A stretch of DNA of 64,000 nt from Hevea brasiliensis (Eukaryota; Streptophyta; Magnoliopsida; Malpighiales; Euphorbiaceae). The stretch is from positions 94,984,017 to 95,048,016 of the forward strand of contig NC_079501.1 in assembly GCF_030052815.1 (NCBI RefSeq). The letters run 5' to 3'. Under the pieces are notes generated by a model. That model was not told where the DNA came from. It saw only the letters and a program-made list of their open reading frames with translations, and searched no databases. The position numbers and the translations under genes were made by a program. Shown here piece by piece: positions 1 through 64,000 of the stretch (position 1 is its first letter; each line of letters begins with the position of its first letter).

Positions 1-509
1 ATGAACACCTTAGCCGTAGGACTGATTCCCTTAGCTCGGCACAGGCCTCGGAAGGCTACCAAGATCCGCCACGGGTTAGGGTGAACTTGAGCAATGCACA
101 CTCGGTGATATTTTAGGACCTCCTTGAAGAAGTCATCCAGAGGGAACCGAAGACCGGCCTTTAACTGTCCCTCGTATACCATAACCATGTCATTCTCTTC
201 AAAGAAGTGATCGGCTCGGTGATCGCCGTGACACCGGATAAGTTCGTACGAATCAGGACGAATATTGTACTCCTGGCTAAACGATTACAGATCGGATTCT
301 TGCAAGATCGATGGCAGCTCGTCCATAGGAAGATTCTCCCTCCCTAAAGAAGGGGCATGCCTTGATGGTGCGATCCGCCCCCGAGCTGGAACGGAGACCC
401 TAAGAGGTTCTGGTTGTGCGCTTGGCCCGACCACCTCTTCCTCATCAGACGACCACGAGAACTGAATGGAAGGAGGGCTCGTTGCTCTCTGACCTTTGGC
501 GCCGCTCAT
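1..509 (-). pseudogene. Antisense LTR gene, 5' LTR copy (partial, with stop)
   Basis: Same antisense reading frame as in the 3' LTR, with its start codon at 509 on the minus strand. This copy carries a premature stop at 285-287, where a CAA glutamine codon in the 3' LTR copy (ATTGCAG on the plus strand) has become TAA (ATTACAG). The remainder, towards base 1, still aligns with the Transposase_28-like part of the other copy. The C-terminal part lies outside the window. Confidence 0.75.
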
Positions 510-1558
510 TTTCAAAGGAAATACAGAATTTAAACTAAAAAGAAGATCAAAGCCCTTACCGGAGTCTGATCGGCGTCGGAAGAACTTGAGAAAACGAGAG
601 AACTTTGAAGTTGTGAGCAAGAGACTGAAAATGACATACAGGAGCAAATGGCTAACCCCCCACCCCTATTTATACTCGTCCGAGCATTTAATGCTCACGA
701 GGTTCCAGGCAGTGCATCGGTTAGCGGGACTCGCCAGCTGTTCTGACACGTCTCACTCATATTCCTAAGATTCCATAAAGAGATCGGTTAATTATAAAGC
801 GGCAGATCCGGGTGTTTGGAATTACGGATCGGATAAGTGTCATTCAGGTAAAGAATAAGATCGGATAATCATATTAGAGCTCGGAAAATAATTAATAAGA
901 TAATAATTGACAAAATAAAATCTTTATTTCCAAAAGATCGGATTACATCATTTGGGCAATCTCAAGAGATCGGAATACATTTCCAAAAGTCAGATTACAT
1001 AATTTGGGCGATCTAAAGACAGGAATACATTAGAGATCTGATTACATCAAAAGGTCGATCTCTAAAAGATCAGCGGAACATCCTATCTAAAGAGGCCTGT
1101 GTCAATAGTCAACATTGTGACCGATCCAAAGGGGTGTCACCACCGTAACCGAGGCCGCTTAACACCCAATGTGGAGGAAAGCCGCTGTCGGAACACCCAA
1201 TGTGGTGAGAAGTCAAATAAACTTGGAAGAGCAACCGTCAAGGGTCGGCAGAACATCAACAATTTGCTCAGTCAAAATCGGTTCGCCGATTATGCCAGTT
1301 GAACGACTCGAGAACGATACAATCGAGGTCCGCAATCCAGATCGGTTAATTGATTTAGTTCTCTCACCATCATCAGATAAGGTCATCACGATTATTCGAT
1401 CACCAGGGTCATGAGTTTTCAGTCGAGGAACAAAGAAGTCTATCGGAAAGGGTTCAAAAACCACAATCATGGCCGGAACTTCTGTCGAAGCAGCTAGAAC
1501 TGGAAAGTAAGAAGGAAAAGAAGGAAATCGAATGAAGGAAGTTTCTTCTATCAGGGGG

Positions 1559-1566
1559 TATATATA
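1559..1566 (+). promoter_or_regulatory. Second TATA-like motif in the LTR
   Basis: TATATATAGG, conserved in the 3' LTR at 19852-19859. It lies about 600 bp upstream of the better TATA box at 2167. It could be an alternative or cryptic promoter; there is no independent evidence of use. Confidence 0.3.
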
Positions 1567-2166
1567 GGGGGAAATCAAGCATTTATTGCTGAGCAGAAAA
1601 TGAAGCGGACGCTTCGGGAATTGAGGGGAATTAATGCTTTGACCGGACCGGGCCTGGATAAGGGAAGTATTGGAATAATAGAGATCGGAAGAGGGAAGAT
1701 CGGCATGAAAGATCGGAGAAGGACCATGTTGAGAGGATCGAAAAGCAAGAGAGAACAGAAAACGAAAGGGCGCCTACTGCTGTTACCATAATCGGAACCG
1801 AGGTAGTTAAAGCATTGCCAGGTAAAATCTCAACCGCACGCCCCAGAATCGCCCACGTTTCTGACATGCGCTGTACATCCTAATCTCCACCGTTGATCCA
1901 ACTTGTAAGGATGAGCTCAGAGCCCTTGGATCAAAGAGGAAGATGACAAAACCAGCGCCTTTCACTCCTAGCCCTCAGATCCCTCTGGACAAGAGAATTT
2001 GGGACCGTCAGATTAGAAGAAGAAAATGACAAATTTTCTAAAAAGGATCTTAGCCGTCCGTTCTGATCCTCTTTAATGCCTGAGCCTCAGATCATGTCCT
2101 TCGAAATCCTGACCCTCCATCTCCCTCAAAATAGATCCTGACCCTTCATGGGGAGCACCCGGTTCC

Positions 2167-2174
2167 TATAAATA
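2167..2174 (+). promoter_or_regulatory. Sense LTR promoter TATA box (5' LTR)
   Basis: TATAAATA in CCTATAAATACCTGC, conserved at 20460-20467 in the 3' LTR. Transcription would start near 2197, giving an R-U5 leader of about 1.7 kb before the primer site. The purine-rich leader that follows is also conserved. Confidence 0.65.
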
Positions 2175-3142
2175 CCTGCATGAAAACTGTTCAAGGGAGG
2201 AGGGGGAAAAAAAAGAAAGAAGGTTGTTACGATAGTGGAAGAACTCTGAAATTTAATTCAGATTGTTATTCTGCTTTCATAAGAAGAGCTTTTGGAACCA
2301 GTTTCCTGAAGTGTTTTCCTAAAAGATTTTGAACACTGGAACTTTTCATTTGCAGCTCATTATCCAAAGAGCATTCCCATTTTTGATTCTCGGTTATACG
2401 TATTTTTATTTCCATCGTCCATGTTCAATCTCATTTAAACTCGGGTATAATTCTGACTCGATTGCATTTAGTGAAGTACTCTTCGTTCCAAGGCGGACCT
2501 TCGTCTTCTGGCTACCAACTTGCGATTTTATTACGTTCTGTGATTCTGTAGTTAGCTCACTAGATTCGACTTCTTACAGGTCAGTGTTCATATTGCCATT
2601 TTATTTAGTTCTTGTTTTACGTATTTCTTTCTTTTTCTTTCTTTTTCATGCATGTTATTTTCTTTAAGGTCATATCACACTTGAAAATGCAAAGGTAGGT
2701 CGTGCTTCAGTTGGCTTCTGCGTCGGCTAATTCATATTTTTGTTGATCTTTATTATTTTGGAATGCAAGTCATTTAGTCCTGAATAATATATAAGTGGTT
2801 AGGATAAAATAGGTAACTGTATTTTAGGGGTCTCTTTGAAAAAAGAGGGTCTAAATAACACATCAGGGGAAATAGCTAAATTGAATCACTAGGCTAACGT
2901 AGAAGATAGGTCGGCATAACACCATGAGACGGAATAAAGATCAAATCTCAGATGAGTAAAATGGAACAGAGGGAATACTGGTAAGGCGACCACATGGGAG
3001 GTAGGTAAAATTCAGTCCAGCATCCCTTATTTAGTCACAAAGTACCAATAAGTTAAAGGAAGCCTTATTACGACCCTTGGCATCTTTAAATACTAGAACT
3101 CTTAAACTTAGGCTCTTAAGATATATAGCTGTGATCAAATTT

Positions 3143-3550
3143 CGAAGAGATCGGAGGAGAGTTCTTATCCGGTCTCAACTCAAAATTTTAATAAATATTT
3201 AATAGAGATCGAAAGAGAGTTCTTATCCGGTCTCAACTCAAAATTTTAATAAATATTTAATAGAGATCGGAAGAGAGTTCTTATCCGGTCTCAACTCAAA
3301 ATTTTAATAAATATTAAATAGAGATCGGAGGAGGGTTCTTATCCGGTCTCAACTCAAAATTTTAATAAATATTAAATAGAGATCGGAGGAGAGTTCTTAT
3401 CCGGTCTCAACTCAGAATTTTAATAGATATTTAATAGAGATCGGGGGAGAGTTCTTATCCGGTCTCAACTCAAGATTTTAATAAATATTAAAGAGTTCGG
3501 AGAAGAGTTCTTATCCGATTCTTAAATTAAATTTTAATAAAATATTCCTT
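3143..3550 (+). repeat. 58-bp minisatellite in the 5' LTR, about 7 copies
   Basis: Tandem units of about 57-58 bp, each with GAGATCGGAGGAGAGTTC, TTATCCGGTCTCAACTC and an AT-rich tail (TTTTAATAAATATT). About seven units here against about three in the 3' LTR (21437-21560). The last unit is degenerate. Confidence 0.85.
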
Positions 3551-3933
3551 TCAAATAAAATTAACATACAACAATAACTCACTAAGGTTGTCTCATTTAC
3601 TTATGTATCTGGGTGATCCGAATTTAGTGAAAAATTAAAATTTCCTTTTAACAAAAGGATTAACATTTCCATCCGAGCCCTCCTAACTAATTTATGAAGA
3701 ATGCGAAGTTAAATCTACTTGCCCTTATTGAGGGACGAGGTGGGGTGCCTAACACCTTCCCCACCCGTTTACAGACCCCGAACCTAGAATCTCTGTCTTG
3801 AAGTGGTTTCATTTCAATCTATTTTCACAAATGGTTTTCTTTAGTTTCCCACAAAATTAAAGTGGTGACTCCTCACTCTTTCCCACTTCGGTGAGGGTTC
3901 GTTCAGGCGACCGCAAAACTCCTTGCGACAGCT

Positions 3934-3951
3934 TGGCGACTCCGCTGGGGA
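3934..3951 (+). other. Primer binding site, tRNA-Arg type
   Basis: TGGCGACTCCGCTGGGGA begins three bases after the LTR end. It is complementary to the 3' end of a plant tRNA-Arg ending in CCA, the primer known for Ogre-type elements. First-strand cDNA synthesis would begin here. Confidence 0.8.
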
Positions 3952-4813
3952 TCCAAATTTAACCCCGGTCTAGAGGTCTAAAAAGTATATTTAATTTTCC
4001 AATCAAATTATAGTTAGGTGGGCTCACCCGGCAATATTTTATGTGTTAATTTTTGTTTATTCCTACTAATTGTTCCGCTTGTTTTGCTTGTTTTGCTTGT
4101 TTTATTCCCTACAGTGATCTCCGTTTCAAAAAAAAAAGGAAAAAAGGAAAAAATGGGAAGAATAAAATCCCCCTGAATTGGGAAGAGGTAAAGGTGTCCC
4201 TTCACACACTGAACACTCACACGATGTCCTCACACACTTCGGTCCTATACCCGGGCTTTCTTACCCTTTTAGGAAAGTAGGAGGGGGTCATGTAGCGGTA
4301 CCCGTGGGTTTTACCCCGTTAGTATCCGTGAAGGCTTCGCCGATTGAAACTCGTTCTATCCACTGTGATACTCGTGGAATTTTCCCGATAATATCATGGT
4401 TATAGAACGGGGCTCTACTATTACAGTAGGGGCAATTTGGGAACCTGTGGCTTTTAGAAAATTAGACCTTGATCTAAACTATCACAATAGCTGAAAGCCG
4501 TAGTAAGCTACCTTATAAGATAGAACTATCCAATTAGGTAGCACTCATCCCAGATCGTGAGTCTCCTATGCTAGGACAAAAGGGCATACTTACTCCTACC
4601 CTATTCTGTTTATTTTACTTTGTTCTTACTTTTAAGGGTAATCTTGAATCATGTTGTTAAGAAAACCTGCACATTTTCCTACTTTGATAAATGTGTAGGT
4701 ACCACTCTGCCAACAATATGATACAAAATTACCTGAATTTATCCTGCTAACGAGTTTTTCCACAGGCATTACCAAACCAAAAGTCTGTAAAAAGGATATG
4801 CATCATTTTTATC
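3952..4813 (+). other. Leader between primer site and ORF1
   Basis: Non-coding leader of the Ogre-like transcript with a short (TTTTGCTTG)n stretch near 4080-4110 and a purine-rich A/G stretch near 4128-4170. No conserved protein is seen. Packaging signals would be expected here but cannot be identified by eye. Confidence 0.5.
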
Positions 4814-6709
4814 ATGGCATCCTCGAGTCAGTCGGCAGAAGAAGTTCAAAATGCTAAACTTTGGTCCAAATCAACTCATACTCCAGTACCCCCGCAAAAT
4901 GATGTTTCTAAGGCACATCCTAGCTTACTACCTTCATGGGATCCGAATAAAATTGAGGTCAGAATGAATAGCCTCGAGGGTCTGTCTAATGGTTGGAGGT
5001 CGTTTCCCGATTAGGTCAAGGCACGATTTGAAAAGAAATACGGGAGAATTGCAACCCTAATGCGAGTCAAGGTCCAAACCCCGGTATTAAAGGCCATGCT
5101 ATCAGTTTGGAGTCCTAAGTACGGGGTATTCTCTTTCAATGACATTGATACAGTTCCCACTATGGAAGAATATCAGGCATTACTAGAGATTCCTTACTCA
5201 ACACAGAATCGGATCTACCTACACCTTGAGCATAGGCAGACCTGGAAACGATTAACACATTTGTTGGGTATTCCTTCGAAGGAGGCAAAGTCAAGAGAAA
5301 CTGTCAAAGGAAACACGCATGGATGGTATTGGACCTACCTCAAGAAGTGGTTAGATCAATACCTCCAAGAGAAACAGTGGGATCAAGCTTCAGTAGCACT
5401 CGCATTGGGAATCTATGGCCTGATTTTATTCCCGGGACCATTAGGAATCATAACCTGTAGCACGGTGGAAGTATTCTGGGCGGTGGAAAGGCAGGAGGTC
5501 AATCCGATACCGGCAATTCTTGCGAAGACCTTATTAACCCTTACCTACTGCAGACAACAGGGTAAAGGGTCCATCAAGTGTTGTTCTCAACTGTTATATC
5601 TCTAGATTATCAGTCACATATGCCCTGTGGAGACAAAGGGATTGACTTGGTACCTTGACCAGCCTCCCATCGAGAAGATGACCCGGTTAATAATTAGTCC
5701 GAAGAATGAACAGCAGTGGCGGGAACAGATTTTGAGTTTCAATAGCCATGATTATTGCTGGAGGAAGCTGTGGGTGTCAGGCCAATCCGTTTTGATCAAC
5801 ACGAGAGGTAGTCAGTCGGTGTCCCTGATCGGAGTAACCAGATACACAAGTTACACTCCGGCATTGGTAATGAGGCAGTTTGGCTCAACACAGACCAGAA
5901 TCGACATTGAAGAATACCACCAAGGTCATTTCTACCATGAGCTCAAGGAAGAAGAAGGGTTGAAAATGGCTCGCAGATCCTGGGAAAACATCTCTCTGAT
6001 AGAAAGGTCGCCTAAAGGTCCAAGTGCCACACGCGATTATCTTGAATGGAGGGCTGACAGAGACCGAGAACACTCAACTGTAGAATTCGAAGACAGCGAC
6101 CCTCGCCGAAACGTCCTATTAGAAGAAGCTGATAACCGTCTGGATGACCCATTACAAAAGGCAAATACCGAGAACTCACAACTGCAAGAACAAACAAAAC
6201 AGTTGGAAGACCAACGGCAGCGCCTTAAAAGAAAGGTGAGAAGACTCAGGGAAGAGGCAAGGGCCGAAAAGATAAGGTTCGAAGAGCAGGAAGTACGGTG
6301 GGAAAAGGAAAGAGACTCTCTTCAAGCTGAGGTCAAAGAAATAAAAGTGCAGAATAGTAAGCTTCAGGAAAAGATGAAATACCAAGAGGTACTCGTTGAA
6401 GAGTATAAACAGGAAAACAAAAAGAAGAAGCTCGAATTAAAAGAACAGGCGCTACTCATCAACGATATCTTGAAAGAGTGTGCTAAGGAAAGGAAAGAGA
6501 AAGAAAAACAAGCTGCTCTCTATCAAAAGCTGAAAGAGAATGTTGACCAGCTGGAGAGAACGATAGCATAGGGGAAACAAGAGCTATTACCTGAATCCGA
6601 GTATGCTCTGAAAGCATTCAACCCTGCCAAACAAGAAGAAAGGATATATGAGTATCTCAGAAAATGCCATCTCATTATAAAGAACCTCCCAGAACCTAGG
6701 CCGATGTAA
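4814..6709 (+). pseudogene. Ogre ORF1: plant-mobile-domain-like protein with coiled coil
   Basis: One frame of 632 codons from ATG 4814 to TAA 6707-6709, interrupted by three in-frame TAG codons (5012-5014, 5603-5605, 6569-6571). The N-terminal third has the pattern of the ORF1/DUF7745-like proteins found upstream of gag in Ogre elements (VWSPKYGVFSFNDIDTVPT, then EEYQALLEIP). A variable middle part follows, then a Lys/Glu-rich coiled coil at about 6130-6700. The three stops fit CAG-to-TAG or TGG-to-TAG. The role of ORF1 is unknown; a structural or host-targeting function is a guess. It was intact in the element's recent past, since only point changes break it. The family name is from memory; homology to cotton and legume Ogre ORF1 is clear by pattern. 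Confidence 0.75.
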
Positions 6710-7133
6710 AGAATATGGTGTACGAATTATTCAGTTAATGAAATGATTTTTGGACCATTGTTTAGCAAATTTGTGAATGAATAATATGACCCCCGTAGGA
6801 ATTTCCTCGCTAGGGTTATGTGAAAAATTAAGTGCGCTATATGGACAGGTATCATAAATGCGCATTCAATCCAGTCATTCACGGTCAGACTATCGAACGA
6901 TGCCATGATAAAATTAATGCAATCATCCTTTCGCAGATTTCATTCTGGCTCCCAAATGCCACTGTATCCTTCGTCCAGACCAGGACTTTTAGTTTCTTTA
7001 CAAAATTCAAAACTCATTAAAGTTTTCTTTATTCTTACAGGAAATCAACATTACTTCAAACAAGGCAAGTTTGACCAAACACACGGTTTGACCCAAGCGA
7101 GTGTACTTAACGAGATCCCGGACAAAGAAGATA
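6710..7133 (+). other. Spacer between ORF1 and gag
   Basis: AT-rich stretch with no conserved coding pattern. A splice or re-initiation mechanism would be needed to express gag separately from ORF1; a pyrimidine-rich run ending TTCTTACAG at about 7032-7040 looks like a 3' splice site, but this is not proven. Confidence 0.4.
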
Positions 7134-8948
7134 ATGGAAGATCAGGAACAAGTACAGAACCTACAGGGGCAAGTCTCCGAGCTGAAAGATCAAGTCTCAG
7201 AACTTATGAGACTAATGAGGGAAATGTCCCAGAATAAACATGCTTCATAACCAAACTTACCATTACCTCTACCACCACCTACAACAAATGATCCGCACCA
7301 AGCTTCAACTTCTTTTACCTTTCAGTCACCTATTCCGGACCCGACAATCACTGTCAATCCGGCTACCATGAATAATGACCTACCTTACTCTCATTACCCA
7401 ACCGTTCCAAACACCAACCCATACCCTTCCATTCTAATCCCTCCAGTTCACTCCACCCCTCATCTCCCAACTGGCGGAGCATTTCATGCAATGGGAGGAG
7501 AAAATAAGACGAGAGAAAATGAGAAACTATCTGCTCTAGAAGAGAGATTGAGAGCGATAGAGGGGCTGAATATGTATGGCTTAGTTGATGTGGCATCACT
7601 TAGATTGGTTCCCGATGTGGTGGTGCCACCCAAGTTCAAGGTCCCTGATTTCGACAAGTACACAGGGAATTCAGATCCTCGCATTCACTTGGCCACCTAT
7701 ATCGCCAAGATGTCTGCTCTGACAGAGGATGACAAACTGCTGGTCCACTTCTTTCATGAGAGCCTCTCCGGGACAGCTTTGAGGTGGTGTATTCAGTTGG
7801 ACAGGAGCAAACTGCGCTCCTGGAAGGATTTAGCTGATGCCTTCTTAAGGCAGTACAAATTTAACTGCGATGTGGCCCCCACAAGGAGGGATCTTCAAAA
7901 CCTGGTGCAGAGGGACAGGGAAAGCTTCAAGGAGTATGCCCAGAGATGGAGAGAAAAGGCGGCAGAAGTACACCCTCCTGGATCGACAATGAGTCATGCT
8001 CTGTTCATTGAGACTTTGAAAGCCCCCTATTTCAATTTGATGATTGGGAACACTTCCAACAGCTTCTCTGACATCATACAGGCCGGTGAAAGAATAGAGG
8101 CCAATCTAAGAATGGGACGGTTGCAGGAGTTGGCTGAGAACCCTGCGAAGAAAACTGCCAGCTTTGGCAAGAAGAAGGAGGGTGATGTGCATTCTGTCAC
8201 CCGTCAAAACAATTATTCCCCATTCCCTCAAAACAATTACTGGCCATGTCCTTCCCCTCACGGCCAAACCATCGCAAATATTCCGCCTCCTTTCCCAAAT
8301 TATCCACACCCGCGCCCACAATATCCCCCACCTACAAATTACCAACCGAGACCACCTCCTCCTCCTGCTCAACCAAGACCACCACAAAATAACCCAAGAC
8401 CCCCAAGAAACCCTGATCCACCTCTTCCCCTCCCACTCAATGAAATATACCGATACCTTGTCGGTATCAACCAAATTGTACCAGTCCCCCTAGACCCAAT
8501 TCAGCCTCCATATCCCAGGTGGTATGATGCCACTGCCCGTTGTGAGTATCATGGGGGAGCACAAGGGCACTCAACTGACAACTGCGGAGCACTCAGAGGA
8601 AGAGTGCACGCTTTAATCCGGAATGGATGGCTAAAAATTGAGGGAAATGGTTCCCTCCCCAATGTTACCTCAAACCCACTGCCTAACCATAATGCTGGCA
8701 GTGGTGTAAATATGATAGAGTCTGATGGAGAAGGATCAACACTGGAAGTAGACAAGCTGGTTCCTTACTTTAAAGAAATTTTTACCGTGGCAATGAGGGA
8801 AGGCTACCTTTGCCCTCAGGTAACGAGATTAGAAGAAGGTACGGGGTGTCCTTATCATGGAGGGGCAGCTGATCATAAGCTGCGGGGCTGTGAGGGATTC
8901 AGGCAAGAGGTTCAGAACTTGTTGTCTCTCAAGGTTCTGAGATACTAG
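7134..8948 (+). pseudogene. gag: gag polyprotein of the Ogre-like element
   Basis: Forms the virus-like particle and binds the element RNA. ATG at 7134 opens with a short Gln/Glu coiled stretch; an in-frame TAA at 7248-7250 (CAA to TAA fits) breaks it, and an open frame resumes through ATG 7368. The Retrotrans_gag domain spans about 7640-7990 (FKVPDFDKYTGNSDP ... LRWCIQLDRSKLRSWKDLADAF). A long Pro/Asn/Gln-rich linker follows at 8200-8520. Two Cys/His knuckles close the protein: CEYHGGAQGHSTDNC (near 8545) and CPYHGGAADHKLRGC (near 8850). It ends at TAG 8946-8948 in the same frame as protease, only 12 bases before the next ATG, so gag and protease were probably one polyprotein or separated by a read-through stop. 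Confidence 0.88.
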
Positions 8949-8960
8949 ACAAGGTCGAAG

Positions 8961-10676
8961 ATGGAAGAGGGAGTGAACACAACTAGATACAGCCAGAATG
9001 CTTCTACCTCTAAACCCAGAATCACCTTCTCACCCCCAGTAGCCTCGCCGCCAGTAACGGTTATCCGAGCCCCATCTCAGCTCCCTGTTACCAACACCCA
9101 CACCATACCTTGGAACTACAATTTCCAAGTCTTCACTCAAGGAGCGTTGAGTAGTACATCAGCTCCTAATCTTGCCTCACCTCCAGCACCACCAAAACCA
9201 TGTTTTACTCCTCATGAGCATTTTAAAATGACTTATGCCGGACCCACCACCAGTGCTACTCCTCAGGTTGATCCCCAACCCGTCACTGCCACAAAACCCT
9301 CCTCCCTTAAGCAAGAGGTTGAGTTCATAACTCGAAGTGGGAGGTGTTACGGGAACGAAGAAAAAGAAAAGAGAAAAGGGAAAGTAAAGATGGGAGAGTC
9401 ACTGAAGAACACCGAAGAGGAGGTTGAAAAGACAGAGGAAGTAGAGCCTGCTGAGCATAAAGAAGAGGAGGAACTGCTGCTCCAAATAATGAAACAGAGC
9501 GAGTATGATGTGGTGGAGCAGTTGAGAAAGACACCTGCCCGAATTTCGCTGTTATTGCTGATCTTGAGTTCGGAAGTGCACCGACAAGCCTTGCAGAGAA
9601 TCCTGGATCAGGCCTTTGTAAACCCCGACATTACTCCGGGGCAGTTTGAGAAGATAGTGGGACAAATCCAGGCATCCAGTTTTGTTACTTTCTCGGAGGA
9701 CGAGATAGACCCTGCGGGTTTAAGGCACACTAAAGCTCTGCATGTAACAGTGAAGTGTAAGGGTTGTATAGTAGCCAAGGTACTTATTGATAACGGGTCA
9801 GCTCTTAATGTACTGCCTAATACCACCTTGGCCAGGCTGCCGGTTGACCAATCTGATATACGTCAGAGTGCTATGGTGGTGAGAGCCTTCGACGGTACAA
9901 GGAGAGAAGTGCTGGGAGACATTGACTTGCCAATCCAAGTCGGTGCATGTACTTTCAACGTCACATTTCAGGTGATGAACATTGAGCCGGCCTACACTAT
10001 GTTGTTGGGGAGGCCTTGGATCCATTCAGCAAATGCTGTCCCTTCAACTTTGCACCAAAAGATCAAATATATTATGGACGGCAAAATCATCACAGTGAAA
10101 GGAGAGGAGGCCTTGCTAGTCACCAAGCCACAATCACTCCCTTATGTGGAAGCAGCTGAGGAATCATTGGAAAGCTCCTTCCAGGCCCTTGAGTTACAAG
10201 AAACTAGAAATGGAGGGGCTATGACTATGGTAGCCAAGATAATGACGAGGAGTGGGTACGAAGAAGGCAAAGGCCTAGGCGCCACATTACAGGGAATCAT
10301 TGAACCTATACCGGCTATCCAGAAAATAGGCCATTGCGGATTGGGTTATGAGGAAGATGCTCTCATGGATGGGCGATTCTGGATGAGAAATAGACTTCGG
10401 GATCAGAGATTCGATCAGAAAATGGGAAAGATGAAAGTAGTCCCGAGAATTACAGAAGTCTTCACTAAACCGGTCATTGAAAATCCGGCAGATGTGGAAG
10501 AATCACCTGATCAACCATCCGTTGATGTCATTCACCTGGATCCCCTGTATGAGGCTCTGGTCTCTCCAATAGCTGAGAGACAAGAACTGGACAACTGGAC
10601 GGCAGAGGACATCCCTGTACTCAATTTCGAGACCTTTCATCTAACACCTAATAGACTCAGAGATTCCTCTGGTTAA
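8961..10676 (+). CDS. pro: Protease region of Ogre-like pol with G-patch
   Basis: Retropepsin that processes the polyprotein, open for 571 codons in the gag frame. A Pro-rich and charged N-terminal half is followed by the aspartic protease fold at about 9740-10110, with catalytic LIDNGSALNVLP (Asp codon 9789-9791) and the second-half motif MLLGRPWIHSANA. A G-patch follows at about 10220-10350 (MTRSGYEEGKGLGATLQG), a feature of Tat/Ogre protease regions thought to bind RNA. The open frame ends at TAA 10674-10676, and RT continues in another frame a few bases later. That is a one-base frame change or a remnant of the splice known between protease and RT in Ogre elements. Confidence 0.88.
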   Translation: MEEGVNTTRYSQNASTSKPRITFSPPVASPPVTVIRAPSQLPVTNTHTIPWNYNFQVFTQGALSSTSAPNLASPPAPPKPCFTPHEHFKMTYAGPTTSATPQVDPQPVTATKPSSLKQEVEFITRSGRCYGNEEKEKRKGKVKMGESLKNTEEEVEKTEEVEPAEHKEEEELLLQIMKQSEYDVVEQLRKTPARISLLLLILSSEVHRQALQRILDQAFVNPDITPGQFEKIVGQIQASSFVTFSEDEIDPAGLRHTKALHVTVKCKGCIVAKVLIDNGSALNVLPNTTLARLPVDQSDIRQSAMVVRAFDGTRREVLGDIDLPIQVGACTFNVTFQVMNIEPAYTMLLGRPWIHSANAVPSTLHQKIKYIMDGKIITVKGEEALLVTKPQSLPYVEAAEESLESSFQALELQETRNGGAMTMVAKIMTRSGYEEGKGLGATLQGIIEPIPAIQKIGHCGLGYEEDALMDGRFWMRNRLRDQRFDQKMGKMKVVPRITEVFTKPVIENPADVEESPDQPSVDVIHLDPLYEALVSPIAERQELDNWTAEDIPVLNFETFHLTPNRLRDSSG

Positions 10677-10719
10677 TTTTGAAATCCCCATAACTGCCAT
10701 TACTTCAAGTGATTCTGAG

Positions 10720-12300
10720 GTGGAGCTCACAGAGGAAAGCAATGAAAACGATAAACCTTCCCTCGTGCCTTGTGGAGATGAAACACGCACCATAAACTTA
10801 GGCACGGAAGAAGTAAAGAGGGAACTTAAGGTTGTGGAGAGTGAGGAATTGGGAGATATGATCGGTTTGCTCAGAGAATTCCTAGACGTATTTTCCTGGA
10901 GCTATGATGATATGGTTGGTTTGGACCCCCAGATAGTGGCGCACAAAATTCCCCTAATTCCAGGGACAATCCCGGTAAAGCAGAAGCTAAGAAGAATGAA
11001 TCCTGACACACTGCTCAAGGTTAGGGATGAGGTCAAGAAACAGTACGACGCTGGGTTCATAGAAGTAGTCAAATATCCCCAATGGATAGCTAACGTTGTC
11101 CCGGTAATGAAGAAGAACGGGAAAGTTAGAGTGTGTGTTGATTACAGGGATCTTAATAAAGCAAGTCTAAAAGATGATTTCCCTCTCCCCCACATTGATG
11201 TGTTAGTAGACAATGCTGCGGGATTGGGCAGGTGCTCATGCATTGATGGGGCATCTGGGTACAATCAAATCCCAATGGATGAGGAAGACAAAGAGAAAAC
11301 CGCTTTTATCACTCAATGGGGAGTATTTTGCTATCGGGTCATGCCCTTCGGACTGAAGAATGCTGGTGCCACCTATCAGCGCGCCATGGTCACATTATTC
11401 CACGATATGATGCATAAAGAAGTGGAGGTGTACGTGGATGATATGATCATCAAATCCCGGGGAGAAGAAAGCCATGTGCAGGTACTGAGGAAAGTATTTG
11501 AGAGACTCAGGAAATATCAGTTGAAACTGAACCCTGCCAAATGCATATTCGGAGCTAGGTCAGGGAAATTGTTGGGATTCATAGTGAGCGAAATTGTTGG
11601 GATTCATAGTGAGCGAAAAGGGAATAGAGATAGATCCAGACAAGGTTCGAGCTATTCAAGAGATGCCATCTCCAAGAACAGAAAGGGAGGTGCGCAGTTT
11701 TCTGAGAAAGTCGAACTACATTTCGAGATTTATTTCTAATCTCACTGCCAAAGCTGAGCCTATTTTCAGACTACTCCGGAAGAATAATTCCACCCAATGG
11801 GATTCAGTTTGCCAGGAGGCTTTTGAGAAAATTAAGCAATACTTTACCATTTCACCAAGATTAGTTCCACCTGCAAGTGGAGGCCTCTTATCCTGTATAT
11901 GGCAGTCCAACAGAACTCGATGGGGTGCATTTTGGGACAACATGATGATACCGGCCGAAAGGAGAGGGCTATCTATTACTTGAGCAAGAAGTTCAATGAT
12001 TGTGAGTCAAGATACTCTTTCTTAGAAAAGACTTATCACAGATTAGCTCGACAAAGAAATCGCCTCAAGCACTACATGCTGAATCACAAGACATGGCTCA
12101 TCTCCAGGATGGATCCTATCAAATACGTATTCGAAAGCCCATTCGTACCAGGAAGGATAGCTAAATGGCAGGTCATACTCTCCCAATATGACATAGTCTA
12201 TATGACCCGGAAAGCGGTGAAAGGTAGCGTGATCGCTGATCTCCTAGCAGAAAATCCTATCCAGGATTATGAAGCTCTGGATTTTGAGTTCCCTGATGAG
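10720..12300 (+). pseudogene. Reverse transcriptase and RNase H of the Ogre-like element
   Basis: Copies the RNA into cDNA. RT motifs run in order: KVRVCVDYRDLNKAS (near 11130), FPLPHIDVLVDN, MPFGLKNAGATYQRAM, and the catalytic YVDD at 11431-11442. A perfect 25-bp tandem duplication (11568-11592 and 11593-11617) shifts the frame just after the LLGFIVSE motif. The sequence then continues in frame 2 (11594-11983) and returns to frame 1 from about 11899. The Ty3-type RNase H follows at about 11900-12240 (AIYYLSKKFNDCESRYS ... WLISRMDPIKYVFE). The polyprotein cannot be made as it stands. Confidence 0.88.
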
Positions 12301-12720
12301 CATATTAATGAGGTAGACTGCGAAGAAGAGGGGCCAACCGATGTATGGGAAATGTATTTCAACGGAGCTGTCAATTTGTCTGGTAATGGAATTGGAGCTG
12401 TGTTGATATCCTTGGATGGAAAACATTTTCCGATAGCTGTCAAGTTGAGATTTCACTGCACCAACAACTTCGCGGAATACGAAGCTTGTGTGATGGGTCT
12501 ACAAGCTGCCATCGAAATGAAAATCAGGAAGTTAGAAGTATATGGAGACTCAGCCCTGATTATTTATCAAGTCAAAGGGGAATGACAAACTAAGGATCCT
12601 AAACTAATCCCATATCAGAAGTACTTACTGGAGCTAATTAAGAAATTCGAAGAAATCTCTTTCACTCACCTTAGAAGAGACAAGAATCAATTTGCTGATG
12701 CTTTAGCTACTCTAGCTGTT
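12301..12720 (+). pseudogene. Second (archaeal-type) RNase H of the Tat lineage
   Basis: The extra RNase H acquired by the Tat lineage. Visible are MYFNGAVNLSGNGIGAVLIS (near 12352), CTNNFAEYEACVMGLQAA (near 12460), YGDSALIIYQ (near 12541) and the C-terminal DKNQFADALATLA (near 12679). Two defects are seen. The first catalytic position, normally Asp in F-D-G-A, is Asn (AAC). A TGA at 12583-12585 replaces the Trp expected after GE. Both fit G-to-A changes. Same frame as integrase downstream. Confidence 0.85.
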
Positions 12721-14073
12721 ATGGCTCAAATCGAAGAAGGTCAAATGATTCAGATGTTGAAGATTAAAGCAAGAAGTGAGCCAACGTATTGCTTCATGAT
12801 TGAGGAAGAACCAAACAGTAAACCTTGGTATCATGACATCCTGGTCTACATCAGAACCAGAGAATTCCCTCCAGGGGCCAGCAGAAACGAAAGAAGAATG
12901 ATCCGAAGATTAGCATTGGGATACTTCCCCAGTGGAGGAACCCTATACAAGAGAAGCTCCAACGGCGAATTGTTGAGATGTGTGGATGCAAAAGAAGCGA
13001 AGAAGATCCTTTTTGAGACTCATGAGGGAAATTGTGCAACCCATGCCAATGGGCACATGATGGCTAAGCAAATCATGCGACAGGGATATTTTTGGACCAC
13101 AATGGAAAAAGATTGCATCGAGTATTTCCGAAAGTGCCATAAGTGTCAGATCTATGCCGATCCGATAAATGTGCCACCTCACAAGTTGTTCAACCTCGTC
13201 TCACCATGGCCTTTCGCAATGTGGGGCATCGATGTGATTGGTCCCATCAATCCCAAGGCATCCAATGGGCACAGATTCATCCTTGTGGCCATCAACTATT
13301 TCTCCAAGTGGGTTGAGGCGACATCCTATGCGCACATCACACAGAATACGTTTCTCAAATTTCTCAGAAGCAATATCATCTGCCGGCATGGTATCCCCAA
13401 TAAAATCATCACTGACAACGCCACAAATCTCAATGGTCCAAAGATTCAAAAATTGTGTGATCAATACAAAATCAGACATCTCAATTCCTCCCCATACCGT
13501 CCCCAGATGAATGGAGCGGTGGAAGCCGCAAATAAAAATCTAAAGAGGATAATCCGAAAAATGACAGTCACATATAGGGATTGGCATAATATGCTTCCCT
13601 ACGCTCTTCACGCATACAGGACTTCTGTAAGAACCTCAACCGGGGCAACTTCGTACTCACTGGTTTACGGAATGGAAGCAGTATTACCTGTAGAAGTTGA
13701 AATTCCTTCCCTAAGGATCCTGAAGGAATCAGGGATTGATGAGTCAGAATGGATCCAATCGAGGTTGGATCAGTTAAACTTGCTGGATGAGAAAAGATTA
13801 ACAGCGGCATGTCATGGGCAGTTATACCAGAGGAGAATGGCTAAGGCATTTGACAAAAGCGTTCGCCCACGCGAATTCCAACCCGGGGACCTAGTTCTGA
13901 AGAAAGTACTGCCGAATCAAAATGATCCCCGGGGCAAATGGTCACCAACCTACGAGGGACCCTATGTGGTTAAGAAGGCATTTTCTGGAGGAGCCTTGAT
14001 CTTGACCCACATGGACGATGAAGAGTTTCCAAGGCCTGTGAACGCTGACACCGTCAAGAGATACTATGCCTAA
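12721..14073 (+). CDS. Integrase of the Ogre-like element
   Basis: Inserts the cDNA into the genome. The open frame continues the pol frame to TAA 14071-14073. The HHCC zinc domain is at about 13015-13165 (HEGNCATHANGH ... CHKCQIYAD). The catalytic core is D (13231-13233), D (13414-13416) and E (13522-13524), with exactly 35 residues between the second D and E as in other integrases. The C-terminal GPY-like part is KWSPTYEGPYVVKKAF (near 13945). It ends with YYA, as in many Tat elements, with no chromodomain. The integrase itself looks intact; only upstream pol is broken. No independent start codon is implied. Confidence 0.9.
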   Translation: MAQIEEGQMIQMLKIKARSEPTYCFMIEEEPNSKPWYHDILVYIRTREFPPGASRNERRMIRRLALGYFPSGGTLYKRSSNGELLRCVDAKEAKKILFETHEGNCATHANGHMMAKQIMRQGYFWTTMEKDCIEYFRKCHKCQIYADPINVPPHKLFNLVSPWPFAMWGIDVIGPINPKASNGHRFILVAINYFSKWVEATSYAHITQNTFLKFLRSNIICRHGIPNKIITDNATNLNGPKIQKLCDQYKIRHLNSSPYRPQMNGAVEAANKNLKRIIRKMTVTYRDWHNMLPYALHAYRTSVRTSTGATSYSLVYGMEAVLPVEVEIPSLRILKESGIDESEWIQSRLDQLNLLDEKRLTAACHGQLYQRRMAKAFDKSVRPREFQPGDLVLKKVLPNQNDPRGKWSPTYEGPYVVKKAFSGGALILTHMDDEEFPRPVNADTVKRYYA

Positions 14074-14101
14074 AAAAAATAATTAAAAAAAAGAGAAAAA
14101 G

Positions 14102-14269
14102 TAGGAGTGAAAACCCGAAAGGGCGCTCCTAGCAAAATGTGGGAAAGAGGGTGAAAACCCGAGAGGGCGCCTTCTGCAAAATGAGTGAAGGATGAAAACC
14201 CGAAAGGGCATCCTGAAAAAGTGAGTTAAAAAAAAAAAATCTAGGGGTGAAAACCCGCAAGGGCATCCC
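14102..14269 (+). other. Hairpin array 1 (four GNRA-capped RNA-like hairpins)
   Basis: Begins about 28 bases after the integrase stop. Four units at 14102-14131, 14146-14175, 14189-14214 and 14244-14269. Each has a lower stem, AAAA on the 5' side, CCC, a GNRA loop and GGG. The lower stems differ (AGGAGTG/CGCTCCT, GAGGGTG/CGCCTTC, AGGATG/CATCCT, GGGGTG/CATCCC) yet all pair, with G-U wobbles. Loops are GAAA, GAGA, GAAA and GCAA. Confidence 0.75.
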
Positions 14270-14657
14270 AAGAACCAAAAGGGAGAAATATGGAAAGAAG
14301 CATGAGACCAAGAAGGGAAATAAACCGTCATAAGGCTTCAGCGAATTTGAAATAATGGCAGTTAAGAGATTCCAAAGCCAGCCACAAGGAATATGTGAGA
14401 TCTATCCTTGTACCCTTCTTCTTTGAAACTCTATCTTTGTTTTTATTAAAATCGTAATAAAGTCATACTTCATTCCCTATGCTTCTATCTTTCCCTTATA
14501 TTCTTTAACATTATCATTCCGCAATCTCGTTATTTAATGCGCTATTAATCAGTTAAAATTTTTGCCATAAGATTAGGATTTAACAATTGATAACCTCACA
14601 TACTTTACTATGAGATTTGCAGGGAATGACCAGGAAAAGGGTACACAAAAGGAAAAT
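14270..14657 (+). other. 3' untranslated region between the hairpin arrays
   Basis: Non-coding, with no recognised motif. The flanks are a partial duplication: the block 14095-14227 is repeated at about 14716-14848. Confidence 0.5.
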
Positions 14658-14682
14658 AGGGATGAAAACCCGAAAGGGCATC

Positions 14683-14717
<35 letters not shown>

Positions 14718-14902
14718 AAAAGGAGTGAAAACCCGAAAGGGCGCTCCTAGCAAAATGTGGGAAAGAGGGTGAAAACCCGAAAGGGCGCCTTCTGCAAAAT
14801 GAGTGAAGGATGAAAACCCGAAAAGGCATCCTGAAAAAGTGAGTTATTCAAAAAAAAAAAAAAAAAAAAACTAGAGGTGAAAACCTGGAAGGGCGCTTCT
14901 AG
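14658..14902 (+). other. Hairpin array 2 (five more units)
   Basis: Units at 14658-14685, 14721-14748, 14764-14793, 14807-14832 and 14871-14902. Three repeat the array 1 order. The last is the longest: 9 pairs (CTAGAGGTG/CGCTTCTAG) with a GGAA loop on a CCT/GGG stem. The unit at 14807 has lost one upper-stem G (CCCGAAAAGG). A further degenerate unit follows at about 14915-14948. Poly-A runs separate units (14686-14715 and 14850-14870). Confidence 0.75.
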
Positions 14903-15106
14903 TCATATAGACGAAGGGGAAGTGAAAACCCACAACGATGCTTTTCGGGAGAAAGTAAAAAAAAAACAGAAATGGGGCAGTTGAAGAAATGAGGCCATAG
15001 GTCAAGTCTTGCGACTCGTCCTCCATTCATCATCGGCCTTCGGGATTCTGTTAAGTACACTTCATTGGGGAAGAACTTCTTGTGTCCGGATTAGGCTTGC
15101 TTTGTA

Positions 15107-16262
15107 AGTGCAATTTTAAGTTTCCTGTTATCAACCTCTGGTTCCTTGATCTAAGTTGATTTTAATTTCCTGCAATTTAAATTTCCTGTTATCAACCTCT
15201 GGTTCCATGATCTAAGTTGATTTTAATTTCCTGCAATTTAAATTTCCTGTTATCAACCTCTGGTTCCTTGATCTAAGTTGATTTTAATTTCCCGCAATTT
15301 AAGTTTCCTGTTATCAACCTCTGGTTCCATGATCTAAGTTGATTTTAATTTCCTGCAATTTAAATTTCCTGTTATCAACCTCTGGTTCCTTGATCTAAGT
15401 TGATTTTAATTTCCCGCAATTTAAGTTTCCTGTTATCAACCTCTGGTTCCATGATCTAAGTTTATTTTAATTTCCTGCAATTTAAATTTCCTGTTATCAA
15501 CCTCTGGTTCCTTGATCTAAGTTGATTTTCATTTCCCGCAATTTAAGTTTCCTGTTATCAACCTCTGGTTCCTTGATCTAAGTTGATTTTAATTTCCTGC
15601 AATTTAAATTTCCTGTTATCAACCTCCGGTTCCTTGATCTAAGTTGATTTTAATTTCCTTTCCCGCAATTTAAGTTTCCTGTTATCAACCTCTGGTTCAT
15701 TGATCTAAGTTGATTTTAATTTCCTGCAATTTAAATTTCCTATTATCAACCTCTGGTTCCTTGATCTAAGTTGATTTTAATTTCCTGCAATTTAAATTTC
15801 CTGTTATCAACCTCTGGTTCCTTGATCTAAGTTGATTTTAATTTCCTGCAATTTAAAATTTCCTGTTATCAACCTCTGGTTCCTTGATCTAAGTTGATTT
15901 TAATTTCCTGCAATTTAAATTTCCTGTTATCAATCTCTGGTTCCTTGATCTAAGTTGATTTTAATTTCCTGCAATTTAAATTTCCTGTTATCAACCTCTG
16001 GTTCCTTGATCTAAGTTGATTTTAATTTCCTGCAATTTAAGTTTCCTGTTATCAACCTCTGGTTCCTTGATCTAAGTTGATTTTAATTTCCTGCAATTTA
16101 AATTTCCTCTGGTTCCTTGATCTAAGTTGATTTTAATTTCCTGCAATTTAAATTTCCTGTTATCAACCTCTGGTTCCTTGATCTAAGTTGATTTTAATTT
16201 CCTGCAATTTAAATTTCCTGTTATCAACCTCTGGTTCCTTGATCCAAGTTGATTTTAATTTA
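15107..16262 (+). repeat. 61-bp tandem repeat, about 19 copies, in the Ogre 3' region
   Basis: Unit: TTTCCTGTTATCAACCTC, TGGTTCCTTGATCTAAG, TTGATTTTAATTTCC, TGCAATTTAAA. Starts at 15121 and 15182 give a 61-bp period. The first eight or so copies alternate between CCTTGATC/CCATGATC and TCCCGCAA/TCCTGCAA types, forming a dimer of about 122 bp; later copies are uniform. One copy near 16100 is shortened. No protein is encoded. Tandem repeats in this place are common in Ogre elements. Confidence 0.95.
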
Positions 16263-16417
16263 ACTTATGTTGTCGATTTCTAGATCACTAATTTGGATAT
16301 GCTTTAGTTCCCTAACTTCAAGCACTTAATCGTCCAAAATATGGGTCTGAATCTTTACATAATTTTTACACGGGAAATTCTTTTTCCTTTGATAAAAATT
16401 ATGTAAAGAGGGGCAGC
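16263..16417 (+). other. Polypurine tract region before the 3' LTR
   Basis: The polypurine tract AAAGAGGGGCAGC at 16405-16417 abuts the LTR start TGTCGACACC and primes second-strand synthesis. The preceding 140 bases are ordinary untranslated sequence. Confidence 0.8.
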
Positions 16418-17004
16418 TGTCGACACCATATTTTGATCGATCCCCAAAATCAATAAAACTTCGAAACCGATCCCCAGTACTAAGTCTCCCTGTGACAGCT
16501 ATTCACATTTCCGATCCCACTTTGATAGACAGTCACATTTCCGATCTCTCCTCACAAAGAATTGAATCAATGCTAAGTCCTCACATCAGTCAAAGCATTA
16601 CCGATCTCTCAAACCCATTGTCGAATCTCCGGACCAGTCAAGTATATTCCTGATCTCTGTTGACAAATGAAATGAACTGACACTAGATCTTTTCTTACCA
16701 GTTTTATTGCCGATCTCCCTTTCAAAAGTTTAAGAGCTAAGGTTTTGGTCCGGTTTAATGAGGATTCCGGTCTTAAGTGTTCAAGTCAAATTTCCAATTT
16801 TAATCAAGTCCCGTTCAGCATTTCTTCCCTACTGATCTCATGCTTATTGTGCTTTCTGATCTCTTACGCTTAGATTAATAATTGCATTTAGTTCTTGTTT
16901 TGCTATGTTCAGACAATCAAATACTTAGGCAATTCAGAGATTTTCCAATCACATCTAATCATTGAACAAAGGGCAATTTCATTTCATACCAACATTTGTA
17001 CAAG

Positions 17005-18829
17005 TCATTCGGCTGGGGGATCACCCCCAGCCTGATCTACATTTTGCTCATTTTCTCTCTCACCCTCAGCCTCCTCTTCGCTTTCCTCCTCGCCTCCGGG
17101 AGCCAGGTCGGCCATCCAAGAGAAGTCCTCCTCTGGGTAACGCTTCTGGAGCTCGGCCAAGAGGTCCTGGTGAGCATTCACATAAGCACCGGCTATTCCT
17201 GTCACCATCTCTTCATCTTTTGCCTTAAGCTCCTCAGTAAGGTGAGCAACCTGAGCAGCTTCGTTGGCCCGGAGCTCCTGGACTTCTCTAAGAGCATGAT
17301 CCCTTTCAGCCAGAACATGAGTCTGTTCGGCCAGCTTATCCTCATAGTACTTCATGCGCCCCTCAATTTGAGATATGTAATCTTGAGCGGATGAGAGTTG
17401 GGATCGGAGGGATGCCACTTCTTGACTCTTCTTCTCAACCTCCTTACCCAGGCCGTGAGCCTTTTCTCGGACTACGTGCTGATTCACCAGGCACTCTACA
17501 TTCAAACTCATGGATCGGTCGATGTCGCCAAGATTGTCCGAGACAGTCGATCCGATCCTCCCGAAGGCAGATGGAAGACCCCAAGACTTTGGCAAAACCT
17601 GGGTTCTCCCGAACAGTCCGGTTGTTCTCCAGGGAAGCGATCAGCACTTGAGCGCCACGAGAAGGGGGCCTCGCAGAGGTTGAGAACGACCCCCTTCTGT
17701 GCTTGGAGCAACCGGAGGTGGAGGCGCTCTTCTGCCGAGGAGGAGATCGGACAGCTTCTGAGATCGGTGGTCCCGAAGGTCGGGGCGGGTCTCCTCGTAT
17801 CTCCCCAGGTTCATGGCCTGGTGTTTGAAGTAGTGCCGAACGCTTCATCTCTTTTACCTTCCGGGAAATCTCTCTCTTCTTCCGCTTCGAACCCTCACCA
17901 CCCGCCATACCGCACAAAGAAGAGGTCGGTGAGATCGCTAAGGTCCCGAGATCCGAGATGTAGAAAATACCAATGCCGAGGTCGAGAGCGGAAGTTCGCG
18001 ATCTTGGCCTGATCACCGTGGTGGTCCAATGATGCATTTCTCAGCCACCGCATCTAAACAGAGAACTTCGAGTGGCCGCTGATTCTTCGCCCATCACTAT
18101 TAAGCTTTCCTCGTTGCTCGTGGTAATACGCTCGAATCAAGGGCCCTGGTGCCACCAACACGGGGAAGTCCTCAAAGCAGTCGGATTTTTGCTCCTCGTA
18201 ATGAAGAAGCGGTTCTTCCAATTCTTAAGGGAGGAGGGCAGATCGGTAAAGAGCCCACAATGAGGCTTCGCTGAAAAAAAAGGCTCATCGTCCTTTCGGC
18301 GAGTTAGTCTGTGCAGTTCGGCGAACACCTTAGCCGTAGGACTGATTCCCTTAGCTCGGCACAGGCCTCGGAAGGCTACCAAGATCCGCCACGAGTTAGG
18401 GTGAACTTGAGCAATGCACACTCGGTGATATTTTAGGACCTCCTTGAAGAAGTCATCCAGAGGGAACCAAAGACCGGCCTTTAACTGTCCCTCGTATACC
18501 ATAACCATGTCATTCTCTTCAAAGAAGTGATCGGCTCGGTGATCGCCGTGATACCGGATAAGTTCGTACGAATCAGAACGAATATTGTACTCCTGGCTAA
18601 ACGATTGCAGATCGGATTCTTGCAAGATCGATGGCAGCTCGTCCATAGGAAGATTCTCCCTCCCTAAAGAAGGGGCATGCCTTGATGGTGCGATCCGCCC
18701 CCGAGCTGGAACGGAGACCCTAAGAGGTTCTGGTTGTGCGCTTGGCCCGACCACCTCTTCCTCATCAGACGACCACGAGAACTGAATGGAAGGAGGGCTC
18801 GTTGCTCTCTGACCTTCGGCGCCGCTCAT
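17005..18829 (-). pseudogene. Antisense gene inside the LTR (Transposase_28-like domain plus coiled coil)
   Basis: Read on the minus strand. Start chosen at ATG 18829 (MSGAEGQ...): an upstream in-frame ATG at 18967 would lie at or before the transcription start set by the TATA box at 18994. The first 230 residues run to 18137 and contain a pattern typical of Pfam 'putative gypsy type transposon' (PF04195): WFPLDDFFKEVLKYH and QVHPNSWRILVAF. Coding then changes frame near 18165, passes a TAG (about 18050), changes frame near 17960 into a basic segment (GSKRKKREISRKVKEMKR, a likely nuclear signal), and again near 17590 into a coiled coil (17595-17005) ending in an acidic tail. The frame changes may be small indels or short introns. 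Such antisense ORFs are known in Tat elements; function unknown. Confidence 0.75.
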
Positions 18830-18985
18830 TTTCAAAGGAAATACAGAATTTAAACTAAAAAGAAGATCAAAGCCCTTACCGGAGTCTGATCGGCGTCGGA
18901 AGAACTTGAGAAAACGAGAGAACTTTGAAGTTGTGAGCAAGAGACTGAAAATGACATACAGGAGCAAATGGCTAACCCCCCACCC

Positions 18986-18994
18986 CTATTTATA
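18986..18994 (-). promoter_or_regulatory. Antisense promoter TATA box in the LTR
   Basis: Minus strand TATAAATAG (plus strand CTATTTATA). It lies 165 bases upstream of the chosen start of the antisense gene, leaving a leader of about 130 bases. Conserved in the 5' LTR at 666-674. Confidence 0.65.
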
Positions 18995-20459
18995 CTCGTC
19001 CGAGCATTTAATGCTCACGAGGTTCCAGGCAGTGCATCGGTTAGCGGGACTCGCCAGCTGTTCTGACACGTCTCACTCATATTCCTAAGATTCCATAAAG
19101 AGATCGGTTAATTATAAAGCGACAGATCCGGGTGTTTGGAATTACGGATCGGATAAGTGTCATTCAGGTAAAGAATAAGATCGGATAATCATATTAGAGC
19201 TCGGAAAATAATTAATAAGATAATAATTGACAAAATAAAATCTTTATTTCCAAAAGATCGGATTACATCATTTGGGCAATCTCAAGAGATCGGAATACAT
19301 TTCCAAAAGTCAAATTACATAATTTGGGCGATCTAAAGACAGGAATACATTAGAGATCTGATTACATCAAAAGGCCGATCTCTAAAAGATCAGCGGAACA
19401 TCCTATCTAAAGAGGCCTGTGTCAATAGTCAACATTGTGACCGATCCAAAGGGGTGTCACCGACCAGAACCGAGGCGCTGTCGGAACACCCAATGTGGTG
19501 AGAAGTCAAATAAACTTGGAAGAGCAACCGTCAAGGGTCGACAGAACATCAACAATTTGCTCAGTCAAAATCGGTTCGCCGATTATGCCAGTTGAACGAC
19601 TCGAGAACGATACAATCGAGGTCCACAATCCAGATCGGTTAATTGATTTAGTTCTCTCACCATCATCAGATAAGGTCATCACGATTATTCGATCACCAGG
19701 GTCATGAGTTTTCAGTCGAGGAACAAAGAAGTCTATCGGAAAGGGTTCAAAAACCACAATCATGGCCGGAACTTCTATCGGAGCAGCTAGAACTGGAAAG
19801 TAAGAAGGAAAAGAAGGAAATCGAATGAAGGAAGTTTCTTCTATCAGGGGGTATATATAGGGGGAAATCAAGCATTTATTGCTGAGCAGAAAATGAAGCG
19901 GACGCTTCGGGAATTGAGGGGAATTAATGCTTTGACCGGACCGGGCCTGGATAAGGGAAGTATTGGAATAATAGAGATCGGAAGAGGGAAGATCGGCATG
20001 AAAGATCGGAGAAGGACCATGTTGAGAGGATCGGAAAGCAAGAGAGAACAGAAAACGAAAGGGCGCCTACTGCTATCACCATAATCGGAACCGAGGTAGT
20101 TAAAGCATTGCCAGGTAAAATCTCAACTGCACGCCCCAGAATCGCCCACGTTTCTGACATGCGCTGTATATCCTAATCTCCACCATTGATCCAACTTGTA
20201 AGGATGAGCTCAGAGCCCTTGGATCAAAGAGGAAGACGACAAAACCAGCGCCTTTCACTCCTAGCCCTCAGATCCCCCCGGACAAGAGAATTTGGGACCG
20301 TCAGATTAGAAGAAGAAAATGACAAATTTTCTAAAAAGGATCTTAGCCGTCCGTTATGATCCTCTTTAATTCCTGAGCCTCAGATCATGTCCTTCGAAAT
20401 CCTGACCCTCCATCTCCCTCAAAATAGATCCTGACCCTTCATGGGGAGCACCCGGTTCC

Positions 20460-20467
20460 TATAAATA
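20460..20467 (+). promoter_or_regulatory. Sense LTR promoter TATA box (3' LTR)
   Basis: TATAAATA, identical context to 2167-2174. In this copy it could drive read-out transcription into the CACTA remnant and towards the peroxidase gene 5.5 kb downstream. Confidence 0.6.
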
Positions 20468-21436
20468 CCTGCATGAAAACTGTTCAAGGGAGGAGGGGGA
20501 AAAAAAAGAAAGAAGGTTGTTACGATAGTGGAAGAACTCTGAAATTTAATTCAGATTGTTATTCTGCTTTCATAAGAAGAGCTTTTGGAACCAGTTTCCT
20601 AAAGTGTTTTCCTAAAAGATTTTGAACACTGGAACTTTTCATTTTCAGCTCGTTCATTATCCAGTAGCATTCCCATTTTTTCAGTTCCTGGTTATCTGTA
20701 TTTTTATTTCCGTCGTCCATGTTCAATCTCATTTAAACTCGGGTATAATTCTGACTCGATTGCATTTAGTGAAGTACTCTTCGTTCCAAGGCGGACCTTA
20801 GTCTTCTGGCTACCAACTTGCGATTTTATTACGTTCTGTGATTCTGTAGTTAGCTCACTAGATTCGACTTCTTACAGGTCAGTGTTCATATTGCCATTTT
20901 ATTTAGTTCTTGTTTTACGTATTTCTTTCTTTTTCTTTCTTTTTCATGCATGTTATTTTCTTTAAGGTCATATCACACTTGAAAATGCAAAGGTAGGTCG
21001 TGCTTCAGTTGGCTTCTGCGTCGGCTAAATCATATTTTTGTTGATCTTTATTATTTTGGAACGCAAGTCATTTAGTCCTGAATAATATATAAGTGGTTAG
21101 GATAAAATAGGTAACTATATTTTAGGGGTCTCTTTGAAAAAAGAGGGTCTAAATAACACATCAGGGGAAATAGCTAAATTGAATCACTAGGCTGACGTAG
21201 AAGATAGGCCGGCATAACACCATGAGACGGAATAAAGATCAAATCTCAGATGAGTAAAATGGAACAGAGGGAATACTGGTAAGGCGACCACATGGGAGGT
21301 CGGTAAAATTCACAAAGATCCCTTATTTAGTCACAAAGTACCAATAAGTTAAAGGAAGCCTTATTACGACCCTTGGCATCTTTAAATACTAGAACTCTTA
21401 AACTTAGGCTCTTAAGATATATAGCTGTGATCAAAT

Positions 21437-21560
21437 TTAGAAGAGATCGGAGGAGAGTTCTTATCCGGTCTCAACTCAGAATTTTAATAGAGATCGGGGG
21501 AGAGTTCTTATCCGGTCTCAACTCAAGATTTTAATAAATATTAAAGAGTTCGGAGAAGAG
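21437..21560 (+). repeat. LTR minisatellite, short allele (about 3 units)
   Basis: Same 58-bp unit as at 3143-3550 but only about three copies, one with an internal deletion of the AT-rich tail. Confidence 0.8.
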
Positions 21561-21983
21561 TTCTTATTCGATTCTTAAATTAAATTTTAATAAAATATTC
21601 CTTTCAAATAAAATTAACATACAACAATAACTCACTAAGGTTGTCTCATTTACTTATGTATCTGGGTGATCCGAATTTAGTGAAAAATTAAAATTTCCTT
21701 TTGACAAAAGGATTAACATTTCCATCCGAGTCCTCCTAACTAATTTATGAAGAATGCGAAGTTAAATCTACTTGCCCTTATTGAGGGACGAGGTGGGGTG
21801 CCTAACACCTTCCCCACCCGTTTACGGACCCCGAACCTAGAATCTCTGTCTTGAAGTGGTTTCATTTCAATCTATTTTCACAAATGGTTTTCTTTAGTTT
21901 CCCTCAAAATTAAAGTGGCGACTCTTCACTCTTTCCCACTTCGGTGAGGGTTCGTTCAGGCTACCGCAAAACTCCTTGCGACA

Positions 21984-23625
21984 AATACCTATGAATGTTT
22001 TTGTCGGTAATTACCAACGAAATGCTTTTTGTATGTAATATTAAGGAGAAAATAGAAAATAAAATTAAAAAAAAATACCTACGAATTTTTTTCGTCGGTA
22101 ACTATAAACAAAACGCTTTTCGTAGGTAATATTAAGTAGAAAATAGAGAAGAAAAATTCTGAAAAGGTCAAAAAATTTTACGTATGAATATTTTTAGTCG
22201 GTAATTACCAACGAAACGCTTTTCATAAGTAATATTAAAGAGAAAATAGAGAAGAAAAATTATAAAAAGGTCAAAAAATTTTACCTATGAATTTTTTTAG
22301 TCAGTAATTACAAACGAAATGATTTTCGTATGTAATATTAGAGAGAAAATAGAATATAAAATTTAAAGAAAAAATACCTATAAATTTTTTTTCGTCGTAA
22401 TTACCAACGAAACGCCTTTCATAGATAATATTAAAGAGAAATAGAGAAGAAAAATTTTAAAAAGCTTAAAGAATTTTACCTATGAATTTTTTTTCATTGG
22501 TATTTATCAACGAAACGCTTTTCGTAAGTAATATTAAGAAGAAAATAGAGAAGAAAAATTTTAAAAAGGTCAAAAAATTTTACCTACGAATTTTTTTAGT
22601 CGGTAATTACCAACAAAATATTTTTCTTCGGTAATATTAATGAGAAAATAAAAATAAAATTGAAAAAACAATACCTATGAATTTTTTTCATTAGTAGTTA
22701 CCAACGAAATGCATTTCGTAGGTAATATTAAGGAAAAAATAGAGAGAAAATGTTTTAAAACAATACCTACAAATTTTTTTCGTCGGTAATTACCAACGAA
22801 ATATTTTTCATAGGTAATATTAAGGAGAAAATAGAAAATAAAATTTTAAAAAAATACCTACGAAAATTTTTTTATATGTAATTATCAACAAAATATGTTT
22901 AGTTGGTAATTTATTGGTAAATCATAAAAAATCTGAAATTTCCACATCATTTGTAAATAGATAGGAGGGAAGGGAGTTTGTCTATAAAAGAAAAATTGCT
23001 TCCCAGCATAAAGGCAATTGTGGTATAGCCACTATGTGGGGCATACTTTGAGCCCCACTAGTAATTTTTTTTTTAAATCAATTAAATCTTAAAAAATTAT
23101 AAATTAATTTTACATTTAAATTAAAATAATTAATATTTAATATTTATTTTAAAAATTAAAAAATTAAAAATAAATTAAAAAAAATTAAATTGAAAATTTT
23201 AAATTAAATCAAAATTTAAATTAAATTAAATTTAAAAGTTAATTTAAATTAAAAATTAAATTAAAAAATTAAATTAAATTAAAAAGTAAAAAAATTAATT
23301 TAAAAAATATTAAATAAAAATTAGCTACGAAAATTTATTTTCGTCGATAATTATCAACGAAAAATTTTATCGGTAAATAGTCGGTAATTTATAAAACTAA
23401 AATCTTCTATGTAATTATCTACAAAAAAAAATCAAATTTAGTTACGAAATAATTCGTCAGTAAATTTAGCGATAATATTTTTTTCGTTAATAAAAATTAC
23501 GTATGCCAATATTTGTGAAGAAAAAAATTTCATCGATAATTTATCGATAATTACTGATTACCTATAAAATATTAATATATTTGATCGATAATTTTCGTAG
23601 CTATTTTTTTTAATTTCTTGTAATA
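21984..23625. mobile_element. Right end of a CACTA-like DNA transposon (disrupted by the Ogre-like element)
   Basis: About nine degenerate units 80-120 bp apart, each with TACCTACGAATTTTTTTCG, GTCGGTAATTACCAACGAAA and CTTTTCGTAGGTAATATTA; the arms are inverted copies of each other (ACGAA/TTCGT). Subterminal arrays of this kind, and an end reading AATTTCTTGTAATA (compare the CACTA consensus ATTTCTTGTAGTG), point to a CACTA (En/Spm) element. No transposase is seen; 23060-23330 is AAATT-rich low-complexity sequence. The left half must lie before the window. A Mutator-like or satellite origin remains possible. Confidence 0.5.
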
Positions 23626-25901
23626 TTTAATAATCAGCCCTCTACTTATTGTTGTTGCATAATGCTAGAGTGTTTCTCATAAGTAGATTTTTTAGTTTGT
23701 TTGTTTCTTTATACTGTCATCCTAAAACAAAATAATTAAAATATTAAATAATTTAATTGAAATTACACCTAAATTTAATTAAATTCTGATTCCAAAAATG
23801 AAATCGAACCGCACACCATTCTAAATATTGCCCGCAGATTAGCGTCTTCGTCGGCCTACGATAGTCGCCGTCTGTTCTCAACTTGTCAAAATTAGACAAG
23901 ATTCATTGTCCCCTTTTTGGCTCAACTGTGACTACAAATCCACAACTGGTCGAGAGTTGGGAATGTTCACGCCACCGATCAATCATTTGTTGGTATTTCA
24001 TTTTATTTTTATTAATTTAATTTAATTTAAATTTAAATTTAATATTTTATAAATTTAAAAAATAATTTCAATACTATTAAATTACTATAGTTTTTCATTT
24101 TATTTCAATATTTAAATAAATTATACCATAATAAATTGCATTATTAAATTCACTAAAAAAAATAGAAATGTTAATCAATATGTGTATGTTCTAACATTAC
24201 CTGATTGTAAATAAATAGTTTTATTAAATTAATATTACGAATTAAATAAAAAAAACGCTTTTTATAAATATAATTTTTTAGATTTATTTATATATAAATA
24301 CAATTTGTTTCATCTAATGCATGCAAATTAATTAGGGTAAATTAATAATTTTTTAATTTTATATTATATCGTAATTAATTTTTATGTCTTTATATTTTAA
24401 AAAATATGTTAAAATATTCATAAATTTTGATTTTATTGTATGCTTTCAATTTTCCATATTTTTTAATTTTTTATTAATAAAAAATAAAAATACCTTAATA
24501 TTTCATAAGATAAACTATTATTTCGTCTTTAATTATGAATTTTATCACTATTATAATACTTTCATCGCTTATTCTCGGTCTAACTTTATAGATAAAAATT
24601 GCTAAAAAAAATCAATTTTACTTCACTCATCAAACTACTTGTTGGTCTATTATTTTAATATTTTATTAATTAAAATATATTAAATTTATTTTTAAATGAA
24701 TTATTAATAATATTTAACTAATATATTTCTTAGATATCATTTTACTTAAGTTTCGAATCTTCTAGTTAATTAATGCATTTTAATTCTCCAATAATTTGAA
24801 AATAATAATAATAATAAATTATTATTATAATTATCTTAATATATTCTTCAAATGATTCCCATATGATCAATATGGTCAAAATTTAGTACACTAGTGCAAG
24901 GTTCCTAGCAAAAATGTTTTTACAAATTATAAAAATAAATATTATGTTTTAATAAAATTTCAATAATTCATATAAACATAAGAAAATCTAATTAATTGAT
25001 GTCCTGATCATTTATATAGGATGTGTTTCATATGCCCTTTCTTTTCTTTTTTATAGTTAGATCTATCGTAAATATATGATAAAATTCACATATAAAATAA
25101 TTCATATAATTCTTTTATATATGATAAATAAGATTTAGGCAAGTTTTTTTCCTTGACTTTGGTACTTGGGACTTGGATTATGAAGTATGGATCAATAATT
25201 AAAAAGATGTTTACCTCTCCCAGCAATGTTTAATGGTCAATTCATTCTATGGAAATGTCCTAATTGGGGACGTCAATAGTCGATTAGCGATTTCAAATTT
25301 AGGGTATGTTTAGTATTACCGTTAAAATGACCATTGAGAACTAGTTAGAAAGTATTAAAAAATAATTTAAAATTAAATTTAATAAATCATAAAAATACTA
25401 AAATAATAAAATAACTTTTTTCAAATTGTTTGTTTTAACAGTATCTAAAATAATATTTTTTTCTTTCAAAATTAGATTTGCCTTTACACTTTCAATGTTA
25501 AACAAATACTTAGTTTTGAAAGATTATAAAATACTACCGGTGCATGTAAAAATAGTGCTATCTCACACAAAAAAAAAGTTCTCATTGTAATATAGAAAGT
25601 ATATTTCACATAATTATAAAAAATAATACATATACACCGAGCACATTTAATAATCTCTCCTTAGTTTTAGCTTGGTAGATTGATTCTCAAATCTAAGCCA
25701 AAATAATAATAATAATAATAATAAAGAATTTTAGCAATTATTATCTCCTTTGCTGTTCACGAGAGGTACAGGAAATGGATATTGATCCGCAAAAGAAAAG
25801 TAAACGCAGTTCTGGCATCATTTGTATTTATTGAGAAAAATTCGCAGCTGCCTTTTCTTACTTGGGGCCATCGTCTCATGATGTTGACCTCCTGATTCAG
25901 T
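23626..25901 (+). repeat. Upstream region of peroxidase gene 1, duplicated at 62085-63992
   Basis: Contains no gene. It aligns along its length with 62085-63929: a LINE-type 3' tail (23637-23730), a GC-richer block (23780-23990, GAAATCGAACCGCAYACC type), and AT-rich sequence. Copy 2 lacks about 340 bp (around 24430-24770) and about 105 bp (25140-25245). An (AAT)n microsatellite at 25702-25724 is longer in copy 2 (63723-63757). Confidence 0.9.
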
Positions 25902-25909
25902 TATAAATA
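25902..25909 (+). promoter_or_regulatory. TATA box of peroxidase gene 1
   Basis: TATAAATA 63 bases before the ATG; the same spacing is kept in the second copy (63930 to 63993). A W-box-like TTGACC at 25884-25889 is conserved in both copies, which would fit stress or defence control, but that is inference. Confidence 0.8.
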
Positions 25910-25964
25910 CTCACTAGCATCGGACACCCACCAACCAAAACTAAAACCTAGCAAAACCCAAGAT

Positions 25965-27204
25965 ATGGAGAGATACATTTTTTCTTCTTCAAGCCAAATT
26001 ACACACATTATTATATTAATGTGCGTCTTTGTTGTTATGTCTGCGACCTTGGTGCATGGCCAAGGCACTCGTGTTGGTTTCTATGCTACTACTTGTCCTA
26101 GAGCTGAATCCATTGTAAGCTCAACTGTTGCAACACATTTTCGAGCTAACCCTGCAATTGCTCCTGCTTTGCTGAGGATGCATTTCCATGATTGCTTTGT
26201 TCGAGGTTGCGATGCTTCTGTCCTTATTGATGGTTCCAATACTGAGAAAACTGCCCCACCAAATCTTGGGTTGAGAGGCTATGAAGTTATTGACGATGCC
26301 AAGACTCAGCTTGAAGCTGCATGTCCTGAAATTGTTTCTTGCGCTGATATTCTTGCACTTGCAGCCCGTGACTCTGTTGTTCTGGTAATCATCACATCTA
26401 ATTAATCATAATGCTGCAATTCATCAGGACATTCAAACTATAAATGCTTATTTTAGCAGAGTTATAGATCAATGTGCATATATATACATATGCTTATTGC
26501 TCAAGTTAGCTCTTCAATTTTCATGCAGACTGGTGGACGAAGTTGGCTAGTGCCTACCGGACGTAGAGACGGCCGGGTGTCATTGTCATCTGAAACAACT
26601 GATTTGCCTGGCTTCACAGAATCCATTGATTCCCAAAAGCAAAAGTTCTCTGCCAAGGGTCTTAACACACAAGATCTTGTCGTACTTGTTGGTAAGCTTT
26701 AACATTATAATATGTCCTTCCTAGATTCTGCTATGGTTATGTACGAGCTTGATCCAGTAATGTAACACTTGTCTTCTTCTATATACAGGAGGACACACCA
26801 TAGGAACTACAGCTTGCCAGTTCTTTAGTTACAGATTATACAACTTCAATGGCACCGCAAGTTCTGATCCTGCCATTAATGCTTCATTCCTTCCTCAACT
26901 ACAAGCACTGTGTCCACAGAACGGAGATGGGACAAAGCGAGTTGCTTTTGATACAGGTAGTGAAAACAGATTTGATGCATCTTTCTTCGACAACCTGAGA
27001 GATGGGCGAGGAATACTCGAGTCTGATCAGAAATTGTGGACTGATGCTTCGACGAGAGCAATTGTTCAACGTTTCCTGGGTATTACTGGTTTAGCTGCAT
27101 TCAATGTTGAGTTTGGAAGATCCATGGTTAAGATGAGTAACACTGGAGTGAAGACAGGCACTGATGGTGAAATTAGGAAAATATGTTCAGCAATGAACTC
27201 ATGA
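25965..27204 (+). CDS. Class III secretory peroxidase (three exons, 332 aa)
   Basis: Haem peroxidase (EC 1.11.1.7) that oxidises phenolics with H2O2 in the cell wall or apoplast. Exons 25965-26384, 26529-26691 and 26789-27204; both introns are GT...AG. Residues 1-32 are a signal peptide (hydrophobic [16 protein letters not shown]), and the mature chain starts near QGTRVGFY. The distal haem site is [10 protein letters not shown] (Arg71, His75) and the proximal haem ligand is His197 in [15 protein letters not shown]. Eight cysteines are in the usual class III places (TTCPRAE, DCFVRGC, AACPE, VSCAD, TACQF, ALCPQ, KICSA), and there are two N-glycosylation sites (NGT, NAS). Two introns, against three in the ancestral class III gene. 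It resembles peroxidase N1-type proteins. AATAAA at 27231-27236 is a likely poly(A) signal. All key residues are present, so the gene is probably functional. Confidence 0.97.
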
Positions 27205-28347
27205 GACTGCCAAGATTTTCCCATACGCAAAATAAAATACTTATCTAAATCTAGTTTCTCATAAAATCTAGATATAAATATATGGATTTTACGAATTTTA
27301 TCTTATATATTGCATGTTGAATTAAGATGGACTTGGTAAGTTGCCATATGGGAATACATATGTTCTATTGAAAGTCTGAAATAATCTATCTTTTATCTTA
27401 TGAAAGGATAATGATATGATTTATTATATAGGGATGAATATTGATGTATTTAGTGTAAGCTGATAATCAAATGATATAATGTTTTCAAACTATATATATA
27501 TTCTCTTATATGAATTTTTATGCATGAACTTAATTATTATTCAATTATTATAAAATTTATTTAAAAAAAGAAAACTTAAATTAAAAATTATTAAATTTAA
27601 TTAAATCAGATTAAATTGAACCGAAATTAAATCAAAACTAATATCAATTGAAACCAATAGTAAAATTGAAATATCCTTTAATTCAATCTCGGACCTTAGA
27701 AACTTTAGATTAAAACTAATCGCGTCTATCTAATCCCAATAATTGTTAAAATAAAAATAAAAAATTTAAATTAAATTAAGATTATTTTTAACTATATGGT
27801 TCATTAATTATTATTTAATCAATCTGATTTTTTATAAATAAAGAAGATATAGATATATATATATATATATATATATACGTGTGTGTGTGTGTGTGAATCT
27901 TAATAAATTTGAGTATTTATTATTTATACTTTAATAATTTTATAAAAATTTTGATACAAATATTTAATATAATAATTATTAAATTTATTTTCGTAGGAAA
28001 TCCAACTTATATTAGATATGGACCTTATCAATATCCAAAAGCCAAAAATACGAAAAATAAGTTATTGTCATTATTTGGTGGAAAAAGGTGAGCATGTCGC
28101 CAAAATTTAGAAAAGTTAAGCATACTTTGAGGGTCAAGTTGAAGAAAGGAACAAGCGTAATGATAAATTATATTAATTAGTTAAGATGCGTTTCATCGAT
28201 CCTTTCTATGAATTGATTAATGCAAGCATCAAGAGAAGCTTCTACCCATAATTCATTTAGCTTTTGCTTAATTAATCTTTGAATATGAATATAGTACATT
28301 TTATATATTCAATCATTATAAAATAATGTGTTTATTTTTTTATTATT
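27205..28347 (+). other. 3' flank of peroxidase gene 1
   Basis: AT-rich sequence with a poly(A) signal (27231-27236) and a compound (AT)n(GT)n microsatellite (27853-27895). The stretch 28078-28190 (GGTGAGCATGTCGCC region) is repeated in diverged form at about 54880-54990, beyond the Tekay insertion. No gene seen. Confidence 0.7.
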
Positions 28348-28352
28348 TATTT

Positions 28353-30999
28353 TGTCATGACCTAACCTATGGGCCTAATCGGCATTAGGACCTGGGCCAG
28401 CCTAAAGCCCCCGAGACCTTTAGTAAGCTTAACTATTCCTTAACCCAATCCTAAGGCCCATTTGGGCCCAATTTCAAGAATTTAACCAGACATAGTCCGG
28501 CCATAAAATGGACCATTCAACGGGGAGTTTTTCACTCGCCCGACCTGTAAACACAATATATAATAAATTGAGGAGCTCAGCTCACCCTCCACATACTCAT
28601 AATATTATAAAGTCCAATGGGAGCTCAGTTTCCTCATCTAATCCAGTCATGCATGCAATTAATATTCTTACAAATTCAATACAATATTATATTACAAACC
28701 CAAATTAATTAAAATACTCCTAACACATGCAGAGTCTAAAATTTAACTCAATCGTACAAAATACATTAGATACTACTAATTAACCTACAAAGAAGAAGAG
28801 CATGTTAGTCACAATAAGTAATCCTCCTGTAGTCTGAAAAGTAAGATAAACAGGACTCAGAGAGTAAAATACTGATTTTAACCACAATTTCTATAGCTAT
28901 CTAAAGCTAATGTATCCTAAGGAATGGAATGCAACATCATCATAAATTTCATACAAATCACATCATAATAGTAAAAAGGCAATTTGGAGCATTCACACAC
29001 TCAATACTGTTCAAACAGTACATATATGGGAGCTGATCCCCTATACAGTTTTCTTAATTCAACCTCTGCCAGCAAGTGTCTCTTAAGCTGGACTTTCGCT
29101 TAATAAACAAAATGCGGGGGGCCAGTGTCTCTGCCGTGCCTACCCCAACTTATCCATAAAGAACCAGTCCCGATGAATGTCTCTCAAGCCGCATCTACCC
29201 ATCCTATCCATGTCCGATACCACACACCACGCACGCTAACGCACGCACACTATTCCAAATTACCACAAACACATCCATGGCACTTCATCAATTAAGAATG
29301 CAATATAAAATGTGCCTAGTGTTTAACTACATAGAGACATATGTATAAGTGATGCATGGGCATGCCTGAACATATAATAATATTGAAATTATAATTAAAA
29401 TTAATATTTTACTCACAGACTTAAAGCAAGATCATCACAAGGGCCGGGGGAGGAGAAAGGTCATCTGCTCACGACAAATTTTATTATAATTATTTAATAT
29501 ATTTTACTCAATACAAGCTTGGAAAAGACCAAAGACACCCTAAGTCGGGTCGAAAATCTAGCAGAGTCTCTCCTATACCTAGAACCTACCCAACCTGCAA
29601 AAGGATTCAAAATGCACTTCTATACCCACAAGTCACACATCCACAGCTCAATCACTTCACATGGTCCCTCTTGGGCCCACCCAGACAGTTAACAACCACA
29701 ATTTGAAAAATTACAATTTAGTCCCTATAATTACCCCTTTTGCAAAAACTACGCATTTGAGCTTCAAAAATTCTAAAATTTTGCCCCACGGTCCTTAGCA
29801 ATATTATAGAGCTAACGCAAAAGGAATTATATTTTTCTAACCTACCACGAATATTTTATAGATTTTTAATCGAAATTAGGTACTAGATAATTAAGAAAAA
29901 TGAGGGTTCGGGTTTACCTATGCCAATTCCGACCCTGGAGACGCGTCCGAGACGTCTGAAAATGGTGGGGTAGCCTATACTTTCAACCCGGTTCTAAAGC
30001 TTTCTTGGTAGTCTGTCTGCTCGGCTCGAAATTACAGACTCGAGTAACCGTCAAATTTCTGCGAATTGAATGTACCTACGTGAAGCCCACAACACGGGAG
30101 TTACTATATAATTTTTACAAAATTTTCTAAACTCATTTAATACTCGAAAAAATACTGTGAAGTCTCGCGGGACCCACCAAAAATGGTGTCAAAAAAATTT
30201 GAAATGGGTATTGTCGCGAAGCTCTCAACGAGTGGAGCACTCCGGTACTCTCGAATTTTTGGTGGAGTTTATAGTTTTTGAGAAATCTAGCCCGAAAGTC
30301 AAAATGAACTAAAATTTTCCGGGAAAAAATTGGACAAACCGCTCGATGGATTTTTATGTTCTTAGTGTCTATGGAAAACTGTTGAGGTGTAGATATGTTT
30401 TGGGATAAGGCCCAGTCCGATTAGTAGCCGAATTAGCCAAATTTTGGCTGGGAAGGTGAAAAGTTGCGCGGCAGTTAGGGAGAGCTTTTGGGCCTTTTTT
30501 CGGCAGCCTGGAGGGTCGGCTGGCGGCGAGGATGGGTACTAGAGGTGCACTGGAGAGCTGGGGAGGCTGGGGAGCGGCGAGAGGAGGAGAGAGGAGAGAG
30601 AAAATGAGAGAGAGAGGGAGAGTGTCGGGGGTGCGGGGAAGAGGAAGAAGAAAAGGAAAAAGGGTCGGTCCGATCCTGTCCGGTTCAATTCGATCAGTTC
30701 AATTCAAGATACTAAAAATTAAATTTTCACTCTGCCCTAGGACCAAAAATGAGGCCCAAAAATTTCGAAAAAATTTCATAAAACTCAGAAAAATTCATAG
30801 AGTCTAAATATATTTTTAGTTTTACCCATGTGGTCTTTAAATAAATTTTTAAAAATCATCAAAGTTTTATATTTTTGAAAAATCAAACCCGATTTCAAAA
30901 ATTCAAAAAAATTTCAAATAAATTTTTCCAAAATTTAAATAAAATAAAATATTAATATCTACCCATAAAATAATTAATTTAAAAATTAGGGGTGTTAAA
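28353..30999 (-). repeat. 3' LTR of the Tekay element
   Basis: Direct repeat of 50533-53500. On the minus strand it begins TTTAACACCCC (the second base of the expected TGTAACACCCC is changed) and ends GGTCATGACA. Purine-rich block at 30520-30660. No MITE here, which gives the empty site for 51055-51584. Confidence 0.9.
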
Positions 31000-31000
31000 T

Positions 31001-31012
31001 TCTTCCCCCCTC
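31001..31012 (-). other. Polypurine tract of the Tekay element
   Basis: Minus strand GAGGGGGGAAGA immediately before the 3' LTR. Confidence 0.75.
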
Positions 31013-31079
31013 AAAGAAAATTCATCCTTGAATTTTTTACACAAGGAAGAATAAAAGAACATAATTACACATTGAATAA

Positions 31080-31454
31080 ATAAGGGTATTTGCTACGCAT
31101 GTCCCGCTCTGACTCCCAGGTGCATTCTTCCACTGACTAGCTCCTCCATAAAACCTTAACTATAGGGATTTGTTTCGACCTTAGTTGCCTCACTTAGTAG
31201 TCCACTATGGCTACTGGCTGCTCCTCAAACGTTAAGTATTCTTTCAGCTCTACTGTATCCAGTTGTAGCACATGAGAGGGATCTGGTATGTATTTCTTGA
31301 GCATGGAGATATGAAATACAGGATGAACATGAGAAAAGCTAGGTGGTAACTCTAACCGATAGGCAACTACTCCAACTCTATCAGTAACCTCATAAGGTCT
31401 AATATACCGAGGTGCCAACTTGCCCTTTTTTCCAAATCTCATGACTCCCTTCAA
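31080..31454 (-). pseudogene. Tekay integrase C-terminus and chromodomain remnant
   Basis: Minus strand frame with the GPY-type segment ([18 protein letters not shown]), then [19 protein letters not shown], shared by all Tekay/Del elements. After a stop at about 31194 the same frame reads on with a chromodomain pattern (QIPIVKVLWRS, then VEECTWESERDM) interrupted by a second stop. The chromodomain normally steers integration to heterochromatin; here it is dead. Confidence 0.82.
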
Positions 31455-31523
31455 CAGAGAAACCTTTAGGAATACATAATAGCCTACTACAAACTCTACA
31501 TCCCTCGTGCAGGATGCATAACT

Positions 31524-32338
31524 CTAAAGTCTGCTGAAAGCTGTTTTTAATCGTTCCCTGATTAAAGGAATCATCTCTGAAGTGTACTCCACTAGGTCTA
31601 CATCATGCACCTTCGCTTCTCCCATTTCCATCCAACACAGAGGAGACCTACACTTTATGTCATATAGCACCTCATAGGGTGCCATCCCAATGCTGGAATG
31701 ATAACTGTTGTTATAGGCAAACTCCATCAAGGGTAGCTGATCATCCCATTGACCTCCAAAATCCAAAACACACATGCGAAGCATGTCTTCCAGTGTTTGA
31801 ATTGTCCTTTCGGACTGCCTGTCAGTCTGAGGGTGGAAGGCGATACTAAAGTTTAATTGCGTATCAAGTGCCTCTTGCAACTTTCTCCAAAACCTAGAAG
31901 TAAACTGGGGCCCTCTGTCAGATATTATGGAAGCAGGAACTCCATGCAATCTGACTATTTCTCGAACATAGAGCCTGGCGTATTGTGCAATAGAATAGGT
32001 GGTTCTCACAGGTAAGAAATGAGTTGATTAGTCAGACGATATATAATTACCCATATAGAATCATATCCCCACGTGGTACGAAGCAACCCAGTTACAAAAT
32101 CTATAGTGATCATTTCCCACTTCCATTCTAGGATAGGGAGCTCTTGCAGCTTCCCTGACAGCCTTTGGTGTTCAAACTTCACCTTTTGACAAGTCAAGCA
32201 CTTGGACATAAAGTCTGTTATGTCTCCCTTCATGCCATTCCACCAATAGCTATCTTTCACATCATGGTATATCTTGGCGGAGCCTATTTCATTCCTGAGA
32301 TTGTTCACGTTGGGCACATATATCCTGGAACCTTGCAT
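31524..32338 (-). pseudogene. Tekay integrase (zinc finger and catalytic core)
   Basis: Minus strand. The HHCC part (YWWNGMKGDITDFMSKCLTC, then QKVKFEHQ) is at 32338-32006 and the core at 32009-31524. Visible: TIDFVTGL, IISDRGPQFTSRFW, FHPQTDRQSERTIQTLEDM. In the last motif the usual G-Q-S-E is R-Q-S-E. A frame break separates the two parts near 32010. Confidence 0.85.
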
Positions 32339-32489
32339 AAGAGCGCCATCATTGGCAAATCCAAACTCATCACCTTCACCTTGCTATATTCTTTCTATAA
32401 TCTTTATCAATTGCGGGTCTCTATGCTGGAAAACTTTGATTATGTCTCACAAGTCTGGTCTCACTGAAAAATGGGCCAATAATGCCCCC

Positions 32490-32905
32490 TCATCTGAAAT
32501 ATCTAAGATCAGACCTTGATCCATCAACTAACGGCCTCTTCTCTGCTGATATGTGCGCTAAGCTGCCAGAAGATTTTCTGCTCAAAGCATCTGCTACTAC
32601 ATTGGCCTTCCCAGGATGGTACTGGATGGTACAATCATAGTCCTTCAGAAACTCCATCCATCTCCTCTGCCTCAAGTTTAAATCCCTCTGTTGGAAAATG
32701 CACTTAAAATCCTGTGGTCAGTGTATATCTCGCACACTTCACCATACAGGTAGTGTCTCCAGATCTTTAGTGCAAAGACTACAGCCGCCATTTCCAAATC
32801 ATGGGTAGGGTAGTTCTGCTCATGTCTTTTTAGTTGCCTTGAAGCATAAGCCACTACTTTCCTATGCTGCATCAAAACATATCCCAAACCAACCCTGGAG
32901 GCATC
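32490..32905 (-). pseudogene. Tekay RNase H
   Basis: Minus strand. [17 protein letters not shown] (near 32920-32870), [20 protein letters not shown], then [11 protein letters not shown] and [20 protein letters not shown]; frame break near 32677. Its N-terminus is cut exactly at the Athila insertion (target duplication at 32906-32910); the adjoining RT is at 47447 onward. Confidence 0.85.
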
Positions 32906-32910
32906 ACAGT

Positions 32911-34524
32911 TGATGCACACATTTTGCATAGTCATTTAGGTCTAATTTCATAATCATTTTATTTGGTTATTAGTCATTTTTTTAGCTAATTTCATTAGTT
33001 AATTAGTTAGTTTTCCATAGTTGTCAATTTTGCACTAATTTGTAATTTTTACTTTGTTTTGTAGGAAAAATGGTGTTTTTGAAGGACTAAAGAGAATTTT
33101 GCCATTGAGGAGTGTCTTCTACAGCAAAAAGATGCCAAAAAACAAGTTTTCAAGCTGAAATATGCATTGACCAAACTGTGCATAACTTGCCGCATAAGCT
33201 ATGCAGTTCTGCATAAGGAGGAAGAACACTGCTCGAGAACCGGCGAAATGTGCATAAGGAGACTGCACAGCTTATGCACATTCTCACCTCCCTTATGCAG
33301 ATTCACGAAATTGTGCATAACCTATGCACCAAGTCATGCAGCTTCGCATAAGTAACCCAGAATCAGTGAAATGTGCATAAGGTGATCATAACTTATGCGA
33401 TCCACTTATCTGATCCATAAAGAGTTCATTAATGAGTCGTGAAGATTCCCTTAATGTATTCCTCCTAGAACATACTATTTTAGGGCTCCATGTCAGAAAA
33501 ATGCTATAAATAGTCCCATTTTCTCATTTTAGAGGGGGAGAAAAAGGAGCAAAGGAAGAAAGGAGGAGGCTAAGCAGAATTTGAGGAGTCATTTCACCTT
33601 CCACACCATTTTCAACTAAGATTTGCAGATTTCTTTCTTTCTTTACACTTTTCTACATTTCTAGTGTTTAATTACTTACTTCTTAGCTTAGATTAAAGCT
33701 TTATTTCCATTTAAACTCATCATATCTTGTAAGCATTATGGATAGTGAGTAGTTTACTTTTGATTCTGGAGTAAGGGTTGTAATATTTGAGATATTTTGT
33801 GGATTTTGATTGGGTAATCTATATTTTGTGGTCTTAATGAGTTTTATTCATTTCTTGTATGCTTAATGACATGCTTAATGTAGGATCCCATTGAGTAATG
33901 TTCTTAATCCATGGTTGAAGCACCGAAAGGAGAAGGCCTTGTGATAGATAATCAGGAAATTGGACTTAATTAACTTAGACCTAGAAATAGGCTAAGGATT
34001 AAGAGGATTCATAGATTAATTAAAGAACTTAATGGGTCTTAATTAATTCTAACTCCACGAAAGTAGGATTAGTTTGATTAAGGCACTCTTTGTCTCACTC
34101 GAAAGGGAATTCAAAGGATTTAAGAATTAATCTCCTTAAAACCCATTAGTATCACAAGATTGGATAACCAATTTAAAATCCCAAAATAGCTCGAATATGA
34201 AATCCGAACTCGGAATCGCCTTTTACCATTGTTAATTTCTAATCGAATTTAATCATTTGCCAATTTAAATATTGCCATATTTGAACTTGCTTATTTCTAT
34301 TTGATGCAATTTTAGTTTAATTAATACATTGTTGAATAGAATATTAATTTTGCACATTTAGATTTCACACCCCATTACCCATTAATTCATCATTTTAATC
34401 TCGTAAATACTTCAATTTAGTCAACTTTTATATCGAAAATTCAATCATTAACACAACTCCTCGTGGGATCGATATTTTTCTATACTACTTGTACGACCCG
34501 TGCACTTGCGGTTGGGACGCATCA
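32911..34524 (+). repeat. 5' LTR of Athila
   Basis: 1,614 bp, TG...CA ends. Contains a cluster of TGCATAAG/CTTATGCA motifs (33165-33415), and a likely TATA box in ATGCTATAAATAGTCCC (near 33503). Differences from the 3' LTR are few, clustered at 33230-33440, and mostly single-base indels. Confidence 0.95.
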
Positions 34525-34530
34525 AGTTTT

Positions 34531-34548
34531 TGGCGCCGTTGCCGGGGA
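34531..34548 (+). other. Athila primer binding site, tRNA-Asp type
   Basis: TGGCGCCGTTGCCGGGGA six bases after the LTR end; the classic Athila primer site. Confidence 0.92.
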
Positions 34549-34657
34549 GTTGTTTGTTTAAGATTGAATTCTTGATTATTTTAGTTGTTTTTAGTTTTAT
34601 CTTTGTTATCTTTTCATTTTGTGTTTGTTTGTTCTTTTTCAGGTACTTTAATCTTTT

Positions 34658-36558
34658 ATGAGAAGAGCTAGAAGCTCAAGTGACACAACCTTACTTTTCA
34701 ATCCTGAAATTGAGAAATTTTGCAAGGCCAACAAGAAAGAAACCAGAAAAAGGAAGGAAGCTGAGAGAGAAACCGAAATTGAAGCAAATATGGCTGATGA
34801 AAGATTTAGAATTGGTGTTGGTAATGCTGGAAATGGTCAAAACAATGAAAATGAAGCCCAAGGAGAAGAAGTTGTTAATGCAAACGTGCCTAGGGGAAGT
34901 ATGATGGATCATGCTTTTCCTCGTTTTGATGACTTGAGAGAGAGCATAGCAAGACCAAGGATTGATGCGAATACAAAATGGATTTTGGAGTTCTTCAAAT
35001 GATCCAAAACTCTCAATTTGGAGGACATCCTTCTGAAAATCCACACACACACCTGAAGAAGTTTGCTATGATTTGCGACATGCAAAAACAACCTGGAGTG
35101 TCTGATGATGCAGCAAGATTGAAGCTATTCCCATTCTCTTTGAAAGATAGAGCATTGGATTGGCTTGATTCTTTACCTCACAACTCCATTACAAATTGGG
35201 AGCAACTAACTGATGCATTTCTTGCACAATATTTTCCACCTGGAAAAACTCAAGAGCTGAGGACTCAAATGACATCTTTCAGACCAAGAGAAGATGAAAC
35301 TCTCTATGAATCATGGATGAGATGGAAGGAATTGGAAAGATTATGCCCACATCATGCCATTCCAAAATGGATGATAAATCAGAATTTCTACACAAATGTC
35401 ACTCCTGCAATCAGAGGAATTATTGATGCTCAAACAGGAGGAGAATTCATCATTAAGCATGAAGATGAAGCTTATGAGTTATTAGAGAAAATTGCAAAGA
35501 ATACTCATCTTTGGAGTAGTCCAAGAGGACCAGCTCCAACTCAGAAAAGGCAAGCTGCTGGGATGTATGATCTTGATCCATTCAACATGATTAATGCAAA
35601 GTTTGATGCACTTACAAATGTCCTTGCTAAGAAGATGGAAGATTTGAGTATGTTGGTTAGTTCAACATCATCAGCTGGAAGTTCACAACAAGTGGCTTAT
35701 GCAGAGGAAACTACCAGCTGTGGAGTAGATTATGGAGAACAAGCGGCATATGTTGGTAATTATGGAAACAAGCAAATGGGGAATCCTTATTCTCAAACTT
35801 ATAATCCAAATTGGAGGAATCATCCCAACTTTTCATGGGGCAATCAGCAAAATCAAGTTCAAAATCAGAATTTTCAACCACAACAGCAAAGTCAAGTTCC
35901 ATATCAGCAAAATAGGCAACCATTGCCCAATTTTCAGCAGAAAAATATGAACCCCCCACCAAAACAGCAAGAACGAAATTCCACCACTGAAGCTTTATTG
36001 CAACAGATTCTTGCCAATCAAAATAAGCATGATGAGGAGATGAGAGAGGTGAAAGCAAGGCTGGAACAAATGCAAACACACAACAGAATGCTGGAAAACC
36101 AGATTGCACAACAAGCATCTTCCTCAAGTGCCAAATCTTTTGGAAAGCTTCCAAGTCAACCAGAAAATCCAAGAGAGCATTGTCAAGCTATTACTTTAAG
36201 AAGTGGTAAAGTTATAAATGATGAGAAGAGTGAAAACAGTGAGAAGAGAGAAAATGAGAAAGGAACTGATGAGAGTGGAAAACAAGAGAGTGCAGAAAAA
36301 TGTAAGGAGAAATTTGAAGAAAAAGAAGAGAAGTATATACCTCCTGAGCCCTACAAGCCACAACTTCCCTTTCCTCAAAGATTTCACAAAGCCAAGCTTG
36401 ATAGGCAATTTGGGAAGTTCTTAGAGGTTTTGAAGAAACTTTACATAAATGTGCCTTTTGTTGATGCTCTTTCACAAATGCCCTCTTATGCAAAATTCTT
36501 GAAAGAAATTCTCTCAAATAAGAGAAAACTTGAAGATGATGAAACTGTAGCTTTGTGA
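34658..36558 (+). pseudogene. gag: Athila gag
   Basis: ATG 34658 opens the N-terminus (115 codons), which runs out of frame at about 34979, where a missing T in a short A/T run explains the break. The main part (34978-36558) has the Retrotrans_gag domain: QMIQNSQFGGHPSENPHTHL, LKLFPFSLKDRALDWLDSLP, FLAQYFPPGKTQELRTQM. A Gln/Asn-rich linker follows, then the Athila signature HCQAITLRSGKVI (near 36178) and a conserved PQLPFPQRF. The tail loses frame at 36556. Confidence 0.9.
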
Positions 36559-37034
36559 GGAAGAATGTAGTGCTATCCTCCAGAGGAAACTTCCTCCAAA
36601 GCTTAAGGATCCAGGGAGTTTTTCAATTCCATGCCACATTGGAGAGTCTTGTTCTACAAAAGCTCTATGTGATTTAGGGGCCAGCGTTAGCCTTATGCCC
36701 CTTTCTATCTATGAAAAGCTCAACATGGGAGATCTAAAGCCAACCCACATTTCTCTTGATTGGTGACAGAACAATCAAGTATCTGAAGGGATTTTGGAGA
36801 ATGTGCCTGAAGGTTGGAAAGTTCTATATACCTGTTGACTTTGTCATCTTGGACATGGAGGAAGATTCTAATATTCCAATTATCTTGGGGAGACCCTTTC
36901 TAGCTACAGCAGGAGCATTGATTGATGTGAAAGGAGAAAAGCTTACTCTTAGAGTTGGTGAAGAGCGATTAATTTTCAATATCAATAACACTATGAAAAA
37001 GCATCATTCAAGTCGATACTTGCTTGAGAGTTGA
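36557..37034 (+). pseudogene. pro: Athila protease
   Basis: Frame 2 from 36557 (AILQRKLPPKLKDPGSFSIP), with the active-site motif ALCDLGASVSLMPLSIYEKL near 36663, a break near 36760, then frame 3 to 37034 with FVILDMEEDSNIPIILGRPF. The DLGA active site is usual for Athila. Two frame changes separate it from gag and RT. Confidence 0.82.
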
Positions 37035-37046
37035 TATTATTGATGA

Positions 37047-38250
37047 GTGGTTGAAGAACACTTCAGAAAGAAATATCCAGAAGATCCACTTGAAAATTGT
37101 TTGGTTCATGGAGGAGGCATAGACTATGACAACCCTCATGTAGCTGCATATACTCAACACTTAGAGGGAAGTCCACCATCCATTTCTGCTCCAGTTTTTC
37201 AACTCACACAAAAGGAAAAAGCTGAATTTAAGCAATCATCATTCAAGGAAGAAGATGCACCTAAGGTAGAACTTAAGCAACTTCCTTCTCAGCTCAGGTA
37301 TGAATTTCTTGGCACTAATAACACTTATCCAGTAATTGTAAATGCAAACTTGAGTACTTTAGAGGCTGATAAGTTGTTAAGAGTGTTGAGAAAATTTAGG
37401 AAAGTTTTGGGATACACCATAGATGACATTAAAGGAATAAGCCCACATTTTTGCATGCATAGAATCAGTTTGGAAGAAAATTGTAAACCATCTATTGAAC
37501 ATCAAAGGAGGTTGAACCCAAATATGAAAGAAGTTGTTAAAAAGGAGATTTTGAAGTTGCTTGATGCAGGGATCATATATCCCATCTCAGACAGTACGTG
37601 GGTAAGCCCAGTACATGTTGTCCCAAAGAAGGGTGGAATGACAGTGGTCAAAAATGAAAATAATGAATTAATTCCCACTAGAACGGTGACTAGTTGGCGA
37701 ATGTGCATAGATTACAGAAAATTAAATGTTGCCACTAGAAAAGATCATTTTCCACTTCCCTTCATTGATCAAATGTTGGAAAGACTAGCTAGGCATTCTT
37801 ACTTTTGCTATTTAGATGGATATTCAGGTTTTTTTCAAATCCCTATCCATCCAAATGATCAAGAGAAAACCACTTTTACTTGTCCATATGGAACCTTTGC
37901 TTATAGAAGGATGCCATTTGGGTTGTGTAATGCACCACCACTTTTCAGAGGTGCATGATGGCAATCTTCTCGATTTCATTGAAGACATAATGGAGGTTTT
38001 TATGGACGATTTTTCCATTTATGGATCTTCTTTTGATATATGCTTGGCTAACCTTTCTAAAATTTTGCAGCGATGTGCGAATCGACCTTGTGTTAAATCG
38101 GGAAAAGTGTCATTTCATGGTTCAGAAGGGATAGTGCTTGGACATTTGGTGTCTAACAGAGGAATAGAGGTTGATAAAGCCAAAGTTGAAGTGATAGAGA
38201 AGATGGCTCCTCCTACCAATGTCAAGGGAATTCAAGTTTCCTAGGACACG
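37047..38250 (+). pseudogene. Athila reverse transcriptase
   Basis: First frame 37047-37958 with ISPHFCMHRISLEE, WVSPVHVVPKKGGMTVV, WRMCIDYRKLNVATRKDHFP and RRMPFGLCNAP, then a frame change. The second part (from about 37950) has the catalytic FMDD (VFMDDFSIYGSSFD, near 38002) and GHLVSNRGIEVDKAKVE. Confidence 0.88.
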
Positions 38251-38264
38251 CGGGTTCTCTGACG

Positions 38265-38800
38265 CTTTATTAAGGATTTTTCTAAAATAGCTAAACCTTT
38301 GTCTAATTTGTTAAGTAATGACACACCATTTGAATTTGACCAAGAGTGTTTGGATGCCTTTTGCGAGTTGAAGCAAGCTCTCATCACTGCACCAATCATG
38401 CAACCACCTGATGGAGCCTACCTTTTGAAATTATGTGTGATGCTAGCAACTATGCAATTGGGGCTGTTCTTGGTCAAAGAAAGGACAAAAAGGCTTATGC
38501 TATTTATTTATGCTAGTAGAACACTGGATGAGGCTCAAACAAATTATGCAACAACCGAAAAGGAATTTTTGGCAATTGTCTTTGCATTGGAAAAGTTCGG
38601 ACCTTACATTATTGACTCAAAGGTGGTTATATTTTCAGATCATGCACCATCGGTATTTGCTCCGTAAAAGGAGGCCAAACCGAGGCTCATTAGGTGGATT
38701 CGATGCTACAAGAATTTGATTTGGAGATTAGAGATAAGAAAGGAGCTGAAAATGTAGTTGCTGACAATCTTAGTCGGTTGAAACTGGATGGTGAAGAATT
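38265..38800 (+). pseudogene. Athila RNase H
   Basis: 38299-38667: FDQECLDAFCELKQALITAP, YASRTLDEAQTNYATTEKEF, then VVIFSDHAP. The catalytic first Asp region (CDASNYAIG in relatives) is out of frame near 38430. The tail LQEFDLEIRDKKGAENVVAD runs in the frame from 38694, which continues into integrase. Confidence 0.82.
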
Positions 38801-40187
38801 GGATGAAATCCCTATTGATGAGTTTTTCTTGGATGAACAACTTTTCTCTCTTGTTGCTAAACTACCTTGGTATGCAGATTTTGTGAATTATCTATCTTGT
38901 GGAATATTACCTCTAGGTATGACATGGCAACAAAAGAAAAAGTTCTTGCATGAAGTGAAGTTTTATAGATGGGATGATCCTTTACTCTTTAGGAGATGTT
39001 GTGATGGTCTAATTAGAAGATGTATTCCTGAAGAGGAAATCCAGTATTTTGCATCATTGCCATGCTTCGATTATGGAGGACATTTTGGCATCTCTAAGAC
39101 AACTAGTAAAATTTTGCAAGCTGGTTTCTTTTGGCCAAATCTTTTAAGGATGTGAGGAAATTTGTGTTGGATTGTGATAAATGTCAAAGGAGTGGAAATT
39201 TGTCAAAAGAGATCAAATGCCCTAAATAATATTCTTGAAGTGGAATTATTTGATGTTTGGGGAATAGATTTTATGGGGCCATTCCCTCCTTCATATGGTA
39301 ATAGATACATCTTAGTTGGGGTTGACTATGTGTCAAAGTGGGTGGAAGCTATTGCAACTCCAACTAATGATGCTAGAGTGGTAGTAAAATTTTTGAAAAA
39401 ATTTGTCTTGAGCAGATTTGGAGCTCCTAGGGCTATAATTAGTGATGGGGGTTCCCATTTTTGTAATAAGCAATTTGAGAGCTTAATGAGGAAGTATGGT
39501 GTAGTGCACAAGATAGCTACCCCATACCATCCTCAAACTTCAGGACAAGTTGAAATTTCTAACAGAGAGCTCAAGCATATTTTGGAGAAAACAGTGAACA
39601 ATTCAAGGAAAGATTGGTCTATCAAACTAGATGATGCTTTATAGGCATATAGGATGCCTACAAAACACCTATAGGAACTACTCCCTTTAGGTTGGTGTAT
39701 GGTAAGTCTTGTCATTTACAATGGAGCTAGAACATAGAGCATATTGGGCCATTCGGACCTTGAATTTTGATCTTAAGCAATTTGGTGAGAAAAGGTTGTT
39801 ACAACTTAATGAGCTTGAGGAATTGAGGATGGATGCCTATGAAAGTGCCCGTATTTACAAAGAAAGAACTAAAGTTTGGCATGATAAGCATCGAGGAAAA
39901 ATGAATTCAAAGAAAGTGATTCAGTTTTGTTGTTCAACTCAAGATTGAAATTGTTCCCTGGAAAACTCAAGTCAAGGTGGACTGGTCCATATAGAGTTTC
40001 TAAGGTTTTCCCTTATGGAGCAATAGAAATTTGGAGTGAAAAATCTGGGAATTTTAAGGTCAATGGGCATAGATTGAAGCATTACATAACTGGAGACCCA
40101 ATACTAGGAGCCACTGTTACAAGCTCTCCAATCCCTCACCTCTTTTCAATGAAATTCATGAAAAGTCCACTAAGGACTATATATTAG
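38801..40187 (+). pseudogene. Athila integrase
   Basis: Zinc domain remnant (CFDYGGHFGISKTTSKILQA, GFFWPNLLRM), a break at 39155, then the core 39162-39644: [54 protein letters not shown] stop at 39642 and further breaks follow. The conserved C-terminus [18 protein letters not shown] and VNGHRLKHY lies at 39948-40090, ending at 40187. Confidence 0.88.
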
Positions 40188-42065
40188 CCCTCTTGGGACG
40201 CATGCCAAGTCCTTTTATTTTGCTTTTGTTGATTTACTTTCATTTTCATTTATTTTGTTTTTATCTTTTATCTCCCCAAATTCAATTTTTGACATTGTTA
40301 AATTTTGTCTCTTGTAGATGTAATTCAATGAAGAAGAAGTGGTGAACTATTGGGAAGTAATTCTTAACTTGACAAATTTAGTCCTTCAAAAGAATCGATA
40401 AGCTTTTGCTCCATAATCTGTGCGGGCTGCAATCTAGTTCATGCAGAGGAAAAATAAAATCTGCACAAAAGGGTGTCTGCAGCCAATGACTTGTATTTTT
40501 GATGAGGTTGGATGTATATCAATGGAGAAAGGTTGGTGAAGCTGCTGAAATTGCTATCCGGTTTATGCGAGCAGAACAATAGAATCTGCAGATTACATGT
40601 GTTTTTGGTGAGGTTGGGTGGGTAATTTTCTAATATTTGTGCTTATAATGATATTATGGTGGTAAGTGAGTCATTTTTGCGCTTTGAGCTTCTTTGGGTT
40701 GTAGGATTCAAAGTAGAAATGTTGAATTTTCTTGGCAAATCTTGGAGATTTCATTTCTCATTTGTGGTTTGATGCAACTTTATACTGATTTTTATGGAGT
40801 TTTATGTGCTAAATGTTGATTTGCAGTATTTGAGTCAAAATGGCATAGCTATCAAAGTTCTTTTATGTAGGATCCATTTTTACATGATTATTTTATTAAC
40901 TTTTGATGAATTTTTAATATATTGATTTTTTTTTTGTGAAAATTTCTCATGGTTTGTGCTTCATAGAATTATATTTCATCATTCCAGGGTATCTTTCACA
41001 CTTTCAATCCATGTTCTATTGCATTCTTTATATTGTTAAACTTGAGCATAAGCAACTGCATAGCTTATGCAATCCAGCATGACCAAAATTCTTGCCATTT
41101 TTCACCTTTATTGCATGTGCATAAGGAGAGTGCATAGCTTATGCAACCCTGCATAACCTCATTTTGTCAAAATTCATATCTGTCAAAACTTGCATAAGGT
41201 GAGTGCATGACCTATGCACAATTGCATAACTTCAAATCCTTCATTTTCTCTCTGTAGAAGTTTGCATAAGCAATGTGCATAGCCTATGCATACTGCATAA
41301 CCAAAATTCCACTCCAGTGCTGAAGGTTGCATAAGCAGAGTGCATAACCTATGCATACGCATGACCAAAAACCGGAAAAATCATTCTTCCGAGGATGCAT
41401 AAGGAAGGTGCATAGCCTATGCACCTCTGCATAACCAAGATCTCCAAAAAAATCAATTCAGCCGAAGAGTGCATAAGCAGAGTGCATAGCCTATGCACTC
41501 CTGCATAACCAGAAAACAGAAAACCCCAAAAGTTACCGAGACCTGCATAAGCAATGTGCATAGCCTATGCATACGCATAACAAAATTCCAAAATCCCAAA
41601 AATTGCCGCGAGTGCATAAGCGAGTGCATAGCCTATGCACATCCGCATGACCCAAGCTTCAAAAAACAATTCTGCCGAGAGATGCATAAGGGAGTGCATA
41701 GCTTATGCTCTCCCGCTTGTCTTCGCTCCTCTCCATTTCAGGGTCACCGAAACATGCATAAGGACAGTGCATAACCTATGCACTTGTGCATAAGCACTTT
41801 TCTGAAATATAAATCCTTTTTGAAACACGCACAAGTTATGCATAAATCATTTTTTCCTTATGCAATCTCCTACAACCCGATTCAAATTCATTTTCAGCAA
41901 AGGCCATTCCCACCTCCTCCACTTCCCGACTCTTGAACCCCACGACCGCCCTTCATCCTCCATTTCTTTCCGGCATTCTCGCCATCTCTCTCCCATCTTC
42001 TCCATCAGCGCTCTCATCACGAAACCCTAAATCCCCCTACATTTCCATCTCTATTCCAATCGACC
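40188..42065 (+). other. Athila spacer between pol and the ATHILA ORF
   Basis: No gene seen at 40188-41040; AT-rich with short T runs. From 41045 to 41830 it holds the TGCATA palindrome array (separate entry). The last 200 bases are C-rich and lead into the ORF at 42066. Confidence 0.6.
41045..41830 (+). repeat. TGCATAAG/TGCATAGCCTATGCA repeat array
   Basis: About eleven units, 65-80 bp apart. The typical unit is TGCATAAGCAGAGTGCATAG, then CCTATGCAC, a short gap, TGCATAACC, and a variable AT-rich filler. The core GTGCATAG-C-CTATGCAC is an inverted repeat with a single-base centre. Related clusters lie at 33165-33415, 43925-44150 and 46080-46325. Confidence 0.9.
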
Positions 42066-43728
42066 ATGGATTCCCCTCCACATTCCCGCCCCGCCTCTCC
42101 TCTTGAAGTCACTCCATTGTCTTCGATACATCCCCCTTCCAATCCTCCACCACAAACGACACCACCACCACCTCCATCAACAACATACAAACGCAAAATC
42201 CGATCCAAATCCGTGCGACCCATGTCCTCTGCTCCTCCTCTGTCCAAACGCAAAGACCCACCCACCCCATTTTCGGAGCCACCTCCTAAAAAGCCAAAAG
42301 CTCCAGCCTCTACACCTTCTTCCAGCAAAAGGACAGTTTCAGCAACCCCATTTGTATCAAAGCTACCCTGGCCTCTCCCTGATACAATTCAAAAAAGCTG
42401 CTTTCAAAAGACTCAAAGATAGAAGGGTACAACCTACTAGGTATATATCTGTGATGCTCTACAATCTGGGTTTATTTGATAATGTAGTTGCATTTCTTGA
42501 CGGTATGGGTTGGACAGAATTTGTGCATAAGCAAGAGGTAGTTTATCCAATTCTAGTTTTGGAGTTTATTTCTTCATTCTCTGCTACCCTCAACTTGCAT
42601 GATGTAGACCATAAGCCAATTATGACATTTAGATGCTTGGGGCAAAATAGAGAGTGTCATTGGATCAATTTCATAGCATTTTTGGTTTTGCAATTCTTTG
42701 GGTTCTTTAGAGTACCACATCTTGGAGTAGAGGTAGCCAATAAGGGCATCCGGAATCTGCCCAATTTTGGAGAATCATAACAAACCAACCCCAAACCTTC
42801 TCTGTGGTAGGTCCAAAACATCCCAAATCCTTGACCTGCACTTAGGTTTATTCATAGGTTGATGGCTAGCACCATATTGGGCGAGAGGGACTAGTTACAG
42901 TCGTGGGCAAATCTGAACTTTTATGTTATGGTGTGCATTTCACAAAGTTAAGGTGTCTCAGTTACTTCTTTTGCGAACATGTCTTGCATATTGCCACCAA
43001 ATCCATTGGTGACATTGTTTTGGGTGGACTCATCACCGTCATAGCCAAACATTTTGGCTTTAATCTGTGAGCACTCAATCCCAGCACTTGAGGACACTTC
43101 CTATTTTGATACTGCACACTTAACCAAAACAGGGTTCCATTTATCATATTTTGATGACACTGGCCACCCTGCAGCCGAAACTGAGCCTATTACACAACCA
43201 GAAACCCAACCTTTCACACCAGCCCCACAGCACCCTACTACCCCTACCCCACCCCCTCAGCCTACTCAGGACACTCCAGCTACCTCTGCTCAGCCCATTC
43301 CTCCTACAGCTGAACCTACCTCATCCACAGCACCTCCTCCATTCAACACTAAAGCCTTATTCACCTACCTCGACAGGCTTAGTGATGATATCTACTTTGT
43401 GGATAGGAAGCTTGACAGTGGTCTTGATACACTAAAGGATCGCCATGAGCAACTGTTTGACCTTGTCATGGAAACCAGGGACAAACAGAAAGAACTGAAG
43501 GAAATGGTGAAGCAACTCATGATCTTCCTGGGCATGCCACCCCCACCTCCATCACCTCCTCCTGCACCATCATTTCGACAATGCAGTGACCACCATTATA
43601 GCAACATCCTTGGACAAAGGAAAAACAATAGACATAGATTAGTGTTTAGTTTACTTTTGTTCAATCTTGTAGGACCTTTTCTTTGTAAATATGTTCAAAC
43701 ATTTATACTTTGTTTTGGATTTTGTTGA
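42066..43728 (+). pseudogene. ATHILA-family ORF (envelope-like position)
   Basis: ATG 42066 opens a Pro/Ser-rich basic N-terminus, which loses frame at about 42395; the next frame (to 42780) has the ATHILA family pattern (PF03078): FKRLKDRRVQPTRYIS, LGLFDNVVAFLDGMGWTEFV, LEFISSFSATLNL. Several breaks follow at 42780-43054. The last frame (43054-43728) has LTKTGFHLSYFDDTG, a Pro/Thr-rich stretch, and a short coiled coil (DTLKDRHEQLFDLVMETRDK). Sometimes called envelope-like from its position; no clear membrane anchor is seen here. Confidence 0.8.
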
Positions 43729-45830
43729 TTTGTTCTGAATTAGTTTCTTTTAAATTCTGTTTCCTTTGAAGTTTTATTGAATAGCTATTACATTTGTCTT
43801 CTTTGATTTTTATTGCACTTATTGCCTTTTTGTACATATTTGCCCATACTCTGTCTATATTTCCATACTTTTACTGCTGGTTGTACATTTCCCCTTGCCA
43901 ATTCCCATGCAAGGTTTACGTATACCTCGCATGACTATGAATTTCCTCATGCATAACCTTTGCATAGCTTTGTGCAACCCTTTGCTATACTGCAGAATCG
44001 CATGTGTTGTCTTTCCCTTATGCAAGCGTCTGCATAGCCTATGCCACATCTATTGCCTCTTATGCGACCTTTGCATGGCTTATGCACCTTACCTATGCAC
44101 ATGTTCAGGCGACACTTAACTCCGCATAACCTGTGCAGCTTCTTATGCATCCCTTTACCTTGAATTCTCATACCAGGTAACTTTTTTTTTTTGTTCTTAT
44201 TTTTACAATATTATTTGCTTTGAGTTTTGGATATCTACTATTTGAGACATTGAGGACAATGTCCAATTTTGAGTTTGGGGGTGCACATTTTGATTTTTAG
44301 CTTTATTTTTTACATTTTGAGTATAAGAGCATCTCATCCCATTTCATTTACATATATTGTAAATATTTTACATATACATCCATCCATACATATTCATTAC
44401 ACATTTACACACACATTATACATCACTTAGAAATTGTACAAATTTCATACAAATAGACTTCCTCCATTTAGTTCATGCATTACTCATTTTAGGAATCATA
44501 CACCATGCATTAAAATCTTTTGCCAAATCCCTTGAGTATTGAAAATGTGCCTATGAAAGTGATTTGACTCACCTTTTAGTTGGGTTTGTGGATTGAAAGT
44601 TTCTTAAAAGGTGCAAGGTTTTGAAGTGTCTATCCCTTGCCTATATCTTCTTAGCCAAAAAGCCACCCAACTAGTCATTTGGAGATGGAAGTGTTTAGAG
44701 GGAATTATTGGATATAAGGTAGTCAAATGATGTCTCACCAATCCTAGAACAAATTTTCTAAACCTTTCAAGGCGAAATACTAGCTTGTACTTGAAAAGAG
44801 AGATGATTAGGCATTCATTAATTTAAACCTTCTCATTTTAAACCTTTGGCCCTTTTCCTAACTAAAATTTATCCTTGCAAACCCCTTTGAGCCTTTTTAC
44901 CCCTAATTTTTCTTGAAACCCTTATTATTACCTAGCCAATGAACCAAACACTCCAACCCTTTTCATGAGAATAATTATTTACAATATTAGGTACATAAAA
45001 AAAAAAGGAAGAAAAGAAAAAAAAAATACAATAAAAGGGAGAAGAAATACTTGTCACCTTGTAAAAGTGCTAGTATATGTGCTTTTCACTATTGCCATTC
45101 AAAATGAAAGAAATCCACCCAAAGTATCAAAAGAAATGAGTTTGGGGGTGGCAATTTTAGGGACAATCATCAAAAGAAAATACAAAATACAAGTTAAAGT
45201 ATCAAAATGTCCCTCCATTTTATGTGTTTTGTAAACTATGCTAGCACTTGACAATCCTCATTGTGTATTCTTCTCTCCCATATAAAAAATATATATATAT
45301 ATAATAAAGTGTACCTTATGTTTCAAAATTGAAAATATTCTCATGCTTTGAATCCTTTTTACCTATCTTTCTTCTTAGTCTCATTTTGAACCCCATGGCC
45401 CCACTACATCCCTAAAAAGACCTTTGATCTCTTGATAGTACTTGCTACATTAGTGGAGATAGGAGTAGGGAATTTGCCTATGGGATTGGAAAACTATTCA
45501 TCTATTCATTCAATTCTATCATTCCATGTTGAGATACTTTGGTTATCAATTGTCCTAGAATTCCTTTTGAGCATGACTCTCTCTTTTGATTAGTTGGTTT
45601 GGGGATTTGAATGATAATTGACTTGATGGCTAAGCGGTGAAAGCTTGGATAAGCATTAAATTCTTTGCATTTTGAAGGATGGGTATATGGATTGTTGGTA
45701 TGGCTAAAGGTGTGTTAAGTTACCTTAATGAGTGATTTTCATAACTCTTTGGATAAGGCACCCCTAAAAACTTTGCATCACATTTTAAAGTTTGCTTGAG
45801 GACAAGCAAAAGCTTGAGTTTGGGGGTATT
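43729..45830 (+). other. Athila 3' untranslated tail
   Basis: Non-coding. Contains another TGCATA motif cluster (43925-44150) and three copies of GAGTTTGGGGGT (44271-44282, 45138-45149, 45816-45827); the last abuts the 3' LTR and is the polypurine tract. An A/G-rich run is at 44995-45050 and an (AT)n run at 45290-45303. Confidence 0.75.
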
Positions 45831-47441
45831 TGATGCACACATTTTGCATAGTCATTTAGGTCTAATTTCATAATCATTTTATTTGGTTATTAGTCATTTT
45901 TTTAGCTAATTTCATTAGTTAATTAGTTAGTTTTCCATAGTTGTCAATTTTGCACTAATTTGTAATTTTTACTTTGTTTTGTAGGAAAAATGGTGTTTTG
46001 AAGGACTAAAGAGAATTTTGCCATTGAGGAGTGTCTTCTACAGCAAAAAGATGCCAAAAAACAAGTTTTCAAGCTGAAATATGCATTGACCAAACTGTGC
46101 ATAACTTGCCGCATAAGCTATGCAGTTCTGCATAAGGAGGAAGAACACTGTTCCAGAACCAGGAGATAGGTGCATAAGGAGACTGCACAGCTTATGCACA
46201 TTCTCACCTCCCTTATGCAGATTCACGAAATTGTGCATAACCTATGCACCAAGTCATGCAGCTTCGCATAAGTAACCCAGAATCAGCCGAAATGTGCATA
46301 AGGGACTGCATAACTTATGCAGTCCACTTATCGATCCATAAAGAGTTCATTAATGAGTGTGAAGATTCCCTTAATGTATTCCTCCTAGAACATACTATTT
46401 TAGGGCTCCATGTCAGAAAAATGCTATAAATAGTCCCATTTTCTCATTTTAGAGGGGAGAAAAAGGAGCAAAGGAAGAAAGGAGGAGGCTAAGCAGAATT
46501 TGAGGAGTCATTTCACCTTCCACACCATTTTCAACTAAGATTTGCAGATTTCTTTCTTTCTTTACACTTTTCTACATTTCTAGTGTTTAATTACTTACTT
46601 CTTAGCTTAGATTAAAGCTTTATTTCCATTTAAACTCATCATATCTTGTAAGCATTATGGATAGTGAGTAGTTTACTTTTGATTCGGAGTAAGGGTTGTA
46701 ATATTTGAGATATTTTGTGGATTTTGATTGGGTAATCTATATTTTGTGGTCTTAATGAGTTTTATTCATTTCTTGTATGCTTAATGACATGCTTAATGTA
46801 GGATCCCATTGAGTAATGTTCTTAATCCATGGTTGAAGCACAGAAAGGAGAAGGCCTTGTGATAGATAATCGGAAATTGGACTTAATTAACTTAGACCTA
46901 GAAATAGGCTAAGGATTAAGAGGATTCATAGATTAATTAAAGAACTTAATGGGTCTTAATTAATTCTAACTCCACGAAAGTAGGATTAGTTTGATTAAGG
47001 CACTCTTTGTCTCACTCGAAAGGGAATTCAAAGGATTTAAGAATTAATCTCCTTAAAACCCATTAGTATCACAAGATTGGATAACCAATTTAAAATCCCA
47101 AAATAGCTCGAATATGAAATCCGAACTCGGAATCGCCTTTTACCATTGTTAATTTCTAATCGAATTTAATCATTTGCCAATTTAAATATTGCCATATTTG
47201 AACTTGCTTATTTCTATTTGATGCAATTTTAGTTTAATTAATACATTGTTGAATAGAATATTAATTTTGCACATTTAGATTTCACACCCCATTACCCATT
47301 AATTCATCATTTTAATCTCGTAAATACTTCAATTTAGTCAACTTTTATATCGAAAATTCAATCATTAACACAACTCCTCGTGGGATCGATATTTTTCTAT
47401 ACTACTTGTACGACCCGTGCACTTGCGGTTGGGACGCATCA
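45831..47441 (+). repeat. 3' LTR of Athila
   Basis: 1,611 bp, near-identical to 32911-34524; followed by target duplication ACAGT at 47442-47446, after which Tekay RT resumes. Confidence 0.95.
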
Positions 47442-47446
47442 ACAGT

Positions 47447-48290
47447 ACACCGTATATCCTTCACCACTCATCGGTAATGTCAACACAGGGGTTGTAGTTA
47501 GACATTCCTTAAGCTTCTGGAAGCTCTCCTCATAATTATCTATCCAAATGAACAAAACATTCTTCCGCGTTAACTTAGTTAGGGGAGCTGCTATCCTGGA
47601 GAAATTCTACACAAAACGCCTATACTAGCCAGCTAGGCCCAGAAAACTCCACACCTCAGTAATTGTTATAGGCCTAAGCCAATCAGTTACCACCTCAATT
47701 TTCTTGGGATCCACTTGAATGCCTTCACTAGAAACCAAGTTTCCTAAGAATGAGATACTTTCTAGCCAAAATTCACACTTTGAAAATTTAGCATATAGCT
47801 GGTGCTCCCTCAAAGTCTGCAACACCATCCTTAAATGCCACACATGTTCTTCCTCGGTCTGAGAGTATACCAAAATATCATCTATGAATACAATGACAAA
47901 ACGGTCCAGAAATTGCCTGAACACCCTGTTCATCAAGTCCATGAAGGCCGCTGGTGCATTAGTGAGTCCAAAAGACATCACCAAGAACTCATAACATCAT
48001 ATCTTATCCTGAATGTTGTCTTGGACACATCCTCATTCCTGATTCTCAACTGATGGTAGCCTGATCGTAGGTCAATTTTGGAAAAGAATCTAGCCCCTTG
48101 AAGCTGATCAAACAGATCATCGATCCGAGAAAGTGGATACTTATTCTTCACAGTCACCTTGTTCAATTGTCTATAATCAACACATAACCTTAAGGACCCA
48201 TCTTTCTTTCTCAAAAATAAAACAGGAGCGCCCCAGGGTGAAGTGCTCAGACGTATGAAACCCTTGTCCAAAAGCTTCTGTAGCTACACC
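47447..48290 (-). pseudogene. Tekay reverse transcriptase
   Basis: Minus strand. N-terminal part 48271-47978: [55 protein letters not shown]. Then a short deletion shifts the frame near 47985. C-terminal part 47984-47625: [19 protein letters not shown], catalytic [33 protein letters not shown] at about 48282 breaks the link to the preceding frame. Ends at the Athila insertion. Confidence 0.88.
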
Positions 48291-49126
48291 TTTAGCTCTT
48301 TCAATTCTACTGGTGCCATCCTGTAAGGCGGCATTGATATGGGGTTTGTACCCGGCACAGTGTTAATGCAGAACTCTATTTCTCTTTCTGGTGGTAACCC
48401 TGGAAGCTCCTCAGGGAAGACTTCCATAAATTCTCTGACAACAGGAACATTCTCAATGTTAACATCTTCTATAGATGTATCTCTCACCAATGCCAAATAC
48501 CCTTGGCACCAACGCCTCAACATTTTTCTAGCACTAATTACTGACACCAAGTTATATGGAGCCACGCTTCTGTCACTATCAAAGCTAAACTCTTCCACAT
48601 CAGGTATATGAAAGTATACCCTTTTGTTCCTGCAGTCTAAAGCGGCATAATGAGTTGCCAGCCAATCCATTCCCAAAATTACATCGAAATCCATTACTGG
48701 TAGAGGAACCAAGTCTGCAGGGAGGACCCTTCCATCCACTACCACTGGGCTACCTAAAAAAATTATATCCACATCTATGTTGTTACTAAGAGGGGTAGCT
48801 ACAGATAAGGGGCATTCTAAAGTTATAGGGTTCCTACCCAATCTCATGGCAAAAGTAGGGGAGACAAATGAGTGTGTAACACCTGGATCTATCAAAACAG
48901 GAGCCTCATAGAAATAGACTAGAAGAATACCTGCCACAACTGCATTTGAAGCCTGAGCATCCTGGTGGGTCAAAGTGAAAACCTGAGCCTGACCCCTACC
49001 TTGCATTGCAGATCCCTGAAGTTGACTTCTACCTCTTGACCTGCCTCTAAATCCATGTCCTCCTTGTCCTTGGCCCTGTTGGCCACTGAACTGACTGCCT
49101 GCCATGCTAAAAGCACCAGGATACAA
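48284..49126 (-). pseudogene. pro: Tekay protease region
   Basis: Minus strand open frame of 280 codons. Gly/Gln/Arg-rich start (GQQGQGQGGHGFRGRSRGRS), then the retropepsin: VLIDPGVTHSFVSPTFAMRL (active-site Asp in D-P-G), LVPLPVMDFDVILGMDWLA. The tail EVFPEELPGLPPEREIEF is the usual lead-in to Tekay RT. Ends at the TAG that separates it from RT. Confidence 0.85.
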
Positions 49127-49199
49127 TTGATGAGGAACATTCGCAACAGAACCCTATGACCCCATCAGTGGCTCACTGAACACGAGACATTCTCTAGCA

Positions 49200-50302
49200 A
49201 AGTGACCCTACTAGCCACTTCGGAAACATACTCCTGAACCCATCATACAAGGTCCTAAATGTCCTCTTCTACACTGCGTGCAAGGTGCTAAGAAGGATCC
49301 TAAACCAGACCCAGAACTGCTATAACCCGAACTATGACCACTTTTGGATCCGTACCCTGGTTTGAATCCTCGAGATCTGTGTTTAAAACCACCCTTCTTG
49401 TTGTTTATACTCCTTCCTCTATAATGACTTTAGCTTCCAATATCCGTGGTACCCATGTAGGGAATACCTGAAGAACCCTCTGCTCTATTCTACTTTGCCT
49501 TTCCTCTGTTATCTCCTGTATAGCTAATTTCAATCTGTCGGGCTCGATCAACTACCATATCAAAGGACTGATCATACATCATGGTCAGATTTGTATACTT
49601 CCTGTCTAGCCCCTTTAGGAACTTCTTTACCTTCACACTTTCTGTAGCCACTGCTGCGGGGGCATACCTACTCAATTCCAAAAATTCTGTAGCATATTTA
49701 TCTATGGATCTGCCATTATGCCTTAAGGCCTCAAAGACCCACTGTTTTTGATCTCTAAAGCTTTCTGGCACAAACCTGTTGACGAACAGTTCCACAAATT
49801 GGTTCCAAGACAATCCCTCAATGTGAGGTAGTACATAGTCTATCATCCACTGCCTTGGCACTGGTCCCAATACATGTTGTACACACTCTATCAATCTCCT
49901 GTCAATCAACTGTAGTTCCACTCCTGCTTGTTTGTAGGAGTCCAAAAATCAGTAAGCATCATCAGTTACATCATAGATACTAGGCACCAACTTCTTAAAA
50001 TTAATTATCTGTTTGTAAGGTTCCCCTCTTGGTGCAGTGGGCTGCTACTGTTGTGGAGGGTGGACCATAAATTGTGCTATAATATCGATGGTTCTCTGCA
50101 ATCCAGCTAGGATAGCTGCCATTGGGTCCATAGGACCTTGGGCCACAAAAGACTGTTCCTGTACTGGTGGCAGCTGATCTTCTACTTGAGCAGCTCTAGG
50201 TCTCCTACCCCGCCTCCTCGGGACAGGCGCCTCATCCTATGCTGACACCTCGTCTGACACATCCTATTCTGGTGCAGTGGCAGCTCTTCTACTTCTACGC
50301 AT
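49200..50302 (-). pseudogene. gag: Tekay gag
   Basis: Minus strand ATG at 50302 (MRRSRR..., the usual chromovirus gag start), interrupted by several TAG/TGA stops before 49945. The open part 49945-49490 holds the Retrotrans_gag domain (WNQFVELFVNRFVPESFRDQ, IDKYATEFLELSRYAP). A Gly/Ser-rich tail and a knuckle-like CTQCRRGHLGPC (near 49280) follow out of frame. Confidence 0.85.
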
Positions 50303-50516
50303 TTTCCTGAAATTCAATAGCATTAGCCCACAAAAATTCAAAATGGCATATTACACAGCTCTATAGACTCATATTTATACACAATTATATAAAAGCAAAA
50401 ACTAGAAGCAAAGATGACAATGCAAGGACGAATGGGGACCCTATTCTCCGCAGGTGACTCCTATTAGACTCTTCCCATAACTTTAGACATATACTTCCTA
50501 TGAATCTAGAGCCTAA

Positions 50517-50528
50517 GCTCTGATACCA
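50517..50528 (-). other. Tekay primer binding site, tRNA-iMet type
   Basis: Minus strand TGGTATCAGAGC, four bases after the 5' LTR end; complementary to the 3' end of initiator tRNA-Met. Confidence 0.88.
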
Positions 50529-50532
50529 CATT

Positions 50533-53500
50533 TGTCACGACCAAACCTATGGGCCGAATCGGCACTAGGACCTGGGCCAGCTTAAAGCCCCTGAGGCCCA
50601 TAGTAAGCCTAACATTCCTCAACCCAATCCTAAGGCCCATTTGGGCCCAATTTCAAGAATTCAATTGGATAGAGTCCGGTCATAAAATGGACCATTCAAC
50701 GGGGAGTTTTTGACTCGCCTGACTTGTAAACACAATATATAATAAATTGGGGAGCTCAGCTCACCTTCCACATACTCATAATATCATAAAGTCTAATGGG
50801 AGCTCAGCTCCCTCATCCAATCTAGTCATGCATGCAATTAATATTCTTACAAATTCAATACAATATTATATTACATATTCAAATTAATTAAAATACTCCT
50901 AACACATGCAGAGTCTAAAATTTAACTCAATTATACAAAATACATTAGTTATTACTAATTGACCTGCGAAGAAGAAAAGCAGGTTAGTCATAACAAGTAA
51001 TCCATCTGTAGCCTGGAAAAATAAGATGAACAAGAGTGAGCGTTCGACTTAGAGTAGGGATGGCAACGGGTCAGGTTTTTGCGGGTACCCAATCTGACCA
51101 AACCCTAATAGGACGGGTTTGGGTAGTATATAATCGGGTTTGGGACGGGTTCGGATTTGAAATTTAATACCCGTGATGGGTTCGGGTCAGGTTCAGGTTT
51201 TATATATTGGGTATCCATTACCCAAACCCGTTTATATAAATATTTAATTAAATATAAAATATATGTTTTTTTTTAATAATATTTATAAATTTTTATAAAT
51301 TTTATTTTATATAAAATAAAATTGAAATACTTTTTGAAATTATTAAATTTTTAAAATATAAATTATTAATAAAAATAATTTTTTATATAGATTATTAATT
51401 AAATATATAAAATTAAACGGGTTTGAGTATTTTTCGGGTAATAACAATCGTGTTTGGGACGGGTTCGAGTAGTTGAGAATAAATTTTAATCGAGTTTGGG
51501 ACAGGTTCGGGTTTTGAGAATATTAATCGAGTTCGAGTTCGGGTAGGGTAATTTTCGCAGGTACCCTACCTGTTGCCATCTCTAACTCAGAGAGTAAAAT
51601 ACTAATTTTAACCACAATTTCTATAGCTATCTAAAGCTAATGCATCCTAAGGTATGGAATGCAATATCATCAGAAATTTCATATAAATCACATCATCACA
51701 GTAAAAAGGCAATTTGGAGCACTCACACACCCAATACTGTTCAAACAGTACATATATGGGAGCTGATCCCCTACACAGCTCTTTTAATCCAACCTCTGCC
51801 AGCGAGTGTCTCTCAAGCCGGACTTTCGCTTAATAAACCAAATGCGGGGGCCAGCGAGTGTCTCTCAAGCCGTGCCTACCTCGACTTATCTATAAAGGAT
51901 CGGGTCCCAGTGAGTGTCTCTCAAGCCGTGTCTACTTGTCCTATCAATATCCGATACCACACACCATCATGCGCCAACACACGTATACTGCTCCAAATTA
52001 CCACAAACACATCCATGGCACTTCATTAATTAAGAATGCAATATAAAACGTGCCTAGTGTTTAATTACATAAATACATATATATAAGTGATGCATGGGCA
52101 TGCCTGAACATATAATAATATTGAAATTATAATTAAAATTAATATTTTACTCACAAACTTAAACCCAGGTCACTGCAGCGGTTGGGTGGAGGAGAAAGGC
52201 TGTTCTGGTTCACCTGACAAATTTTATTATAATTATTTAATATATTTTACTCAATACAAGCTTGGAAAAGACGAAAGACACCCTAAGTCATGCCGAAAAT
52301 CCGGCAGGGTCTCCCCTATACCTAGGACCTATCCAACTTGCAAAAGGGTTCAAAATGCACTTCTATATCCACAAGTCACACATCCACAACTCAATCACGT
52401 CACATGGCCTCTCCTGGGCCCACTCAGACAGTTAAAAATCATAATTTGAAAAATTATAATTTAGTCCATACAATTACCCCTTTTGTAAAAACTATCCATT
52501 TGAGCTCCAAAAATACTAAAATTTTTCCCCGCGGTCCTTAGCAATATTATAGAGCTAACGCAAAAGGAATTATATTTTTCTAACCTATCATGAATATTTT
52601 ATAGATTTTTAATCAAAATCAGGCACTAGATAATTAAGAAAAATGATGGCTCGGGTTTACCTATGTCAATTTCGACCCTGGAGATGCATTTGAGACGTCT
52701 GAAAATGGTGGCGTAGCCTATACTCTCAGCCTGGTTCTGAAGCTTTTCCAGTAGTCTATCTACCTAACCCGAAATTGCAGACCCGAACAATTGTCGAATT
52801 TCGCGAATTGAATGTACCTACTCGAAGCCCATAACACAGGGGTTAGTATATAATTTTTACAAAAATTTCTAAACTCATTTAATGCTCGAAAAAATACTGC
52901 GAAGTCTTGCGGGGCTCACCAAAACATGGTATCGAAAAAATTTGAAATGGGTATTGCAGCGAAGCTCTTGACGAGTGGAGCACGGCGCATGGGGGAGCTT
53001 TTGGGCCTTTTTCCGGTGGCCTAGAGCATCGGCCGGCGAGGAGTCTTTGGAGTTGCGCTTGCATTGTGGAAGGCTGGGCGCGATGGGGCGGCGAGAGGAG
53101 AGAGAAAATGAGAGAGAGAGGTAGAGTGTCGGGGACGTGCGGAAGAGGAAGAAGAAAAGGAAAAAGAGTCGGTCCAATTCTATCGGTCCTATTCGGCTGG
53201 TTCGATTCAAGATACCCAAAATTGAATTTTCACTCTGCCCTGGGACAAAAAACGAGGCCTAAAAATTCTGAAAAAATTTCATAAAAGTTAGAAAAATTTC
53301 TAGAGTCTAAATATATTTTTATTTTTGCCATTTGGTCTTTAAAAAAATTTTTAAAAATCATCAAAGTTTTATATTTTCAGAAAATCAAACCCGATTTCAA
53401 AAATTTGAAAAAATTTCAAATAATTTTTCCCAAAATTTAAATAAAATAAATATTAATATCTACCCATAAAATAATTAATTTAAAAATTAGGGGTGTTACA
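50533..53500 (-). repeat. 5' LTR of the Tekay element (with MITE insertion)
   Basis: 2,968 bp; on the minus strand starts TGTAACACCCC and ends GGTCGTGACA. About 540 bp longer than the other LTR because of the MITE at 51055-51584, and lacking part of the purine-rich region near 53000. Confidence 0.92.
51055..51584. mobile_element. hAT-like MITE in the Tekay LTR
   Basis: 530 bp with inverted ends TAGGGATGGCAACGGGT and ACCTGTTGCCATCTCTA, flanked by 8-bp duplications ACTTAGAG (51047-51054) and ACTCAGAG (51585-51592). Inside are repeated GGGTTTGGG/ACCCG-type GGGT motifs around an AT-rich core and no ORF. The other Tekay LTR lacks it. The 8-bp duplication and ends fit non-autonomous hAT elements. 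Confidence 0.8.
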
Positions 53501-53505
53501 TATTT

Positions 53506-55542
53506 TTTAACATTTTATTTTAATTATATATGATTTATGTGTTGAAAAACTTGTTGATTTGCTTGTTTGATCTCCATGATTAATTGGTCTATTTGATATT
53601 TGAATCCAATTGTTATCTTTTTAAAACTGTGTGAATATCATCCCCTCTTATACCTTAAAAATACTTTTGTTTTTTAAGAGTGTGGCTTAGCTAATAAGCA
53701 GGTCAAAGCCGATTTGTTTGTTTAAAACATTTTTAGAGCTTATAATCTAAAAAAAAAAAAATGAGAGATCTAACTTTTTATTTTGGTGCTTATAAATTGG
53801 GTATTTGTAAGTTAATTTGATTAAATATTTTATTGTGTTACCCTTATTTAAATTTATAATTTCATTATGGCCCTGTTCAATAATAGCTTTTAAATTAATT
53901 TTTTGTATTTTGACTCAAATTACAAAACTGTTTCTTTTATTTATGCTATTCGGTAGTATAATATTTATATTAGTGTTTAGATATTGATAGAGTAATTTAT
54001 GGAACATTACTCCTCTTAATTTTTAAATGTTGATGGAGTGTTTTGACTATTAAAAAAAGTATCACTATTTTTACATTTAACTATTAATTTATGATTATTT
54101 TAATTGACACTTTTGCTTTAAACAGCTAACTACTAATAATTAACAGCTATTAAAATAGCTGACAACTATTAGAACAATTAATATTGTTGAACATACCATA
54201 TACATCCTTATTGCATTTATTCTTATATTGATATTAAAAAATTTATTTTCCTGCTATAATTTAAATAAATTATTTACATTAATTTTAATGAATTTAAAAA
54301 TTATTTTTTATTAAATTTAATAAAATATTGGTCTATAAAATATTTGTTTATTTAATTTAAAATTAAATTATATTTTAATATTATTGAAATATATTTTGAT
54401 ATAAAATATAATTTGATAATATTATAATAAAATATCCAATTAATATACTTTATTATTTGAGAAAATTATTTAATATTTTTTTAGTTATTTTAATAATAAA
54501 TATATTTATAAGTAATTTTTTTTATTATGAAACGTGTCAACTATTTATTATCCGCTTATAAATGCTTTAATTAAATACGTAATTATTTAAAATTTCAAAT
54601 AGTTATAAGTTCAAATTAATTTAAAAGTACTTAGCCAAACACCCTCCTAATTTAAAATAAAATATATTTTGCAATTTTGTTAATGTAATTATTTCAATAA
54701 TAGATGTATCATGTATGTATCATTAAATTTTAAAATATCCATTATTAATAAAATTATATAAAATTAAATGATTTTGAATAGCACTTTAGAATAATTTAAA
54801 ATAAATTTTAATTAAATTTAAAAAATATTTAAATATTAAAATTATTAATTAGATTTGAAATATCATAAGGTGTATATATAGTGGAAAAGGTGAGCATCTC
54901 ACCTAATTTCTGAAAGGTTATGCATAATTTGAGGACGTAGTTGAAAAAAGGACAAAGTATAATAAGATAAGATTCGATTATTCAATTCTATTAATTAATT
55001 ACAATTATAATTAATGCAATTCAGATGCATCTTTGTTTGGTTTCTTTTGGGTTGAAAAGTCAGAAAGACAAAACACTCTTTGTTTCTTTTGTTTCTGTCC
55101 AATTGATTTTGCGTTATTCTTCTAGTCAGACCTGGCCGTTGGTTTGGTCTGGACCACGGTTTTGAAAAACAAACCTACCCAATCAGTTGAATTGTAAAAA
55201 TTTTAAATCAATTCATCAAACGTTTTGATTTATCTTCAAAACTCGCATATCACTAAAACCAAGAAAAATCCAGTAGACTGACCGAATACCCATCGATCTG
55301 TTGCAGATTTAACGAGTCAGGTAGGTCTTCATTATTGTTTTTCAATTCAGCTAATTTAATCAAAATAACATCGTTTTGTTATTTCTAAAGGCCCAAAAAA
55401 AGTAGTTTAATTGCCAACCCTTTTATTCTTTTATTTTTAAGCTATTATTATGTTATGGTGACTTATTTTGAACATAGTTTATATGGATAATTATGTTATA
55501 TTTATTTTTTTTGTGGATATTTATATTGAATATGGTGATTTA
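53506..55542. other. AT-rich intergenic spacer
   Basis: No gene seen. About 54880-54990 is a diverged copy of 28078-28190 from the peroxidase 3' flank. A block at 53873-54652 starts GGCCCTGTTCAATAATAG and ends AGCCAAACACCCTCC, roughly inverted, and may be a degenerate MITE. Confidence 0.55.
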
Positions 55543-58500
55543 TGTCACACCCTACTCCTCATAAGATGTAACATGATCCCATAGTATATCTAATAAATTA
55601 CCGTACTTCGCCTACCGATAACCCATTAAATAAACTACAAGGGATTTTAAAACCATTTACGATTATTTTTATAGTGATCGGAATGTTGGATATTTATTAA
55701 AAAGCGTTTAATTGAAATTTTGGTCGTAGATCAAATCCTCGCTTAAAATCTGGCGTTACGAACATTTTTCAGAATTTTGGCAGAGTGCTGGTTGTATTTT
55801 GAGAAAACAGTTCTTCAAAACCTGAAAAGAAAAGCACTCCCAATATGTTTTCTCAACCATAACTCCAATAAAATCCATTTCACCTCCCAATTCAATCCCA
55901 TACAAGAAGCTCAATTCGCAATCAAACGCAATTTGATTTAAAACAACACTGAACCATCTCATTTCAATCTTACAAATTTTTAATGTAAAGGAAATAAGTT
56001 ATCATTCACAAAATACAAGAATTTAAATATTTACATTCATTGAAGTACTAAAATTAGTATAACAAAACTTTATAAGTAATTAAAATCTCAAACTAATATT
56101 ACAGTAATTTGCATTTGATTACATTCCAAAATAATATTACAAAAGTATTTATGCAACTGCTCAAATGAAATTACATACATATAATTACATGATTACATCA
56201 GAATCTAATGTACAAGGGTATACCTATAATATACCCGAAGCCAGTCCCTATGTGTCTTCAAGATGCAGCTTCAAGTGATCTCACTCAACTGCTCTATCCT
56301 TACTTCCACCTATGACAGCATACAAAGTTATTCTTTGAGTGGTGAACTTCGATTAGTACACAATTATAATTTAAAATATAATATAATATACATTGACAAA
56401 ATTATAACAAGAATTTGGAAATCCTTAAATTCGTCAAAATTCCAAAAATCAAAATAAACGCTGCCAATAAGATAAATCATTTGTTCAAATGACCTTGATC
56501 AATAATCACAATTTATCAAATCATAAATAGACATTTAAAATAATCCCATCCATTTATGAAAATAAAGGGTAAATTTCACTAAAATCAATTATGCACAAAT
56601 CTCATTTTAAAAACACCATTGTTCATTTTTCCAAAAACCATTCTTAATCTTACTAACTTTATGCAGGACTAATCCGTAAGGGCCAATCTTCAAAGTGATT
56701 CTCACTCCTTATGGTCGGGGAGATCGAATCGTGCACATTACATCCATAACAAATTACTTCCGAAAAGGGCCAAGTTTAACTTAGATCTAACCTCTGATAA
56801 GAGGAAGATCTAAGCATGTGCACGTACCATGGTAATCAAAACAAAGCTAAATTCAGTATCTCCTCAACAAATGAGGGACGGGTAATAACATATCGAGCAT
56901 TTGTAGTGAGATATAAAACAACATCACAATTCAAAGCATAATTTTTCCTTTTTCCACATAAATCATTTTCCAATCAAACTTTTTCCAAAGCAAATTTTAT
57001 TCGATCTATAAGAAAAATAAAATCATAACTTATCCATTTCCCAAAACTAAAGTCATTCATATTGTAACACATTTCAATAATTGTTGGAATAAAATAAATT
57101 CAATAATTGATAAACATAATACATAAAGAAAATAAAATCATTTAAGCAAATGAAATATGCAAAATCTTATAAATTGAAGACTAGTTGTGCACAAACCTCT
57201 TTGTTGACTTAGTTTACTCCAATTTTCGTTTTTCTTTCGAAGATCCCTTTCCAACTGAAACACATAAATTTAAAATGCTTCAGTATCCCTTCTCAAATCA
57301 TTTTTTTATAACTAATTCCAATAATTCATTTTTATAGACTTATCCTACCCATTACGATTTATAAATTCGGGTCTTCTACATTTTTGTTTATAGTGGCACT
57401 ATTTATTACACCATTCAAGTCAAAATGTTGATTTTTTTTTATATTAAATAGGTTTATTAACTCTAATTGCACCCACATACCATATTTTGGGTGTCAAATT
57501 TGTTAGCATTGATTGTCATTCCAAATTCAAAGCTTCCTAAGAGAAATTGTAAATTTTCAGTTTTGGATCACTATTTTCTACTATTCAATTAGTCTGGTTA
57601 TTGTAGGAATTTGGCTAAGTACCCTTCATCAAAGTTGTTCCTTATTGTCTTAGATTTAATTCCCTTTTTTAATCACTCCATTTGGAGTTTTGTAGCCCAA
57701 GTTATGCCTATTTTTCTAAGACTGGCCGGATTGGTAACAACCCAGAAATTTTGGGAAATTTCTGATTCTGGCAGTTTTGGTAACCCCAAATTGACTTGGT
57801 TATGGACAGAATTTGGGTTTGTGTTCTTCATAAAAGTTGTAGTACTATGTCAAAGCTTTCTAATGGTTCAAAAATCATATCATTTGGACCTACCTAGACC
57901 AAGTTATGGCCAAATGAACAAATACTGTTCATTTGGTCATTTTTGTACAATGGCAGTGTGCCAATTCCCTGTTTGACCTAATTGTTCACTAACTTAAAGT
58001 CATTTACAGGCCAAGGTTGCTACATGAAAATTGAGGCATTATGTGTCTAATTTCATCTCCAATTGGCCTCACACCAATTGGAGTGGCAGAATTACAGTTT
58101 TGATCCTTGGAGTTGACCAAGGTCTGGCTGTCCAGAATTGGATCCTTACCAATCTGAATTCAAGGTCATTCCTCACCATTCTAACACACCCTAATTGGCC
58201 CCAATTGACCATCTTGAGTCTCAATTAGGTCAATTTGCCTCAATCTCAAAAATCTCCAATATCTTTTTCAATTCCTCATTAGCCAAGAACCCTAATTTCC
58301 TAAATTCCTCAATTCTTGCAATTAAGGTGTTCTAATAATCTCTACATGCTTAATCAAGCTTACATACATAATTAATTGAACTAAAACACTTCAACATCTC
58401 CTAACCCCATGGCTGCCAAATTTTCACTTCCATTATTCAAGCATGGTTTTCTTTATTTCTAATGAAATTTCATCACATTTAAACTTAAATCCATGAATTT

Positions 58501-59415
58501 GATAAGAATCTAAGCTTGAAGTTGCACTTACCTCAATTTGTGAATTCCCTAGTTCTTCAATTCTCTAATTTTTCTCTTCCTTCTTGCTCCCAAAGAGTTT
58601 ATCTAGGTCTAAGGGTGAGATTTAATGTTGGGATTTGGGGGATTTATGGAAGGGAACCAAAGAAATTCAAGCTTTTATCCTTTAACAATGGTGGAGAAAA
58701 TTAAAAGAGAGAGAGATGAGAGAGGGCTACGGCTAGGAAGAAGAAGACCCTCCTTTTCATTTTTTTTTCATTTAAGTGTATTTATCCTTATTTTGACTTA
58801 GTCAAATTAGTTAATTAAATTTATAATTATTTATGAAGTCATAGTTGCATCATCATGATGATGTCATAAATTGTTTTAATTTTCATTTCATTTCATTTCT
58901 TTTGTTTTTCCATAACTTCTTCAATTTAATTCTATATTTCACAATTTTAATTTCTCACATTTTATTGGACAATTAGGCCAAGAGTCACCTCTAAGGGTGA
59001 ATTGACCAATTTGCCCCTCGCCAGTCTGATCCGATTTACCAATAATTCTGTATTATTTTCAGAACCCTAATCTAATTATTTGATCTGGTTCTCTATATTT
59101 TCCTGTGATTTTCATATTTTTCCTAACTTCACAATAATTCTTTATAGTGTCACAATGCTTCGTATGAAAATAGGGCTATAACTGACCTCGCAATCACTTC
59201 CCGGTACGGTCAACCATCGCTGTGACTCTCGGCTCATTTAACCCATTGTGCTTTGTTTTCTGAATTTTCATTTCATCATCATAAAGTGGCTGTTTATTTT
59301 TATTCAAGACTTTTCTAGATGACTTAAACATGGTTCTAATCCTCTTAATTATCCGGACCGACACTAGTCACCGAAATAGTAAAATACACAGGACTATGCA
59401 TGTAGGGATGTTACA
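55543..59415 (-). mobile_element. Solo LTR of a gypsy element, 3.87 kb
   Basis: Starts TGTCACACCC, ends GGGATGTTACA, flanked by perfect ATTTA duplications (55538-55542 and 59416-59420). No primer site, polypurine tract or coding domain inside, and no internal repeat of its ends, so this is a solo LTR left by recombination. Minus orientation is inferred from TGTAACATCCC matching the Tekay LTR start and from a purine-rich block (58695-58750) placed as in the Tekay LTR. Confidence 0.75.
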
Positions 59416-59420
59416 ATTTA

Positions 59421-59830
59421 CATTAAATTGATAATGTTATTATATAGAATTTTATGCTGTGGTTTGGTTCAATCCTAGAAGAATCTTAAATTCTTAACTC
59501 TCTGCTTTCACCAATTTTTAGACCAAGCTGTGTCTAAAAACCATGGTTTGCACTGATTTTAAATTGAAAATCAATAATTTTAATTCTTTGATTTAAAGAG
59601 ACTAAATAGTGGACGTAATATTTTCAAACTTAGAAGATCTAATTTCAACTCTCCAAAGAGATTAAATCAATTTGTAGGATTTTCTTTTGTTCTTACTTTA
59701 ATTTTGATTTTAATTCAATTTAAGTTAGATTTAAATTTAATTTGATTTTGATTAAATTTCATAATTAATTTTTTAAAAAAATTAAGATTGATAAGAAATC
59801 ATATTGAATTATATTAGATCAATTAATTTT
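59421..59830. other. Intergenic spacer
   Basis: AT-rich, no gene or repeat recognised. Confidence 0.5.
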
Positions 59831-61163
59831 TGTAACACTCCGAATTTTTAAATAATTATTTTATGTGTAGTTATATATTTTTTACTGGTTTGGCGGGCCA
59901 AGGAAAGGCAATATGATATTGTTGTGATGTGGGCTTGAGGCCATTGGATGTAGAAGTGTTGTTCAAGTTGCCTTACAGGTTGGGTAGGTCCTTGGTACAG
60001 AGAAAATTCTGTCAAATTTATGGCATAAATTTAGGATGTCTTTGACTCTTTAACTTTCTTGTTTTTTTTTTAATATTAATAAATTCATGAATATAATTTT
60101 TTAGGTGATTCAGGTCAACCCTCCTCCTCAACCCAGCCGCCTTAGTGATCTTCGGTTAATCTGTGAGTAGATATTAATTTTAATTATGATTTCAATATTA
60201 TTGTATATTTAAGGCATACACATGCATTCACTTATAAATATATACATATAGCTAAATCTTAGGCAAGGTTTGTATTACATCTTTATTAGATGAAATTGTT
60301 GTGAGTGTCACCTTAAGGTAATTTAGAGTTGTGTTAGTGTGTCGGTGTGCTTGTAGTGTGATATTAGATATAGGTAGGACAAGTAGAACGGTTGGACCTT
60401 GACTCACTGGGACCCAATCTTTTTTGTGGATAAATCGAGGTGAGTATGGCTTTGAGTTGATCTCACTGACCCCCTGCATTTGGATTATTAAGAGAAAATC
60501 CGGCTTGAGTGGATCTCGCTGGCAGGTATTGGAGTAAGAGAGATGTATAGAGAATTAGCTCACATATTTATATACACTGATGTGACACACGGGTGTATGA
60601 GTGTTCTAAATTATCTTTTGTGCGAGTATTTTTGAATTTGGTTGAATATATTTGTATATGTTGTACTTCATACTTAGGGATGCATTAGCCTTAGATAGTT
60701 ATAGAAATTGTATTTAAAATCAATATTTTACCCTATGAGATGATCACTCACTCATGTTCAACTATTTTTCCCAGGTGACAGGAGGGCTCTTTGAAATTAA
60801 CTTGCTTTCTTTCTCACAGATTTACCGGTAAAAGTTTTATTATGATTTTATTTTCTTATTTTCTAATTTGGAACTCTGAATGTGTTAGTAGTATTCTAAT
60901 TTTGATTTGGGACTGTAATAATTTATTTCTTTAAAGTTGTAAACATATTATATGGTTATGTCGGTATGTATGGAATGAGTATTTGCTTAGGATTAGGGAG
61001 CTGAGCTCCCATTGGATTAATATATGTTTGTTTGGGGATTGTGAGGGTGACCTGAGCTCTCCAGATATTGATATATTGTGATAATAGGTAGGAGTGAGTT
61101 AAAAACTCTCTATTGGATAGTCTAATTTATGGTCGGATTTTGTCTGTTTATTTCCTTGTGACA
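59831..61163 (+). mobile_element. Solo LTR related to the Tekay element, plus orientation
   Basis: Starts TGTAACACTCCGAATTTTTA and ends TTCCTTGTGACA, matching the reverse complement of the Tekay LTRs at both ends and in the middle (segment near 60490, TAAGAGAAAATCCGGCTTGA, against TTAAGCGAAAGTCCAGCTTA). Flanks ATTTT and AATTT are an imperfect duplication. Half the length of the Tekay LTR here, so a deleted or different subfamily. Confidence 0.7.
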
Positions 61164-61599
61164 AATTTATTTCAATTTAAGATTAAATATTGTTAAATTG
61201 ATTCCAATTTTTTTTATTTAATTTTAATTTCATATTAGATCATTTTATTATAAATCATAACTAAATCATTAGCAAGGTGGACTTCTAGTTCCATTTTTTT
61301 TATTTTTTTAAATAATTTTAGTTATTTTTTTATTAAATCACTTTAAAATTCTTAATTAAGAGTATATTTAGTCTTTAATTATATATATGTGTGTACTTCA
61401 TATTTAAATATCATATAATTAAAAATTGCTAAATTTTATATTATATATGATAGACTTATTTTAATATAAAACTCTAAACTTAAATGAGAAAAGATTTTTT
61501 ATGACGATAATTGTATCTAAAATTATTTTAAAAAATCAAAATTTAAATTAAAACTATACAGAATTGGAAATTTAAATTAAAACTATACAGAATTGGTTA
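61164..61599. other. Intergenic spacer
   Basis: Very AT-rich; a short direct repeat (AAATTAAAACTATACAGAATTG) occurs twice near 61540-61595. No gene seen. Confidence 0.5.
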
Positions 61600-62084
61600 A
61601 AAAAATTCACAGCTTCATATGGGAGGATTTCTATGTTAGGGCAAAGTTATGATCTATTTTTGAGGAGCTTAAATTAGCCTAGCAAAGTGGTTATCGTCGG
61701 ATCTCTATTGAGAGTGACACTTAATTTGCTTGCTATTTAAATTGTCGATGGTATTTCTCCTACTCTTGCTACCCTTCGATCTATGGTTCATCCCATTCTT
61801 CATCTTCCTCAGCTTGATTGGAATGTTAGCATTGTTCATATTTTTCGAGAAGCTAATGCTTGTGCTGATTGGCTTATTGGTTCAATTTTATCTCTTCTTA
61901 TTGCTGTCCAGATTTTGGATGTTCTTCTAGCGGGGCTTTACTCGGAGAAATTATTAGGTGTATTCGGTACATATATATTATCTTTCACAATTATGTAGGA
62001 CTTACTCTCCACATCATAAAGATAATTCACTTTTTAGTAAGAGAGAAAACATTATTTTTTAGTGCTCCCGAGGTATATAATAAT
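61600..62084 (+). pseudogene. LINE-derived RNase H domain remnant with 3' tail
   Basis: Broken frames with the pattern of the plant LINE RNase H (RVT_3, PF13456): RRISIESDT (near 61690), then in the 61783 frame HPILHLPQLDWNVSIVHIFR, EANACADWLI, and LAGLYSEKL. Stops and frame changes throughout. A LINE-like 3' tail follows (62088-62160), whose counterpart is at 23637-23730 upstream of peroxidase gene 1, so the insertion predates the peroxidase duplication. Confidence 0.72.
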
Positions 62085-62929
62085 TAGCCCTTTGCCCCTT
62101 ACTATTGTGCGATGCTAGGGTGTTTCCCACAAGGAGGTTTTTTAGTGTGTTTTGTTTTTTTATCTATACTCTCATTTAAAAAAAATAAAATATTAAAAAG
62201 AATTAATTGAAATCGTGCCTAAATTTAATTTAATTCTGATTCCTAAAATGAAATCGAACCGCATACCGTTCTAAATACTGCCCGTAGATTAGCGGCTTTA
62301 TCGGCCTGCGATCGTCGCCGTCTGTTCTCAGCCTGTCAAAATTAGACAAGATTCCTTGTTCCCTTTTTGGCTCAACTAAGACTACAAATCCACAAGTGGC
62401 CGATGAGAGTTGGGAATGCTCACGCCACTGATCAATCATTTGTTTGTATTTTATTTTTATTAATTTATTTCAATTTAAATTTAAATTTAATATTTTATAA
62501 ATTTAAAAATAATTCCAATACTATTAAATTAGTATAGATTTTCATTTTATTTCAGTATTTAAATAAATTATACCATAATAAATTGCATTATTAAATTCAT
62601 TAAAAAAAATAGAAATGTTAATCAATATGTGTATGTTCTAACATTACCTAATTGTAAATAAATAGTTTTATTAAATTAATATTACGAATTAAATAACAAA
62701 AAATAGGCTTTTATAAATATAATTTTTTAGATTTATTTATATATAAATAGAATTTGTTTCATCTAGTTCATGCAAGTTAATTAGGGTAAATTAATTATTT
62801 TTCAATTTTATATTATATAATAATTAATAATTATGTCTTTATATTTTAAAAAATATATTAAAATATTCATAAATTTTGATGAATAATTAATGCATTTTAA
62901 TTCTCCAATAATTTGAAAATAATAAAAAA

Positions 62930-62963
<34 letters not shown>

Positions 62964-63722
62964 TTAATATGTTCTTCAAATGATTCCCATATGATCAATA
63001 TGGTCAAAATGTAGTACACTAGTGTAAGCTTCTTAGCAAAGATGTTTTTACAAATTATAAAAATAAATATTATGTTTTAATAAAATTTCAATTATTCATA
63101 TAAACATAAAAAAATCTAATTAATTGATGTCATGATCATTTATATGAGACGTGTTTCATATGTCCTTTTTTTTTATATATTATGATCTATCCTAAATGTA
63201 TAATAAAATTCACATATAAAATAATCCATATATTTCTTTTATATATGATAAATAAGATTTAGGCTCTATGGAAATGTCTTAATCGGGAGGTCAATAGCTA
63301 TTAGCAATTTCAAATTCAGGGTATGTTTAGCATTGTCGTTAAAACTGCTGCCGTTGATAATTAGTTAGAAAATATTAAAAAATAATTTAAAATTAAATTT
63401 AATAAATTTTAATCATAAAAATATTAAAATAAAAAATAATTTTTTAAAATTACTTATTTCAATAGTATCTAAAATAATATTTTTTCCTTCAAAAGTAATT
63501 CTGCCTTTACACCTTTAATGTCAAATAAATACTTAGTTTTAAAAGATTATAGAAAATTTTCAATGTATATAAAAATAATGCTCTATCTCTCACAAAATAT
63601 AAGTCATCCTTATAATATAGTAGATTTCAAATAATTATAAGAGATAACACATTTGTATTGAGCACATTTAATAATCTCCCCTTAGTTTTAACTTAGTAGT
63701 TTGATTCTCAAATCGATGCCAA

Positions 63723-63758
<36 letters not shown>

Positions 63759-63929
63759 GAATTTTAGCAATTATTATCTCCTATGCCGTTCACGAGAGGT
63801 ACGGGAACTGGATATTGATACGCAAAAGAAAAGCAAACGCAGCTCTGGCATCATTTGTATTTATTGAGAAAAATTCGCAGTTGCCTTACTTGTGGCCATC
63901 GTCTCGTGATGTTGACCTCCTGATTCATT
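62085..63929 (+). repeat. Upstream region of peroxidase gene 2 (copy of 23626-25901)
   Basis: Aligns with the promoter region of gene 1 with two deletions (about 340 and 105 bp in this copy). Conserved: the GC-richer block at 62230-62430, the CCCATATGATCAATATGGTC segment, the (AAT)n microsatellite (63723-63757), TTGACC at 63912-63917. No gene. Confidence 0.92.
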
Positions 63930-63937
63930 TATAAATA
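63930..63937 (+). promoter_or_regulatory. TATA box of peroxidase gene 2
   Basis: TATAAATA, 63 bases before the ATG at 63993, as in gene 1. Confidence 0.8.
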
Positions 63938-63992
63938 CTCACTATCATCGGACACCTTCCAACCAAAACTAAAACCTAGCAAAACCCAAGAT

Positions 63993-64000
63993 ATGGAGAG
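63993..64000 (+). CDS. Start of tandem peroxidase gene 2 (cut by window end)
   Basis: ATGGAGAG at the window end equals the first eight coding bases of gene 1, with the same 28-base leader (AACCAAAACTAAAACCTAGC then AAAACCCA) and TATA spacing. Only two full codons are visible, so product identity rests on the duplicated upstream region. Confidence 0.8.

Follow-up and report, generated by a model that had tools for sequence, protein, structure and literature searches.

An ordered array of small hairpins behind the integrase of an Ogre-type retrotransposon of Hevea brasiliensis, and what its RNA may do

The host element and its hairpin array

The window, by which we mean the whole 64,000-nucleotide stretch of Hevea brasiliensis DNA that was analysed, contains the greater part of an LTR retrotransposon some 22.9 kb long. 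Its 5' LTR (1..3930, + strand) starts about 0.88 kb before the window and its 3' LTR lies at 16418..21983 (+). The two LTRs, about 4.8 and 5.6 kb long, show 111 mismatches in 4,760 aligned columns, and the element has a 5-bp target site duplication, AATAC. About 1 kb of the 3' LTR (approximately 16975-18009), partly GC-rich, is absent from the 5' LTR and is probably an insertion. The same LTR contains an antisense ORF with a Transposase_28 (TRP28) domain (18137-18985, -); for Retand elements, the abstract of PMC11963269 reports a TRP28 ORF between pol and the 3' LTR.

Between the LTRs come, in this order, an ORF1 with a DUF7745 domain upstream of gag (5606..6571, +; a Pfam match and an Ogre-like feature), Gag (7251..8948, +; Pfam Retrotrans_gag), a G-patch ORF with a protease-like stretch, reverse transcriptase, RNase H, RVT_3 and integrase. 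In Pfam terms the order of pol domains is RVT_1, RT_RNaseH, RVT_3, Integrase_H2C2 and rve. The G-patch domain stands behind the protease-like stretch (8949-10676), which recalls the G-patch of betaretrovirus proteases. The end of the pol ORF (12586..14073, +) carries the end of RVT_3 and the zinc-binding and core domains of integrase, as called by Pfam, with the stop codon at 14071-14073.

Ogre elements have an extra ORF upstream of gag on the same strand, very long LTRs and a 5-bp target site duplication, and all three are found here. So is an additional RNase H (aRH) between RNase H and integrase, which a passage of PMC6317226 names as a feature of Ogre and Retand alike. The sequence fits an Ogre-type Tat element. 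Elsewhere in the window, two direct repeats that are 98.7% identical (32910-34525 and 45830-47442) flank another gag/RT region (34966-37958) and are likely to be the LTRs of a second element.

A reading of the DNA made earlier from the letters alone (the sequence-only reading) had claimed nine hairpin units of one fold just behind the integrase stop. Direct checking of the sequence places the array at 14102-14946. Each unit consists of an 8-bp lower stem, an AAAA on the 5' side only, three further base pairs and a loop of the GNRA type. The claimed place was borne out, with 28 bases between the stop codon and the first stem. All nine units are present as well, to which a decayed tenth has to be added. 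A duplication (14072-14239 and 14690-14857, 92% identical) has brought units A, B and C into the window twice, and the nine are therefore not independent witnesses.

The units all lie on the + strand, and we give the score of each against model R1 in brackets. Unit A, with a GAAA loop, is at 14102..14131 (47 bits); unit B, with GAGA, at 14146..14175 (43 bits, this unit being itself among the 34 sequences of the model); unit C, with GAAA, at 14187..14216 (41.1 bits); and unit D, with GCAA, at 14242..14271 (40.2 bits). After a gap (14272..14656) there is an extra unit with a GAAA loop at 14657..14686 (43.4 bits), ahead of the second copies of A (14720..14749, 44.8 bits), B (14764..14793, 46 bits) and C (14805..14834, 31.8 bits; its loop is GAAAA and its upper stem is weakened). 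Unit E follows at 14872..14901 (42.6 bits) with a GGAA loop and one U.G in the upper stem, and the decayed unit F at 14917..14946 (11.6 bits). The nine have E values of at most 2.2e-7. Unit F, at E 0.89, is not significant alone and scores no better than a chance match at 45062; its lower stem can still pair with the help of G.U, its upper stem is broken, and good copies of it exist in other arrays.

Folded singly, eight of the ten units take the described fold, unit D with one mismatch in the outer lower stem. The second copy of C loses one upper pair and unit F does not form the fold. The stretch of the first four units has a folding z of -4.2. With up to three mismatches allowed, the core TGAAAACCCGNRAGGGC has nine matches in the window, all within 14108-14894, where 0.69 would be expected, and none of 100 shuffles reaches nine. 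A scan by shape only (AAAA, three standard pairs, a GNRA-type loop of 4 or 5 bases and at least seven of eight lower pairs) gives seven matches on the + strand of the window, every one inside the array, zero on its - strand and zero on both strands of 20 Markov-1 simulations. Behind the hairpins, at 15109-16261, lies a 61-bp tandem repeat in 19 copies, an array of the known hypervariable 3' UTR type.

Arrays across the genome and selection for pairing

All array and covariation data come from one plant genome, that of the window (1.88 Gb). It has 8,126 exact cores, and the control with the reversed pattern has none. We compared 46 arrays, namely the window and those found from the first 100 core matches listed (first 31 Mb, contig C1), less one cluster. 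To be included, a unit had to have an intact AAAA and no more than three core mismatches, and the arms played no part; the conservation of AAAA is therefore partly built in.

In 43 of the 46 arrays an integrase match precedes the first unit found, with 12-95 bases from its end to the AAAA of that unit; the integrase-end DNA of the array-bearing relatives is 71-95% identical to that of the window. The recurring order is bipartite: A-B-C-D (cluster I), about 400 bases, and then E-F (cluster II). Spacings in cluster I are mostly 43-45, 41-42 and 41-110 bases, the gap measures 377-587 and the spacing in cluster II is mostly 45-46. A unit is missing or repeated in many of the arrays, and the window itself departs from the plan by its extra unit and the copied A-B-C ahead of E. 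Among these units, which were selected by core likeness, conservation is 0.858 in the loop and 0.869 in the upper stem as against 0.70-0.78 in the spacers. The spacers are rich in purines. RNAalifold, applied to the 3' region of 19 six-unit arrays, gives -246 as against -147 +- 7 for 20 sets with shuffled columns, in a consensus that resolves the gap poorly.

Two copies (L020-L023) are without the stretch that matches 10632-14227 of the window, which runs from before the reverse transcriptase to unit D. They keep unit D and the units of cluster II and are possibly non-autonomous derivatives. The homology between these two loci stops at L101:3916.

The flavour of the loop tracks position: A, C and D mostly have GAAA, E mostly GGAA and F mostly GCAA, and unit B often has a loop of five bases.

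Such a fixed order of units, with its own loop at each position, is what might be expected if the array served compaction or dimerisation, its GNRA loops and A4 bulges docking with receptors within one element RNA or in another. GNRA loops and A-rich bulges are classic parts of tertiary contacts. The A4 bulge and the loop are there in every class of unit, though, which means that the receptor would have to be elsewhere. We consider RNA-RNA docking quite unlikely.

The lower stems were claimed to vary in sequence and still to pair, and this holds against neutral expectation. We used a tree of integrase DNA that covers 41 of the 46 arrays (three without an integrase match and two with too short a match were dropped). 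On it, 88.3% of lower-stem positions are paired; the neutral value is 73.4% (0.883 against 0.734 +- 0.036), and none of 500 simulations reaches the observed one. The same is true of the number of extra Watson-Crick types (28 against 17.6 +- 2.8; 0/500) and of the excess of G.U over A.C on the sense strand (0/500). Double-changed cells of the lower stem number 51 where 29.6 are expected, which 19 of 500 simulations reach. With a tree made from the units themselves (215 distinct units out of 254), pairing is 0.868 against a neutral 0.706 +- 0.050 (0/500) and the asymmetry of G.U and A.C is reached in 3/500. Counted directly in 200 units of 37 arrays, lower-stem positions 2-8 comprise 955 Watson-Crick, 277 G.U, 35 A.C and 133 other cells; the innermost lower pair has no excess of G.U (8 G.U, 11 A.C). 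A surplus of G.U that A.C does not share, on the sense strand, points to the RNA of the element and not to its DNA.

A single unit can serve as an example. Four stem positions of unit A (3, 4, 6 and 8) have changed on both sides between the window and L019/L030 and still pair. Units E and F of L019/L030 look like copies of A and B, and for this reason three of the 15 reconstructed double changes (E3, E6 and E8) may be gene conversion.

When one side of a pair has changed from the paired state, pairing was kept or lost in a ratio of 61:20 on inner branches and 67:72 at the tips (p = 0.0001). Such keeping on inner branches and loss at the tips would be expected if active elements are under selection and dead copies decay. 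For G.U versus A.C alone, the difference between inner branches and tips is not significant (p = 0.13).

The sequence-only reading had proposed R-scape as a check, and here the outcome is divided. When 215 pooled units are put through an R-scape-like G-test with APC, whose null re-deals substitutions on a tree built from the units, no pair reaches E < 0.05; the best lower pairs have E 2.2 and 2.6. Probably the signal is taken up by a tree in which the classes are paralogous, and with so few columns (35) APC is a severe correction; we do not regard this test as support. The neutral simulations along the trees, by contrast, are exceeded. In the upper stem of family 1, as we call the arrays considered so far, no covariation is seen (5 double-changed cells against 7.7 expected).

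A second family and the gap between the clusters

Family 2 keeps the head of the hairpin with different arms and different upper stems. A core pattern with CUC/GAG as the upper stem has 217 matches in the genome. Of twelve loci fetched, eight belong to family 2, three resemble family 1 and one is the L018 array again. The 326 matches of a second pattern, with G-C adjoining the A4 bulge, were sampled by another 12 loci, which all proved to be family 2; three of these (L097-L099) repeat the arrays of L078-L080. In the best aligned stretch of integrase, family 2 is 38-57% identical to the window. Its arrays, too, begin shortly after integrase; in L079, for instance, the last base of the stop codon is 953 and the first AAAA is found at 971. 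Three units come first, then a gap, then two more units.

Units of family 2 were accepted with at least six lower and three upper pairs, a filter that the first unit fails in four loci. In the first eight loci 37 units pass it, 31 of them with all eight lower pairs, where Markov simulation would lead one to expect 0.005 strict shape matches. On some of the upper stems the loop has five bases, for example GCAAA.

For the upper stem, covariation appears only with the inclusion of family 2 and its subfamilies. The last unit of family 2 was located by its distance from the unit ahead of it, always 51 bases, and pairing played no part in this. Among the 17 family-2 arrays, eight had been retrieved with the CUC/GAG core of this very unit and are biased; the fair set consists of the 12 loci fetched via the preceding unit. 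In that set the upper stem is CUC/GAG in three loci, UCC/GGA in three, UUC/GGA in two and CUU/GGG in one, three loci are without three standard upper pairs, and all eight lower pairs are present in 10 of 12. Over all 17 arrays, 14 are paired for either stem. Genome counts for compensated upper stems are 217 (CUC/GAG) and 203 (UCC/GGA), those for uncompensated ones 23 (CUC/GGA) and 5 (UCC/GAG), with 0, 1, 2 and 0 for the reversed controls; these are counts of related copies and not of independent events. Percentages from alignment A1 are to be taken as upper bounds, since its 34 rows, out of 55 spaced picks among 190 units, were drawn from a set preselected by a pairing filter or, in family 2, by a pairing search.

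Primary sequence kept without pairing was one of the outcomes that the sequence-only reading had named as evidence against itself. Within this one genome we find the reverse, stems of other sequence in which the shape is kept. Its further claim, that selection acts on RNA rather than DNA, draws support from family 2, from the excess over the pairing null, from G.U over A.C on the sense strand and from the keeping of pairs on inner branches.

Could the array be without any function in RNA, a tandem DNA repeat of a small inverted repeat that recombination has multiplied, like the minisatellites of Tat 3' UTRs? The units are homologous to each other and sometimes duplicated (as in 14072-14239 and 14690-14857), the pooled G-test is negative, and passages of PMC3305785, PMC7004042 and PMC11963269 describe such arrays as common in this region. 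But pairing of DNA leaves the one-strand excess of G.U over A.C unexplained, nor does such a repeat account for pairs that are kept more on inner branches, for an order and spacing that recur over families, or for a family with the same shape in other sequences. An explanation by DNA repeats only is already disfavoured, and we take it to be highly improbable.

The gap between the clusters in the window contains AATAAAG (14456) and a conserved ATTTGCAG (14615). The latter, which resembles a 3' splice site, is preceded by CTCA..TGAG in a conserved stretch at about 14590-14622. A further conserved stretch, at about 14340-14380, is an inverted repeat around AATAATGGCAGTTAAG.

An array that begins tens of bases past a stop codon might influence termination or stability of the gag-pol mRNA, or the poly(A) site that it uses. 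AATAAA is found between the clusters in 19 of 20 family-1 fragments and in 8 of 8 family-2 loci. In family 1, however, this is not above chance (the probability is 0.26-0.61 per gap, and the copies are related), which weakens the idea of a poly(A) signal. A role in 3'-end or translation control seems to us unlikely.

We also looked beyond this genome. In viral contigs the paired core has no matches, the single cores have 1 (L031, a phage) and 5, and a search with integrase gives three stretches, none of which was confirmed; in genome contigs there are 10 matches. Compared with R1, 14 of the 16 outside seeds match only positions 6-25 or 8-23, L035 matches 5-26, and L039, from a Clostridia MAG, matches all 30. 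We treat all 16 seeds as chance, L039 with less certainty. Rfam 15 has two matches on 13800-16500 (E 1.6 and 4.7), both on the - strand and far below gathering scores. Five 14-base core strings do not occur in the literature text searched, and titles and abstracts, in a search mostly outside subscription papers, describe no such structure. These searches do not contradict the earlier statement that no described structure of this kind is known from Tat elements. The words 'hairpin' and 'secondary structure' are absent from the main text of PMC11963269, PMC7004042 and PMC6317226, and passages of PMC3305785 mention no hairpins.

Possible function and likeness to known systems

Whatever the array does, the comparisons demonstrate, at the level of sequence, a structure that is conserved across families in one genome, with selected pairing, a defined strand and a fixed place behind pol. 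Several suggestions can be made as to its function. Arms that are free in sequence, and a head in which A4 bulge, short stem and GNRA loop stay constant, suggest a recognition hairpin. One small module would be present some six times or more in an intact array, and in it the sequence-free 8-bp stem would present the head, that is the 5'-side AAAA, three base pairs and a GNRA or five-base GNRNA-like loop. Several hairpins in each RNA and the purine-rich spacers suggest that the repeated head could be a multivalent docking site for a partner acting in trans.

The partner may be the Gag of the element itself. The C-terminal third of Gag (8300-8948) has two C-x2-H-x5-H-x4-C motifs, seen by eye in the translation; Pfam does not call them on Gag, and they are not the standard CCHC knuckle. 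Bound by Gag, the array would mark full-length element RNA for particle assembly. The place, the number of hairpins and the two motifs favour Gag. The known packaging signals of LTR elements are usually at the 5' end, which counts against it. If the only intron lies in gag-pol, as in Ogre elements, the array would moreover be present in spliced and unspliced RNA alike and could not tell one from the other. On balance, a cis-acting RNA of the sense transcript that serves as a multivalent docking site, most likely for Gag, and marks full-length RNA for assembly is a reading that we put forward tentatively, at rather less than an even chance. In passages on Ogre elements we find no account of how their RNA is chosen for export or for particle assembly.

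Alternatively, the hairpins could be binding sites for a host export factor that takes unspliced, intron-bearing RNA out of the nucleus, in the manner of the M-PMV CTE and the IAP RTE. In those elements, as here, the sites are repeated and lie between pol and the 3' LTR. Array and Rfam families show no likeness (best E 1.6), which speaks against a transport element. On the other side, passages of a 2025 review (PMC12786077) note that Medicago Ogre elements have functional introns and that IAP and musD carry the export elements RTE and MTE; by the same passages, no direct study of how LTR-element RNA is exported has been made in plants. An export role is, in our view, rather unlikely; together with 3'-end control it is nevertheless a serious competitor of the Gag reading.

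Returning to docking and packaging, we may ask what the arrays would represent more generally. That they are an undescribed and old class of cis-acting RNA in plant Ty3/gypsy elements, found in at least two deeply split Tat families and used as a multivalent handle for packaging or export, has in our opinion a nearly even chance. We know of no earlier RNA handle of this sort in this group of plant LTR elements; if correct, this would be the first. The conserved module also shows that selected RNA is encoded behind pol, in a region that has been treated in print as a source of satellites. With a defined recognition head in a conserved module, RNAs of 30 nt would make a small experimental target. 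The elements concerned can be abundant: according to a passage of PMC7004042, Ogre elements make up 45% of the Lathyrus sativus genome.

There are other systems in which small hairpins have the loop as recognition head on a stem that is largely free in sequence, namely the paired GACG stem-loops of the MLV packaging signals and boxB of lambda, whose GNRA-like loop is recognized by the N peptide. Our hairpins are like them in this respect. They differ in that the loops are others and the A4 side bulge is absent from those systems, and the retroviral signals are placed at the 5' end; we claim no homology. If the export alternative is right, the array would work like the CTE of M-PMV and the RTE/MTE of mouse IAP and musD, which are structured RNAs of LTR elements and act in cis; a difference is that the array has no likeness to Rfam families.

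A further comparison is with the 3' minisatellites of Tat elements, which occupy the identical region of kindred elements. Tandem repeats behind pol are known, in passages of the respective papers, as the GmOgre/Gmr9 minisatellites (repeats A-E; PMC3305785), as a source of FabTR satellites in Ogre/Tat elements (PMC7004042) and as Retand arrays (PMC11963269). GmOgre units measure 26-105 bp and ours about 41-46 bp. The repeats of this region are called family-specific in a passage of PMC11963269 and hypervariable in one of PMC7004042, and for those of GmOgre a passage of PMC3305785 states that no similar sequence exists outside Glycine. The hairpins described here are not specific to one family of elements, the module and its place being common to both families. 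Tandem repeats behind pol of Ogre/Tat elements were thus already known; what appears to be new is that these are hairpins which stand in a fixed order, recur over families and, to judge from their variation, are under selection for pairing.
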